DNA of 64,000 nucleotides from positions 114,154 through 178,153 of the forward strand of contig BLSF01000045.1 of the NCBI GenBank assembly GCA_012862575.1, in the 5' to 3' direction. This stretch comes from Parietichytrium sp. I65-24A. Lineage: Eukaryota > Sar > Bigyra > Thraustochytrida > Thraustochytriidae. Positions 1 through 64,000 of the stretch are shown here, piece by piece; the first letter of the stretch is position 1; the number at the start of each line of letters is the position of its first letter. Under the pieces are notes generated by a model. It saw only the letters and a program-made list of their open reading frames with translations, was not told where the DNA came from and ran no database searches. The position numbers were made by a program, and so were the translations under genes.

Positions 1-3000
1 CAACAGCTCCGGATAATGGAGCTCGGCAGCGCGCAGCAGTCGCGCACGCTCTGCCACAAAACGACGGGACTGCCCTCTCAAGTTCTGACGTAACTTTTCC
101 GACTTGGCCTCCAGATCCTGTTTCTCGGATGCCAAAGCCCCGTCATGGTCCTTTCCTCGTGAAATTTGCTTTTCGAGTTTGCGGACGTCTGAGTCAACAG
201 CGTCAATGTCGTCCTCTAGGATATGCACCTTCTCAACAAGTGTTTTGAAGGCTTCGGTGGACGGCTCCCTGTTCCCTGCGGCATAGAAAGCCTGCAAAGA
301 GTCAAACCTGCTCACTTGCTCACCGACCCATGCAAGAAACACTGGCATCTCATTTTGAACGAACGAGCGGAGAGTCTGCAGGGCCTCATCGACATCCTCT
401 TCAGGAAAGTCGGCCTCGGGGTGATCTTCCTCCAAAAAATTATACTCACCTTCTAGCGCATCGACTGCTTTCTTCAAAGACTGTTTCACTTCTTCCAGGC
501 CGTCTGCATTCGACACGACTCGAAAAGAATTTCTACTGCCGTCTCGCGATGCGGCTTTTTCAAGGCACTCCAGGGCTTCCTCGGATCTGGCTCGCCATTC
601 TCGGGAGTCGTGACGATCTTTCCACTTTTGCAGAGAGTCATGGGCATCGTGAAGCTGAACCATCGTGCTGGAGTAAACCTCTCGAAAGCTCTCAAGTTTA
701 AACTCTGCGCTATTCCTGACATTTACAGAATCATTTTCAGCTAGCTTTGCCCTCCAGCGCTGAAACTCTTCTTCGGCATTGACGAGTATTGCGTTTGCCT
801 TTTTCTCTACAACTAGGGAGACCTTTTCTCGAAGCTTCTCGCGTGCTTCATTTCGAGCTTGTTTTCGGTCGATGTTGCTCTTCACCTCCTCCTGAAGCGA
901 CTCGAAGGCCGCTTGGCTCTCATTCGCAGAATCGACAGCGGTGATAAAACCTTGAAATGCTTCTGTAGGGTCCCGCGTAAACTCGGCAGCGCAACACTCC
1001 AGCGCGGCAGCGGCTTTAGGCAACTCCACTCCGCCCTTTGCTGACTCTCGTCGCCTCGAAAGATCAGCATTCAAGCTTGCCAGCCGGGCAAAAAGCTTGA
1101 CTGACTCCGTCCAAGGCACTGGTCCCTCCGGTTGTCGTTTGCGTTTTTCCGCCTCAAGCGCAAGTTTCTTCCTTTCTTCGTCTCCTTCTTTTGCTTCCCT
1201 GCGTCGCTCTGCTTCCTCCGCTTCTTTCCTGAGTCTCTCCGCTTCGATGAACTGCTTCTTTTCAATGCGCTTTGCAGGGTCATTGTTTCGATTGATCTCT
1301 CTGTCAATTACCGCGTTCCTTACGCCAAGACTGTATAAAAACACAAGAAGTCGTCAGCCGCCAAGTCCGAGAAAGTTTAGTAGGGTGCTAAAAATTTCAC
1401 CAAACCGGTGTCAAAGTCACACGTACTCCAATTTAGTCAGCGCAGTGTTCTTCTCCAACGCGCGACCGATCGCAGATGCTCCTTCATCGCCAATGTTGTT
1501 ATTGTTGAGACTATTCCAAATTCAAAAGACGTGAAATCGTCAGCCACCAAGTCCAAGAAAGTTTAGTAGGGTGCTAAACATGCTCACCAAACCGGTGTCA
1601 AAGTCACACGTACTTCAACTCAGTCAGAGCGGTGTTCTTCTCCAACGCGCGACCGATCGCAGATGCTCCTTCATCGCCAATACCATTCCAAGAAAGACTA
1701 TTTCGTTACAGAAAGACATGAAATCGTCAGCCACAAGTCCGAGAAAGTTTAGGACGGTGCTAAATATTTTCACCAAGCCGGTGTCAAAGTCACACGTACT
1801 ACAACTTAGTCAGCGCAGTGTTCTTTTCCAACGCGCGACCGATCGCTGATGCTCCTTCAGCGCCAATTTCGTTGCCCAAGAGACTATTTTAATACGAAAA
1901 AAGACATGAAATCGTCAGCCAAAACGAACGAGAAAGGTTAGCAATGTACAAAACGTTTTCATCAAACCGGTGTCAAAGTCACACGTACTTCAACGAGGTC
2001 AGTGCAGTGTTCTTCTCCAACGCGCGACCGATCGCTGACGCTCCTTCAGCATCAATTTTATTCCCGGAAAAACTATTTCGTTACAAGAAGACATGAAGTC
2101 GTCAGCCAAAACGAACGAGAAAGGTTAGCAATGTACAAAACGTTTTCATCAAACCGGTGTCAAAGTCACACGTACTTCAACGAGGTCAGTGCAGTGTTCT
2201 TCTCCAACGCGCGACCGATCGCTGACGCTCCTTCAGCATCAATTTTATTCCCGGAAAAACTATTTCGTTACAAGAAGACATGAAGTCGTCAGCCAAAACG
2301 AACGAGAAAGGTTAGCAATGTACAAAACGTTTTCATCAAACCGGTGTCAAAGTCACACGTACTTCAACGAGGTCAGTGCAGTGTTCTTCTCCAACGCGCG
2401 ACCGATCGCTGACGCTCCTTCAGCACCAATTTGATTCCAGTAGAGACTAATTCGTTACAAGAAGACATGAAGTCGTCAGCCAAAACGAACGAGAAAGGTT
2501 AGCAATGTACAAAACGTTTTCATCAAACCGGTGTCAAAGTCACACGTACTTCAACGAGGTCAGTGCAGTGTTCTTCTCCAATGCGCGGCCGATCGCTGAT
2601 GCTCCTTCAGCGCCAATGTTGTTGTAATTAAGACTATTCCACCCAGAAGACATGAAATCGTCAGCCAACAAGTCTGAGAAACTTCAGCAAGGTTCTAAAC
2701 GTGTGTCAATGTCACACGTACTTCAAGTCAATCAGCGCAGTGTTCTTTTCCAACGCGCGACCAATCGCTGATGCTCCTTCAGCGCCAATTTTGTTGTCCA
2801 AGAGACTATTTTAATACAAAAATACATGAAGTCGTCAGCCACAAAGAACGAGAAAGTTTAACAAGGTGTTTAATTTGACGTTTCATCAAATCGGTGTTAA
2901 AGTCCCACGTACTTCAACGAGGTCAGTGCAATGTTCTTCTCCAACGCGCGACCGATTGCTGATGCTCCTTCAGCGCCAATGTTTCTATTGTAGAGACTAT

Positions 3001-3195
3001 TCCAAATTCAAAAGACATGAGAACGTCAGCCACCAAGTCCGAGAAAGTTTAGTAAAGTGCTGAACACTTTCACCAAACCGGTGTCAAAGTCACACCTCCT
3101 TTTTTCACAGATTGATGATCGCCAACTCACAGCACTTCTTGTTCCCCTCGACCGATAGCCTGAAGCACTTCGTCCAACGAGAAACACGAGCTCAT
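1..3195 (-). CDS. Modular LRR protein with C-terminal coiled coil (11 exons seen, 3' end outside window)
   Basis: I built this gene from splice signals. Exons on the minus strand are 3131-3195 (ATG at 3195, MSSCFSLDEVLQ), 2913-2996, 2722-2805, 2550-2633, 2363-2446, 2176-2259, 1989-2072, 1800-1883, 1614-1697, 1427-1510 and 1-1330. The nine middle exons are each exactly 84 nt, are flanked by phase-2 introns, and each encodes one 28-residue ribonuclease-inhibitor-type LRR with the core GAEGASAIGRALEKNTALT. Joined exons give 2151 nt, an open frame of 717 codons. The last exon starts DLGVRNAVIDREI and then becomes a charged helical/coiled-coil stretch of about 420 residues that is still open at base 1. 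No signal peptide is visible, so a cytoplasmic NLR- or RI-like scaffold is the likeliest class. A further C-terminal domain probably lies beyond the window. Gene structure is inferred from sequence; the periodicity and phase make it very likely. Confidence 0.88.
1331..2996 (-). repeat. Tandem exon-intron array (LRR units of about 172-191 bp)
   Basis: Nine head-to-tail units each hold one 84-nt LRR exon and one intron (88-107 nt, most 102-103). The introns are homologous too. They begin GTACGTGTGACTTTGACACC (one has GTACGTGGGAC), carry a conserved GGCTGACGA that fits a branch site some 30-45 nt before the acceptor, and end in AG. The unit at 1989-2175 is repeated exactly at 2176-2362 (187 bp), and the next unit is almost the same. 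The first intron (2997-3130) contains array-type sequence up to about 3097, but its donor lies elsewhere (GTGAGT at 3130), which marks the array edge. Confidence 0.92.
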
Positions 3196-3887
3196 CCTTT
3201 CTTTTCCTTTCTTCGTCAGCCTGTCAGTCCCCAGAGTTCGCGCACGTGATGCTCTGCTACTCTTTGCGTTCCTTTGCCATCTTCCCCGTTTCGAGTTTAC
3301 AGTCAAAGGCGGTTGGTTTGCTTCGTTCGCACCTCCTCGATTCTCTCCGTTGACTCAACTGTGTGAATTACCATAGGTATCTTACGGTAATCTATAGAAC
3401 CGTGACTTACAGCAACACAGCAACTCCTCACAAGAACAACTCCGTGTTGATTGAAGACATGCATTTGTAGCATTTGTATGTGTACTCAGTAGCTCGTCTT
3501 TTGTCTTGGGTCTTCTTCGTTTCGCGTATTCGTCACAGTAAGTCTGTTCACCTGCTCTTCGTCTTCTTTCGCGTTTAATTTTAAAAAAATCACTCAAAAA
3601 GTCTTTGTTTTCTTTTGGTGCCATTTTACCAAGAGAATTAATGGCCCATGTCTTGCAAGGACTGGGCTCCGCAACTCGAACTACAGAACTAGGAAAGTGC
3701 CTTTGCGTTTCCTCTCATGGACCCCTTCGACTCTATGTAGTCGCAGGAGCTATGCTGAATGGACAATGGGCTGCTTTGCTCAGGAGGCATCTAGTTGGTC
3801 CGAGTTTAAATCGAGGAACAAATTGTTGAAATTGGATAAAGCTGAGTAGTCACTTGACACGTGCAATAAGATAAAAAAGTCTAAAGA
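3196..3887. other. Intergenic, no confident gene
   Basis: This stretch lies upstream of the LRR gene and downstream of the first membrane-family gene. An ATG-initiated 80-codon reading frame sits at 3382-3624 on the minus strand (MAPKENKDFLSDFFKIKRER, basic). It resembles no family I know. It could be an alternative 5' exon of the LRR gene or chance. I see no RNA gene or repeat. Confidence 0.4.
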
Positions 3888-5363
3888 TCATGTTGGGATT
3901 CCTTGCGTCTCCGAATACAAAGTTAAACAGTACCTGTGCAAAATTCCACCTTGATTAATACCCTTCTCGAGACAGTTGCAGACATTTTGGCCAATGCACT
4001 TGGAGACATCATCTCGAAGCGCAGCTGTAGCCCCAAAGCTCAACATCTGCCCAACCACAAAGCTAAACGTCAAAAGGAAGCTGAAAGAAGGCTTTTTAAT
4101 CTGCCTTTGGAAGGTCTCCAGCAAATGCAGACCTCCTCTCTCCTCAATGTACATGCTCAAACCGTCCACGAAAATCTCTGTCAGAAGCTGAACTGCCCCC
4201 CACATCCACACAGCGTGCAACTCCGGTGTCTCATCAAAGAGATTTTCATTCATCCCATACCATGGAAATTGAGCGTAAAGAATTTTGTCTCTGAAGATGT
4301 AGAGAGCAAGCATTGAGGACGCGATCGCGGCGTACTCGAAAATCATCTCTGTCAAGACCTGAGTACCGTAAAAGCGTTTGCGAAGCTCTTGGAACTTTGC
4401 TAAGGTATTGTCTCCAATCGTAGACTTTCTTGCAGGAACAACTCTGGGTACCGAAACGCAGCGAAGCATTCTACTAAAAATGCTCCGGATCGCACGATCT
4501 CGGTTCATCACTGAAATTCGAAGGACAAACTCGCTAACACCTTGAAAGATTGTGATGAAGACAATGGCAGTCCGATCACCTATGTTTGCCATTTCCAGCC
4601 TCTGCAAAATCGCACAGATTGCTTGCAGCCATCCGACAAAGATCCAAGCCACATTTGAGTTCACGTGTACCTCCACTCCCGCTACATTTGAGTTTGTATA
4701 CATCTCCCAAGCCGTCAAGTTGCATAAAAAACGACAGAACTCTCGGGTGAGTGGGTAGAGAACGCAAAGTCTCAACACGGTGGGCCATGTCTCGTTCTCG
4801 GGGAACAAAGGTCGCGAACTTGTGACCACACCGATTCCCACTACGGTGATGAAGAGTAGATTGAGTAGATGCAGATGAAGTCTTGAACCTCTCGGAAAAT
4901 GCTGCCACATGGCGACGGACAGCGTGGCGCAGGAAAACGCCACGAAATAAGAAGCTAGCCAAAGAAACTCCTGAAACATTCCGAAGAACACCACCGCGGC
5001 CAAATACGTTGATATGCATACCAGCGTAATCTTGATGATTGGGAAATTCTTGCCAACAAACTGCCAGAACGGAACCATCAGAAAGAAGATGTTCACTGTA
5101 CCCCATGCGGGGATGCCCGAAATCTCATGGTACACATAGTCACCAAAAGTTATATTCCCGATAATTATCTCTTCTCGCGCCATGTAATTCACTGAGTATA
5201 GCTCTCCCTTTGGCACATGTATCAATGGAAGCATGAGTTCAAACTGCACATGTTTAACGTACAGGAGTGCGCAGACGCCGGGCAAGCAGAGAAACGTCGA
5301 GTACCCCGCGATCGAGACTGCAAACAGCCAGCTTCGGCCAAGTCGCGCAATCGTAGCCAACAT
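3888..5363 (-). CDS. Multi-pass membrane protein, family member 1 (unknown function)
   Basis: Single-exon gene of 491 residues. I start it at ATG 5363; the frame is open further upstream but offers no ATG. About eight or nine hydrophobic segments alternate with short loops, the first at residues 14-35. Family hallmarks shared with the genes at 5882, 7790 and 30557 are a GELYSVNY-type segment after the first membrane helix, a RPLFPE motif, QRLEMAN before a hydrophobic segment, the block DKILYAQFPWYG near residue 367, and a Cys-bearing C-terminus (CNC, then GGILHRYC and LYSETQG). The paired cysteines at the end suggest an extracytoplasmic, disulfide-bonded tail. I do not recognise the family; a transporter or receptor role would be a guess. 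It is the 3'-most of three tandem direct copies. Confidence 0.85.
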   Translation of the reverse strand: MLATIARLGRSWLFAVSIAGYSTFLCLPGVCALLYVKHVQFELMLPLIHVPKGELYSVNYMAREEIIIGNITFGDYVYHEISGIPAWGTVNIFFLMVPFWQFVGKNFPIIKITLVCISTYLAAVVFFGMFQEFLWLASYFVAFSCATLSVAMWQHFPRGSRLHLHLLNLLFITVVGIGVVTSSRPLFPENETWPTVLRLCVLYPLTREFCRFLCNLTAWEMYTNSNVAGVEVHVNSNVAWIFVGWLQAICAILQRLEMANIGDRTAIVFITIFQGVSEFVLRISVMNRDRAIRSIFSRMLRCVSVPRVVPARKSTIGDNTLAKFQELRKRFYGTQVLTEMIFEYAAIASSMLALYIFRDKILYAQFPWYGMNENLFDETPELHAVWMWGAVQLLTEIFVDGLSMYIEERGGLHLLETFQRQIKKPSFSFLLTFSFVVGQMLSFGATAALRDDVSKCIGQNVCNCLEKGINQGGILHRYCLTLYSETQGIPT

Positions 5364-5881
5364 TGAGAACGCCTCACCGAGGCGACCGGCCCTATGCAGA
5401 GTCTGGCGTGGCCCAGCCCGCCTCCGACTCGCCTCTTTCGCGGTTTCCCGCAGACACTTTGCTACAGAATACAACGCTTGCTACCATGGGGCCAAACTGG
5501 TGGCCCATCCTCCTTCCCGCCTCCCCGTCATGCAGGCGTGTTTGTAAGTATGACCTCCGAGGCTCAAGCTCTGACGTAACGGGTAAAAAAAGAAGACCCT
5601 TGGCGCAGTAGCTTACCGGTATGTTCGCCAGTATAATGGGATTTGATTACTAGCTACTAGTTTTAGAAGTTGAGCTGCACTGCAAGTGGTAAAGGAGTTT
5701 ATTGTCACAGGATACAAGGAATAGCAGCAACAGGAGCAAGCAAGACCATCAGAGAGAGGATTCGCCTCTCCCTTTGCAAGTTTTTCGAACTTCTGTAAGT
5801 GTCAGTTGCCCAACGCACGGGGAGGTTCGCTGAGCTCGATCGCTCGCAACCAAAATAAAGAGTTCGGACAAACGATCGAAA
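5364..5881. other. Spacer between tandem membrane-family genes
   Basis: About 520 bases separate the start of family member 1 from the end of member 2. The right part must hold the 3' UTR of member 2 and the left part the promoter and 5' UTR of member 1. I see no repeat, RNA gene or additional coding region. Confidence 0.5.
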
Positions 5882-7423
5882 TCAAGTTGCTAGCGCAGGA
5901 TCTGCATCAGGACGGCCTGTGTCAGGATAGAGTATGTAACAATAGCGATACAAAAGCCCGCCAGTTACGATTCCTTCGTCAATACAATTGCAAACGTTGC
6001 CACCGTTGCATGCAGCAATTTCGTCTCGATGGATCACCACTCCGCCGTAGCTCATTAGAGCCCCGATCGTAAAGAAAAAGGTGACGAGACACCAGAACCT
6101 GAGCTTCCTGGCGTGAAGCGCATATGCCTCCAGCAAAGGGAGGCCACTCTTCATTTCTGTATACATACTCGCGGCGTCTGTTACGGCTTCTGTCAGAAGT
6201 TGTGCAAAGCCCCACTTCAAAACGGGGTAAAAATGTGGGACTTCATCGAAGATATTCTCTCTGGTCCCGTACCACGGAAACTGTGCATACAGAATTTTGC
6301 TTCGAAACAAATAAAGCGCAATCATTGATGTTAGGATGGCCGCATACTCGAACACCATATCCAACAGCACCTGGATTGCAAAAAATTGCTTCCGGAGAGT
6401 TGCGAGCTCCACTCCATCGGCATTTGTTTCCTTCACGTCCAGGGGGACAATCACAGATTCTTTCGCGCTGCAGCAGATTTGTTTTAGATATCGGGTTACC
6501 ACTTCATCTCGCCTCACCAGAGTTGCGCGCATTACAAACTCAGTAAAACCTTGATAAATTACAATAAACAGAAGCGCATTACCGTCCTTCAAATTGGCCA
6601 TCTCAAGCCTCTGGAGCATGCTGGACGTTGCTTGCATCCACGCAACGAAAACCCAGGCCGAATCTCTCCGCGGATTTTGGCCACTACCGGCAATGTCTTT
6701 GCGGGTGGAGGCCTCCCATGCAGAGTGATTGCAAGCATGCCTACAAATTTCTCGTGTTGCAGGATAGAGAACACAGAACTTGATGATGGTGGCAATTTCA
6801 TCATCTTCAGGGAAGAATGGTCGAGAAAGAGTTATTGTCGAAATGCCCACTCCCGTTATTAGCCCGAGCCTCAGTAAGTGCCAATGTAGCTGCGAGCCTT
6901 TCGGAAGTGAAAGTCGCAGTACGAGCGCATGCGTGATTATTGCATATGCGGCAGTGTACTGCCTAAACCACGGGATGTCAAGGAGTGATACGAGGGAAAC
7001 GACACTGAAAAATACCAATATACATGCGGTAAGGACCCGACCTGTTGGGTAGCTCTTCCCAATGAATTCGTGGAATGGAACGATGAAGAATAGCAGGTTG
7101 ATGTTGCACCACACAGGAAAGCCTGCCATCTCCTCCAAAATGGAGTCAGCCGTGGAAGGCACCGCCAAGTTGATCTCTTCTCGGGCGGTGTAGTTGACTA
7201 AAAACAGCTCCATTCTTGACACATGAAAGAACTGCAACATGAACCCGCACTGGACATCTCTCACGTACATGAACATCAGCGTCGGCGGGATGCTGACAAA
7301 CGGCGCAAAAAGCGCTATTTTCAACGTGAGGCGCAGACTCTCACCCAATCGATTTCCCATCGAACTAGAGCAGAGGTTCGAGGGCTGGACATCGCGCGGC
7401 GCGCTGTGCTCGTAGGACTTCAT
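5882..7423 (-). CDS. Multi-pass membrane protein, family member 2 (unknown function)
   Basis: Single-exon gene of 513 residues from ATG 7423; a second in-frame ATG at 7360 (MGNRLGESL) would give 492 residues, closer to members 1 and 3. It has the same hydrophobic profile and the same landmarks: VSRMELFLVNYTAREEI after the first helix, SRPFFPEDDE, QRLEMANLKD, SKILYAQFPWYG, and the C-terminal CNC, GGLLYRYC and LYPDTG motifs. The central cytoplasmic-looking loop between the conserved VRRDEV and KQFFAIQVL segments is the most divergent part, as in the other members. Function unknown. Tandem arrangement in the same orientation points to local duplication. Confidence 0.85.
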   Translation of the reverse strand: MKSYEHSAPRDVQPSNLCSSSMGNRLGESLRLTLKIALFAPFVSIPPTLMFMYVRDVQCGFMLQFFHVSRMELFLVNYTAREEINLAVPSTADSILEEMAGFPVWCNINLLFFIVPFHEFIGKSYPTGRVLTACILVFFSVVSLVSLLDIPWFRQYTAAYAIITHALVLRLSLPKGSQLHWHLLRLGLITGVGISTITLSRPFFPEDDEIATIIKFCVLYPATREICRHACNHSAWEASTRKDIAGSGQNPRRDSAWVFVAWMQATSSMLQRLEMANLKDGNALLFIVIYQGFTEFVMRATLVRRDEVVTRYLKQICCSAKESVIVPLDVKETNADGVELATLRKQFFAIQVLLDMVFEYAAILTSMIALYLFRSKILYAQFPWYGTRENIFDEVPHFYPVLKWGFAQLLTEAVTDAASMYTEMKSGLPLLEAYALHARKLRFWCLVTFFFTIGALMSYGGVVIHRDEIAACNGGNVCNCIDEGIVTGGLLYRYCYILYPDTGRPDADPALAT

Positions 7424-7789
7424 TCGACCCCGCTCGCATGTCGTGTGCACAGGCAGCCGAAGCCCCCCAAGCGCGACCGCGCCCCTCACTCCACGTCAGC
7501 ACACCTCACCTATGCAATGTGTGCTCTGCACATCAAAAGAGAAGATTGTCCTTGCGTCAATTTTGCCGAGAGCCGTTAGTGATGAAGTGAGCTGAGCCTC
7601 TGCTGAGGGTCTATGCCGCACTCCACGGGTTGCACACCTTATAGTTGAACACCTTATGGAAATGTGTACATGAGGACACTGCAAGCCAAAACTGCCACGC
7701 TCTTATGTCCAACTCCTTCTGAAATTGGAACAAGAAAGAAGAAAGAGTTAGAAAAGTTGAAAATATTTGTGTTCAAAGGCGGAAGTGCT
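7424..7789. other. Spacer between tandem membrane-family genes
   Basis: About 370 bases between member 2 and member 3. It holds promoter and 3' UTR sequence by position only. No coding exon, repeat or RNA gene is recognisable. Confidence 0.5.
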
Positions 7790-9304
7790 CTAATAGTTCA
7801 CGCTGAACGTTTTGTTCGTGGGCTGCGGGCTCCCGGTTTCAGGGTATAATTCAAAGCAGTATCGGTAGAGAATCCCCCCAGAGGTGAGCCCATTATCCAT
7901 ACAAGCACAAACGTCCAAGTTTATGCACTGCGAAAGGTCATCGCGATAAACGGCGGCTCCCCCGTATCCGAGGACTAGGCCGACCATGAACACAAATGCT
8001 AAGATGGCGCATATCTTTGGCTTTCTTACATGCGATATGAAGACGCCATGGAGCGGAAGTCCCTCGCGCTGTTCGAGTTGCATGCTTGCGACGTCGGTTA
8101 TAACCTCAGTGACGATTTGTGCGAAGCCCCATTTCCAAACTGGGGTAAAGTCGGGTATTTGATCGAAAAGATTATCATTCTTCCCGTACCAAGGGAACTG
8201 CGCGTATAAAATTTTGTCACGAAAGATGTACAAAGCCAGCGCTGAGGTAATAATTGCAGCATACTCGGAAATCATCTCAGCCAAAACAACAATCGCATAA
8301 AAGGTTTTTCGGCGATGCCTGGCTCGATCACTCTCCTTCACCGCTGGAGTGGTCTCGGGAAAAATTTCAGACGACTTTGAGCGGCACCTGATCCATTTCC
8401 AGAGCTTGTGCAACGCGCGGTCTCTTTTAAGCAAAGTTACGCGCAGAGCGAATTCGGTTATGCCTTGATATGCTACAATGAAAACGAGAGCAGTCTCATT
8501 ATTGAGATTGGCCACTTCGAGTCTCTGCAGAAGAGCACTGACAGATTGCACCCAAGCAACGAAAACCCAGGCAACCTTGGTTTGCATCCTTAAATCTGGC
8601 CCCGCAATGTCTCTGTCTGAGTAAAACTCCCACGCCGTGAGATGGCTTCCATATCTGCCCAGTTCTCTTGCCGTCGGGTAAAGGATGCAAAACTTGACGA
8701 TGGTTGCTATGACATCATCTTCCGGGAACAATGGCCTCGAGAGAGTCACGGTTGAGATCCCGCCAATCACAATTGCCAAGAGTCGTAGTAGGTGTCTGTG
8801 AAGTTTTGAGCCTCGAGGAAAAAAGAGCCACAGTTGAAATGCCAGAGCTAAGATCGACATCACTACGGTGTACTTTCGCAAAGCCAACAGCTCAAATTTT
8901 GCCGTGACAACTGCGATCACAGCATATGTCGATGAGCAACCCAGCAAGATCTTGCCAAGCGGGAAGTGCTTCCCCGCAAAGCACCAAAACGGCACGACAA
9001 AAAAGAGAATGTTGATGATGCTCCAAACTGGAAGCCCAACAAGGTCATCTAGCAGGCGGTTCCGAAAGGTCGTCTTAGAAACGACGATTTTCTCCCGAGC
9101 TGTGTAATTTGCGGTGAAGAGCTCCTCTCGCGGAACGTCAATAAAATGCACCATGAGTCCATTCTGAACATGTTTTATATACAAAAGAGCTGCCACTGCG
9201 GGAACAGAGATGACCACAGCGAAAAGAGCAAGCTGCAACGCCAACGAGATGCTCCAAAACCGGCGTCGCCTAAACTCCATGGCGGCGGCTTGCAGCCGAG
9301 CCAT
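7790..9304 (-). CDS. Multi-pass membrane protein, family member 3 (unknown function)
   Basis: Single-exon gene of 504 residues. ATG at 9304 gives MARLQAAAMEFRRRRFW, a short basic leader just before the first membrane helix (positive-inside rule). Conserved family blocks are VPREELFTANYTAREKI, SRPLFPEDDV, QRLEVANLNN, DKILYAQFPWYG and the Cys-rich C-terminus (CACMDNG, GGILYRYC, LYPETG). Several NxT/S sites in the segment after helix 1 and near the end would suit a lumenal or extracellular face. It is the 5'-most copy of the three-gene direct array and the least extended at its N-terminus. No transporter or channel signature that I know is present, so no function is assigned. Confidence 0.86.
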   Translation of the reverse strand: MARLQAAAMEFRRRRFWSISLALQLALFAVVISVPAVAALLYIKHVQNGLMVHFIDVPREELFTANYTAREKIVVSKTTFRNRLLDDLVGLPVWSIINILFFVVPFWCFAGKHFPLGKILLGCSSTYAVIAVVTAKFELLALRKYTVVMSILALAFQLWLFFPRGSKLHRHLLRLLAIVIGGISTVTLSRPLFPEDDVIATIVKFCILYPTARELGRYGSHLTAWEFYSDRDIAGPDLRMQTKVAWVFVAWVQSVSALLQRLEVANLNNETALVFIVAYQGITEFALRVTLLKRDRALHKLWKWIRCRSKSSEIFPETTPAVKESDRARHRRKTFYAIVVLAEMISEYAAIITSALALYIFRDKILYAQFPWYGKNDNLFDQIPDFTPVWKWGFAQIVTEVITDVASMQLEQREGLPLHGVFISHVRKPKICAILAFVFMVGLVLGYGGAAVYRDDLSQCINLDVCACMDNGLTSGGILYRYCFELYPETGSPQPTNKTFSVNY

Positions 9305-10098
9305 CACGCAATGGCTCGTTGTGGGAGCCCGTCGAACCCCCCTCCAGCATCTGCGCCCGCGCCCGCGCCCGCGCCTTGCTCAGTGCTCAGTGTTCTTGCA
9401 ATTCAGAACACTCGGCCAAAATCTCATACTTCTGGTTACCAGTAGAAAGCCGCGCAACTTGAAGCCGCCTACATGGACGAGCGTTTTCCATCTTCTTTCC
9501 TCATCTCTACTTCTACTACAGCTAGCTTTCAGAGCAAGACCAGATGCAGAATCTCCCCACAGAACAACACAGCAGGGCTGTTTCTCGGAAAATTGGGATT
9601 AGTTGTAGTGTTGAGCTCACCTGAATTATTGAGCGTCTCCAGCTTCTTCATGAATACTGTGAGCCTCTCTCACAGTAAGAGGGCCGGATCTCGGCCCGGA
9701 CAATTTGGCGAGTAACGGACACCATTATAGGATTCGCTGATAGTAAAATGTAGTCTTCTTTTTACACTTGTTGCGTTCGAAAAGTCAGTCCGGCGTGTGT
9801 GCAGTAACAGCGATGAGAGTAAGGGAACGCTACACAATAGCGACGTAATTTCAGTTTCGAACATACAGAATGTCTGTTGTTACTATATGTGCTCTTCACA
9901 ATTGATTGACGTGGACGATCGTTGACTACTGCCGCGGACTCTGACACTCCATGTGGTGACACTCGCCCACTCTTTTGTCTTCAAGAATGACTGTCATGAG
10001 AGTTGACCCCAAAAAATGAAAGAAAACAAAAAGACAAAGATCTGGTGTTGCACTTTACTTACATGTGCACTGTTTGGTCATATATGGTAAGAAGAAAA
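9305..10098. other. Intergenic, no gene seen
   Basis: About 790 bases between membrane-family member 3 and the 3' end of the F-box-like gene. It contains a short GC-rich repeat of GCGCCC units (about 9352-9377) in the upstream region of member 3, and a small inverted repeat, GGGCC (9681-9685) with GGCCC (9693-9697). Neither is clearly functional. No protein exon is recognisable. Confidence 0.45.
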
Positions 10099-11418
10099 TT
10101 ACATGGTTTCACCGTTCCTCTCGGGATTGCTCGAGACTGCGCTCTCCGACGTGGGTCTACCTTCGAGGAACATGGGTACAAAAATACTCGCGTTTTTAAA
10201 TCGTTTGTGCATGGCCTGTGTGCCTCTCCTCGTTAACAAATTGCATCCCGTGACATCAATGTGAAGGAGGTTGTCGAGGTTTTGGGTGAGGCAAAGAAAA
10301 CAAAGGTCACTGATCCGCGGGCAGCAGTTTAAATTCACAGATTGCAAGTTTGTGCACAGGGTGAGAAGAAAGCTCACTCCAAGTTTTAAAGCTGAGCATC
10401 CAGCCAAATTTACCTTGCGAAGTTTGCTACAACCTTTTGCAACTGCAACGCAAGCAGAGTCTGTCACCAGAGGCAAGTATGAGAGATCAAGAACCTCTAA
10501 ATCGGGGCAATGCAAACCTATCAAGCGAATGGAAGCAGGTGTTATGCTTGAACAGTTTCCCAGTAACAGAGTTCTCAGCTTTGCATGCCTTGAAGACAAC
10601 AGCGCAGCGACGCAATCGTCATTGATCGTTTTGCAGTTGCTAAAGTCGACAATCTCGAGGCTGCTATACTTTGCAAGCGCTCGGACGCCAACCAGCCCGA
10701 ACGCTGAACAGCCAGCCAAACAAATGGTTCTCAGCTTGGGGCACCTCTCAGCCAGGCGAGTAAGCGCCCAGTCATCGAGAACCTCGCAATTTTGCAAGGT
10801 GAGGTGTTCGATGCTCGTGAGAAAACTGAAGAACATGCCAAGGCCGAATGCCGTCGTGAGGCCCCAGGTAGACGCAGAGAAGATGGCGATATTAGGGCAG
10901 CCGCGAGCAATAGCGCACAGATCTGCATCAGTAACAGACAACTCGCCAATGTGAAGCTCCGTAAGCGCTTTGCACCAAATCGTAGCGACGCGGATGCCAG
11001 TTGGGTTGGAGAGCGACACCACCTTACGCGCAGCAAACACTTGAGCGCACATGCGTTCCGCCTGAAAGCAAGTGGCGCGCACTGCCAGCAGATCCTCATC
11101 ATCGCCCAGGTAGTCTGCGAGAATCTGATTCGCGATCACCTCAGGAATCGTGCTAAACAATCCCCTGTACGAATCCTTCTGCCTTGTTCGCGCCCTCAGC
11201 CTTTCAGACCGAGCTATCTTTTTCTCTGTGCTCTCGTGGTCTTCCCCCGTCACATTCCCTTCGCGACTACGTTTTTTCACATCATGAGGCCCCAATTCCT
11301 CAGAAGCTGGCACAGCACTGGGCCATCGAAGCCCCAGCGTCACCAGCGGCAGACGCTGTTGTTTCATACTCGATGCCTTCGCTCCTCCCGACACCCCCGA
11401 CACCGCGAGCGCGTCCAT
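10099..11418 (-). CDS. F-box-like protein with C-terminal cysteine-containing LRRs (FBXL/AMN1 type)
   Basis: 439 residues from ATG 11418 (MDALAVSGVSGG). The frame stays open upstream only through an AT-repeat that would encode alternating Ile-Tyr, so I reject longer starts. Residues 1-80 are polar and charged. Residues about 85-130 (LFSTIPEVIANQILADYL and on) fit a divergent F-box. From about residue 140 to 410 there are roughly ten LRRs of the cysteine-containing subtype, recognisable by LTLQNCEVLDDWAL, ICLAGCSAFG, VDFSNCKTINDD and VNLAGCSALK. FBXL proteins are substrate receptors of SCF ubiquitin ligases; the F-box here is weak, so the SCF role is inferred. The 5' UTR region carries AT and CT microsatellites. 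Confidence 0.8.
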   Translation of the reverse strand: MDALAVSGVSGGAKASSMKQQRLPLVTLGLRWPSAVPASEELGPHDVKKRSREGNVTGEDHESTEKKIARSERLRARTRQKDSYRGLFSTIPEVIANQILADYLGDDEDLLAVRATCFQAERMCAQVFAARKVVSLSNPTGIRVATIWCKALTELHIGELSVTDADLCAIARGCPNIAIFSASTWGLTTAFGLGMFFSFLTSIEHLTLQNCEVLDDWALTRLAERCPKLRTICLAGCSAFGLVGVRALAKYSSLEIVDFSNCKTINDDCVAALLSSRHAKLRTLLLGNCSSITPASIRLIGLHCPDLEVLDLSYLPLVTDSACVAVAKGCSKLRKVNLAGCSALKLGVSFLLTLCTNLQSVNLNCCPRISDLCFLCLTQNLDNLLHIDVTGCNLLTRRGTQAMHKRFKNASIFVPMFLEGRPTSESAVSSNPERNGETM

Positions 11419-11430
11419 CGTGCCAGCCTG

Positions 11431-11531
11431 ATATATATATATGTATATATATATATATGTATATATAATATAGAGCGATGGAAACAACTGTTCGACACCA
11501 CGTATATCCACGTATATCAACTTCCGCCACA

Positions 11532-11564
<33 letters not shown>
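11431..11564. repeat. AT microsatellites in the 5' leader of the F-box-like gene
   Basis: Two alternating AT/TA tracts, 11431-11472 (with two GT interruptions) and 11535-11564, lie 13-150 bases upstream of the start codon on the minus strand. They contain TATATA-like sequence, so they could double as core promoter, but simple slippage repeats explain them fully. Confidence 0.9.
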
Positions 11565-11566
<2 letters not shown>

Positions 11567-11626
11567 GCGCAATAAGTCAACGAGGACGAACTCCGGTCAA
11601 TCTCGCAACCGCTATGCGTCGGCTAG

Positions 11627-11709
11627 CTCTCTCTCTCTCTCTCTCTTTTACTCTCTCCTACTCTCCTACTCTCTTGCGCTCTTGCTCTCTCTCTCTCTTT
11701 CCTTCTTCC
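11627..11709 (-). repeat. (GA)n-rich purine tract, sense strand of the F-box-like gene
   Basis: On the plus strand this is CT-rich (pure CT at 11627-11646 and about 11686-11698), hence GA-rich on the coding strand. It lies about 210 bases before ATG 11418. Similar sense-strand purine tracts precede several other genes in the window. Confidence 0.85.
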
Positions 11710-12776
11710 GGGGCCTCTCACAAGTCCGCGCGGCCTCCGCGTGAATCGCAGAATTTTCGTTGAGAGACGTCCCCGCGCGTTTCTTCTCAGCCCACTCAGC
11801 CCCTTCCTTCTCCTCTCTCTTGCCTTTGTTTCCTTTGTTTTCCAGTTTTGGTTTTGATGTGAGGGAAGCACGTGAGGGCTACCGAAAAGGATAGCATGGG
11901 CTACGTGTCGTCGGCGGTAGCGGTTGCTACCGAATATTACTGCTAGATTTACACACAGGGTGTCCTAGCGGAGGGTGTATTGGGTGCTAGGTCAATGTAC
12001 GAGAAGAGTGGAACGTGATGACGCCAGCAGGTTCTTGAGGCTCTTTCGAGGAGAGGGAGGATGACGTCATGGCCTTCGTTTCAGCGTTTTGTTTTCCGCT
12101 GTGACAGCTCAATGTGGCTAAGGAGAACTGCTAGGAAGGCGAGACCAACGGCGCATCGTTGAGACGGCTATGAGACGCGTGAAAGCGTTGTTTTGAGTCA
12201 CTTTGGGACCCATAGTGACGCGAAACGTACCCCTGATGAGGAAAATGGAACGATGGATTGTTTTTGAACCGATGGAACTTTAAACAGGAAAAAGTTACAA
12301 AGGATGAGATTGTGAAGATGGCCAGAGTATGAGCGCCACGTTGATGCTCCTCATGCCAGTTTCTAACTGCCGACCATGTACTCACTGTCAGCACATGGAG
12401 AATATGGAGAATCAATCACGGCATTGAGAGAGAATTTTAATTAATGAATTTATCGAAACAGGAAAATTTGACTAATTAGAACAAGTGAAGAGACCATGGT
12501 TGCAGTTGAAGTAATTGGTCCAAGAGAAGGGACTGTCCTCGCTCATTTCACCACGCCAATTTGCGGAATTGAAAAAAAGAAAAGCCAAGCCAAGAGTGGG
12601 AAACATGTGATTCTCTCGTTTACAGTCTTCTAGCGCTAGAAAATGAGTTTTGGAATGCAACCCTCGAGTTCGAGGATGGGCGCATGGCAAATGGGAAATG
12701 TTTGTGGCGCGATCCACAATGGTCATCAGGACATATGTGTTTCGCTTCCTTGTTCAGTTTCAAGAGAGTACAGCAT
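11710..12776. other. Intergenic, no gene seen
   Basis: About 1.07 kb between the upstream region of the F-box-like gene and the stop of the coiled-coil gene. It contains a perfect TGACGTCA palindrome (12062-12069), which matches the CRE/ATF core bound by bZIP factors in other eukaryotes; function here is unknown. No coding exon is convincing. Confidence 0.45.
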
Positions 12777-13991
12777 TTACATCTCCTTGTCGAGTACGGG
12801 TCTGTTCAAATCAGTCAGTCCGCGGGAGCGAGGGGCGTCAACTTGGACTTCCATGCCCCCTTTATCGTCCTCCTCGTCGTCGTCATCATCATCATCGTCG
12901 TCGTCATCGTCATCGTCATCATCGTCCTCGTCGCCGACTTCAACGTCGTAAAAGTCAAAGAGGTGATGAGATACATGCCCGCTGCTCACCAGGCGCTGAA
13001 TCTCAAGAACTGCATCGACGGTCCGTTCCGCATAGTCGTACTCCTCCTCCATGGTCGGTTTACGAAGGCGCTCATAGGACTCCTGAGCGGCCTCCCATTT
13101 GTGTTGGATAGCGCGCAGGGTTTCTTTGGACTTGGAGATTTGAACACTCTCATACAGCTCGTCCAAGGCTTCGGCGAGTGACTCGATATTGTTTCGCTGC
13201 ACGGCAATCTGGATCTTTGCGTCCTTGTCCGTGGGAACCCCATTTCTAAAGAATGGCCGGATTTGCAGATTGAAGAGCTCGTTCGCCTTCGTCGCAGACA
13301 TTTCCATCTTGTACATCTCGTCAATCAGCTCCTCAAAATCCTCCCACCGGGACTCATCAAGTTCACAGGGCACTGCCAAGTCGAGACGCGAGAAAAAGCG
13401 CTCGAGCATTTCCTCGAGAGCGTCGAGGCGTTCGTCGGTGATGCGAGTCAGGATCTTCTTCAGGGAGAGCTCTTGGCGATCGAGAATCTGCTTGAGACGC
13501 TTTTCACGCTGCTCGTTGCTGGCCTCAGTCTCCTTCTTATAATCAGCGACCTCTGAGTCAATATACTGCTCCAAATCCTGCAACAGAGCATTCAGATTGT
13601 CCATGCGAGGATCATTCTTGAACATCTCGCGCGCTAGCTCTGCCTTCGACTCTGCGACGCCACGAACGCGCTTCATCATCCGAAGCACAACATCTTGTTG
13701 GGACTCTTGCTCAGCCAGAGCCGATACGAGGCTCATCGCGTTTTTGACAGATTTGAGCTCCGCCTCGTCATGCTTTTGCATGGCCAGATTCACTTTGACG
13801 CGCTCCAGCAACGCAGCTCTGTAATTCCCCACCACCGCCAGTACCATCAGAACGCCAATCAAACACAAGACCGATGCCATTCGTTTCAGCGTGTTCGCCC
13901 TGAACGCATACGCCGGCTGCTTGTCATCGCCGCCCACCTTGACCCTGTGGGCGTTGAAGCCTTTCTCCACCACAATGTCGAGCCCGTTCAT
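12777..13991 (-). CDS. Single-pass membrane protein with coiled coil and poly-Asp tail
   Basis: 404 residues from ATG 13991 (MNGLDIVVEKGFNAHRVKVG). A short N-terminal head is followed by one hydrophobic segment at about residues 40-60 (VLCLIGVLMVLAVVGNY). The remaining 330 residues are almost all charged helix with heptad-like spacing, for example ALAEQESQQDVVLRMMKRV and LLQDLEQYIDSEVADYKKE. Near the C-terminus is an acidic run of about 20 Asp/Glu (encoded near 12868-12942), then a short tail ending VLDKEM. This is a type II-like topology with a large coiled-coil domain. I do not recognise a family. A purine-rich tract (GA on the coding strand, near 14247-14275) lies about 260 bases upstream of the start. 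Confidence 0.78.
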   Translation of the reverse strand: MNGLDIVVEKGFNAHRVKVGGDDKQPAYAFRANTLKRMASVLCLIGVLMVLAVVGNYRAALLERVKVNLAMQKHDEAELKSVKNAMSLVSALAEQESQQDVVLRMMKRVRGVAESKAELAREMFKNDPRMDNLNALLQDLEQYIDSEVADYKKETEASNEQREKRLKQILDRQELSLKKILTRITDERLDALEEMLERFFSRLDLAVPCELDESRWEDFEELIDEMYKMEMSATKANELFNLQIRPFFRNGVPTDKDAKIQIAVQRNNIESLAEALDELYESVQISKSKETLRAIQHKWEAAQESYERLRKPTMEEEYDYAERTVDAVLEIQRLVSSGHVSHHLFDFYDVEVGDEDDDDDDDDDDDDDDDDDEEDDKGGMEVQVDAPRSRGLTDLNRPVLDKEM

Positions 13992-14143
13992 TTCTCCTGC
14001 CGCCAAACACAAAGACACAGACACAGTCACCTGCTTCCAAGTCCAACCGGCACCCCACTGCTCAAACAGCACGGAAAATCTACCTCTCTCGCGCTTCTCA
14101 AGCTTTTCGCACTTCAACGCAGCTGCGCACTTGCCCGCGCGTT

Positions 14144-14203
14144 GTCTCAATGCTCTCAATATCTCTCAATGCTCTCAGTGCTCTCAGTGCTCTCAGTGCT
14201 CTG
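14144..14203. repeat. Minisatellite with 10-base unit TGCTCTCA(A/G)
   Basis: About six degenerate copies of a 9-10-base unit (TGCTCTCAAT or TGCTCTCAG) run in direct orientation upstream of the coiled-coil gene. The last three copies (GTGCTCTCA) are exact, so expansion is recent. No other function is apparent. Confidence 0.8.
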
Positions 14204-15852
14204 CGCCGTTTCCACACTTTCCACCGTTTCCGGTCTGCCCGTGTGCTCTCTCTCTCTCTCTTCTTCCTCTCTTTGCTTTTTGCTTTGCTTGCTTGCCTTC
14301 CGAATGAATGAAATGTGGCTTAGCTTACTTAGCAGAACAGTTACTCCGGGCGCTCTTCGCCTTGCCTATCTCGTCTACCGTCAATCCCACAATTCCAGCG
14401 GAGTCGGATTCTGCTCTAGGGGTTCGCTCCTAATGCTCCTCTACCCGAAGTCTTAATGGACAGGACTGTTCTACCGGATATGGTAGATAGACTCGGGTAA
14501 TCTCGTGTACTTTAGTCTAGCTACTAGAGATAAATGGGAGAGAAAGAGGTGGTGGATCGTAGGATATTCGATAAGTAGAGATTTAAGAGCATAGGTGAGC
14601 ACGAACTTGAGTGTAATGAATGGAGGTAGGGAGGATGATAAGAAGAGAGGGAGTCCCAGGTATAGTGGTTTGTGGTAGAGGTGTTATTGGCTGTCTCCTC
14701 ACCGTCTCCTCAACGTCAAAGACTGACTGTGAACGAAAGTCAGTGTGTGTTTGACATGATCATGTGCACGTTGCACGATCGTTGATTCACATACTGAGAA
14801 TTCACAGTCAGAGCAGAAATTCACAGTCGATAACTTACTTGGCACGACCTCTTGACGCGGTCAGCTTGCAAGAAAGGGATGCGTTTTTTCTCACTCTCAC
14901 TATGATAACTCTGCTTCCTCTTGCTTTTCATTTGATTGAGATTGATTGATCAAGATCATGAGCAGCTGAAACGTGGGGGTAAGAGCGGGACCGTTGGTTC
15001 TCGTGAGCTTTAAACGATTCGAATGACGGCGACAACGTCAGCTGGTTACTGTCTCCTAATCGAGTCGTGCAAGAGCGCGCGAAACCCCTTTCTCGAAAGG
15101 CAGAAGCAAGAGAAGCACGAATGGATTGACAAGCAAGCAAGCTGTCTATTCTTTCCAGCTTCTACTGAACAGGGAGAGACAATCGAAGTATCAGATCACT
15201 AGACGCGCTAGCAAACGCATTTGGGCGCACATTTTTTCACAGTCAATTAAAATGGGAGTGGGAATCGAATGGAATTAATGCACGCGTGCGTTTCATCAGG
15301 AGCTGATCACGGCCAACGCTGAGTGACATCTTGTGCAGGTTCAGCAAATAGAGACAAATAACTTAGACAAAGAGAAAATGCGAGACAAAGAAAGAAAGAA
15401 AGAAAGAAGATGTGGATTTACTTGACAGTGAGTACTGAGTAACGTCAATTCCACTGTCAATAGTTGCCCCATGATGGATTCGATTCGCGAAGAATTTCGT
15501 CCAAAAGCCGCACATTCGATACCTCGTTTTACTACCATCTTACTCTACTTTCCAAAACTCAGCCAGCAACTACGTCTCTCAGGCGAAAGTGCACTCTTCT
15601 AAACCCACACCTACCAAACCGGCGGCACGAGCTAGTGAGCGAAACCCAGCGGGCGAAACTCGTTCAGGAACGCCTTTTGCTGGCCACTCAGAGTACAATA
15701 GAGTACATCAATTAATCAGCTTAATCTATGTTAATCTGTTTATCTTGAAGACATACATACGCATACATACGCGTACTTTGCTGTGCGCTCCGGGGACAGG
15801 TGAGTTCAGTAGGAGAAAGAGTGTCCCCGAGGACCCCTGCATCGACATCAAA

Positions 15853-15950
15853 ACGCAGATCGCAGATCGCATATCGGAGATCGCATATCGGAGATCGCAT
15901 ATCGCATAACGCATATCGCATAACGCATAACGCAAATTGCATATCGCAGA
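15853..15950. repeat. Degenerate minisatellite of CGCATAT(C/A)G / GCAGATCG units
   Basis: About 100 bases of short units such as CGCAGAT, CGCATATCGGAGAT and CGCATAACG repeat imperfectly and end 29 bases before the DDX49-type start codon. It must lie in the 5' leader or core promoter. Upstream in-frame translation through it gives only low-complexity residues, which supports starting the protein after it. Confidence 0.85.
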
Positions 15951-15978
15951 CTTTAGAGTCGGAGAAGACTCGGGTGAC

Positions 15979-17607
15979 ATGTCCATGTCGAAACGCGACG
16001 AGTCTGACCTCTCCGACGACTCGGACGTAGAGGACCAACCTGCTCCAGCTCTGTTCAAGAGCAGCAAGAGCAGCAAGAGCAGCAAGAGCAGCAAGAATGT
16101 ATGCGGACAGGTGAGCTCGAAGAAGGCCGGCGCTGAGAAGCGCAAGTTGGCCGATGCAAACGCGGACGAGCAAGAGGTGGCGACGAGCAAAGCAGTGGTG
16201 AAGAGGTACAAAGGGGATGGGTGGACTTTTGAATCACTCGGTTTGAGCCCGTGGCTGGTGAAGGCATGTCAGCAACTTGGAATGACGGAGCCGACGGCCG
16301 TTCAACGAGCATGTGTGCCGCCGACCTTGGGTGGATGCAATGTCATCGGGAGCGCGCCGACCGGGAGTGGTAAGACTGCGGCATTTGCTCTCCCCATTCT
16401 GGACGAGCTAGCGAAAGATTTATTTGGAGTGTTTGCAGTTGTTTTGACGCCGACGAGGGAGCTGGCGTTTCAAATAGCTGATCAGTTCAACGCTTTAGGC
16501 AGCGCAATTCGACTCCGATGCGAGGTAATAGTGGGCGGTCTGCCACTGATCGACCAACAAGTCGCTCTCACGAAACGGCCGCACGTCATCGTTGGCACAC
16601 CAGGAAGACTTACGCAGCATTTGACCGGTGCTCTGCCTCCCAAACTGTCTCAGGCAAAGTTCGTGGTGCTTGATGAGGCTGATCGTTTGTTAGAGCCGGC
16701 GTTTGCGCACGACCTCAAAGTGCTATTCCAAGCAACGCCTGCTTCAAGGCAGACGTTGCTGTTCACGGCGACGATGAATAAGTCATTAGAACGGGTGAAA
16801 AGCTCTTCTACCAAGGAGGTTTTTGAATACCATGCAACTCAGCAAGCTACGACCCCTGGCACCCTGGACGAGCGCTACCTCCTGATGCCACAGCAGGTCA
16901 AGACAGCCTACCTTGCGTATATTTTGCGCACGTATGGCCCAGTCTTCGAATCTGGCCCTCTTGCGCCTCACAGCAAGCTGAATAAGAAAGCTAAGCGTAT
17001 GCGAAAGATTCTTGTGGCGCGGGGCAAAATTGATGCGGAGGAAGAAGCGGAGGAAGACGAAGGCAGTAAAAACGATGGCGGGGATGGGGAGGAGGCCAAA
17101 CCATTTCATTTTGAGCGAGCAAAGTCGATTATCATCTTTACCTCTTCTTGCAAGCGGTGTCAGTTGCTCGGCGAAATGCTGACCCAAATGAGGGTCGGAT
17201 GCTCTGCGCTACATGGCAAGTTGAATCAGACGAGGCGTATGGCAGCTCTCGGAAAGTTCAGATCAAAGGTGAACAACATCCTCATCGCAACTGATGTCGC
17301 GTCTCGCGGGCTAGATATTCCTCAGGTCGACTTGGTGATCAACTTCGACGTGCCGCATTCGCGGGAGGACTATGTTCATCGAGTCGGACGTACAGCTCGT
17401 GCCGGCAGGCAAGGTCTCGCTGTGACCTTCATCACGCAGTATGACATCAAGCTCATTCACGCCATCGAGGAATACACCGGGGTGAAGCTAAGCTCGCTCC
17501 CAGGCGTCAACGAGGAAAAGGATGTCTTGGTTCTTCTCACTCGTGTGACAAATGCGGAGCGCGCTGCTCGAATGGAGATTGCCCGCCAGGAGGCTCTCCT
17601 TTCCTAA
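15979..17607 (+). CDS. DDX49: DEAD-box RNA helicase, DDX49/Dbp8 type
   Basis: 542 residues from ATG 15979 (a second ATG at 15985 is equally possible). The N-terminus is acidic/Ser-rich with a SSK repeat, then a Q motif (TFESLGLSPWLVKACQQLG), Walker A APTGSGKT, PTRELAFQ, TPGR, DEAD, TAT in place of SAT, IIIFTSS, ATDVASRGLDIP and HRVGRTARAGR, in canonical order. The spacing and phrases such as GLSPWLV, LARQTLLF-type motif III context and VTQYDIKLIHAIEE match the DDX49/Dbp8 subfamily, which acts in nucleolar 40S ribosome biogenesis. An acidic Lys/Glu insert (about residues 335-375) separates the two RecA-like domains and is longer than usual. No intron is needed. Confidence 0.93.
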   Translation: MSMSKRDESDLSDDSDVEDQPAPALFKSSKSSKSSKSSKNVCGQVSSKKAGAEKRKLADANADEQEVATSKAVVKRYKGDGWTFESLGLSPWLVKACQQLGMTEPTAVQRACVPPTLGGCNVIGSAPTGSGKTAAFALPILDELAKDLFGVFAVVLTPTRELAFQIADQFNALGSAIRLRCEVIVGGLPLIDQQVALTKRPHVIVGTPGRLTQHLTGALPPKLSQAKFVVLDEADRLLEPAFAHDLKVLFQATPASRQTLLFTATMNKSLERVKSSSTKEVFEYHATQQATTPGTLDERYLLMPQQVKTAYLAYILRTYGPVFESGPLAPHSKLNKKAKRMRKILVARGKIDAEEEAEEDEGSKNDGGDGEEAKPFHFERAKSIIIFTSSCKRCQLLGEMLTQMRVGCSALHGKLNQTRRMAALGKFRSKVNNILIATDVASRGLDIPQVDLVINFDVPHSREDYVHRVGRTARAGRQGLAVTFITQYDIKLIHAIEEYTGVKLSSLPGVNEEKDVLVLLTRVTNAERAARMEIARQEALLS

Positions 17608-18353
17608 GAACTCCAAGTCTCTGTGAACGCCACAGTGTGTTTGTGTTTCTGCACGAAATGTAAGTATCTATTTCCTGTTTTTCTTTGACTCAGGTCCCCT
17701 GTCATCTTCTTTCTCAAATGAAAAGTACACATAAGTTTATCTCAACAATTACGTGCTCTGAGTGACAACGTCAATGAATGAACTTTTATGATAAATCGAC
17801 CTCATTGCCAGTCTCCTCTGCCTACGCTCTCTCGGTGGACAACCTTTTCCAAACCACCTTGCCCGCATTCACAGCCCAACTAAGCGACCCGCGCTTGTCC
17901 ATGTCCCACGATCATCACAATGACCTCCACTTGCGACCCATTTTCAACCCCTTCATCGCGAAGACCTTTTCCAAGGACACAGTCAGTGACAACTTGCCTC
18001 ATTCACGAAGGCAGCTCCACTCCGCTGCGAAAGAGCTTTTTTCATCCGTCCACATCCGTCCACATCCGCCCACATCCGCCCACCCGAAGAGCTCCAACTC
18101 CAGACCAAACAGACCAAACGATGAAAGCCTTGCCAATTTGATCAGAACAGCGTACTTTGTATCATCATCATCATCATCGATCATCATCGGAGTCATTATT
18201 GCCATCGTCCTCGAGCTACTTACTAGCTGCTAGCTTGCACATCAACTTGGACTGTGACTCAAAATCAATCGAAAGCCATCTTCATCGAACGGGACTACAC
18301 CTTCGACCGCGGGCGAGAGTGAGAGTGAGATAGAAAGATAGAAAGACAGATAT

Positions 18354-18396
<43 letters not shown>

Positions 18397-18424
18397 AATC
18401 CATCGGCGAATCGCGTCAGCCGCC
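17608..18424. other. Intergenic, with minisatellite and GA tract
   Basis: Between the helicase stop and the DIX-ELMO start. It holds a CATCCGTCCA/CATCCGCCCA repeat (about 18044-18085), a TCA run (18160-18177) and the purine tract listed next. No coding exon is recognised. Confidence 0.5.
18314..18397 (+). repeat. (GA)n purine tract just upstream of the DIX-ELMO start
   Basis: A GAGAGTGAGA/GATAGAAAGA region passes into an almost pure (GA) run at 18355-18390 and ends about 28 bases before ATG 18425. By position it is in the 5' UTR or core promoter, on the sense strand. Confidence 0.9.
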
Positions 18425-19874
18425 ATGCCGCTGGTGCTCTACCAAGTAAGCAGCGGTCGCGCCGCGGACTGTTCTCGCAGCGGCGCTCTCGGCTTCCGTC
18501 TCCGCGGGGACGGGACGCTGGGGTCGCTGAAGCGCGAGTTCCCGGAACAAGGCCAATTCCACTTCCGCGCCATGGTCCCGCACGCCACTCTGGGCCACGT
18601 GTGGGAGGACCTGGTGCGCGACGAGGACACCCTCCCGAGAGCGCCGGACGGCGGACCGCCTCTCGTGCGAGCGTTGCCGGTGGGCCTCGCGGATCATGGA
18701 CGGGAACACGAGCATGGACATGAGCAGGGATATCTATATGCGATGTTCGCGGAGGAGCGCCGGGTTGAAGCGAATGGGGAGACTGCTGGCAGCCAGGAAG
18801 CCGCGGTGTTTGGTACCCATGGCCAGGACGATGATGCGGACATGGACGCGCTCTTTGGAAGCGAGAATGGGGCGGAACCCGCCGCGGCCAAGGCGAGCAT
18901 GAGCGTAAACGTGAACGTGAACGTGAACGTGGGCGCAAGTGTTGGTGCCGATCGCGATGGGGATTCGAGCGCGATTGCGGGCGGCATGGAGGGTTCCGAC
19001 TCGGAAGATTCCAGCTCGAGCGAGTCAGAGTCAGAGTCCGAAGAGGAGGATGGAAGCGCGGCTGCGGCGCGACAGAAGAAGAGCGGTCCGCACCATCACC
19101 ATCATCATACAAGACAAGCCAGCGAGCCAGCGCATATTTCACAGTCGCAGCAAGGATCAGCTGGGGGGTTCATGTCCGGGCTTGGGTCAAAGTCGTTTGG
19201 GGCGTCAGTTAGCAGCTTCTTGAAGAAGTCTGCGCAGGCGGCCATGCAGTTTGCCAATGCGGTGGAAGCGGTGCCAAATAGTCAGCAGAAAGGTGCACTG
19301 CTGCACTTGTACAGGAAGTTGGTGGAAGAGGTGTTTATTGACGAGGACAAGGAGCATATGGAGTATCTGCAGTCTTGCTGGAAAGCGGCGTTCCCTTCAC
19401 GTCAGTTTCGGAGAAAAGGAGCACAATGGCAACTCGTTGGCTTCTCCACCGACGACCCCGTCGCAGATCCTTTTGTGGCAAAGACCGGAACGCTTGGGCT
19501 CGCTTGCCTCAGCTATCACATGGAGCACACCTTTGGAAGGAGCCTGCGGTCTTTTGACTCATGCTCTATCAAGCTCGCTCCCGTGGTGCTGAAGTTGACC
19601 CTGGAGGTAGCCAAAATCCTCTCCATCCCTGGCAAAGGTTTCGAGTCATCTCCTCGATCGTACTGGGGCGTGTTCGATTCTGGACTTGGCGGCTTTTTTC
19701 GAGGTGATCTCCATCGCGGCGAAAATAGTGGAAACTCAGGTGCGCTCTGGGTCTGGAACGAAGAAGGCAGTCAACTTTGCTCTCAGCCAGACCCTCACCA
19801 TTCTTCAGCAGGGGCCAAAGTCCGTTGATGCCTTTTATACAATCGCTAAATCTAATCCCGCAAATGGGTTGTGA
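18425..19874 (+). CDS. DIX-like domain fused to an ELMO domain (two exons)
   Basis: ATG 18425 gives MPLVLYQV. Residues 1-90 look like a DIX fold: TLGSLKREFPEQGQFHFRAM followed by VWEDLVRDEDTLP matches the pattern of dishevelled/axin DIX and especially plant SOSEKI DIX domains (VWxDLxxDDxIxP). Residues about 100-250 are acidic, Ser- and His-rich linker. From about 270 on is an ELMO-like domain, with WQLVGFSTDDPVADPF and GTLGLACLSYHMEH fitting the WxxiGFQgxDPxtDfRgxGxLgL signature. I propose an intron at 19607-19703 (97 nt, donor GTAGCC, acceptor TTTTTTCGAG, phase 0), so that the ELMO helix continues as VISIAAKIVETQV and ends at TGA 19872-19874, 451 residues in all. Without splicing the frame reads into non-domain sequence to 19828. 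ELMO proteins regulate small GTPases (Rac or Arf) and DIX domains polymerise head to tail. Confidence 0.75.
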
Positions 19875-20281
19875 AGTCTGCCAGAACATAAATAATATTC
19901 TGCAATTGTACTGATCGGATCTGGACTGCGAGTCCAACCAGACGAAACTGAAGTCACCAGTTATCGAAAGGAAATGGACGGGCGTTTCCTTCTGGTCAAC
20001 CAATATCCTTTCTAGCGCTAGCTACCTACTGGAGTGTTTCTCACCAGTCTTAAATAGACAGAGACATCTGAATTCTGAACTTTTATTCTTACAAAGCAAA
20101 TCGTGAGGTGAGGCAAAAACAAAACAAAAAAAGGAAAAAAAAGGAAAACTTTCTGTTTGAAACTCCCTTTAAAAATTATCTTCTTCAGGTTAGTTGCCTG
20201 TGCCAAGAGCTCGTTCGCAAAGGTCCAATCCTCGAGGAGCTTGGCGTATCACAGACGTGCCTCGCGCGCAAGCGAAGGGAA
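19875..20281. other. Convergent 3' spacer, no gene seen
   Basis: About 400 bases between the stop of the DIX-ELMO gene and the stop of RNase T2, so it holds two 3' UTRs. A-rich stretch at 20110-20150. Nothing else recognised. Confidence 0.5.
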
Positions 20282-21129
20282 TCAAGCCTCACAGGTACCG
20301 AGCTTGGCAACTTTGATGACTCCCTTGCACTTGCCAGAGTCGCAGTTATTGCGAAAACCCTTCATGATGTAGTCAGGGCAATCCACCTGCTTACCGACCT
20401 TCTCCACCCCATTTTTGTCCTCCTTCGACCAGCAGCTGGTGATCTCTTCCAGCACGCACTTGTCAGACACTTTGATGCCTACTTGTTTGCTGTAGCAGTT
20501 GCGAAGGTCTGCAGACTGAATGTTCTCCCCAATATTCTGCTTGATTAGTTCTGGGGTGCCCCTATCCGTCCGAGGAATGGACAGCATCGCTCTCAGCGCC
20601 TCCTCGAAATACAACTTTGGAGGAAGATTCGAGCAGGTCCCGTGCTTTTTCCACTCGTGCTGAGTACGTCAACCAAACCGCCGGTTAAATTGAGCAGCGT
20701 CAGTCTCGCTTCTTGCACAGACATTCACGGCAGTGGCAAACTTACCTTTGCAAGTCCGCCATGGTAGTTGGGCGCCAGATCGACAGCGAGTGGCGGGATC
20801 ACGCTTTGTTCAAACTTTTCCTGGACGTCCTTACATTCACTTGGATAGTTGCCATCTTTCCTCCTGCTGCTGTATGCAGGCCACAGCCCGTGCAAAATGA
20901 GTCGCGTGCTCGACCACGAGACAGGCACAGTCGCGCACCTTTCAGGCTTCATGCAGCTGACGAACGCGCAAACCATGGCAAACACAACTCCGTCAGCCAC
21001 ATCAGCCCACGACCTCACTTCCCGCTGCAAAGCAAACCAATCCAATCCCAAGTCGCTTGCGCAGAACGCAACTCACCAAAACTGTGCTGCCCAGGACTGC
21101 GCCAACAAGAAGATATCAAAGTCCGACAT
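20282..21129 (-). CDS. Ribonuclease T2 family protein (three exons)
   Basis: Exons on the minus strand are 21077-21129, 20746-20956 and 20282-20659. Introns are 120 nt (GTGAGT to GTTCGTCAG) and 86 nt (GTAAGT to ACTCAG). The joined frame has 213 residues. Active-site motif CAS I reads LILHGLWPAYS and CAS II reads HEWKKHGTCS, giving both catalytic histidines plus Glu and Lys. Before them, DFDIFLLAQSWAAQFC matches the usual N-terminal strand of the mature enzyme, and there are many cysteines for disulfides. T2 enzymes are secreted or vacuolar acid RNases. Oddly, ATG 21129 leaves no room for a signal peptide and an in-frame stop lies two codons upstream, so a missed 5' exon is hard to place. Splice model inferred; family assignment firm. 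Confidence 0.87.
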
Positions 21130-22426
21130 GGTTCAGGCCCACGATCTTCAATCCCAGCGCCACTCTTACTTGCCCTAGTCGCTTTCGCTTGGCTCGATGA
21201 TGCTCGATGCCTCCGGAATCTGCCACAGCGCCTCGCAAAACTACCAAACGAAACTTTGAAAGCCCTCCAATCCGCTGCAGCTACCTCTGCAATCTCTGCA
21301 AAGCACAAACCACAACACAAACCACGACGCTCTCACAATCGTAGTGTACGTTTACACACAATCTGTACAATCGCCAAGTGTAACGAGTGCACAAGTGTAA
21401 CAGATTGACACAGATTGTCAGCTTGGTCAGATTTGTCATGATAAGTCAAAAAGGTCATGATTGGTGAAGGTCATCTCGATTCGCGTCACGTGCACGTCCA
21501 CGTTACGAGCGTCCAGGTCTGATGGGAGACTTACCGCTCCGTCTAACAATACCAGTGGTAGGGCGGTGATTAGGAGTAAGTATGGGATGGGTGCGGGGCA
21601 TCGCGACGCAGAGTGTGTTTTGAGATGGGTGAGGTAGGGTGGAGGTGTAAGTGATCATTAGGAGTAATGTGCACAGTTTTATTGTGTGTGACTGTTGGTG
21701 GGAAAAGCGAGTGCTGTGAGGAGAGCTGAACCGCGTCTAACAGAAAAGTGCGATCCCCTCACAGCATCTTGTGAGGAGACCCACCCAAGTCCACTGGACG
21801 GTCCCTCTCACCCGGCTTCTCTCCTCACATCCAACAGAGGGGGAAACTCCGTACGCTTCCCACTCCCCCTCACAAGCTCCATTCGCAAAAGAGAAACAAA
21901 TCCCGAAATACCCGCTACCATAAACCACGTCAAACCGCTAACACACGAACCCCTAGGAGGAGGCGAGAAACTCCCAGAATATCACAAAGCCACGTCCCCT
22001 CACAACCCTTCCTCACGAGGACCCTGGGAACAAGGAACCGTTCCCCGCGCACCACTGGACCGTGTCCTCGGGGTACGCGAGAGGGACGCGCTCCGTAGTA
22101 ACACAACCCCTACGGCGGCTATCCCGCCCGGTAGGAGTCTGTTATATAGTTAAACCAAAAGAAGGGAAAAGTGTACGCGGACACACACCTGCGGGGACCC
22201 CTCAGGAAGAAGAAGAAAAACGCACCGGGTGCTATTGGAATTCGTTCGTGCAGGCTTGTGTCTTGATTGAAAGGTCATTCATTGGTGGTGACTCTATCAA
22301 CTATCGAAAGTTGGAGTTGCAGACAGAGCAGGAGAGTCCAGACAAGTTTGCTTCTGTTGAGAACTGTGCTTAGATATATAATAATCCGGAGGCGCGAGCC
22401 GCTGTGCTTGCAGCCGGGCGGCCAGC
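21130..22426. other. Intergenic region upstream of the triple-kinase receptor
   Basis: About 1.3 kb between divergent RNase T2 and kinase genes. The part from 21695 to 22150 is unusually rich in CCTC/GAGG words and lacks stops in one plus-strand frame (152 codons), but its translation shows no domain or signal peptide. A TATA-like ATATATAAT occurs at about 22373-22381, some 45 bases before the kinase ATG. Confidence 0.45.
21715..22004. promoter_or_regulatory. Cluster of CCTCACA / TGTGAGG heptamers
   Basis: The heptamer CCTCACA or its complement occurs at 21715, 21757, 21770, 21823, 21868 and 21998, six times in 290 bases. The pair 21757-21763 and 21770-21776 forms an inverted repeat around GCATCT. 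This could be a transcription-factor binding cluster for the kinase gene or part of an old repeat. Function is not known. Confidence 0.35.
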
Positions 22427-25400
22427 ATGAGGTGGCTGGCATGGCTTTGCGTAGCTTTTGGTGTTATTCACGATGTGGTGGCACAAACCAAGAGATGCCT
22501 GACCCAGCCAGATTCTGAGGATGCAAATGCCAACGCGCTCCTGGCAGCTCTTGCCGAAGAAGAGTCATGGACGCTGGATAAAGGCAAGGCTTGTCTTACA
22601 ACGTTGAATTTCACAGACTATAATCTCACGGCAGCAACAGAAGCCAGCTGCTTCCAAACGCCCTACGGCGTGTCAAATTACAGCAATCTCACGAGTACTT
22701 TTCCAAGTGGCTTTTGTTTCACAGAAGTTGCCACAGCTATGCGTTTTGGCGCGTGCATTTGCATCAAGCCTCCTACCAAGCTACCTACAATGGCGCCAAC
22801 GTTGGCGCCAAGCCAGTCGCCGAGTACTTCGCCAACGAATGCTCCCTCGTCGACTCCGACTCTCTCCCCATCGGCAACGCCAACTGAGAGCCCAACTCCA
22901 TACCGGTACGAGATGTTTGGTGTCTCTAATGTGGCGCTTAATTTTTTCCCGGGTGTAACGTTTTTCACACAGGACAGCAATCAGAGAGGTACACTGCGTG
23001 CTCTTCAAGAAAGTTCGTCGTCGTTGCAGTTCGAGATCGGCTTCCGATGTTACATGGCATTTTTACTTCGCCAAAAGCTCAATGAGTCCAACTTTGAGTA
23101 CGGGTTTGACATTCCGCTCCAGCTTCGAGAAAGCAATAGCATTGTGGATTTCATACCCGTATTCGATTTCAATCGAACCTGCGCTTCTCAAATGAGCGGC
23201 GAGAGCGAAGATTGCATCCTGAATTTCAAACTTGATAGAGGCTCGCCGTGGACGCAACAGCCGACCTTGGCTCCCAGCAGAGCTCCGACAGTTTTTCCGA
23301 CAGTGGCGCCGACATCCAACATTACTCTTGCTCCGTCGAATTTTAATGGAACTGATGGTAACACCACGTCACCGTTGAACGGCACGAATTCCAGCGACCC
23401 AATCGCCACGACCTTGGCGCCAACACAAGACCCGACTGCCGCCCCCTCTCACTCGCCTTCGCTGTCACCATCGGCGTCTCCGAGCCGTGCCCCACTGCCT
23501 CCTTTAGGCACATTGTCACCCACTGTGCCAGCAAAGTATTCTCTCAGCGATTATCTTCGCAATCTGTTTTTGGGAACTGCTGGCACCGATACGGTCTTGG
23601 CTGAGCGCGCTTATACGTATGAAACGGGCTACTGGGCATGGTCTGAGAAGATGAGGTCCCAAGATAACTTGCCCACTTTCGCGAATTTTGAGCTGTCATA
23701 CAGGACTTATCTGTACGAATATTCCGCTGCCGAGATCTCATACCTGGAAAACTTTCTAATTCAGGACTGCCCCGTGTTCGACTTTCCGCCGGTCCCGACG
23801 TCAGCCCCTGCGCCATCTGCCAAACAGGATGTGAGCAACGGAGTTGCTCTCGGGCTGTCACTAGGCGGAGCAGCCCTTGTTGTGCTCGTAATCTTGTTCT
23901 GTTTCCGACGACGTATCCTGGATAAGATTTGGTTTTACGACAATGAGCTGAGATTGAGCCAGAACAAGCGCAACCTGGACGGCGGCTCCGCAAGGCCCGA
24001 AGTCCAAGCCATATTCAAGGACCTTGAGATTGACCTTAGTCAGCTCTCACTTGGACCTGTTATTGGGCATGGTGCGAATGGTCGAATCTTCCGTGCACAA
24101 TACTGTGGATCAGATGTAGCCGTGAAAGAGCTGTTCCCAAGCATTGCTGAGAAAGAATACCATCACCAAGGGGACGAAGGACACATGGAGATCGACCCAA
24201 CCGATCAAATATGGAGGGAAGTTCGAAATTTGAGGCTATTGAGGCACCCGAATATTATTCAGCTCTACGGCTGTTCACAAACTCGCAGCGAGGATACTGG
24301 TCAGTGGAGGTTCCTGGTGGTCATGGAGCTGGCCACCTGCAGTTTGCGCGAGCTTTTGCAAAATTACGAATACGATACTATGGACAACTTGCCATTCTCC
24401 TGGAAAGAGTTCGACTTGCCAAGAAAGATTCATCTTATGAAAGAGGTTAGTGCAGGTATGGCGTATATTCACGACAGCAATATGATCCACTTTGATCTTA
24501 AGCTGGAAAACATTCTCCTCAATCAGGTCGGACAGGCAAAAATCTGTGACTTGGGAATCGCAAAGTTGCATCAAGGCCCTAACCAGACAATGCACATGAC
24601 TTTGTCAGCCATGGGAGGCACACCACCATATATGGCACCGGAGATGCTTGGCGGGGCAATGGAACAAGTAGGAAGCGCAGTGGACGTGTACGCCTTTGGA
24701 ATTGTTTTGTGGCAGATATTTCATCCTGATCTTTCTCCTCATCCGAGACAGTGGACCCTAGCAAAGCTTTTTCACGAGGTTTTGGTGTGCAACTATAGGC
24801 CTGAAATTGACGGGGAAGTGAATCCTCAGATCTCTGGTCTCATCGAGAAGTGCTGGGATGCAGACCATCGCAAAAGGCCAGCGTTCCAGGATGTCATCAG
24901 GGAGCTTGATCTTGTGTTACATTCGACCGGAAATACAAGCGCCAAGCGGCAGCGCTTCGCCTCGGAGGAGGACTTGGATTATTTGCTCAAGGTGGGCTCT
25001 AAGGCGTTCTACTGGGAGCACACCCAGCGACGCTATATTCGCTGTACAGTGAAAAAGAAGAGACACCAGGAGCAAACTCTCAATACCTTTTTTGACCTTC
25101 AGCTCGAGAAAGATGATGTCGTATTTCGTAAAATCAGTCCCGCGCTTAGAATTGTATTCAAGAGCGCTAATTCGGTCAGAAAGGGTCGTGTAGAAAGTAA
25201 GGCTTCGTCTTTCGCAACGTCAACGTCTCCCACCTCGGAATTGCGACAATTGAGTTTGAACAGCACCATGTGGAGCCAAGGAGCTCAATATAGTCCCGAA
25301 AGTTTCACTCCAGGCTCGGCAGCCCCGAGCGCGAGCGCAGCTTATGATAGTTTTGAGCGGACCTCGATGTCATGGTCATCGCCAAATTCTGTGGCCCCAT

Positions 25401-28400
25401 CGAGTAGCAAGAGTTTAGAAATGCTTGGAGGCCAACCAGCCGCCAGAGCTGATGATCCTCGCCCGTTTTCTTCGTCTCCGTCATCGCCTTCATCATCGGA
25501 CCAAGAAGACGATGACTACGATGAAGACGATGGACAGTATCGACACTTTGAAGGTCACGGGTCTGATAGCGGGGAAGAAGACGATGCCTATAGCACTTCG
25601 TATTTTACTGACAAGTCCCCCTCCAGCCGTCTTCGCAGTCACAAAGACAGCCTGAATGAGATTTTACATGATTCCCGCAAGCAGAAGATGATGCTTCGTC
25701 GCAAACAAGTATGGGAAATTTTTATGAAGGCCCCTTCCACGGAACAACGAATCCATCGCGAGTGCATTTTTAGCTCCATCTCATTGTTGGCCGCCGCACA
25801 TTTTCTCGATGCACTTTCATTCAACAAGCCACTTTTTCGAACGATGCAAGCGACAATCGCGAGAGTCGATGATCGTCTTTTGAGTAATTCGGACCTCACA
25901 ATGTTGTTCGAAGCCGACCTCAGCGGTGAAACGATCACGTCCGAGCACATTCGGGAGGGACATTCCGCAGACGCGACAAACGCGGCCGTTCAACGAGTAT
26001 TGACTGGCACTGATGGTGATAAAAGTACGGACGACATGATGCTCTTTGAGAAAGACAAAATGTCAGTCTCGAAGTTTGCGGACTTGACAGTCGACCACAC
26101 AAATTTGCGGAATGATCGGGTGCAGTGTTCAGTTGGGATCCATCTGTCTACCTTCACCTTGATGGCGGTTAAACAACACCGTCTTTCGTTCGCCTCGAAC
26201 CAGCAGCCACAAGACGTACTCCTGCAGGTCATGGCACTGTGGAATACACTACTAAAGGATGAGCCCGAATACGAGGTGAGTGGGGGTACCAGTTTGCGTC
26301 TTCTTCCAGACTATCTCGCTCCGCACCAAAAGCGCATTTCCAAGCGTTTCTTCCTGCGTTGCCCAACTTTATGTTGCTTGTATGGAGCTTTCTACGATCA
26401 GAACGAGCAGTCGTTGACCTTTTTGCACGAATATATGGATGGTGGAAGTTTGCGGGACGTCCTCGAGTCGAACGAGACCCCTGATTACACTGCACAAATA
26501 CCTGAAGAACCCGTGGTCAGTGGTGAAAACGGCGGTGAAGCTGGTGCTCCTATTCCGGTCCTCAACTTGGACGTTTCCGCAAAGGAAATTCCTCTAGCAG
26601 AGATAACGGAATCTGGGGAACCGGAGCCTCAGACCGCTGTTTCAGGTATTAGCTGCTCGGACTCACACATGCGGAATGGGCCGGACTTTGCTATTGGCCC
26701 AAACTGCATATGTGACGAAAGTGTGCTCGCCAACATTGCTCATTCCGTGCTTACTGCGCTGGACTTTCTACACAGCCATAATCTACCCCATGGGAACGTC
26801 AAGCCTTCAAATATCCTTCTCAACACCTCAGGGCAAGTGAAACTGGGAGATTTCGGCTTTCACGGGGGTCTGGCGCAAGAAGAAGAATACTTTGGAGTGG
26901 AGGGCACTTCCTTTTTGAGTCCAGAGCAGCTATCTGGAGAGGTTTTGCAAAGCAGAGCATCTGACGTATGGTCCTTCACAATGTCTCTCCTCACCGTCGC
27001 TCTCGGCCACCACCCATTTCAGAAGGCTATGTGGGAGCTGTTTTCGCATGGAAGCAACAAGTATGACATGTCCCGCTTCCTCATGGAAGAGTTTGAGGCG
27101 CACTGTTCGGAAGGCATGCAAGTGCCTGAGGAGATGGATTTTCCTCCGCCAATTGGTTACAATGCTGTGTACAGCACCTACTACAAATACTCTGCCGCAT
27201 TCAGAAACTTTGTTTCTCAGGGGCTCCAATTCGACGCAACAAAACGCTCTAGTGCGAAAGAGCTCCTGGACCACCCTTGGCTGCTTAGCTCATTAGATGA
27301 CACCATACAGATTCGAAAAGGGGTCTCGCAAGAGGTGGAGGAAAAACTTGTTTCGGATATTGCCAATACTGTAGTACAAAGGGTTATTGGATCTCTGGAG
27401 TCCAGGAGGTATCTGTGCATGCACCCACGATCGAACAATGCCACCTTGGTGCTTTTGACTGACAATGTCGATCGTCTCGCCGCCCAGCTTAATTTATCGC
27501 GGGAACTTGTCATTGAGAGCTTCATTTACAACGCCGAGCTCGCTGGTTTTAATGTTCGCTCGCCCGGCGAAGGGTACTCTCACTACGAAGAGTCCCTTCC
27601 ACCCCTTCCACCCAAATCTTTCAGATTGTCAGAGCGACATATCATGCCTGTTTCAAACGATTCTGTGGAGCTCAAGAGTGACGATGCCCAACGAGAGAAG
27701 ACTCTTGCTCCACAGGGCATAAGCTTGGAGATTCCAGAAGAAGAAATTGACGAGAAGGCCAAAAATGCGATAGACCTTGCCCTATCGACCTCGAAAAGCC
27801 TTCGCGAAATCATGGAGACTTCGGTAGAAGCTGGCCATGGCAAGAACCGCAAAGCTTTGACTCATATCCGCGCTCTCATCGTGAGACTCGAGAGCATTCT
27901 GCAAAACTCTCGATTGCGAGGGAATGGGGACGAGTTTTTGGAGCTGGACTCTCTTTTGACGCAAGCTGGAAACGTCATCAGCCTTCGTGCTGGCTCGTCC
28001 GGATCCATCATGGGAAGGAATCGGAATGGAGAGAGTGCGAGCTCTGAGAGTGAGCTCTTGCATCCCGGCAACGACAATTCCGAAGCGTTGGAATTGCAAG
28101 TCCATAGCTTGCTTGTCCAACGTAAATTGGACTTGGCAATTTTGGATGCCGTTAACGAGATAGAGCTCGTGGTTGCGACGTTAGAAGCCCGGGTAGGGGA
28201 GCCACCTCTTCCACCGCGATCGTCGTATATTGCTGCCCAGGTTGACCTCGAGTATGCCATTCAAATCTCGGAAAATATAAAGAAGAGGCATGTAGAGCAG
28301 ACATCCGAAAGCACGCCTAATTTGACGTCTGCACGAGTTGCTGCGGAATCTGAGCTGTTGAACTTTGACGGCAAGAGTACCAGCTTAACCATGGGTGTCG

Positions 28401-29320
28401 TCGAGGCGATGGACAGGCTTTCTGATTTGTTGTTAAGCGGCGCGCCACACCAACAGCATCTTCCGCTTCGCGCGACCATTGCTCCTTCGCAGCTCCAGTT
28501 TGAAGATGTTTTAGGACGTGGAGCGTTTGGAACAGTGGTTCGAGGAAAGTGGAAGGGTGACTCTGTCGCTATTAAGGTGATTCCGCGGGCCACTCCAAAT
28601 GCGGAAGGCAATTTTTCTCTTGCGTTTTCCGCGGAGCTCCATCGCTGGAAGCGCTTGGATGGGTCACCAAACATTGTGAGACTGTACGGTTTTTGCCAGG
28701 ATGTCGAAAGAATTTGTTTCGTGATGGAGCTGTGCGAGCTGTCTCTGGAAAAATACCTGTACGCCGACCGCGGGAAGAATGTGGTCAATGAGGAAATCCT
28801 CTGCAACATATGCTGTGGCATCGCGAACGGGCTCGCTTATTTGCATTCCCACTTGGTCGTACATAGGGACATAAAGCCCGGAAACGTTCTCCTCACTTCA
28901 TCCGGGCCAAATATTGCTCCATCTCAGATAAAGCTCTGTGATTTTGGGCTCAGCCTGGCAAAGACAGAGACCGTAACCACCATTCTGGACGAAGTAGCTG
29001 GAGGGACCCCGGCTTACATGGCTCCCGAGCTGGCCAGTGCTCCTGCCAAAATATCATACAAGAGCGACGTTTACTCCCTTGGCGTGTTGATGGGCGAAAT
29101 GGTGGAACGCAAGAAGCCATTCCATGGCGAGGCCCCGATGCCAATCATGATCGCAGCAATGAAAGGCTCCAGACCTGCGCTACATAATGTACAAAAATAC
29201 CCATCATGGCTAATTCAGCTCATCAAGTCTTGTTGGGCGTCAGATCGCTCTGCGCGACCTAGTGCCGTTCAGGTTGCACTCGCGTTGGAAAACCGAACCT
29301 GGCATTCGGATCTCGAGTAG
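22427..29320 (+). CDS. Receptor protein with three kinase-fold domains
   Basis: Single exon, 2297 residues from ATG 22427. Signal peptide (MRWLAWLCVAFGVIHDVVAQ), Cys-containing ectodomain with two Ser/Pro/Thr/Ala stalks (about 121-163 and 277-375, PTLAPSQSPSTSPTNAPSS type), and transmembrane helix about 472-493 (VALGLSLGGAALVVLVILF). Kinase 1 (about 538-830): K567, HFD at 688-690 instead of HRD, DLG at 708-710 instead of DFG, GGTPPYMAPE; probably active, TKL-like. An acidic Ser-rich linker follows. Domain 2 (about 1228-1621): MAP2K-like (EYMDGGSLRDVL, K1249), but HGN at 1455-1457 replaces HRD while DFG (1475) remains, so the catalytic Asp is lost and it is a likely pseudokinase. Helical region about 1770-1990. 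Kinase 3 (about 2024-2294): GRGAFGTVVRG, K2050, HRD 2146-2148, DFG 2172, complete. Likely a plasma-membrane receptor relaying signals through linked kinase modules. Confidence 0.93.
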   Translation: MRWLAWLCVAFGVIHDVVAQTKRCLTQPDSEDANANALLAALAEEESWTLDKGKACLTTLNFTDYNLTAATEASCFQTPYGVSNYSNLTSTFPSGFCFTEVATAMRFGACICIKPPTKLPTMAPTLAPSQSPSTSPTNAPSSTPTLSPSATPTESPTPYRYEMFGVSNVALNFFPGVTFFTQDSNQRGTLRALQESSSSLQFEIGFRCYMAFLLRQKLNESNFEYGFDIPLQLRESNSIVDFIPVFDFNRTCASQMSGESEDCILNFKLDRGSPWTQQPTLAPSRAPTVFPTVAPTSNITLAPSNFNGTDGNTTSPLNGTNSSDPIATTLAPTQDPTAAPSHSPSLSPSASPSRAPLPPLGTLSPTVPAKYSLSDYLRNLFLGTAGTDTVLAERAYTYETGYWAWSEKMRSQDNLPTFANFELSYRTYLYEYSAAEISYLENFLIQDCPVFDFPPVPTSAPAPSAKQDVSNGVALGLSLGGAALVVLVILFCFRRRILDKIWFYDNELRLSQNKRNLDGGSARPEVQAIFKDLEIDLSQLSLGPVIGHGANGRIFRAQYCGSDVAVKELFPSIAEKEYHHQGDEGHMEIDPTDQIWREVRNLRLLRHPNIIQLYGCSQTRSEDTGQWRFLVVMELATCSLRELLQNYEYDTMDNLPFSWKEFDLPRKIHLMKEVSAGMAYIHDSNMIHFDLKLENILLNQVGQAKICDLGIAKLHQGPNQTMHMTLSAMGGTPPYMAPEMLGGAMEQVGSAVDVYAFGIVLWQIFHPDLSPHPRQWTLAKLFHEVLVCNYRPEIDGEVNPQISGLIEKCWDADHRKRPAFQDVIRELDLVLHSTGNTSAKRQRFASEEDLDYLLKVGSKAFYWEHTQRRYIRCTVKKKRHQEQTLNTFFDLQLEKDDVVFRKISPALRIVFKSANSVRKGRVESKASSFATSTSPTSELRQLSLNSTMWSQGAQYSPESFTPGSAAPSASAAYDSFERTSMSWSSPNSVAPSSSKSLEMLGGQPAARADDPRPFSSSPSSPSSSDQEDDDYDEDDGQYRHFEGHGSDSGEEDDAYSTSYFTDKSPSSRLRSHKDSLNEILHDSRKQKMMLRRKQVWEIFMKAPSTEQRIHRECIFSSISLLAAAHFLDALSFNKPLFRTMQATIARVDDRLLSNSDLTMLFEADLSGETITSEHIREGHSADATNAAVQRVLTGTDGDKSTDDMMLFEKDKMSVSKFADLTVDHTNLRNDRVQCSVGIHLSTFTLMAVKQHRLSFASNQQPQDVLLQVMALWNTLLKDEPEYEVSGGTSLRLLPDYLAPHQKRISKRFFLRCPTLCCLYGAFYDQNEQSLTFLHEYMDGGSLRDVLESNETPDYTAQIPEEPVVSGENGGEAGAPIPVLNLDVSAKEIPLAEITESGEPEPQTAVSGISCSDSHMRNGPDFAIGPNCICDESVLANIAHSVLTALDFLHSHNLPHGNVKPSNILLNTSGQVKLGDFGFHGGLAQEEEYFGVEGTSFLSPEQLSGEVLQSRASDVWSFTMSLLTVALGHHPFQKAMWELFSHGSNKYDMSRFLMEEFEAHCSEGMQVPEEMDFPPPIGYNAVYSTYYKYSAAFRNFVSQGLQFDATKRSSAKELLDHPWLLSSLDDTIQIRKGVSQEVEEKLVSDIANTVVQRVIGSLESRRYLCMHPRSNNATLVLLTDNVDRLAAQLNLSRELVIESFIYNAELAGFNVRSPGEGYSHYEESLPPLPPKSFRLSERHIMPVSNDSVELKSDDAQREKTLAPQGISLEIPEEEIDEKAKNAIDLALSTSKSLREIMETSVEAGHGKNRKALTHIRALIVRLESILQNSRLRGNGDEFLELDSLLTQAGNVISLRAGSSGSIMGRNRNGESASSESELLHPGNDNSEALELQVHSLLVQRKLDLAILDAVNEIELVVATLEARVGEPPLPPRSSYIAAQVDLEYAIQISENIKKRHVEQTSESTPNLTSARVAAESELLNFDGKSTSLTMGVVEAMDRLSDLLLSGAPHQQHLPLRATIAPSQLQFEDVLGRGAFGTVVRGKWKGDSVAIKVIPRATPNAEGNFSLAFSAELHRWKRLDGSPNIVRLYGFCQDVERICFVMELCELSLEKYLYADRGKNVVNEEILCNICCGIANGLAYLHSHLVVHRDIKPGNVLLTSSGPNIAPSQIKLCDFGLSLAKTETVTTILDEVAGGTPAYMAPELASAPAKISYKSDVYSLGVLMGEMVERKKPFHGEAPMPIMIAAMKGSRPALHNVQKYPSWLIQLIKSCWASDRSARPSAVQVALALENRTWHSDLE

Positions 29321-30556
29321 CTCATGTAGTTCAAGTGGTCGACAGAACACTTGTCTTCATTTGCATTTAGGAATGCTGTCATAGTTTTTATAATATCAAT
29401 GTTTGTATTGTTGTCATTGTTCGTTTCCTTCTTACAGTGGGAGAAAACCGTTTGTTCGTTGAGGTAAATCCGCACCGGTATTTCTCAACACGAGAACACA
29501 GGAACACAGGAACACAGGAACACAGGAACACGAGAACGCGGGCTTGGCCCATTCTCCCATTCAATAGTAAGGTGAACAAACGGCTCGCTCTGGCTCCGAC
29601 GAGTGGCAGTGGCAGGCAGGTTTCCTTCTCGCCGAAGTGGCCAGCCACGAAAGGTGCTGTCCAAACTTGAGAACGTGATGCATCACCGCGGGCTAGAGCC
29701 GCCTTCTCCAGGTAGCAGTGAAGACCAAAACGACTCTTCCCGGACTGTGCTTTTATAATTGCTCCACTCGACTGATCAAGAAAGCATTGATTGTTTTTGA
29801 TTGGCTTCTCAATCAGTCAAACTTGAAGTACTCAGTACATGTACTACCGGGACAGGTATCTCAGTACCACTTGGCCGATTTGCCCGTTGCTGTACTTGCA
29901 GCCACGGTCTTGAAACAATTGAACTGACAGGACATGGCATTGGCAGAATGTACATGTAAATACATTTGATTTGCTCTGACTGTCCTTCTTGCTTCCGAGC
30001 TGCAACCTAGTTGATTCGCGTCAAATGGACGGACGACTTGATGGAGTACGCCCGCACGTGCTACTGTTGCTACTGAGTGCAAGTTTGCTTTCTTGGTGAT
30101 CCGGGCGACGGAAGACTTTGAGCTGTGAGCTGGACTGATGTTGTCTGAAGTTTGACCAACCATTCCGATTGCGACGCGACGGCTAAGTCATGCGTGAGGC
30201 AACGAGACCCTTCAGACTTGGAGATAGACGATGAAAGGATGGGCCACGTCACCAGTGCTTTCTTTTCTTGAGAGAAGAATGCCGTGCTATCTAGTTTTCT
30301 CCACCAGTGTACACTTGCGCTCTCGCATTCAAGTTCAAGATTGGTGTAACGGTGATGGAGTTTATTCTGTCTCCCAATAAGTATTGATGTGATTGACCGT
30401 GAAATGGGTACCTGCCCTGGTAGGCGGTCCAGTGCAAATGCCAGTGCACGATGTCCAGCTTCTCGTCGTCATTGAGATTTGGATGGTTCATCCAAAGTTC
30501 GCTCCGGCAAGAGGACCTCCGAGCCAGACAAGGCCAGGACGGCCGTCCCTGGACGG
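29321..30556. other. Intergenic, no gene seen
   Basis: About 1.2 kb between the kinase gene and membrane-family member 4. It includes an 8-base minisatellite, GAACACAG, at about 29486-29537 (four exact copies flanked by GAACACGA variants). The frame of member 4 is open upstream to about 30479 but has no ATG there. No RNA gene recognised. Confidence 0.5.
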
Positions 30557-32107
30557 ATGAGTCACGCAGCAGAGGGCAGGGAAAGGGTCAAGTATGACTC
30601 GAATGCCAAGACGCGCATAGCGGAGGAGATGGCGCACGCCAAGGTCAATCTCCTCCTGACCTCTTCGCTAGCAATGAAGCTGGCTTTTTTCTCCTTGGTC
30701 TTGCAAGTTCCCGTGGTCCTCACTCTTGTTTACATGAAGGACTTTCAACTCGGCTTTCTCCACAAATACATGTATATTCTTTCAGGCGAGCTTTACACGG
30801 TCAACTATTCGAAAGGCGAGAGGTTTAACGCGACTGCCACGGAAGGTGGCGTCTTGCTTGCTTTCGAGCTGCAGTCGATTCCGGTTTTCGGGAGTATTGC
30901 CGTATTCTTCTTTCCGTACCTCGTGAAAAAGGTCATAGGGAAGCGTTTCCGGACTGGAGTCATTCTCCCTTTCCTCCTTGTTACGCTTGCTTTGCCGCCT
31001 GTCGCGAAATGGGTCGGCTTCAGCTGGCAGCAGCGATATGACACTCTGATCCCACCCTTGATTCTTCCAGTTCTCATGAAATTCACTCTGCCTCGGGATT
31101 CTAGGCTGCATTGGGCTCTCACGCATCAGAGCGTTGCACTCGTGCTCGGGTATGTCGCTCTCGTTGCTCTTCGGCCATACTTTCCAGAGGGACAGTCCTT
31201 GGCAGCACTCTCAAAATTCTGTTTTCTGTATCCTGCCATCCGCGAACTAAACCGCTGGCTTTGCACATTGACGGCATTTGCAATACATACCGATCCGCAC
31301 ATTGCTGGGAAAGGTGTCAAAACGAATAGAGGCATTGCTTGGATGTTTGTAATGTGGGCTCAAAGCACCAGCACCATAACGATGCGGTTGGAACTGGCAA
31401 ATCTCACTGACTCCTCTATGATGACATTTATCGTGATCTCTCAAGGCATTCTGGAATTTGTTTTCCGAACGACATTGGTTGAGCGAGATCGTCTGCTTCG
31501 ATCATTTCTGTCGCGACTTCGTGGATCATCTCGGCGTGAGAGAATTGTTCCCCAGACTTCCAAGAGCAGCCTGTCGAAAGAAAGCAACCCGAACGTCACG
31601 GACACAGATGTCTCGCCATTTTATGCGATGCAGATCTTGAACGAAATGATCGCAGAATACGCCGGAATCTTCACTGCTGCACTCTCGCTGTACTTTTTCA
31701 AAGACAAGATCCTCTATGCTCGATTCCCATGGTACGGGATCAGCGAAGAGCCTTTTGAGGATGAGCCTGATTTTCAGCGCGTGATTAATTGGGTCGCCGC
31801 TCAAGTCGCTACGGAACTGGTCACCGACTCTGCAAGCTTACTCTTCGAGACTCGGCACGGAATTCCATTCAGAAAGGTGCTGGACGCGAAGATATGGAAG
31901 CGGGGTTATGTTTGGTCTTCACTACTTGTTTACGAGTACAGTTTCGTGCTGGCTTTTGGGATCAGCGTGCTCACCCGTGAAAAGTTTTCTTACTGTCGCG
32001 GCCGAGACATCTGCCACTGTGTGAAAAATGGAATTGTTGAAGGAGGTCTTCTCCATCGTTATTGCATGAAGCTCTTTCCCAACACAAGCGGAATCCCAGA
32101 CGACTGA
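30557..32107 (+). CDS. Multi-pass membrane protein, family member 4 (dispersed copy)
   Basis: 516 residues from ATG 30557 (MSHAAEGRERVKYDS). The N-terminal head before the first membrane helix is longer and more charged than in members 1-3. Family landmarks are retained: GELYTVNYSKGE, LRPYFPEGQ, MRLELANLTD (Met replacing Gln), DKILYARFPWYG (Arg replacing Gln) and the C-terminal CHCVKNG, GGLLHRYC and LFPNTSG. It lies about 21 kb from the three-gene array and in opposite orientation, and it is the most divergent copy, so the split is older than the tandem duplications. Function unknown; conserved half-cystines and the PWYG loop are the best handles for a remote-homology search. Confidence 0.85.
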   Translation: MSHAAEGRERVKYDSNAKTRIAEEMAHAKVNLLLTSSLAMKLAFFSLVLQVPVVLTLVYMKDFQLGFLHKYMYILSGELYTVNYSKGERFNATATEGGVLLAFELQSIPVFGSIAVFFFPYLVKKVIGKRFRTGVILPFLLVTLALPPVAKWVGFSWQQRYDTLIPPLILPVLMKFTLPRDSRLHWALTHQSVALVLGYVALVALRPYFPEGQSLAALSKFCFLYPAIRELNRWLCTLTAFAIHTDPHIAGKGVKTNRGIAWMFVMWAQSTSTITMRLELANLTDSSMMTFIVISQGILEFVFRTTLVERDRLLRSFLSRLRGSSRRERIVPQTSKSSLSKESNPNVTDTDVSPFYAMQILNEMIAEYAGIFTAALSLYFFKDKILYARFPWYGISEEPFEDEPDFQRVINWVAAQVATELVTDSASLLFETRHGIPFRKVLDAKIWKRGYVWSSLLVYEYSFVLAFGISVLTREKFSYCRGRDICHCVKNGIVEGGLLHRYCMKLFPNTSGIPDD

Positions 32108-32436
32108 GATCTCCATAGTGCCATTTCTGAACAGAATGAATATTCACCCTTCGTTTGTCATCTCTCTCGGATGAGATCCAAACACTTACTGCTGACTGAC
32201 GAATGAATCTTCTTGTGTAGTTTTATTTAACAGTATGTCCATCGATCCACGCAAATGCGAAAGCACAAAAGAGTGACTCTTTGATTGGAACCTGACTGCT
32301 TGCTGTCAATAAGCTTCATGGCGCCCCATCGCTCTGACAAAGAGTCGAGATGGACACGGGTAAGGCAGCGACAAAGTCCTTTTTTGTAGTTATGTTGATA
32401 AAGAGCAAAATTCTGGGCAACTTCGCCGTGCCACAT
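32108..32436. other. Convergent 3' spacer
   Basis: About 330 bases between two convergent stop codons (member 4 and the LDAH-like gene). It holds both 3' UTRs. Nothing else recognised. Confidence 0.5.
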
Positions 32437-33453
32437 TCAATAAAGCTTGTTCGTGACGATGGCGTCGACCACATCCTGAACAGCTTGGTGCGATAGACAG
32501 AAGGCGTGACGCACTTTCTCATGAAGCACGATAAATTTGCTGTCCTGGAAGGCGTCTTGCATTTGCTTTACGATACCGCCATGACACCACTTATCGACAG
32601 GGGACAACACAAAAGAAATTCGCTCCTGGTGAAACTCGCGTGCGTGGCTTATGGAGTCATCAAGCTCTCCAAGAATCTGCCGCATCTCACTATCAGCCAT
32701 CCTCAAAGCATTTCGTACAACGTATGGATCCACGAGTTTGAGGCCGTGCTGGACATAGTAGTCGTCAACTTCAGGGCAATCAGACTTCATAACTGCTTTC
32801 ACGACCGCGTGCCTTATTCTCGCTGGCAAGATTGCCAAAAAGATAGCAAGTATCTGAACAACGACGAAAGCAATTGCTCGAAAAAGTCTGTTGCCGAGGT
32901 ACGGTGCAAGTTTGACCCCGTTAGGTGACAAGGCAATGTTCATGACCGTCGGGCAAAGGCCGATATACCTTCGGAAGTCCACCTTCCCGTCCAGCCTGTG
33001 GATCATCTCCAGCCCGATGCGAGCCCCCACGGAGTGGCCGCACACAACCACGTCCAGCTCGCCTTTCTTCCACGCCTCCGGGTACATTTTCTCCAGGAAC
33101 GCAATCTTGTGCTCGATCTGCTCGTCGTACGACACGCGAGACCTTCCATGGCTCGTTCCCGAGTGTCCTGCGTGGCCCACGCAACACACTTCCCAGTCGC
33201 CGCCGAGCTTCTCCCACAGCTTTCTCGCGAACACCACGTAAAAGTCCACCAGCCCGGGGTTTCCCGGGATCATCAAGAACACCTTGCGCTTCCCTTCTTT
33301 CTCTTTCGCCCCGCGAGCAGGGATGGTTATCGCGTCGGCCAGCACTCTTTTCCCTGACGACAGCTCCGTCTCCACCGCTCTGGCCAGGTGATCCTGCTCG
33401 TCCTGCGCTGCTCGAGCGCCAGCGCCGTCGTGCGTCCCTGCATCATGCCCCAT
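32437..33453 (-). CDS. LDAH-like (lipid-droplet-associated) alpha/beta hydrolase
   Basis: 338 residues from ATG 33453 (MGHDAGTHDGAG). After a polar N-terminus come VFLMIPGNPGLVDFYVVFA, VCCVGHAGH, YDEQIEHKIAFLEK and the nucleophile elbow GHSVG. This order is that of the LDAH (C2orf43/UPF0554) family, which has the IPGNPG oxyanion-type motif, an HAGH, a QIxHK and GHSxG. A candidate catalytic Asp (SPVDKW) and His (KVRHAFCLSH) follow near the C-terminus. A hydrophobic segment in the cap (AIAFVVVQILAIFLAILPA) is compatible with lipid-droplet or membrane association known for the family. Substrate is not settled for the family (sterol or neutral lipid esters proposed). Single exon. Confidence 0.88.
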   Translation of the reverse strand: MGHDAGTHDGAGARAAQDEQDHLARAVETELSSGKRVLADAITIPARGAKEKEGKRKVFLMIPGNPGLVDFYVVFARKLWEKLGGDWEVCCVGHAGHSGTSHGRSRVSYDEQIEHKIAFLEKMYPEAWKKGELDVVVCGHSVGARIGLEMIHRLDGKVDFRRYIGLCPTVMNIALSPNGVKLAPYLGNRLFRAIAFVVVQILAIFLAILPARIRHAVVKAVMKSDCPEVDDYYVQHGLKLVDPYVVRNALRMADSEMRQILGELDDSISHAREFHQERISFVLSPVDKWCHGGIVKQMQDAFQDSKFIVLHEKVRHAFCLSHQAVQDVVDAIVTNKLY

Positions 33454-34099
33454 ACTTTTATATCCTCTTGCTCAACACACACACACATACACACACATAC
33501 GCAAGCTTTTGGGTTGCTCTCAGAGCTCCTCGCGCACTTGGGAATGTAGCTTGAGTACTCGCGTAAGGCGAAAGGCGGAGTGTGCACCTGCTTTTTGAGC
33601 TCTAGTAGAGCTTGCCAGGCAGAGGATAGTTTGGCGTGACATCATGGCATGATAAACATGATGAATTGTGAACGCACAGTGGAGTTCTCGTCGATGTCGA
33701 TGGGTTGTGCGGTAGATGGCGGCTCGATGTGGAGATTTTACATGGATGACTTCAGCTTTGAGAGTCCCAACGATAGATGGCGGCTCGATGTGGAGATTTT
33801 ACATGGATGACTTCAGCTTGGGACTCTCTCTGCTCTCTGCTCTTGGCTTGCCTGGAGGGGCTCGGTGTGTCTTTCGAAGGGATTTCCCGCCGGTACTTGC
33901 ATGGGTAGAGAAAAGAAGAGGACGAACTTTTGTGATTGCAAAGTTGATCAAGAAAGGAATTTATTGAGATGGCGAACAAAGTGAGCGAGGAACGCCAAAG
34001 TGGTCTGTATGTCAATGAGCTCGGCTCTGCGCGATTGGCCAGCAAACTCCCAATATAGAGGCGAAAATTGTTTTGACAGTGTAGCACGGGATCAAGATT
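33454..34099. other. Intergenic with AC repeat and a short direct duplication
   Basis: Contains an AC microsatellite (about 33475-33503) just upstream of the LDAH-like start and a 46-base direct repeat, 33713-33758 and 33774-33819, spaced 61 bases apart and apparently exact. No gene recognised. Confidence 0.6.
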
Positions 34100-35244
34100 T
34101 TAGGACTGTGGGTGAAACTGCAGCTTGCGACCGTCAGTGTCAGGATCCTCGTCGAGCTCCCCAACAGCCTGGACGCCCTTCACTTCGGGAATGTAATGCA
34201 TGAGCATATTCTCCACGCCAGACTTGAGGGTCACCGAGGCGGAGGGGCATCCCGAGCAGCTTCCAGTGAGGCGGACGCGCACGATGCCGGAGTCCTCGTC
34301 AAAGTCCTGGTACATGATATCTCCACCATCTTCGTGCACCATTGGGCGGATGCGCTCATCCAAAAGCTCTTTGATGAGCATCACCACCTCGCTGTCATCC
34401 TCGTGAGCAGCGCCAGGGTCCGACTCGGTAGGCCCGGTCACGGCAGGTTTGCCCACTTCGTAAAAGTCCATGATGGTTGCAAACACCTCCGGCTTGAGCT
34501 GCGCCCAGGACAGATCATCGTTCTTGGTCACAGAGATAAAATCATTCGCGAAAAAGACGCCCTCCACACCTTCCAGGCGGAGCAGCAGCCTTGCCAGAGG
34601 ACTGTTAGCTACTGGCTCCCCTTTCTTAAAGTCCATGCTGGCCCCAAACTCCTCTGCGCGCCAACACACCCAAGTGAGTAGACAGACATCCACAATCAAC
34701 AACCCAGACAGAGAGCCAAAACATCAGAACAATGATCAAGCAATACACCGGCGCGAATGCAAATACAAATGCAAATGCAAACACAAACACAAACGCAAAT
34801 GCAAATACAAATGCAAACGCAAACGTAAATACAAATGCAAATGCAAATGCAAATGCAAATGCAAACACAAATGCAAATGGAAATAAATAAAATGAAGAAA
34901 TAAAATGCACCAACAACAACAATGCACGGTCAGTCTCAACAGTCAGAGCCACCACAGCCAACAAACTCATCCTCGCGTCGCATTCCTTCATTCAACTTAC
35001 GCGGGAGTACCTCTTTGCCAGGAAGAAATTTAAGACTCGCAGGGTTCGGCGTCTCTTCCGTCTGAATGAACAGTCCTCGCGACCACGTCTGCCACGGCTG
35101 TCTGGGCATCCTCCGCTGGGTCCTGACTGCCCCGCTCATTATCGTGCGCGAGGACACCATCAGCGTACGGGGCGTGTACGATATCGTGCGCGAGGACAGT
35201 GCTGCCCTCACTGCGGCCACGCTCGCCAGTCTCGAAGCCAGCAT
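34100..35244 (-). CDS. NFU1: NFU1 iron-sulfur cluster scaffold, mitochondrial (two exons)
   Basis: Exon 1 is 35001-35244 from ATG 35244; exon 2 is 34100-34653. The intron (34654-35000, 347 nt, GTAAGT to GGCGCGCAG, phase 1) joins KEVLP to QEFGASMDF. The protein has 265 residues. The N-terminal 55 are Arg/Ser/Ala-rich without acidic residues, as in a mitochondrial presequence. Then comes the Nfu N domain (FIQTEETPNPASLKFLPG, SPLARLLLRLEGVEGVFF) and the NifU-like C domain with the cluster-binding CxxC (GSCSGCPSASVTLK). NFU1 delivers 4Fe-4S clusters to lipoyl synthase and respiratory targets in mitochondria. Within the presequence SSRTI occurs twice, from a short internal duplication. A GGAAAGA purine stretch precedes the start. 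Assignment firm. Confidence 0.94.
34754..34885. repeat. Hexanucleotide repeat AAATGC/AAACAC inside the NFU1 intron
   Basis: About 22 units of AAATGC with variants AAACAC, AAATAC and AAACGC run through 132 bases, all inside the 347-nt intron, and explain why this intron is about three times longer than others here. Confidence 0.92.
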
Positions 35245-37016
35245 CTTGAGTACTCGAACCCCTCTGCTGCCTCTCTTTCCTCTTTCCTCTTTCCTCGCCT
35301 TTCTCCTGCTTCTGTATTATATTCACGCTTCGCTCGCCGTAGTATCGTACTTGCGGGGTTGTTGGTGTACGCGGACGCTGGTGGGCCTTTCCGATGTTTG
35401 GCTTGGGGTTTGGGGTCTTACGGTTTGAAATAATTGATGGATAGGAAGACGCACGGAGAGTGCCGGGGGTGAGACGACTCTGGAGGCTGAAGATCAACTG
35501 CGAGACGACTCTGGCACGGAAAGAACGTTCGCGAACACCGAAAGGAGAGTGGTAGAGTATTCTTGTGAATGTGTGGTAGGTGATAGCGATCGCTACATGT
35601 GCTGTAAGCCTAAATTGCCGAGCTTTTTTGGTGGGCATAGTGGGCATGGAAGCTGTCAGTGAGAATTTAGCTTTCGTGCTCGAGTTCATCATCACACGTT
35701 CTCTCGCCTTGCTGCCCAGCTAAGGTCTTCAAAGCTACAATCCCGACTCACAAACCGCTCACTGCCATTTAACCGTTCCGCATTGGTGGTCATTCAACGC
35801 CTCGACATGCCTCGACCGAGTATCAATCAGCAATCTTTTTTTTCATTTCATTCTTGCTACTGCATCCATTCCCAAGCTTTTGCAAGCCGTTATAGTGGCC
35901 GCATTCAAGTCCAATTTTACACGGATGCGGTCACGGAGAACAGCCGAGGGAGCCTTGACGCTCGAACAAACGTTTGGTATCTGTTACAGCCGCGACGCGT
36001 TCGTCAAGCTCTCACAAGCGGCGAATCTTTAAAGCGTACACCGCCGGTTACTCATTCAAGGACCGGCCTGCGAGGCGTTGTGAGTGGGTGAGTGAGTGAG
36101 TGGGTGAGTGATTGAACGAGTTTATACTGCAGTGACAGGGAAGAGGTTTTCGTCGTCGACGCGTTCACATCAACTGCTTTCTCGTGCCCTCGTTTCCTCC
36201 TACCTCACTCACTCTCTCACTCACTCCTTCTCCAAGTTTCCGGCAGCCAATTCAGGGAGAGACAAAAAGAGACAGAGAGAAAGGCTTTCCAATCTCTCGC
36301 ATTCTCACATTCCATCTGCGATAATCTGCGATGTGTCCCTTCCTCTCTTCTTCCATCACACTCGCGGCAACCAACGCGGCTAGGTGACAGCTAGGAGCAG
36401 CCACACTCAACTAACAGTCAATTCTCCCTCCCGTCCGCTCCCTGTTACAAGACCAAGTGCGATACCACGTACCAGTACTTATACCAACGCCAACCGATGG
36501 ATTGTGAGCGGGAGGTGTCCGTTGGATGGTAGGAGTTCGATTAGAATGTCTCGTAAGCAGACGAGTGGGGGAGAAGCAACAGTGAGTTGGCGTACTTGCG
36601 TTCTGAATTCTGATATTCTGATTTCCACTTTCTCGGAAAACAAACAACCACTGCAGTCGACTACGCGTCTCGGTTTTCAAGTTTGCGATGAGGTTAACTG
36701 CAACTTGGACGTTGTTGGGAGGGCTGACTCTTACTCTTAATCTGACAGCGAGTAGCGAATAGTGAGTATTGAGTAGTGAGGTTCGCCAGTGCCAGTCTAT
36801 GATGATAATGTCACAATTGTGAGATGGGGATATGGAGAAGAGAGAGACCAGGTTTTGCACTGATCGGGTGACGAGGTGAGCTACTGGTAGTTTACCTTTT
36901 ATGTGCAACGTGCCGTTCAATGTAGAGCTCAAGCTTTGTCATATTGACTAATTGACGGGCGAAAAGAGCGGTCGGGGGGACTGCTCTGCTGCGAAAGGCC
37001 TTCGCGGCGAGGGGCT
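35245..37016. other. Intergenic, about 1.8 kb, divergent promoters
   Basis: Between NFU1 (minus) and the LRR membrane protein (plus). It includes GTGA repeats (36080-36112), CTCACT repeats (36203-36226) and a purine stretch (36258-36284). Open frames here have biased composition and no recognisable domain. I see no RNA gene. Confidence 0.45.
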
Positions 37017-40000
37017 ATGGACGCCGCGCCGGCACCGTTCCGGCTCTCCCGCCTGGCGCTGAGCGTGTTCATCGTGGCAGGACTGCTGGCGCTATGGGGG
37101 GCGCTGTTCCTGGATGGGTCCACTACTATTGATCAAAGATGGGTGTTTGTGTCGTTCGCGGCCATGCAGGGTATCATCATCACGATCTGCGAGAAAGCGA
37201 GCCCGCAGTCTATCTTCCCCCCGGGGATGTTATATCTTTCCATCGTTGCGTATGTGCTTTTATTTCAAGGGTGCGGTGATGCCCCGTTGCAGTCGAGTGG
37301 CAACTCTTCGGACTCAACACAGTGCACATTCCGAGAGATGCCGGAGGAATGTACACCGTTCATCGGTAATGAGTCGCTGTACACGCACGACACTGCCCTA
37401 AACGAAATAAATGTAACCCGCGAGGAGTTTATGAGCGTCTGGTTCAGCGATAGCTTCCGGAACCAAATGACTAAGGGGTACAATTACGTGCTGGGAGACG
37501 TTTCACCAGACCAGCTTACAAGGTATGACGAATTCATGGACAGCTGCTTTGAGGTGTTTGACAACATCTTGTGCAAGGTCGTTCTTACCGAGCCGTGCGC
37601 GGAGGACTGCTCAATCGTGGAAACTTGCAGTAACATATTTTGCTCCGTAGATACCCTGGATTGCATCTCATCGTGGAGCAGTATCATGGAAAATTACTAC
37701 AGCGCTCCACACGTACCTTTCTACGACGACCTCATGAACACATATTCGAGGTTTCAATGCACCCCAGAGCCAGATTCTGAACTCTGCTATAATCTGAAAG
37801 AGATCAAGGACTCGCGATCTCCAGCGGCGATCGGCGAGTCGGCCTGCGTAGCAGAGGCCAACTTCCTCTCTACGTCTCTAGGGAGCGATGAAGACACTTG
37901 CATTGGGCGCGCAGTCGCAACACGGTACGGCTTGATCATGGGAACCGGCGTCTTGGCTTTGTTTTTCCTTGTGTCCGGGAGCCACGATTCTGGCATAGCG
38001 GTGAACCTGAGATACATCCGCGCTGTGCTGCTCATGCTCCCGCTTCTGTGCATCCTGATTCTTGCGGGGACCACTCTATTGCTCAGGTCTGACGGCTATG
38101 CATGGGACCTCCCGGCACTGGTAAATATAGCATTCTTGTCTGTGGTTTGGAGAGGCTTCTTGAGGCACCTCTGCCAAGTGAGAACGAAAGCTCCGTTCTT
38201 TTCCAAAAGTCTAAAGTTCTTCAAGGAACTCAAGATCGGAGGGAGACTGTTTTTTCTTCGCCACATTCTGCTTGAAGCAATTGAGTGCGTAACTCAGTTT
38301 GTTGACTTGCATCAAAATCTTGCGCCAACGATGGACTTTAAGTGGGCTATTGCGTTTGCGGCATTGCAAGGCGTGAACTTGACATCAACGCCGATTTTGA
38401 TGCGATACTTTGAAGAAGTGCACCTAATCTTTTTGGAGATTTTCTGCGACTTTACGTATATCCTCCTCAAGTTCTTCTCCAGCTGGTTTTCTCGCACGGA
38501 CACTATAGAGGCTTTTGAAATGTTCACAACTCTTGCCCCTTTCTTCTCGCTTGCTCAGCTCTACATCGACGTCTTTGACGTTGTCACTGGACCAAGAAGA
38601 GGCACAATCATGCCAAGCAAAAGCGGCCACCTTAAAATGGGAACGCGACGCAAAAATCTCATCGCTACTTCTCGCGGCTCCAGACTTGTTGTCATATTAG
38701 AGAGTCTTAAGGACACTGCAGTGCGGAAGGAGGACAAGGGTTCAGTATGGGCGCGACGATTTGTGGACGGTGTGGGATACTTGATGCTTTGTTGCGGCCT
38801 ATTCCTACCAACCTACGTTATTACCATGTCTTTGAAGGCAGACGCCATGTGCAAGGAGCAATATACAAGCTGCTTCTGGGAAGGTTGCTCACCGAAAGTC
38901 TACTTTAGCGATGGGCTCTTCCAGCAAACCAGTTGTCACACGGAACTTGTAACAGAGATAAATGTGACCGCTTGTGAACTGGAAACGCTCCCCGTTCTAC
39001 CCAATATTAGTTCTCTGGAAACTGTGGATCTACGCAACAACAACCTCGTCGCGCTGCCTTCGTGGGTTCCGAGGTTTGAGGAGCTCTGCTACGCGTGCCA
39101 TGTTTACGTCGACAAGCTCAAATCGGTCACTGAGATTGACTGGAGCAATTCTGGTCTTTCTGTGTTTCCTGGGGACCTGCTCGATTCGTGCCCAAATCTG
39201 AGAAGCCTCAATTTGAGTCACAATAGTATCTCTGTGGTTCCCACCACCTTGGCTGGTTTACCAAAGCTGGCGATTTTCGACATGAGCCACAACGACCTCC
39301 CATTCCTGCTTGACGAACTCCCGGCGTCCACACCCAAGCTGGAATTCATGGACGTGTCGTACAACAATTTACATAGTCTGCCAGATGACGTTATAGCTAT
39401 GCTATTTGGGGTACACAGTAAAACTGTTGATTTCAGAGTGCGAAACAACCCGGTCAAAGCTGTCAAATTTTCTGTCAGCTCCGAGCCAGAACAGCTGCCT
39501 CTGGACGAGGTCTGTAACCTTCTTGAGCTGAGGACGCTGATTCTCACCGGAATGTTTCGAAAGAGCGATCTGGAGGCCATACTCTCATGTTTGCAGCCCC
39601 TCGGAAAGCTGGAGCTCCTTCGTATTGCAGATATTGACTTCGATGGGGAGATGTCTCCTATCATTTTCGAGATGCAAAATGTGACGCACTTGTCCTTTCT
39701 TGGTGTAACAAATGCCGCCATATCTCCATCGATTGGAACGATGGGAAACCTCCAGACTCTGAGCATATACGCCACTGACTTGTCCGGAACGATCCCTCCG
39801 GAGCTCTTCCAGGCCACAACTTTGGTCAATTTGGAAATATCTTACTCGAAACAGATTAACGGGAAGATCCCAAGCGAAATCGGTCAGCTCACTAATCTTG
39901 AGTATCTCGTGCTGAAAAGTAATCGCCTGCAGGCGAGACTACCTTCTACATTGACGAAATTGACAAACTTGAGAGTGTTCGCTGCGCCCGGCAATTTAAA

Positions 40001-40895
40001 TCTGATGGGTAATCTTCCTGATGGCTTGTCGAATCTGACTCATCTCGAGCACTTCTCCGTATTTGAGAACCAATTTAGCGGACCAATACCAGCAGAGCTT
40101 GGGAATTTGTCAAATTTGAGAAGTGTCTTACTGGACTCTAATCTGTTCTCTGGTCCAATCCCCCCGGAGCTGGGCAAGCTGCAAAATGTGGCATTTCTAG
40201 CTCTCTATGAAAATGAGCTCACGGGGCAAATTCCGGCCGAGCTAGGAGATATGGCCTCGTTGACATGGCTTCACGCGGCGCACAATAAGCTCTCTGGGTC
40301 GATTCCAGAGTCGATTGGAACCTTAAGCAATCTTGAGAAGTTGCATCTCAATGACAATTTGCTCACGGGACCTTTGCCCGCATTTGAGAAGCTGCCAAAT
40401 TTGCTTGTCGTTTGCCTCAATTCCAACGAGCTGAGCGGATCCGTTCCCTCCTCCTTAAATAATCTGGAGGATATCCAATTTGTCTCCTTGTGGGGCAATA
40501 AACTCACCGGAAGTGTTCCCGAGACCTTGGTGGATTTGGAAGACCTTCTCATGCTTGACGTATCCTATAACAACATTGTAGATGGCGATATCCCGGAAAT
40601 ACTTCGAGATTCACATGACATATTCGTCGGAAACTTGCAGCTTGCAGAAAACAGCACTTTTTCGGAGAAAATTCACTGCGCGGAAGTCTTTGCTGCTTGG
40701 ATTCAGAACGCATTCCCTGAAGTCTGCACGGAAGAGGCTGCTGCTGGGGTGGCGGACTATTCCTGCGGATACTCCTACACGAGAGAATACCTTCTCTACA
40801 GAACGACATATCGCAGAAGCATCGCACTGTCGACTGTCTCGCAGGCGCCTATTGCTTACAAAGACTGCGGAACCGCTGCTTTGCAGCTTTTGTAG
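37017..40895 (+). CDS. Polytopic membrane protein with large C-terminal LRR domain
   Basis: Single exon, 1292 residues from ATG 37017. Membrane segments occur near 11-31, 40-57, 70-85, then a Cys-rich NxT/S-containing loop of about 210 residues, then further segments near 305-320, 335-355, 365-380, 480-500 and 585-605. From about 640 to 1195 there are some 20 LRRs: first of the generic type (VDLRNNNLVALPSW, LNLSHNSISVVPTTL), then of the plant-receptor type with the IPxELGxLxNL consensus (FSGPIPAELGNLSNL, LTGQIPAELGDMASL). A Cys-containing tail of about 95 residues closes the protein; no kinase or Toll domain and no membrane helix follows the LRRs. Topology is the reverse of a plant LRR receptor. 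Probably a surface recognition or adhesion protein; function unknown. Confidence 0.88.
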   Translation: MDAAPAPFRLSRLALSVFIVAGLLALWGALFLDGSTTIDQRWVFVSFAAMQGIIITICEKASPQSIFPPGMLYLSIVAYVLLFQGCGDAPLQSSGNSSDSTQCTFREMPEECTPFIGNESLYTHDTALNEINVTREEFMSVWFSDSFRNQMTKGYNYVLGDVSPDQLTRYDEFMDSCFEVFDNILCKVVLTEPCAEDCSIVETCSNIFCSVDTLDCISSWSSIMENYYSAPHVPFYDDLMNTYSRFQCTPEPDSELCYNLKEIKDSRSPAAIGESACVAEANFLSTSLGSDEDTCIGRAVATRYGLIMGTGVLALFFLVSGSHDSGIAVNLRYIRAVLLMLPLLCILILAGTTLLLRSDGYAWDLPALVNIAFLSVVWRGFLRHLCQVRTKAPFFSKSLKFFKELKIGGRLFFLRHILLEAIECVTQFVDLHQNLAPTMDFKWAIAFAALQGVNLTSTPILMRYFEEVHLIFLEIFCDFTYILLKFFSSWFSRTDTIEAFEMFTTLAPFFSLAQLYIDVFDVVTGPRRGTIMPSKSGHLKMGTRRKNLIATSRGSRLVVILESLKDTAVRKEDKGSVWARRFVDGVGYLMLCCGLFLPTYVITMSLKADAMCKEQYTSCFWEGCSPKVYFSDGLFQQTSCHTELVTEINVTACELETLPVLPNISSLETVDLRNNNLVALPSWVPRFEELCYACHVYVDKLKSVTEIDWSNSGLSVFPGDLLDSCPNLRSLNLSHNSISVVPTTLAGLPKLAIFDMSHNDLPFLLDELPASTPKLEFMDVSYNNLHSLPDDVIAMLFGVHSKTVDFRVRNNPVKAVKFSVSSEPEQLPLDEVCNLLELRTLILTGMFRKSDLEAILSCLQPLGKLELLRIADIDFDGEMSPIIFEMQNVTHLSFLGVTNAAISPSIGTMGNLQTLSIYATDLSGTIPPELFQATTLVNLEISYSKQINGKIPSEIGQLTNLEYLVLKSNRLQARLPSTLTKLTNLRVFAAPGNLNLMGNLPDGLSNLTHLEHFSVFENQFSGPIPAELGNLSNLRSVLLDSNLFSGPIPPELGKLQNVAFLALYENELTGQIPAELGDMASLTWLHAAHNKLSGSIPESIGTLSNLEKLHLNDNLLTGPLPAFEKLPNLLVVCLNSNELSGSVPSSLNNLEDIQFVSLWGNKLTGSVPETLVDLEDLLMLDVSYNNIVDGDIPEILRDSHDIFVGNLQLAENSTFSEKIHCAEVFAAWIQNAFPEVCTEEAAAGVADYSCGYSYTREYLLYRTTYRRSIALSTVSQAPIAYKDCGTAALQLL

Positions 40896-42231
40896 GAAAA
40901 AAAACACTGTTATTTTTTTCGCGATCGCCCCTGGGCTTGAAGCTATGAACGACAATTTTGACAAACTCCTCGCTCCGTTTTTCTATTCTATTCTTTTCTT
41001 CGAACCTCGCGCATTCTTCCTCGTTGCCGGCATTATCCGCTCGATCCGCTGCAACTGCAAGCTCCGTAGCGGCCAGCTCGAAAGTGTCAGCGGCCTTGGT
41101 AATCGTCGTTGGCCTTTTCCCGTCCAGGAGAGCCATATTGCAGTGTCACTCGGCACAAAAAAGCATCATCGAATCGAGTGCAGATGTTGCGAAGAGAGCG
41201 CGAGAGAGAGTCCGCGACGAGTAGCTTCCCAATATTCGTTGCCCAGCACTTGCCTCTGAGCCCAAGAAAAGGCGTGCGACACACCGGCCTAGCATTCAGC
41301 ACCGCGGCCGATGCGAAATTATTGCACGGTCTTGTCGATCGGCCGGCTGGCTAATGAATGCGAGGGCGGCGGCATCAACTTCATCAACTTGGACCTCTTG
41401 CACGAAGGGCCCATCGGACTGACAGGCAGATAGATGGATGATCGTCGCGGGTGGCGAAGTTAAGTATTTCAAAGCCAAGTTAATAAGAAAACGACGATGA
41501 AGATTTTTGGCATATTCCCACTTGCAGTTCAACATTTTCTTATTCTTTGTTTATCTTCTGTTCTGTGTGAAAACAAAAATGTTCATTGAGAATGAAAGTT
41601 GGAAAAGAAAAGCCGAGAGGCATGACTCTTATGTGTTTTGATATGTGGCTGCGAGTACCAAGTAAGCTTATCAGCCAAGTTCAGTTGAAATGAAATGAGA
41701 AGACGGGAAATTGCGTGCATGCATGCCATACAGCCATAAAAATACAACATTCTGTGATATCCATCACATTAACTACATCTCCATGTAATGTCCAATGCCC
41801 AGCACTAGCGACTGACCTAATCTAGATCACCATTCCAACCCCACATCCAGCAATCACATGCATTTCGTATTTTAATCTCCATGGGCAAATCAACAAGCTC
41901 TACTTGCACACACGTTCCTCCTAATCTACCCTATAGCGGCTACGCTACTCTTACTCCAACTCCTGCATCAAGGGCTAGCGTGGCATGGTCGACTCCTAGA
42001 CAGCAAGTTTGGCGGAAGAGAGAGAGAGAGAGAATGAGAGAGAGAAGACGGCGCAAAAGACGCGGCCGAGGGACGGTGGGAGAGGGTCTTCGAGAGAGAG
42101 AAAGAATAGAGAAAGAAAGAAAGAAAGAGAGAGAGAGAAAGAAAGAGAGAGAGAGGAGGAGGTAGCGCGCGGAGAAGTGTGTGGGTTGGGATGCAAGGTG
42201 GAGCAGCGGCACAGAGAATATCGAAGGCGAG
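40896..42231. other. Intergenic, no gene seen
   Basis: About 1.3 kb between the LRR membrane protein and sulfatase 1. An open frame in another phase continues past 40895 but is a shadow of the LRR gene. The last 220 bases are the purine tract listed separately. I found no upstream exon with a signal peptide for sulfatase 1. Confidence 0.45.
42014..42165 (+). repeat. Purine-rich (GA/GAAA)n tract upstream of sulfatase 1
   Basis: About 150 bases of AGAGAG and GAAAGA units with few pyrimidines, on the sense strand, ending some 67 bases before ATG 42232. Confidence 0.9.
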
Positions 42232-44328
42232 ATGGTGAACGCGAATATAGCCATGGCGTCGTTTGTGGGCGCAATGAGCACGCGCACGCTGAGCTCGAAG
42301 CCGAACTTGGTGCTGTACCTGGCAGATGATCTCGGCGTGGGGATGGTGAATCAACATGCGCCAGAGTGGGCGCTCGTGGAAGATGCTACGACGTTGGAGG
42401 AGGTGGACGAAGCCAGACGCATCCAAACGCCCACGTTGGAGAGATTGGCTCGAGAGGGGAAGAGGTTCTTCAACAGTTATGTGGCTTCGTCTGTCTGCGG
42501 CCCATCCAGACACACCCTGCTCACCGGGATTCAGACTGGGTTGCAAGATATACGCGGAAACGGTTTCGGGGATGGTACAAGCGACGTTGATCTCAACGAA
42601 AATTTTACCACTATTCCCGAGGCACTTAAAAGCGCGGGATATTCCACGTATGCAGTTGGCAAGTGGGGCGTTTGCACCGGCGAGGACTCGTCGGGAATGC
42701 CTTGTCGCCGCGGCGTAGACAAGTTTTTCGGTCACTACACTCATGAAAGCGTAGGACATGCTTTCCCCACGACCGTGTCCTCCTGCACCGTTGACGCCAA
42801 CGGCGCAATAGAGCAAGAGACGGTGAGCTTTTCGGAAAATAGTGACTCTTCTGAGTCTGCCTGCGTGGACACTGACGCGTGCACCTACTTTGACTTTGAG
42901 ATCCGCCGGAGGGCTCTGGGGTTCCTGGAGGATCACGTGAACAGTACCCCCGAGGATCCCTTCTTCCTCTATTGGGCGACCACCTCGGGCCACTCCTCCA
43001 TGTGGGTTCAGAAGGATAAATTTGGGAATTGCGACTTGAAGTCCCACCCTGTGCCGTCCTTTGGCCGGTACACAACGGCCAATCTCACTGGAACAGGTCG
43101 AGTGACGACCGAGATCCGCGGTCTCATGGCCATGGTTGAGCTCACCATAGACGAAGATATGCGACAGTTGCTTGCATTCTTGGAGGCTAAAGGAATCGAC
43201 GATAATACTCTAATTGTCTTTATGACAGATAATGGGCCGCATCGAGAGGCGTTTGCCGATGCTGATTACGACCCAATCACAGACCTTGCCGGAACCGCGG
43301 GTTTGCAAGGAATTAAGCGCAGAATGTACGAGGGCGGCGTCAAGTCCCCGACGATCACCTGGTGGCCAGGTGTGATTCCTGCTGGGACCACGTCAAAGTA
43401 CCCGTTTATGCTATACGACGTGGCGCTGACATTCGCAGACGCAGCTCAAATTTCGGAGACCGACTCTATTCTCGACAGTTTCAACCGCGAGCTAGCCGGC
43501 GGGGCTTCGCTCATGTCGGTAATGGTGGCAGACGCAGATGATTCCATTTCTTCTGTCCCAGAGAGAAATTGGACATCGGCTGAAATTTGCTTCCTGAGTG
43601 CGGGAACAACGCCTGCAAATCAGGTATGCCCGATCAAATGGAGCCCAGAGCTGGGTTGCGCTTATGCCTTCTACGATCTGCGATATTGGCCAGACAAGCT
43701 CTACAAGTATGTTCAGAACAAGGTGGGGGAGACTCCGGAGGTTTATGAGCTCTACAGCGACCCGTTTGAGGACACTGACCTGTCTACCAACCTTACCGAT
43801 GAGTTGGAGTACCTAAGTGCAGCGAGACACTCGATTCGCACGCCTCTTTGTCCTCTCGAAGACTACTACGACTCGTCGTGCTTTACGAGCGTTTGCAACG
43901 AATACTCCAAATCCAAGTGCAAAAACGACGCTACGTGCACATACGATTCAAGCGCGACTCCATACGCCTGCAACGCAAAGCCGACGTCGGCTCCGACGCT
44001 TAGCCCCACCACAAACAGCCCGTCGGACTCGCCAAGCTCGTCACCATCGAGCGCTCCCACCTTGGCACCGAGTTCATCGCCGTCTAACGCCCCCCAAGCT
44101 CCGACGTTTGCAGCTCCCAGCAAAAGCCCGTCTGCCGCGCCGACCAGCTCTCCCACGGTAGCCCCGTCTACGAGCATGCGAACACTCGCTCCCACGCAGA
44201 CCCCGCACGACGACAAATCAGAAGAATCAAACGTGAGCGCCACCCCAACGGAGTCGCCATCCAGCGCATCGACTTTGATTGCTGCGATCTCCGTCATGCC
44301 GATTGCCATCTCGTACTTGAATATCTAG
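42232..44328 (+). CDS. Sulfatase with Ser/Pro/Thr/Ala stalk (paralog 1)
   Basis: 698 residues from ATG 42232 (a second ATG lies at 42253). The core starts NLVLYLADDLGVG with the metal-binding Asp pair, then SVCGPSRHTLLTG, in which Cys89 of the C-x-P-S-R motif is the residue converted to formylglycine, then VGKWG, GHSS and TDNGPH. This is the type I sulfatase fold, with a family-specific insertion (CTVDANGAIEQ to CTYFDFEIRR). C-terminal to the core is a Cys motif (CNEYSKSKCKNDATC), a stalk of PTSAPTLSPTTNSPSDSPSS type and a hydrophobic end (LIAAISVMPIAISYLNI) that could be a GPI or membrane anchor. No clear signal peptide precedes the core, unlike paralog 2. Substrate unknown; polysaccharide sulfate esters are plausible in a marine protist. 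Confidence 0.88.
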   Translation: MVNANIAMASFVGAMSTRTLSSKPNLVLYLADDLGVGMVNQHAPEWALVEDATTLEEVDEARRIQTPTLERLAREGKRFFNSYVASSVCGPSRHTLLTGIQTGLQDIRGNGFGDGTSDVDLNENFTTIPEALKSAGYSTYAVGKWGVCTGEDSSGMPCRRGVDKFFGHYTHESVGHAFPTTVSSCTVDANGAIEQETVSFSENSDSSESACVDTDACTYFDFEIRRRALGFLEDHVNSTPEDPFFLYWATTSGHSSMWVQKDKFGNCDLKSHPVPSFGRYTTANLTGTGRVTTEIRGLMAMVELTIDEDMRQLLAFLEAKGIDDNTLIVFMTDNGPHREAFADADYDPITDLAGTAGLQGIKRRMYEGGVKSPTITWWPGVIPAGTTSKYPFMLYDVALTFADAAQISETDSILDSFNRELAGGASLMSVMVADADDSISSVPERNWTSAEICFLSAGTTPANQVCPIKWSPELGCAYAFYDLRYWPDKLYKYVQNKVGETPEVYELYSDPFEDTDLSTNLTDELEYLSAARHSIRTPLCPLEDYYDSSCFTSVCNEYSKSKCKNDATCTYDSSATPYACNAKPTSAPTLSPTTNSPSDSPSSSPSSAPTLAPSSSPSNAPQAPTFAAPSKSPSAAPTSSPTVAPSTSMRTLAPTQTPHDDKSEESNVSATPTESPSSASTLIAAISVMPIAISYLNI

Positions 44329-45478
44329 GCCATCGCAAATCAACACAAAGACCACTACCAACTCTCGTTTTCGTTTCCAAAGAAACCCAAAACCTCTCCG
44401 CATCTGGGCCAGGGCAAAATTCACACTTTGCCTAAGCTGCAAGAGATCTCACCGCGCGGAATTGAAGAGCGCTTTTCTTTCCCGTTTCCTTTCGTAAGAG
44501 TATTGAAATGTAAATGGGATGTAAGACAACGGCAAAGCCTTTCCGCGAGACTAGAAACCGCTACTCGAGTACTACCTTCTCGTAAAAAAAAATCGGCCGC
44601 GGACAACCCGTACACATACTCATAGACAGTGGGTCAAGCTAAATTGGATGAATTGATTGATTGATTGAATGAGTGACTGAAACAGTGGAGTGTGAAAAGC
44701 GTAATGATTCGTTTTGTATTTATTTTCACCATCGAGAGACTTTCGCCACGAATGCGCAGGCCGTAGATGTGCTGTAAATGGACCTCCCGCACTGAGTCGA
44801 ATGTGCATGGGAGAGACATAAGGGATAGATAGACATCGCGCTGTGGCTGGACGCTTGCCTGGCCGGCTGGTTATACAGTAGGACAACTTGGCTGGTTAGA
44901 CTCGTTATGCTGGGGAAACGTACTGAACTAACTAATAGCTCAGTGGTCGCTGGAGTCGGTCCCTTTTCACTTTTCACACAGATCACACAAAGCACATATC
45001 AGTACTCAGTAGCACATAACGAAGTGCAGAAAGCGGCGAAAAGTGCGGGAGCAGTTCTGCTTCACCACTGTGGCAACTGTGGCGCTGCTTTTGTGCAGTT
45101 TCTTGGCTCGTACTAGTACTGTGAGTGCGCGCAAGCCTGCTTTCTCCGGGCGAGAAAAGCCGCGTTGGGTAGTTGCGACGAAGTCAGCAGCTGGCAACGA
45201 GCTTGGCTGTTTTGTTGTTGTTTTGCAGGTTTGTTGACTTGCAGTTTCTTGCTCTGCGGAGGGAGGTTCCAAAATAGTTTTGAACACCGGTGGCTCGCTA
45301 GTCTGGGATTCGCGCGCTTCTCTCCGTGTGTTGAAGAGAGAGAGAGAGAGACAGAGAGAGAGACAGAGAGAGAGAGAGAGTCTGTCATCCTCAACGACGC
45401 AGTGGCACAGCTGCTCGATTTTGCAGAAAAGTTGTGGTTCACGTTGGAGTGACCGAGGAAGCGCAACCAATCGGGAGA
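44329..45478. other. Intergenic between the sulfatase paralogs
   Basis: About 1.15 kb. No coding exon recognised. A purine tract of GAGA/GACA units at 45335-45382 lies about 97 bases before ATG 45479 on the sense strand, matching the arrangement at sulfatase 1. Confidence 0.55.
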
Positions 45479-47438
45479 ATGCATACGCTGTCGGCTGCGC
45501 TATGGCTCGTGCTGCTGGGTGCCGCTCTGGGTAAAGTGAATGTGGTGGTGTACCTCGGAGATGACATTGGCGTTGGCATGGTCAACCAGCACGCGCCGGA
45601 ATGGTCTTTGATGGAAGATACATCAGCACTGAAGAAGATCAAGGAGAAGAGACGGATACAGACGCCAACTCTGGAGCGCTTGGCGAAGGAAGGCAAACGG
45701 TTTTACCATAGCTACGCAGGAAGCTCAGTTTGCGGCCCGTCGAGGCACACGCTGTTAACAGGCATCCAAGCTGGAATGCAACCCACGCGAGGCAATGGTT
45801 TTGGCGAAGATGGCGCGACGGACGTGGACCTGGACACGAACTTCACCACAGTTGCGGAAGCGCTCAAGAGCGCCAACTACCTCACGTACGCAGTGGGGAA
45901 GTGGGGGGTTTCTTCCGGAGAAGACTCTCCCGGCGACCCGTGCAAGCGCGGGTTTGATAAGTTTTTCGGCCAATATACGCACCAGAGCCTAGGGCACGCG
46001 TTCCCTACTTCAATATCTACTTGTACCGTGTCGGAGGACGGAAGCATCGATTATAGCTCAGTCTCGTATCCCGAAAACAACGACGCCTCTAAGGCCAACT
46101 GTCTCGGGACTGGGGCATGCACTTACTTTGACCACGAGATTCGGCGCATGGCCTTGACTTATTTAGAGGAGCACGTGTCCAGTACACCTAAGCGGCCCTT
46201 CTTTCTTTACTGGGCCACCACCGCTGGGCACTCTTCCCTATATGAGGAAGGGAATAAATTCGTGAATTGCCGACAGAAGACCCACCCTGTCCCGGACTAT
46301 GGCCGGTACGTCAAAAGTCTTCTGAAGGGCACCGGTCGAATCACCCCGGAAATTCAAGGGCTGATGGCCATGATGGAGCTCACCGTTGATGCGGACTTGG
46401 AGGCTCTCCTGAACTTTCTGACTGCGAAGGGCATCGAAGAGAACACAGTAGTCGTGTTCGCGTCTGACAACGGGCCGCACAAAGAGGCCTTTGCAGACAA
46501 AAAGTATAACCCACTGCGGGATGTGACTGGCACAGGAGGCCTCAAGGGGGTAAAGAGACACATGTACGAAGGATCGTTGCGATCGCCGACGATTGTTTGG
46601 TGGCCCGGAACTGTAGCAGCAGGGTCCGTGTCCCGCTACCCTTTCTTCCTGTACGATCTCCCTCTCACTCTGGCAGAGGCCGCAGGCATTCCGGACTCGG
46701 CTNGCCGCAGGCATTCCGGACTCGGCCGCAATTTTGGAAAGCTTTCATCGCGAGAATGCTGGTGGGGCATCGGTTCTGGGTGTTATCAAGGCCGCATCTG
46801 ACGATGCCGTAGCAGAATTTCCGGTTCGAGAGTGGGCCAATGCCGAGATCTGTTTTCTGCGCGCTGGGAGGAACCGGAAAGGCAAGGTTTGCCCGCTCAA
46901 GTGGAGCAAAAAGCTTGGGTGCGCGTACGCGTTTTACGACTTGCGATCGTGGCCAGACAATGTCTACAAGTACGTGCAAGACGAGGTGGGCCAGACCCCC
47001 AAGCTGTTTGACGTGCTGAGCGATCCGTCGGAGACAAAGGAGCTATCCAAGTCGAAGAAGACTGAGAAGAATTACCTTGCCGCGACCCGGAAGAGTGTGC
47101 GAGACGCCCTCTGCCCGCTTGAGGACTACTATGACGACACTTGCTTCCGTCACGAATGCAACAAGCTGTCTGCCCAGAGCTGTCCTAAGCAAGACATGTG
47201 CATTTGGGCAACAGACGAAACGCCGTACGCGTGTGTGTCGAAAGAGTACTTTTACGGCTCGCCGTTTCCCACGGCCGCGCCAACGCTGACGCCTACCAAG
47301 GCTCCAACGCTAACGCGGAGAGAGCGCATCGACATTTCTTGCCGAAAGTACGGCAAAAAGACCTGCAAACGCAAGAGCGCTTGCGCCTGGAGTTCTTCTT
47401 CAAGTACCTGCGGCGCGAGCGCCAGCATTTCGCGATGA
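45479..47438 (+). CDS. Secreted sulfatase (paralog 2), split in the assembly by a duplicated join
   Basis: ATG 45479 gives a signal peptide (MHTLSAALWLVLLGAALGK), then NVVVYLGDDIGVGMVNQHAP, SVCGPSRHTLLTG with the formylglycine Cys at residue 85, VGKWG, GHSS and SDNGPH. It aligns with paralog 1 over the whole core. At 46679-46726 a 23-base stretch occurs twice around a single N, adding 25 bases and shifting the frame. The two reading frames, 45479 to about 46700 and about 46727 to 47438, agree in phase if the extra 25 bases are an artefact, giving 644 residues. The C-terminus carries two Cys motifs (CNKLSAQSCPKQDMC and SCRKYGKKTCKRKSAC) around a short PTAAPTLTPTKAPT stalk and has no hydrophobic anchor, so it is probably fully secreted. 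Confidence 0.87.
46679..46726. other. Assembly join artefact: 23-base duplication around one N
   Basis: The sequence GCCGCAGGCATTCCGGACTC plus GGC appears at 46679-46701 and again at 46704-46726, separated by T and N. A single N between exact copies is typical of contig ends that overlap but were joined without merging. Protein continuity across the gene supports this. Confidence 0.85.
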
Positions 47439-48071
47439 AGATCGCCAAACCAAACTTTGAGAACTTGAATGAAAAATAGCTCTAGAGCTAGAGAGCTAGC
47501 CTCTAGAGCTTTTTAATAAACATTTGACATGCAATTTGTAGCAGCCTCTGTATTCGCTATCAGTCTTATCAGAGTCGGAAGTTCTTGAAAACGTTGTCTC
47601 CTCTCGGATGCGATGAGCCATCGCGCATCTCATTGCAAAAACAAAACAAAACAAAACAAAACAAAACAAAACAAAACAAAACAAAACAAAACAAAACAAA
47701 ACAAAACAAAACAAAACAAAACAAAACACAAAACAACTGCAGGAACCCAACCTCCCGCTTTTCACATTTCACAACACACCTTTGTTTATCTGCTCAACAC
47801 AATGGCCTGCTCACTGACAAGTAGTGTTCCCACTGGCACCACTATCCGTTACCGGTCACATCGCTACCCAGCACCACCACCTCTTTGCTATTCTTTCTTC
47901 ACCCTACCCCACCTTAGCGTACCTCCCTAACCGACCCACGCATACGCGCTGAACCAGTCGCGCACACCCTGTCGAGGACATGCGCGAGTACCACCCAGCC
48001 GCCTAGCAAACCCCCGACACAATACATATACACAATACACATATAGACATTGAGAGCGGCAGGGCATCGCG
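47439..48071. other. Intergenic with AAAAC repeat
   Basis: Between sulfatase 2 and the zinc-finger/WD40 gene. The pentanucleotide repeat is listed separately. A CTAGAGCT palindrome-rich stretch (47480-47510) follows the sulfatase stop. No gene recognised. Confidence 0.55.
47637..47728. repeat. (AAAAC)n microsatellite
   Basis: About 18 uninterrupted copies of the pentanucleotide AAAAC. Apparent protein frames across it (repeated KQNKT or FVLFC) are artefacts of the repeat. Confidence 0.97.
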
Positions 48072-51000
48072 ATGCCCTCCTCCGCGGGGACACCTGCGGG
48101 GACACCTGCGGGGACACCTTCGGCGGTGTGTCCGCGCAAGGCGGCGGACGGACCTGCGGACTTGCTGCTGCGTGCCGGGCGCGAGCAGCTACGGTCGCGT
48201 CGAGATGCGCGGCATGCGCATGCGCGGTGGCATGCCTCCGTGGACGCGTGGGACGGCGGCACGCACCTGCGCGTGGCGCGCGCCACCGACGACGCCAGCG
48301 CCACGCTGCGGCGCGCCGAGCAGACCTGGGACGTCGCGCACCAGCTGCGCCACACCGCCACCGCCACGCGCCGCCTCGCCGAGGGCGCCAAGCAGCATCG
48401 CGCCGCGCTCGCCTCCCTGGGCCAGAAGGTCCTCGACATGCGCGACATGCTCCAGCTCCCCCAGCACCAGCACCAGCGTACGCGGCGTACGCGCACCCCC
48501 GGCGGGGACGGCCCCGAGGAAGAGGAAGGAAATGACCATGACAATGACAATGACAAGGAGGAGATGGCGGCGGCGGCAGTGCGCAGGGGCAGGGAGCGGC
48601 GGCGGCACGTGGCGGACGCGGAGGTGGACGCGGAGCTGTCGTTGATCCGCGGCGGAGCAGGAGCAGGAGCAGGAGCAGGAGGAGGAGGAGGAAGAGGCGG
48701 CGTTGCGGAAACGTGCCCGCACTGCGGCAGGCCGCAGCTCATGGAGCACCTGCAGCTCCACGTGCAGCACTGCAAGACCGCGCTGCGCGACCCCGTTCTC
48801 CAGATGCTGCTCCGCGCCAACGCCAACGCCAACGCACCCCAACACAGCCACCAACACAGCCACCAAGGTACGCGGCGGGGACACGAACAGGGACAGGGAC
48901 GGCGGGGAGCTGATGAAAGGGTTCCTGGCCACGGAGGAGCCGTGCCCGGAGTGCGGCGTGAGGGTGCTGTCCTCGCGGCTGGCCGCGCACGTGGCGGCGT
49001 GCTCGCGCGAGGACAAGGACAAGGACGAGGACGAGGACGAGGACGACGGCGCGCTGAGTCTCGGGGTGATGGCACCACAGGCGCCGACGGGCCTGCGCGT
49101 GGTGCAGACCGGCGCGGACTGGGCGGAGGTGGAGTGGCGCGCGCCGCTGTTCACGGGCGGGCACGAGGTGTTCGTGCACGAGTACGAGCTGAGCTACAGC
49201 GAGCGCAGGACATCGCGGCGGGACGGCCGCTGGACGGAGGAGCGAGTGGCGTGCAGCGGCGTGCAGACGTCCCGGTTCTGCTGCCGAGAACCCGTGGCGC
49301 CGCTGCGGTTTCGGCTCACGGGGCTCCGCGCCGGCGCAGAGTACGTGGACCTCACCGTGCGCGCGGTCAACCATGTGGGCGCGTCGCCGCCGTCGGAACC
49401 GATCCCGCTTGTGCGCACGGAACCAACAGCGCCGCCGTCGCGCCCGCGCCACCTCATGGTCGCGCGCGCCACCAGCACGGACTTGGTCTTGGTGTGGAGC
49501 GCCCCGGACTCGGACGGCGGCGCCCACGACGGCATCGCGCGCTACGAAGTCACGCTCTCGCGGTTCGCGCACGTGGCGGACCTACGCGCCGTGCAGCTCG
49601 TCACCGAGACCGTGCGCGTGCCGCCGAACCGCCTCTGCTGCCGCGTCGCTGGGCTCGGGGCCAGGGCCAAGCTGCTGCGCGTGTCGGTGGCAGCGGTGAC
49701 GGTAAACCGCGCACACGGAAGGACCACAGAGCTGCGCAGCGAGCCTTCGAACGAAATCCCCGAGTGCGCAACGCTGGACGCCTCCGCAGAGGAGCGCCTC
49801 CAACTCGAGATACAGCGCATCGAAGCCCTCAAGGACAACTACGTGGACTCGGCGGCCTACGCGGGCTTCACGCAGCGCTACAACAGGGTCGAACTGCTCA
49901 AGCAGCTCAAGGCGGACCTTGCCAAGGCTGAGGCCAAGAAGGACAAGGCCAACAAGGCCAATAAGGACAACAAGGACAAGGCGAAGGGCTCGGAACCAGA
50001 CCCCGGAACGGACAATGAAAGGTTCCAGGCCGCCAGGGCTCGTAACTCCAAACAGAAGAGGAAGAAAAACACGAATTGGGTGCAGGAGGCCACCAAGGAC
50101 GGCGTTTTCCTGGCATTCTCGGAGCGTCTGCTCAGCGAGCACTTTGGGTTCGACCCTGCCGCGCCGGCGGATGTGCCGGAACCGCTCGAAGGGGAGGCTA
50201 GGGACGTGGAAGGGCGCGGGACCTTCAAACGCACAGGATCAAAGCCGACCCTCGCGCGCGCCAACTCGATCCCGCACCTGCACAAGGACGAACTCAGGCG
50301 CCAGCAGTTTGGGTATCGCATGAACGAGCTCGCGAAAGAGATTACCAGACTGGAGGACAAGCGGGCGGAGTTGGTCATCCGCAGGTCCTCGCTCACCAAG
50401 CAGCTGCACGAAGAGGAGGTCCGCGTGGGCGAGCTCCTGGCCGAGCACGATAGGGTGTGCTCGCATGTTGGCGACTTTATCGATAGCGATGTGATGCACG
50501 GCCGCATGCAGCGCTTCCCGACCAAAGCGCTCCGCACCGCGCTCAGCATCGAGCTCACCGCCGGCAAGAAACGCATCGCCGCGGGCAAGCAAGAGCAGGT
50601 CGGCATCCAGGCGAGCTTGAAGGAGATTGTTACCGCTCACGAAAAGACCACAGCTGCGCTCAAGGACCGCGAGGCCCGCCTGAAAGCGTTCGAAACCGAG
50701 CTCTCACGCAAAACCTTGGTCGTGGAGCGCGTCAAATCGATCAGCGTTAAAGGCATTCGAGAATTCTTCCTCATGTGGCGAGACTTTGTCGACGCCCGCA
50801 AACGCACGAGGACCATCATTCGCAGAATCCTGCTCAAGATGCAGAATCTGGACCTCGATCGCGCGTGGAGGACCTGGAAACAGACAGTCGTGTTGGCTGA
50901 CGACAGAGAGGCCGCCAAGCGCGCAATACGCGGGCTCGGCTCCTACATGCTCGCTCACGTAGAAGACAGCCGCCTGGACATCAAGCAAGATGCTGCGAAT

Positions 51001-53421
51001 CTTCTCTTCTCCCTGCACGGCACCATGGAAAAATTAGACGAAACGAAGCGCGACGCCGTCCAGTTGCACGAATTTCAAAACAATCCACTCTTTGACGCCG
51101 ACGCCGTTGAGCACAGGGAGATGGCCCTCCGCTATCCAGAAGCATTCGCTCAGCACGCAATGCTTCTCGAGCTCGGGAAAGCATACATGTCTCTCGGCCG
51201 CTTTAATGCCGCGCTCAGCTACTTTGAGGGCCACATCAGCTTCTTGAGAGAGCGGAGTGGCCAAAGGCGTGGGAACCGCGGTGCCAGCGCCAGCGCCGGC
51301 GATGAGGAGGAAGAGAAGGTGATTCTCGAGACCGAGGAAGAAGAGAAGGCCCAGGAACTTTCCGAAATGAGCGAGAGCTACTACGGCATGGCTCAGGCCC
51401 TTCAAAGCATGAACAAGATCGACCTGGCCATTTTGAACTTTGAGAGAACCCGGTCGCTCGGTCTCGAAGCAAACTCGATCAAAGTGCAGGGCCTGGCCCT
51501 CCTCGGCATTGCGCAGTGCAATTGCGCACAAGGCTTTTACAAGCCGGCGATAGAGTTTGCGGATCGTGCGCTTGTTCTCTTCGACGACATGCAAGACTCT
51601 GTAAACCTCGCCAAAGTGTACAGAGAGTTGGAGCGCGCATACCGCGGCATTTACGACGAGGAAAGAGCGACCGAACTAGGTCAGAAAGCCTCCAACATCG
51701 AAAGGGACATGGAGCACAAGTTTCAGCGCACGTATGATGCGATCGCTCGAGCGCAACGTAGTATGATTTCAATCACTGCTGACAGAAGTACTGAAACCAT
51801 CTTGGAGGCCGTGTCTGGGGAGGTGCCTGGCCTCCGCAAAGAGATCGAGGAGAAACGCAACGCCGCTGAGGAGATCTGGAAGGAAGCAAAGCGCTGCAAG
51901 AAGGCGAACGAAATCGACCAGCAGAGACTTGATGTGATTATTAAACAGTTAGCTGTCGTCCGGGCATGCAAGAAAGAGGAGTTGGACTCCGATTTGGTGC
52001 ATGGTATTCTTCAGCGATTCAAGGTTCCTCAGCTACTGGCGAATTTGGAGGCCGAGAAAGCTAGGCTTGAGGCCGTCATTAAGGACCGCGAAATTACACG
52101 GGAGAGGGCAGAAATTCGAGCGAGGAATGCCATGGATGACATGTCTGGGCTCGAGGAAAGGCTTTCGGTGGAGCTTGGGCCGTTGATGCGCCGGATCGCG
52201 CTCGGCACTCACCGATTCAGGTATTGCGCGCTGAATCCTTCCAACCTTCGCAGTAGAGACGTGACTGGCATGGCGTCTGGCGGTGTCGAGAAGCTTGTTT
52301 GTGCGTTGCGCGACTGTGCGTACATATTTGATCTACGTGATGGGGCTCTCATTCACATCATCGAAGGATGCAAACAGAAGCTCGATCCCAATCTCGAGCA
52401 AAAGAGGCTCAAAGACCCAACCATTCCGCTCCCAGGGCATCACGGTGCCATCACTTGCATGTATTATTCGGAACATAATATTATTACCGCTGGTGTGGAC
52501 AAGTGTATCCGCCTTTGGCAGGATCATGAGCCATATCAGTGCGAGCTGCTTCTCCGTGGCCATCTAGGCACAGTGTGGAGTCTGTATGCTGATTACGAGA
52601 AGATTGTGTCGGGATCCTCTGACAAGTCTGTCAAAGTCTGGAGCTTGCTTTCAAGGAAATCCCCAGGCAAGTGCGTACGCACGTTGCCAAACCTTCATCG
52701 CCGCGGAATCACCTGCCTTGACGTTGACGGGACTGCGCTTGCCACTGGAAGCCCTGATTTTGAGGTTCGCGTGTGGCCCTACGCTCTTGACTTTAGCTCC
52801 CGCAAGGTCGACCCGCGCGGCGACATGAAATCTTTCACAGGACATGACTGTCCGGTGAGCTGTGTGAATCTCTCTGCCAACGAGCTTGTCAGCGGCGGAG
52901 AAGACGGTCGAATTTTTGTTTGGAATGTTGCCACTGGGGCAATCATAAACATCTGCGAGGGGCACACCGCTGCGGTTCGCGATGTCCAGGTGGATGCAAC
53001 TAAAATAGTCTCCAGTAGCGTGGACAAAACGTTATGTGTTTTTGATTATGCGACAGGCTCCAAGCTGCTCACCCTGCGCGGGCACGAGGAGCACATTCTC
53101 GCCCATCAATTCGACCAGTACCGCATTTTGTCCGTGTCAGGGGACGGTGCGATGAGACTTTGGTACTGGTCCGGGAACACATCTGAAAGGGTTCCATCCA
53201 GCGACAAGTTGCACGTTCTGAAGGCCGGAGAGACATTGGCCACTTTGGAGAAGCTCTACGGGAGCTCGGTGGCGGACATCATGAAGTGGAATAACATTCA
53301 AGGAATGGGTAAAACTTTGTATACAGGAATGAGGCTAGTGGTGAAGCGGGCAATTTTGAAAGGTAGTAAGGTGGAGACAACAGAACAGGAGTCAGCTGAC
53401 CCTGTCGCTGACCCGGAGTGA
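48072..53421 (+). CDS. Large scaffold protein: zinc fingers, FN3, coiled coil, TPR, WD40 and LysM
   Basis: ATG 48072 begins a frame ending near 48867, after a zinc finger (CPHCGRPQLMEHLQLHVQHC). The frame then changes by one, and the second part, to 53421, begins with a similar finger (CPECGVRVLSSRLAAHVAAC). A 52-nt GT-AG intron (48868-48919, phase 1) would join them to a 1765-residue protein, but it is short and lacks a pyrimidine tract, so an indel is also possible. Then follow two FN3-like domains (starting PQAPTGLRVV and PPSRPRHLMV), a coiled coil, a TPR region (LELGKAYMSLGRFNAALSYF), a second coiled coil, about seven WD40 repeats (for example SGSSDKSVKVWSL, SGGEDGRIFVWN) and a C-terminal LysM (HVLKAGETLATLEKLYG). 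No signal peptide. Probably an intracellular, perhaps ciliary or cytoskeletal, scaffold; function inferred only from architecture. Confidence 0.83.
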
Positions 53422-53535
53422 CGTCCCCGGTGCATCGCCCTTTGTATTATATACTTATTATTCATCGACTCAGCAGTTTTGTTTCTTGTAGCTAGAGCTC
53501 TAAAGCTTTGCTTGTTTCTTCTCAGCAGCGAAAAA

Positions 53536-58367
<4,832 letters not shown>

Positions 58368-59047
58368 ACCTGTATTTTTTTTCCTGCCTTGACTGAAAAT
58401 TTTACAACCTTACACTCGCCTCCAGTAGATCCAAATCCAATATATACCCAGCCTTTGTTTTCAAAATGTTCGTTGAAATGAACCGATCAATTTTTTGTTC
58501 TGACCAAAACTCCCCCCCTGCACCTGCTTGGCGTACTCCATCAGGTTCAGGTGAGCCAACGTGAACTGGATCGACGCTGGCTTGTTCCGATCTGCGGAGT
58601 CCAATCTTGAATGCTGACTACTAGCCAGTCTTCCGCCAAGCCATTGAACGCCTTCAACTTGAGCGATAAAAAGTCGAGTTTCCGTACCACGTGTCGCTCC
58701 CAAGCGCGACTGCGCATCACAGTGCCAGATCTTAACGCGAGCGAACCTCCTTGGGCAACTACTTGTCCATTTCCATCAACGTTTACTTCTGTCAACATTC
58801 ATCATCGCTGTCATCGATTGAGCTGATTGTTGAGCATGTTGAGCACTTTTGAGCAATCCAAGACGGAGAAAGAGTACCGGTACCGGTGTTTAGCTGTAGC
58901 GTTTGTGTATCTGACACGCTAACTGCATGCAGTGCGAGGCAAGACGAACAGATAGTTAGATAGTGAGAGAGTGTGTCCGCATTGAAGGGGTGCTCGCGGA
59001 CTTGACCAATCAAATTGGCGAAGCTATATAACACAGAGCAGTCGAGA
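58368..59047. other. Intergenic, no gene seen
   Basis: About 680 bases between beta-tubulin copy 2 and the ABRACL gene. It contains the 3' UTR of tubulin and the ABRACL promoter described next. No other feature recognised. Confidence 0.5.
59006..59031 (+). promoter_or_regulatory. CCAAT and TATATAA boxes before ABRACL
   Basis: CCAAT at 59006-59010 and TATATAA at 59025-59031 lie just upstream of ATG 59048. The TATA-like box is only 17 bases from the ATG, which would require a very short 5' leader; it may be chance or the start codon could be reached by a leaderless transcript. Confidence 0.35.
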
Positions 59048-59481
59048 ATGGGGCATCAGGAGACCGTGGACCGGGTAAGTTTGCACCGCACGGAGGCCGG
59101 AAAATGGATTTGTAGAGTTCAGAGAAGCTGTCCGCAGTGAAGACTGAAGACTGAAGACTGAAGCGTGGGCGGTGGAAGGAGACGGGGCATGTGGTTGCGA
59201 TGTCGTTTGCTGATGTACGTTTTGGAGCGTAGGAATGCGAGGAGATCAAGAAGGATGTGAAGCGCCTCGGCGAAAAGAATGACGAGGGCAAATACGTGGT
59301 GTCTTTTGGGAAGTTGTTCGATGATGAAAAGTCTCAACAGTACTACGAGGCGATCGTTGGAACGCTCAAAGCCGCGAGGACGAAGGGGTACATTCAATGG
59401 TCTGGGCAGATGCTTTTGAAGGGAGCTCACGACAAGGTGCCTATTACGCTGCTCGTGGAGCCAGAAGAAGAGGACGAATAG
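59048..59481 (+). CDS. ABRACL: ABRACL/costars family protein (two exons)
   Basis: Exon 1 is 59048-59074 (MGHQETVDR) and exon 2 is 59233-59481. The intron has 158 nt (GTAAGT to GAGCGTAG, phase 0). The protein has 91 residues: ECEEIKKDVKRLGEKNDEGK, then VSFGKLFDDE, YYEAIVGTLKAARTKGYI and LLKGAHDKVPITLL, which match the costars domain of human ABRACL (about 81 residues) along its entire length, plus an acidic tail EPEEEDE. Costars proteins influence actin dynamics and cell motility (shown in Dictyostelium and animal cells). The tiny first exon would be missed by a simple reading-frame search. Confidence is high for the family, good for the splice model. Confidence 0.93.
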
Positions 59482-59697
59482 AAATTTGGTATTTTGTGCA
59501 AGCATGGCTACTACCCCTTGGACATCATCATTCCTCATTTGTAGAGACTCATAAACAATTCCGAAGAATTACCTTTACTATTTTAGTATTATTATTTTTC
59601 GAAAGAAGGTCACGCAAGGGCGCAGATCTTTCTAATGTTGTGGTTGACGACCATGCAACTAGAGAGCACTGGGTAGAAAAACGTTTGAAACGATGTT

Positions 59698-62157
59698 TCA
59701 GTACTCTTCCCACAAGAGCATGAAGAAAGACAAAGTGCAAACAATAGCTACAGCGGAGAACGCCGATGTCAAAACATGAGCGGCATCAGCAGAGCTGCGG
59801 AAAAAAATATTGGCCAGCGCCAGATAGGCACACAACGACCCAAGAAAGCGCGCTGATTGTACGCTGACGATGGGGCCCATCATTCCATACTGTGACAGAG
59901 GCGAATCGCCGAAGCGCTTTTCCAGGTTCTTGCTGACCGCCGAGCAAGACAAGTACTGCACTAAAGAGAGAACGGATGCCAAAAGAACAGTCAAGATTGT
60001 GAACCATTCAACCGTATAGGTGGCGTTCAATCCCTCGAGAGGCAACAGGAAGCACGCTGTGAGGGCGGCGACGGCGGTGAGGACTCGTAGAGCAAACCAC
60101 GACCCAATACGCCTCACTACAAACCAGGAGAATGGAAGCGTTGGGAGGGGAAGGAGAGACCAGGCAAGATTGAACACCATGAGCGATGGCCACGAGAAGA
60201 GAAACACGGAGTTGAGGGTTATCATGACCATTGCTTCGGTGGTTGTCGAGGAAAATGCAGTCACGGTCTGAAGGAACAGTGCCGCAAACCAACTAAGGCC
60301 ACCTTTGGCCCGGTAGGAGCCGAACCAAGAAGATTCCGTGTCCCAACCGTTTCCTCGAACAGAGAGAGGGGAGACGTGGTGTCGCGAGTCGCTCGGGTGG
60401 CCGCCGCTCCCGAATACCGGTGAAGTGATCGCCGAGCACGCCATCGGGCCTGCGATTATGACCAAGAGTACAGCCCAACCAGTTGCAAATGCCATGGAGG
60501 GGCTAGAAAAGTGATTTGCTTGCATATTCAAGTACTCTTCACTCGCTTCGAAGTGAAGTGACGATGCAACTGCGGTCGCGCCTTTTCCAAAGATTGCACC
60601 GGCGAAGTTGGCAAGCACCATTGATGAAGCAACAGACTCCACCTTGTGAGCCATGGCGACGGTGGGGCGAACACAAGCAAGAGCAGGGAAAACATTTGCC
60701 AGCATCCCTCCCGTGCCAAGCAGCACCATCCCACTGAAGAGAATGAGGTCGCTATTTCGCACTTTGCCACCGGGGTTCAAAGTAAAATAAGATGAAAAGA
60801 GTTCCGCATGAGCTAAGTTTCCGACGATCAAAGCGGCAGCAATAATCACGAGTGGCACGAAGAGTCCATTTCGAGAGACATTCAGCAACGATGTCATGCA
60901 GATCCATGAGGAAGCATAAAGACTTGCAAAGGCCAACGCAACAGTGTCTATCTCCGTGTGAGATGCTTCAGCGTAGATGTCGGTGAATGGGACGAGCGCT
61001 GAAAGATTTGCGGTGTAATAGCCGGAGATGAGGATAACGAAAAATACGTGGAAAGCTAACCCTGTGAGCCTCTCATCAAGCAGGTTTTGCATCGCGCCGG
61101 GCTGCTCCGAGTCTTCCACGACGGTAAATCCTTGGCGCTTAGACCCCTCCGTCGCCCGCAGCTCGTGTAAACGCCGGCGGCTATCGCGGGCGATTTTCAC
61201 TTGGGCCTCGTTAGCTAGGCGCTGATGCGCCTTCTCGGTAACCAACAGCTGTTGTGCAAGAAACGTCTCGAACGACATCTCCCGCTCCTCTTCTTCGATA
61301 GGTTTAATGAGCCAGTTTAAAGTGAGCTCCGAGGAGTGGACATCAACAACGGTTTCTTCGCCATCTTTCTTCTTCTCGCGATACTTGCCCTTTTTGCGGG
61401 CTACCTTCCCGCTATCCTTCCGCACCCCGAGGGACGCCGCAGAGCGGTTTACATCGGACTCGTCAGAGTCGTTTAAGCTGCTCAAGCTGCCTGATCGCCC
61501 AGTGAGCAATACTCTGCGGTTCTGAGCCTGGTTTTTTAGCTTGTTTCGCAGTAAATGCGTGCGTTCGAGAGCCGCCTGGATACTCAAAACCATTTCCGAC
61601 AGCTCGTATGGATCCGACAGTCTTTCCATAATGGACCCTTCGCTCCCTGTTAAGAGCCCCGGCCCGGCATGGTGTCCGGTCACGTGGTCATACTTTTTCA
61701 GGATTTTCCGAATCGCCGTGACATTTAGATCTACAAAGTGCAGGAGTTTGGCTACCTCCAGAGCGAGCGAAGTGAACCCTTCTTGTATTTTGTCCAGAAA
61801 CTGCTCCGTGTCCGCGTAGTCACTGTCGATCCATCCTTCTATTACGTACAGGTCTTCATCCAGCTGATCAAGTTCGTCAAATGCTGCTTTTTGCCTTTCC
61901 GAGAAGAAGCTCTCCACCGCCAGAATCTCATCTTTCACTCTGTGCGCAAACGACCTTGTCTTTTGCCTCGAGAGCGCCTCCTTCTCCTCCAAATCGGTCT
62001 TCTTCGCGCCGCCGCTCTCGCTCAGCTTCGCACTGTCACTGGAGCTCGTTTCCATGCGTTTGTGCAGAATCTCCTTCAGCAAAGCTTTCAGCCCATCGTA
62101 GTCCACATATCGCCACCCTTCGATGGACTCCTCTGCCAGCCGCTTCCCAAACTTCAT
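59698..62157 (-). CDS. SPX-MFS membrane transporter (vacuolar phosphate transporter type)
   Basis: 819 residues from ATG 62157, which gives the usual SPX start MKFGKRLAEESIEGWRYVDY. The SPX domain (about 1-180) has three helical parts, including LNVTAIRKILKKYDH, the Lys-rich inositol-pyrophosphate binding signature. A charged linker follows, then ten or more membrane helices from about residue 365 (LAFHVFFVILISGYYTANLS) to the end (SFFMLLWEEY), of the MFS-like kind found in plant PHT5/VPT and in related algal SPX-MFS proteins. Such proteins move phosphate across vacuole-type membranes under control of PP-InsP sensing. No intron is needed. A (CT)n tract at 62343-62362 is a sense-strand GA tract about 190 bases upstream. 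Transport direction and location are inferred. Confidence 0.9.
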   Translation of the reverse strand: MKFGKRLAEESIEGWRYVDYDGLKALLKEILHKRMETSSSDSAKLSESGGAKKTDLEEKEALSRQKTRSFAHRVKDEILAVESFFSERQKAAFDELDQLDEDLYVIEGWIDSDYADTEQFLDKIQEGFTSLALEVAKLLHFVDLNVTAIRKILKKYDHVTGHHAGPGLLTGSEGSIMERLSDPYELSEMVLSIQAALERTHLLRNKLKNQAQNRRVLLTGRSGSLSSLNDSDESDVNRSAASLGVRKDSGKVARKKGKYREKKKDGEETVVDVHSSELTLNWLIKPIEEEEREMSFETFLAQQLLVTEKAHQRLANEAQVKIARDSRRRLHELRATEGSKRQGFTVVEDSEQPGAMQNLLDERLTGLAFHVFFVILISGYYTANLSALVPFTDIYAEASHTEIDTVALAFASLYASSWICMTSLLNVSRNGLFVPLVIIAAALIVGNLAHAELFSSYFTLNPGGKVRNSDLILFSGMVLLGTGGMLANVFPALACVRPTVAMAHKVESVASSMVLANFAGAIFGKGATAVASSLHFEASEEYLNMQANHFSSPSMAFATGWAVLLVIIAGPMACSAITSPVFGSGGHPSDSRHHVSPLSVRGNGWDTESSWFGSYRAKGGLSWFAALFLQTVTAFSSTTTEAMVMITLNSVFLFSWPSLMVFNLAWSLLPLPTLPFSWFVVRRIGSWFALRVLTAVAALTACFLLPLEGLNATYTVEWFTILTVLLASVLSLVQYLSCSAVSKNLEKRFGDSPLSQYGMMGPIVSVQSARFLGSLCAYLALANIFFRSSADAAHVLTSAFSAVAIVCTLSFFMLLWEEY

Positions 62158-62345
62158 TTTCAACCTTCTTCTATTTATCGATGCAGAGCAACCCCCTGGC
62201 CAATACCGCCTATAACCTAGCCCACCCCGCTATTCGAAAAGCACACGAAAACAATACAGGACCTTCCAATCTCCTCAAGATCTGTCAAGTCTCGAGCTGC
62301 AAAAAAATGCGTCAAAAGTCGAGCATTGAGTACTGAGTACTCCTG

Positions 62346-62376
<31 letters not shown>

Positions 62377-63524
62377 AAGACAAACCAACACACACAGCGC
62401 GCAGTCCCTGCCGCTTGTCTCGCAGTGGCGGTGGGACACGTTTTGTGCTTCGCAGATTTTTGCGAGTGGCTGGGACTGGACGCAGGGGCACCCGCAGCTG
62501 GCGAATTAGAGTTTTGGCTAACCGCGAAGATATTTTGGTGGTGCAGGGTTGGGTTTGGTGTGCTTTTTGTTTTTTAACAATTGAATCGACAAGTCTTGAC
62601 GCAGGTGAGACGTTCTTTCGACGGTGACGATGCTTTTATTGAGAAGAAAATAGGCAGGGCCAGCTCTCTTTTTTGGGAGACAATACAACCCTTTAAATTC
62701 AAGTATCAACCTCAAACAGCCGCGCATCTTCGATAACAAACAAAATGTAATCCTCGTCAAATCGCTCGCCGCAAACATATGCACCAGCGATGAACAACGA
62801 GCTGATCATCAGCCTCTTTCCCGGCAATACCCATTATCCCGAACGCTCTACAATATTATTATAACATCAGCCCACCACACCAATCCACTGCTAACGGAGA
62901 TTCCACATTTCCCCGAACAACAGGCTTTGAAGCCTAGGAGGCCATAGGACCCACTCTCCTTTCCTACGCCTTCCTACCTATCACTACCAAATGCCTTAAG
63001 CGATCTAAAGGCTAGCATGCATAGACATCTCCTACTAGTTCACAGTTCAGACATGTTCAGACTCTAAAATTAGATGCAAGGTAATAGAATTTAGATCTTT
63101 TCCTTCTTCCTTCTTCCTTCTTCCTCTGTCGTGGGGAAATACGAGTGACAGGGTGTACTCACAGTCAGAACTGTCCTCGCAACAGGGAAGAAAGTGCATA
63201 CAGAAAGAAGAAGAAGAGAGAAGTGAGCAGAAGGCGAGAGTTAGTAGTTGAAGCAACGGAGTGGCAGTGGACTCACTCACAGTCAGCGCTTGCGGAGTCT
63301 CGCGAGGGAAAGGAAAAGGTGCACGAAACGGCGGACTCTCTTGAAATTCAATTCAATTCGAACAGGTTACTCGGCGCTGGAAAGAGGAGCTGTGCAAAGG
63401 GCAAGAGCGGGGCCGGGCAAAGCTGTGACAGGGGCAAACGGTGTCTCGGTATTGGCCAGGTTGGCATAGGTGGTTGGAGAAGTTTTCGCGACGGGTGTGC
63501 GTTTGTGTTTACAATCGCGGCGAA
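62158..63524. other. Divergent intergenic region, no gene seen
   Basis: About 1.37 kb between the SPX-MFS gene (minus) and the membrane protein at the right edge (plus). It includes the CT tract at 62343-62362, CA-rich sequence just after it and a TTCTTCC repeat near 63100-63126. I looked for coding exons, tRNA-like B boxes and snRNA-like sequence and saw none. Confidence 0.45.
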
Positions 63525-64000
63525 ATGTCCCGCAGAAAGAGCGTCAAGAAGAGCTCGAGCATGGACGCGGATTCGGAGGAGGGTGGTTTCGAGGATGATC
63601 CACGCGATGATGTGCTAATCATGCAAGAGTATTTGGTGAAAAAGTACAAGGCGTTTAGGGCACACAAGAAGCGGTCGTACACGGTGGGGGTGAACGAGAA
63701 CACGCCGAGGCTGTCCGGGGCGCACGTTGCGATCTATGTGGTCATGATGCTTGTGTTGCTGCTCGGCAGCGCGGCGATGCCGATGATCGATCGCGAAACC
63801 TTAAAGCCAGACGCATCCTTCCCTGGGTGGCTACGGGTCATGTCGTATTACTCAAATATTCCTATAAAGATGGGCCTCGTGCACGTGATTCTCTACGGAT
63901 GCGAGATCGTGTTCGATCCTCGTTCCGCTGAGCGCCACATCGGCCAGCGTTTAACCACCATGTGGTTCCAGTTTTTCCAGCACCACCGTTGGGGTCAGCA
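63525..64000 (+). CDS. Membrane protein, 5' part only (right edge)
   Basis: ATG 63525 opens a frame of 158 codons that is still open at the window end. The first 75 residues are polar: MSRRKSVKKSSSMDADSEEG, then acidic, then a basic patch KKYKAFRAHKKRS. A hydrophobic segment follows (HVAIYVVMMLVLLLGSAAMP, about 76-95), then a loop and a second moderately hydrophobic stretch (IKMGLVHVILYG). There is no signal peptide, so the N-terminus is probably cytoplasmic. I do not recognise the family from this fragment. Confidence 0.72.
   Translation, partial: MSRRKSVKKSSSMDADSEEGGFEDDPRDDVLIMQEYLVKKYKAFRAHKKRSYTVGVNENTPRLSGAHVAIYVVMMLVLLLGSAAMPMIDRETLKPDASFPGWLRVMSYYSNIPIKMGLVHVILYGCEIVFDPRSAERHIGQRLTTMWFQFFQHHRWGQ

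Follow-up and report, generated by a model that had tools for sequence, protein, structure and literature searches.

Arrays of single-repeat, phase-2 LRR exons in Parietichytrium sp. I65-24A form a genome-wide family and may encode modular intracellular receptors

The window analyzed here is a 64,000-nucleotide stretch of contig BLSF01000045.1 (C45:114154-178153) from the 42.5-Mb assembly of Parietichytrium sp. I65-24A. At its start, within positions 1-3200 of the minus strand, lies a gene built on leucine-rich repeats (LRRs), for which an earlier sequence-only reading had given coordinates and lengths that proved correct. The first exon (3131-3195), recognized by its open frame, splice sites and look-alikes in sister arrays, encodes MSSCFSLDEVLQAIGRGEQEV plus 2 nt and ends in phase 2 at a GTGAGT donor. 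Nine LRR exons follow at 2913-2996, 2722-2805, 2550-2633, 2363-2446 (the fourth, with the patch LYWNQIG), 2176-2259, 1989-2072, 1800-1883, 1614-1697 and 1427-1510, and their splice sites and spliced frame bear out the claim that each is 84 nt long, lies between phase-2 introns and encodes one 28-residue LRR. All nine are preceded by AG, followed by GTACGTG and end in phase 2; the introns between them measure 107, 88, 103, 103, 103, 105, 102 and 103 nt, and the two outer introns of the array 134 and 96 nt. When 3195-3131, the nine modules and 1330-1 are joined across ten predicted junctions, a frame of 717 amino acids with no stops results, and we infer that the gene is spliced in this manner in vivo. 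TRF treats exon plus intron as a single 187-bp unit present in 9.5 copies from 1338 to 3095, a tandem array also recovered by repeat search. LRR exons 5 and 6 (2259-2176 and 2072-1989) are identical over their whole length and over 120 nt of flanking sequence, which is a recent tandem duplication and supports the proposal that whole units can be gained. Look-alikes of exon 1 with a phase-2 donor were counted by eye in 13 of the 24 sister arrays having enough upstream sequence, and for the remaining 11 none was listed or found by a simple script. In several sisters a cap-like exon comes second, and the present gene seems to have no counterpart of it.

The repeats belong to the ribonuclease inhibitor (RI) or NLR type, as first suggested: Pfam LRR_6 matches at 5e-53, PDB matches include ribonuclease inhibitor (4.2e-26) and NLRPs, and each unit has 28 residues, within the 28-29-residue repeat with LxxLxLxxNxI and helix that defines the RI-like class. 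At the sequence level, the array is of the kind described from Tetrahymena and brown algae, with tandem exons of equal length, one LRR in each, and phase-2 introns.

The remainder of the window holds genes of several other kinds. A family of membrane-looking proteins of about 500 amino acids, alike by eye, occurs on both sides of the LRR gene, with members at 3888-5474 (-), 5882-7489 (-), 7790-9307 (-) and 30479-32107 (+) and another in L035, the stretch in which the LRR gene continues; the L035 member shares 34% identity with that at 3888-5474, and neither of the two members tested has a Pfam match. A single open frame of 2297 amino acids at 22427-29320 (+) contains three protein kinase stretches. 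The 1292-amino-acid protein encoded at 37017-40895 (+) carries many LRRs of other Pfam types in an uninterrupted frame, unlike the exon-per-LRR family. Two adjacent sulfatase-like genes lie at 42181-44328 and 45434-47438 (+), the second divided between two frames close to an ambiguous base; both have a CGPSR motif, which we take to be a sulfatase-like mark. A beta-tubulin-like pair in opposite orientation (53536-54900, minus; 57012-58367, plus), almost alike by eye, has an N stretch between its members.

The last exon of the LRR gene enters the window with its start only (1-1330, minus strand). This part is charged and, by eye, coiled-coil-like, and no Pfam family scored above cut-off in it. 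Its nature emerges from the sister arrays. Behind five of them (L009, L013, L025, L027 and L031) runs a long open frame of 898-1044 amino acids with pairwise identities of 47-73%, that of L025 stopping short of its end and continuing in another frame; the front of this sister frame aligns with window positions 1-1353 at 70% identity, ahead of the kinase. A Pfam protein kinase was found in all four sister C-termini scanned (L009, L013, L027 and L031), with HCDLKPHN and GDFDG motifs in common and IRAK4 as the best PDB match. At the end of the frame, a C3HC4 ring is accompanied by another Cys/His set of IBR-like character, and the four aligned sequences hold two sets of eight invariant Cys/His residues. 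These RING/IBR-like ends have no Pfam RING or IBR match, resemble PDB entries weakly (RBCK1, 0.021; TRIM21, 0.07) and show no third ring of the RING1-IBR-RING2 order. In L035 the present gene has a 143-amino-acid RING/IBR-like C-terminal piece with 82% identity to the sister frame end. Between the two parts, a gap of 1045 N (C45:113109-114153) starts at the window edge; at the corresponding place, three sisters carry 1173-1176 nt in which the kinase is contained. The gene is thus most likely organized as LRR, coiled-coil-like stretch, kinase and RING/IBR-like end, with its own kinase, predicted from the sisters, falling in the gap. The coiled coil that had been named as the partner domain is present as a coiled-coil-like stretch, and the description was too narrow, since in the sisters this stretch is the front of a kinase and RING/IBR-like part.

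A second kind of C-terminus exists among the sisters. In L018, LRRs are joined to ROC, COR and TIR in a single frame (Pfam Roc, COR-A and TIR_2), and in L010 the same three Pfam families follow the LRRs over two frames. Genome-wide, COR-A was matched 11 times, with 10 of the matches above cut-off, and linkage to an array was examined for L010 and L018. For a PUFA-synthase model, by contrast, no match scored above cut-off. The present gene, whose C-terminal parts align with the first kind of sister frame, has no ROC-COR behind its array. Pfam scans of the part of this gene inside the window and of seven sister frames found no NACHT or NB-ARC, and one scan confirmed no viral relatives of the C-terminal domain. 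By eye, neither signal peptide nor membrane segment was seen, and the encoded protein is presumably intracellular.

A search of the genome for other arrays of 84-nt phase-2 exons, as the sequence-only reading had advised, uncovered a large family rather than a lone gene. The LRR core motif (≤2 mismatches) has 622 genome matches (353 + 269), and the reversed control has 0; together with the exact splice spacing, this control rules out a chance or non-coding tandem repeat. Among the matches listed, no fewer than 47 distinct array sites can be counted, spread over 37 contigs. Among 146 modules found by the core motif alone, AG and GT stand exactly 84 nt apart in 127 without any fitting, and in 5 of the 146 the 5' splice site reads GC rather than GT. 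GC 84 nt past the AG is seen, for example, in two modules of L029 (0-based starts 4930 and 5668, plus strand). A profile search covering this gene and 26 other stretches, 27 loci in all, identified 280 modules, 272 of them spliceable and 243 of these 84 nt long; this search tried length 84 first, which biases its 84-nt share upward, so that 127 of 146 is the unfitted count. Stops are absent from 241 of the 242 N-free 84-nt modules and from all 190 junction codons. Site statistics leave out the 8 of 280 modules without splice sites and, from the 272, 29 of other lengths, one with an N and one with a stop; intron statistics use the 208 units whose following intron is 70-130 nt. The loci were chosen by matches to the unit of this gene and may favor young arrays. 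Older-looking arrays of 84-nt exons occur in L011, L019, L028 and L032, where units within a locus differ by 35-40% and the fetched part shows no long kinase-type or ROC-type frame behind the array. Eight arrays (L012, L017, L023, L024, L027, L029, L033 and L034) are about 5 kb or less from the end of their contig; no telomere-like repeats were present at the array-bearing contig ends examined, so assembly breaks are likelier than telomeres.

Variation within the module is sharply localized. Across the 241 stop-free modules, entropy is highest at codons 2, 3 and 5 (3.66, 3.83 and 3.50 bits), followed by codon 26 (2.89), the junction residue (2.55) and codon 8 (2.35), with 0.14-1.71 bits at the remaining codons. 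Apart from codon 8, we take the variable codons to be the x positions of LxxLxLxxNxI, the concave strand of RI-type LRRs, by consensus rather than from a model. Most amino-acid variation is therefore found next to the intron, at residues presumed to line the concave face, and because the intron cuts the concave strand, each strand is encoded jointly by the tail of an exon and the head of its successor. At codons 2, 3, 5 and 26, nucleotide diversity is 0.65 at positions 1 and 2 and 0.70 at position 3, against 0.33 in introns and 0.15 (positions 1 and 2) and 0.27 (position 3) in the other codons except 8. Relative to random codons of intron composition, codons 2, 3 and 5 show an enrichment of E, K, Q and N and a depletion of I, L and V (0.07-0.14 of expectation), a composition that fits an exposed surface, as expected. 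The pN/pS ratio at codons 2, 3, 5 and 26 is 0.88-0.90 across all module pairs and does not exceed 1, these comparisons being saturated.

Difference at the variable sites climbs only modestly with intron distance: it is already 0.36 at an intron distance of 0.4% (7 pairs) and reaches 0.53 at 4% (17 pairs), 0.62 at 13% and 0.67 at 45%. In 37 close pairs, with each module used once and a flank difference of at most 0.12, the variable sites differ by 0.465, the flanking introns by 0.077 and the framework third positions by 0.090. The variable sites are the more different in 32 of the 37, and the JC-corrected variable/flank ratio is 8.9 (bootstrap 6.6-12.2), which is driven mainly by cross-locus pairs and is no ratio of mutation rates. 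Changes at 2-3 bases account for 74 of 102 changed variable codons versus 7 of 153 framework codons, and transitions to transversions stand at 89:124 in variable codons versus 106:54 in the framework. Where a variable codon keeps its residue, synonymous change is ordinary (6/52 vs 70/731). Separation of the 37 pairs by locus clarifies the pattern. Same-locus pairs number 16, with a mean flank difference of 0.071; 11 of them differ by 0-2 of the 9 patch nucleotides and 5 by 6-8, and within a locus retention of the patch predominates even where the flanks have diverged by 9-11%. The 21 cross-locus pairs (mean flank difference 0.081) differ by 6-8 patch nucleotides in 16 cases, by 5 in one and by 2-3 in four. 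Patches are thus inherited with true duplicates rather than mutating wildly. Rapid patch change is not supported by this split, and we set aside fast point mutation or a strong rate acceleration of the patches in view of the same-locus duplicates, most of which retain theirs. Since patches are mostly unrelated between loci and mostly kept within them, recombination, rather than fast mutation, seems to uncouple patch from framework, perhaps by homogenization of framework and introns, by block exchange of patches, or by both. A five-module block duplication in L015 has a mild excess at variable sites (6/50, with 24/481 in introns and 2/110 at framework third positions).

The sequence-only reading had also raised exon shuffling as a source of diversity, and here the evidence divides. 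Judged by framework plus intron, 70% of the 208 units have their closest module in a different locus and 30% in their own (5% expected), 58 of the 62 same-locus neighbors being 1-5 units apart. Framework and introns do resemble one another between loci, but simple shuffling of intact exons between loci is not what the data show, as most patches there are unrelated. We likewise reject the idea that all of the variety comes from shuffling whole exons, with 70% of nearest modules in another locus yet only 5 pairs of identical 12-nt patches between loci (0.8 expected, highest shuffle also 5). Near-identical patches common to different loci number 66 versus 33 by shuffling, only about twice the expectation and from pairs that are not independent (L014 has three identical modules); collapsing identical exons leaves 55 versus 29, with a highest shuffle of 53. 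The LYWNQIG patch of LRR exon 4 recurs on contig C98 with one mismatch in 24 nt, between clearly diverged introns; an additional 1.2-kb stretch enters this comparison and the count of 66. For the FSGNKID patch of LRR exons 5 and 6, no other copy within 2 mismatches is present in the assembled genome.

On balance, we consider it probable, though by no means assured, that these genes form a family of modular intracellular receptors with a concave face for varied ligands and a germ-line repertoire generated by recombination. The protein of the present gene would combine a solenoid of single-exon RI-type LRRs with a coiled-coil-like stretch and, as in the sisters, a protein kinase and RING/IBR-like end, and the genome-wide family joins such arrays to ROC-COR-TIR as well. 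The concave face of the solenoid, presumably under selection, would bind a range of ligands, of which non-self or effector proteins are the likeliest, and binding would switch on the kinase/ubiquitin-ligase end or the GTPase/TIR end. The repertoire would be made in the germ line as phase-2 exon-plus-intron units are duplicated or lost via unequal exchange. Recombination would hold the introns and the LRR framework similar from locus to locus, and the variable patches next to the intron would remain diverse and be reassorted relative to the framework. With the intron placed within what is presumed to be the concave beta-strand, exchanges at introns would create novel binding strands. The present gene may in this way serve as a diversifying recognition gene.

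The strongest alternative, which we regard as distinctly possible though rather unlikely, is that the arrays are LRR genes evolving in concert and serving a function outside immunity (scaffolding, trafficking, self-recognition or mating), in which gene conversion homogenizes framework and introns and the patches escape, serving many old, fixed partners. The separation of the close pairs by locus strengthens this account and weakens the receptor reading, its bolder version and the mutator account, both given below. In favor of concerted evolution, the framework and introns of different loci resemble one another, duplicates within a locus mostly retain their patches, variable codons with an unchanged residue have an ordinary level of synonymous change, and pN/pS stays below 1 across all pairs. 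Sets of kinase with RING/IBR and of ROC-COR-TIR are, however, typical of signaling and defense proteins, which argues against a non-immune role, as does the match of the variable residues to consensus concave positions with the chemistry of a binding surface. That many of the arrays are not genes but decaying repeats or assembly artefacts is very unlikely; N stretches occurring within some of them, the proximity of others to contig ends, stops in several matches to the C-terminal part and the profile matches lacking splice sites would be consistent with decay or artefact, but the 84-nt modules are almost all stop-free with exact splice spacing, exon 1 look-alikes are present, and open C-termini of 853-1044 amino acids stand behind six arrays. 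Most improbable is a dedicated mutator, by hypermutation or reverse transcription, acting on codons 2, 3, 5 and 26, as the steep local peak of variation between conserved bases, the multi-base codon changes with their skewed transition:transversion balance and the one patch without an assembled donor are set against same-locus patches that mostly persist at up to 11% flank divergence and a normal synonymous rate at same-residue codons. A pattern targeted to A, like that of diversity-generating retroelements, was not seen, as all three codon positions vary.

If the modular receptor reading is right, one genome joins such arrays to two immune-type ends, one of kinase and RING/IBR-like and one of ROC-COR-TIR, and the family is an apparently separate case, besides ciliates and brown algae, of single-LRR phase-2 exons multiplied into a receptor-like family. 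Reassortment of receptor repertoires in protists would then become directly testable by comparing strains. A bolder version, to which we give little credence, is a modular, anticipatory immune-type system: a protist library of several hundred single-LRR modules whose concave patches are actively reassorted within and between loci and across two signaling backbones, fast enough, perhaps mitotically too, for strain-specific repertoires.

Several known systems share parts of this plan. Lamprey variable lymphocyte receptors likewise have modular LRR units and variable residues on the LRR concave face; they are extracellular and assembled somatically from cassettes, unlike the present family as read from the genome. 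The vertebrate NLRC family also has 84-nt phase-2 exons, but its few genes have NACHT before the LRRs, a domain that our Pfam scans did not find here. The available account of human NLRC5 describes RI-like LRRs of 28-29 residues, mostly one per exon, with 36 typical LRRs predicted in 43 exons (PMC3848420). A close precedent that had been missing from the sequence-only reading is Tetrahymena, for which nearly 50,000 LRR exons of exactly 90 bp, mostly with phase-2 introns, are described (PMC6564038). According to that description, the likeness covers very many single-LRR exons of one length, an extreme phase-2 bias, units of intron plus exon, and tandem expansion with genome-wide ectopic exchange; the differences are 90 bp instead of 84 and a ciliate with germline and somatic nuclei (PMC6564038). 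The brown-algal LRR-ROCO parallel that was drawn at the outset stands, and is direct since some arrays end in ROC-COR-TIR. As reported for the brown-algal genes, there is one LRR per phase-2 exon and a ROC-COR fusion, seen here in sisters, with exons of 72 bp, LRRs of 23 residues and four concave sites under positive selection, in contrast to the 84-bp, RI-type exons described here (PMC11378527). Their reported architecture is LRR-ROC-COR, with small groups adding a peptidase or DUF900, whereas kinase plus RING/IBR-like or ROC-COR-TIR ends are found here (PMC11378527). Searches of open-licence papers turned up no account of 84-nt phase-2 LRR arrays in a protist of this sort. The present family has a plan common to the known systems and differs from them in exon length, in LRR class relative to the algae, and in its signaling ends.
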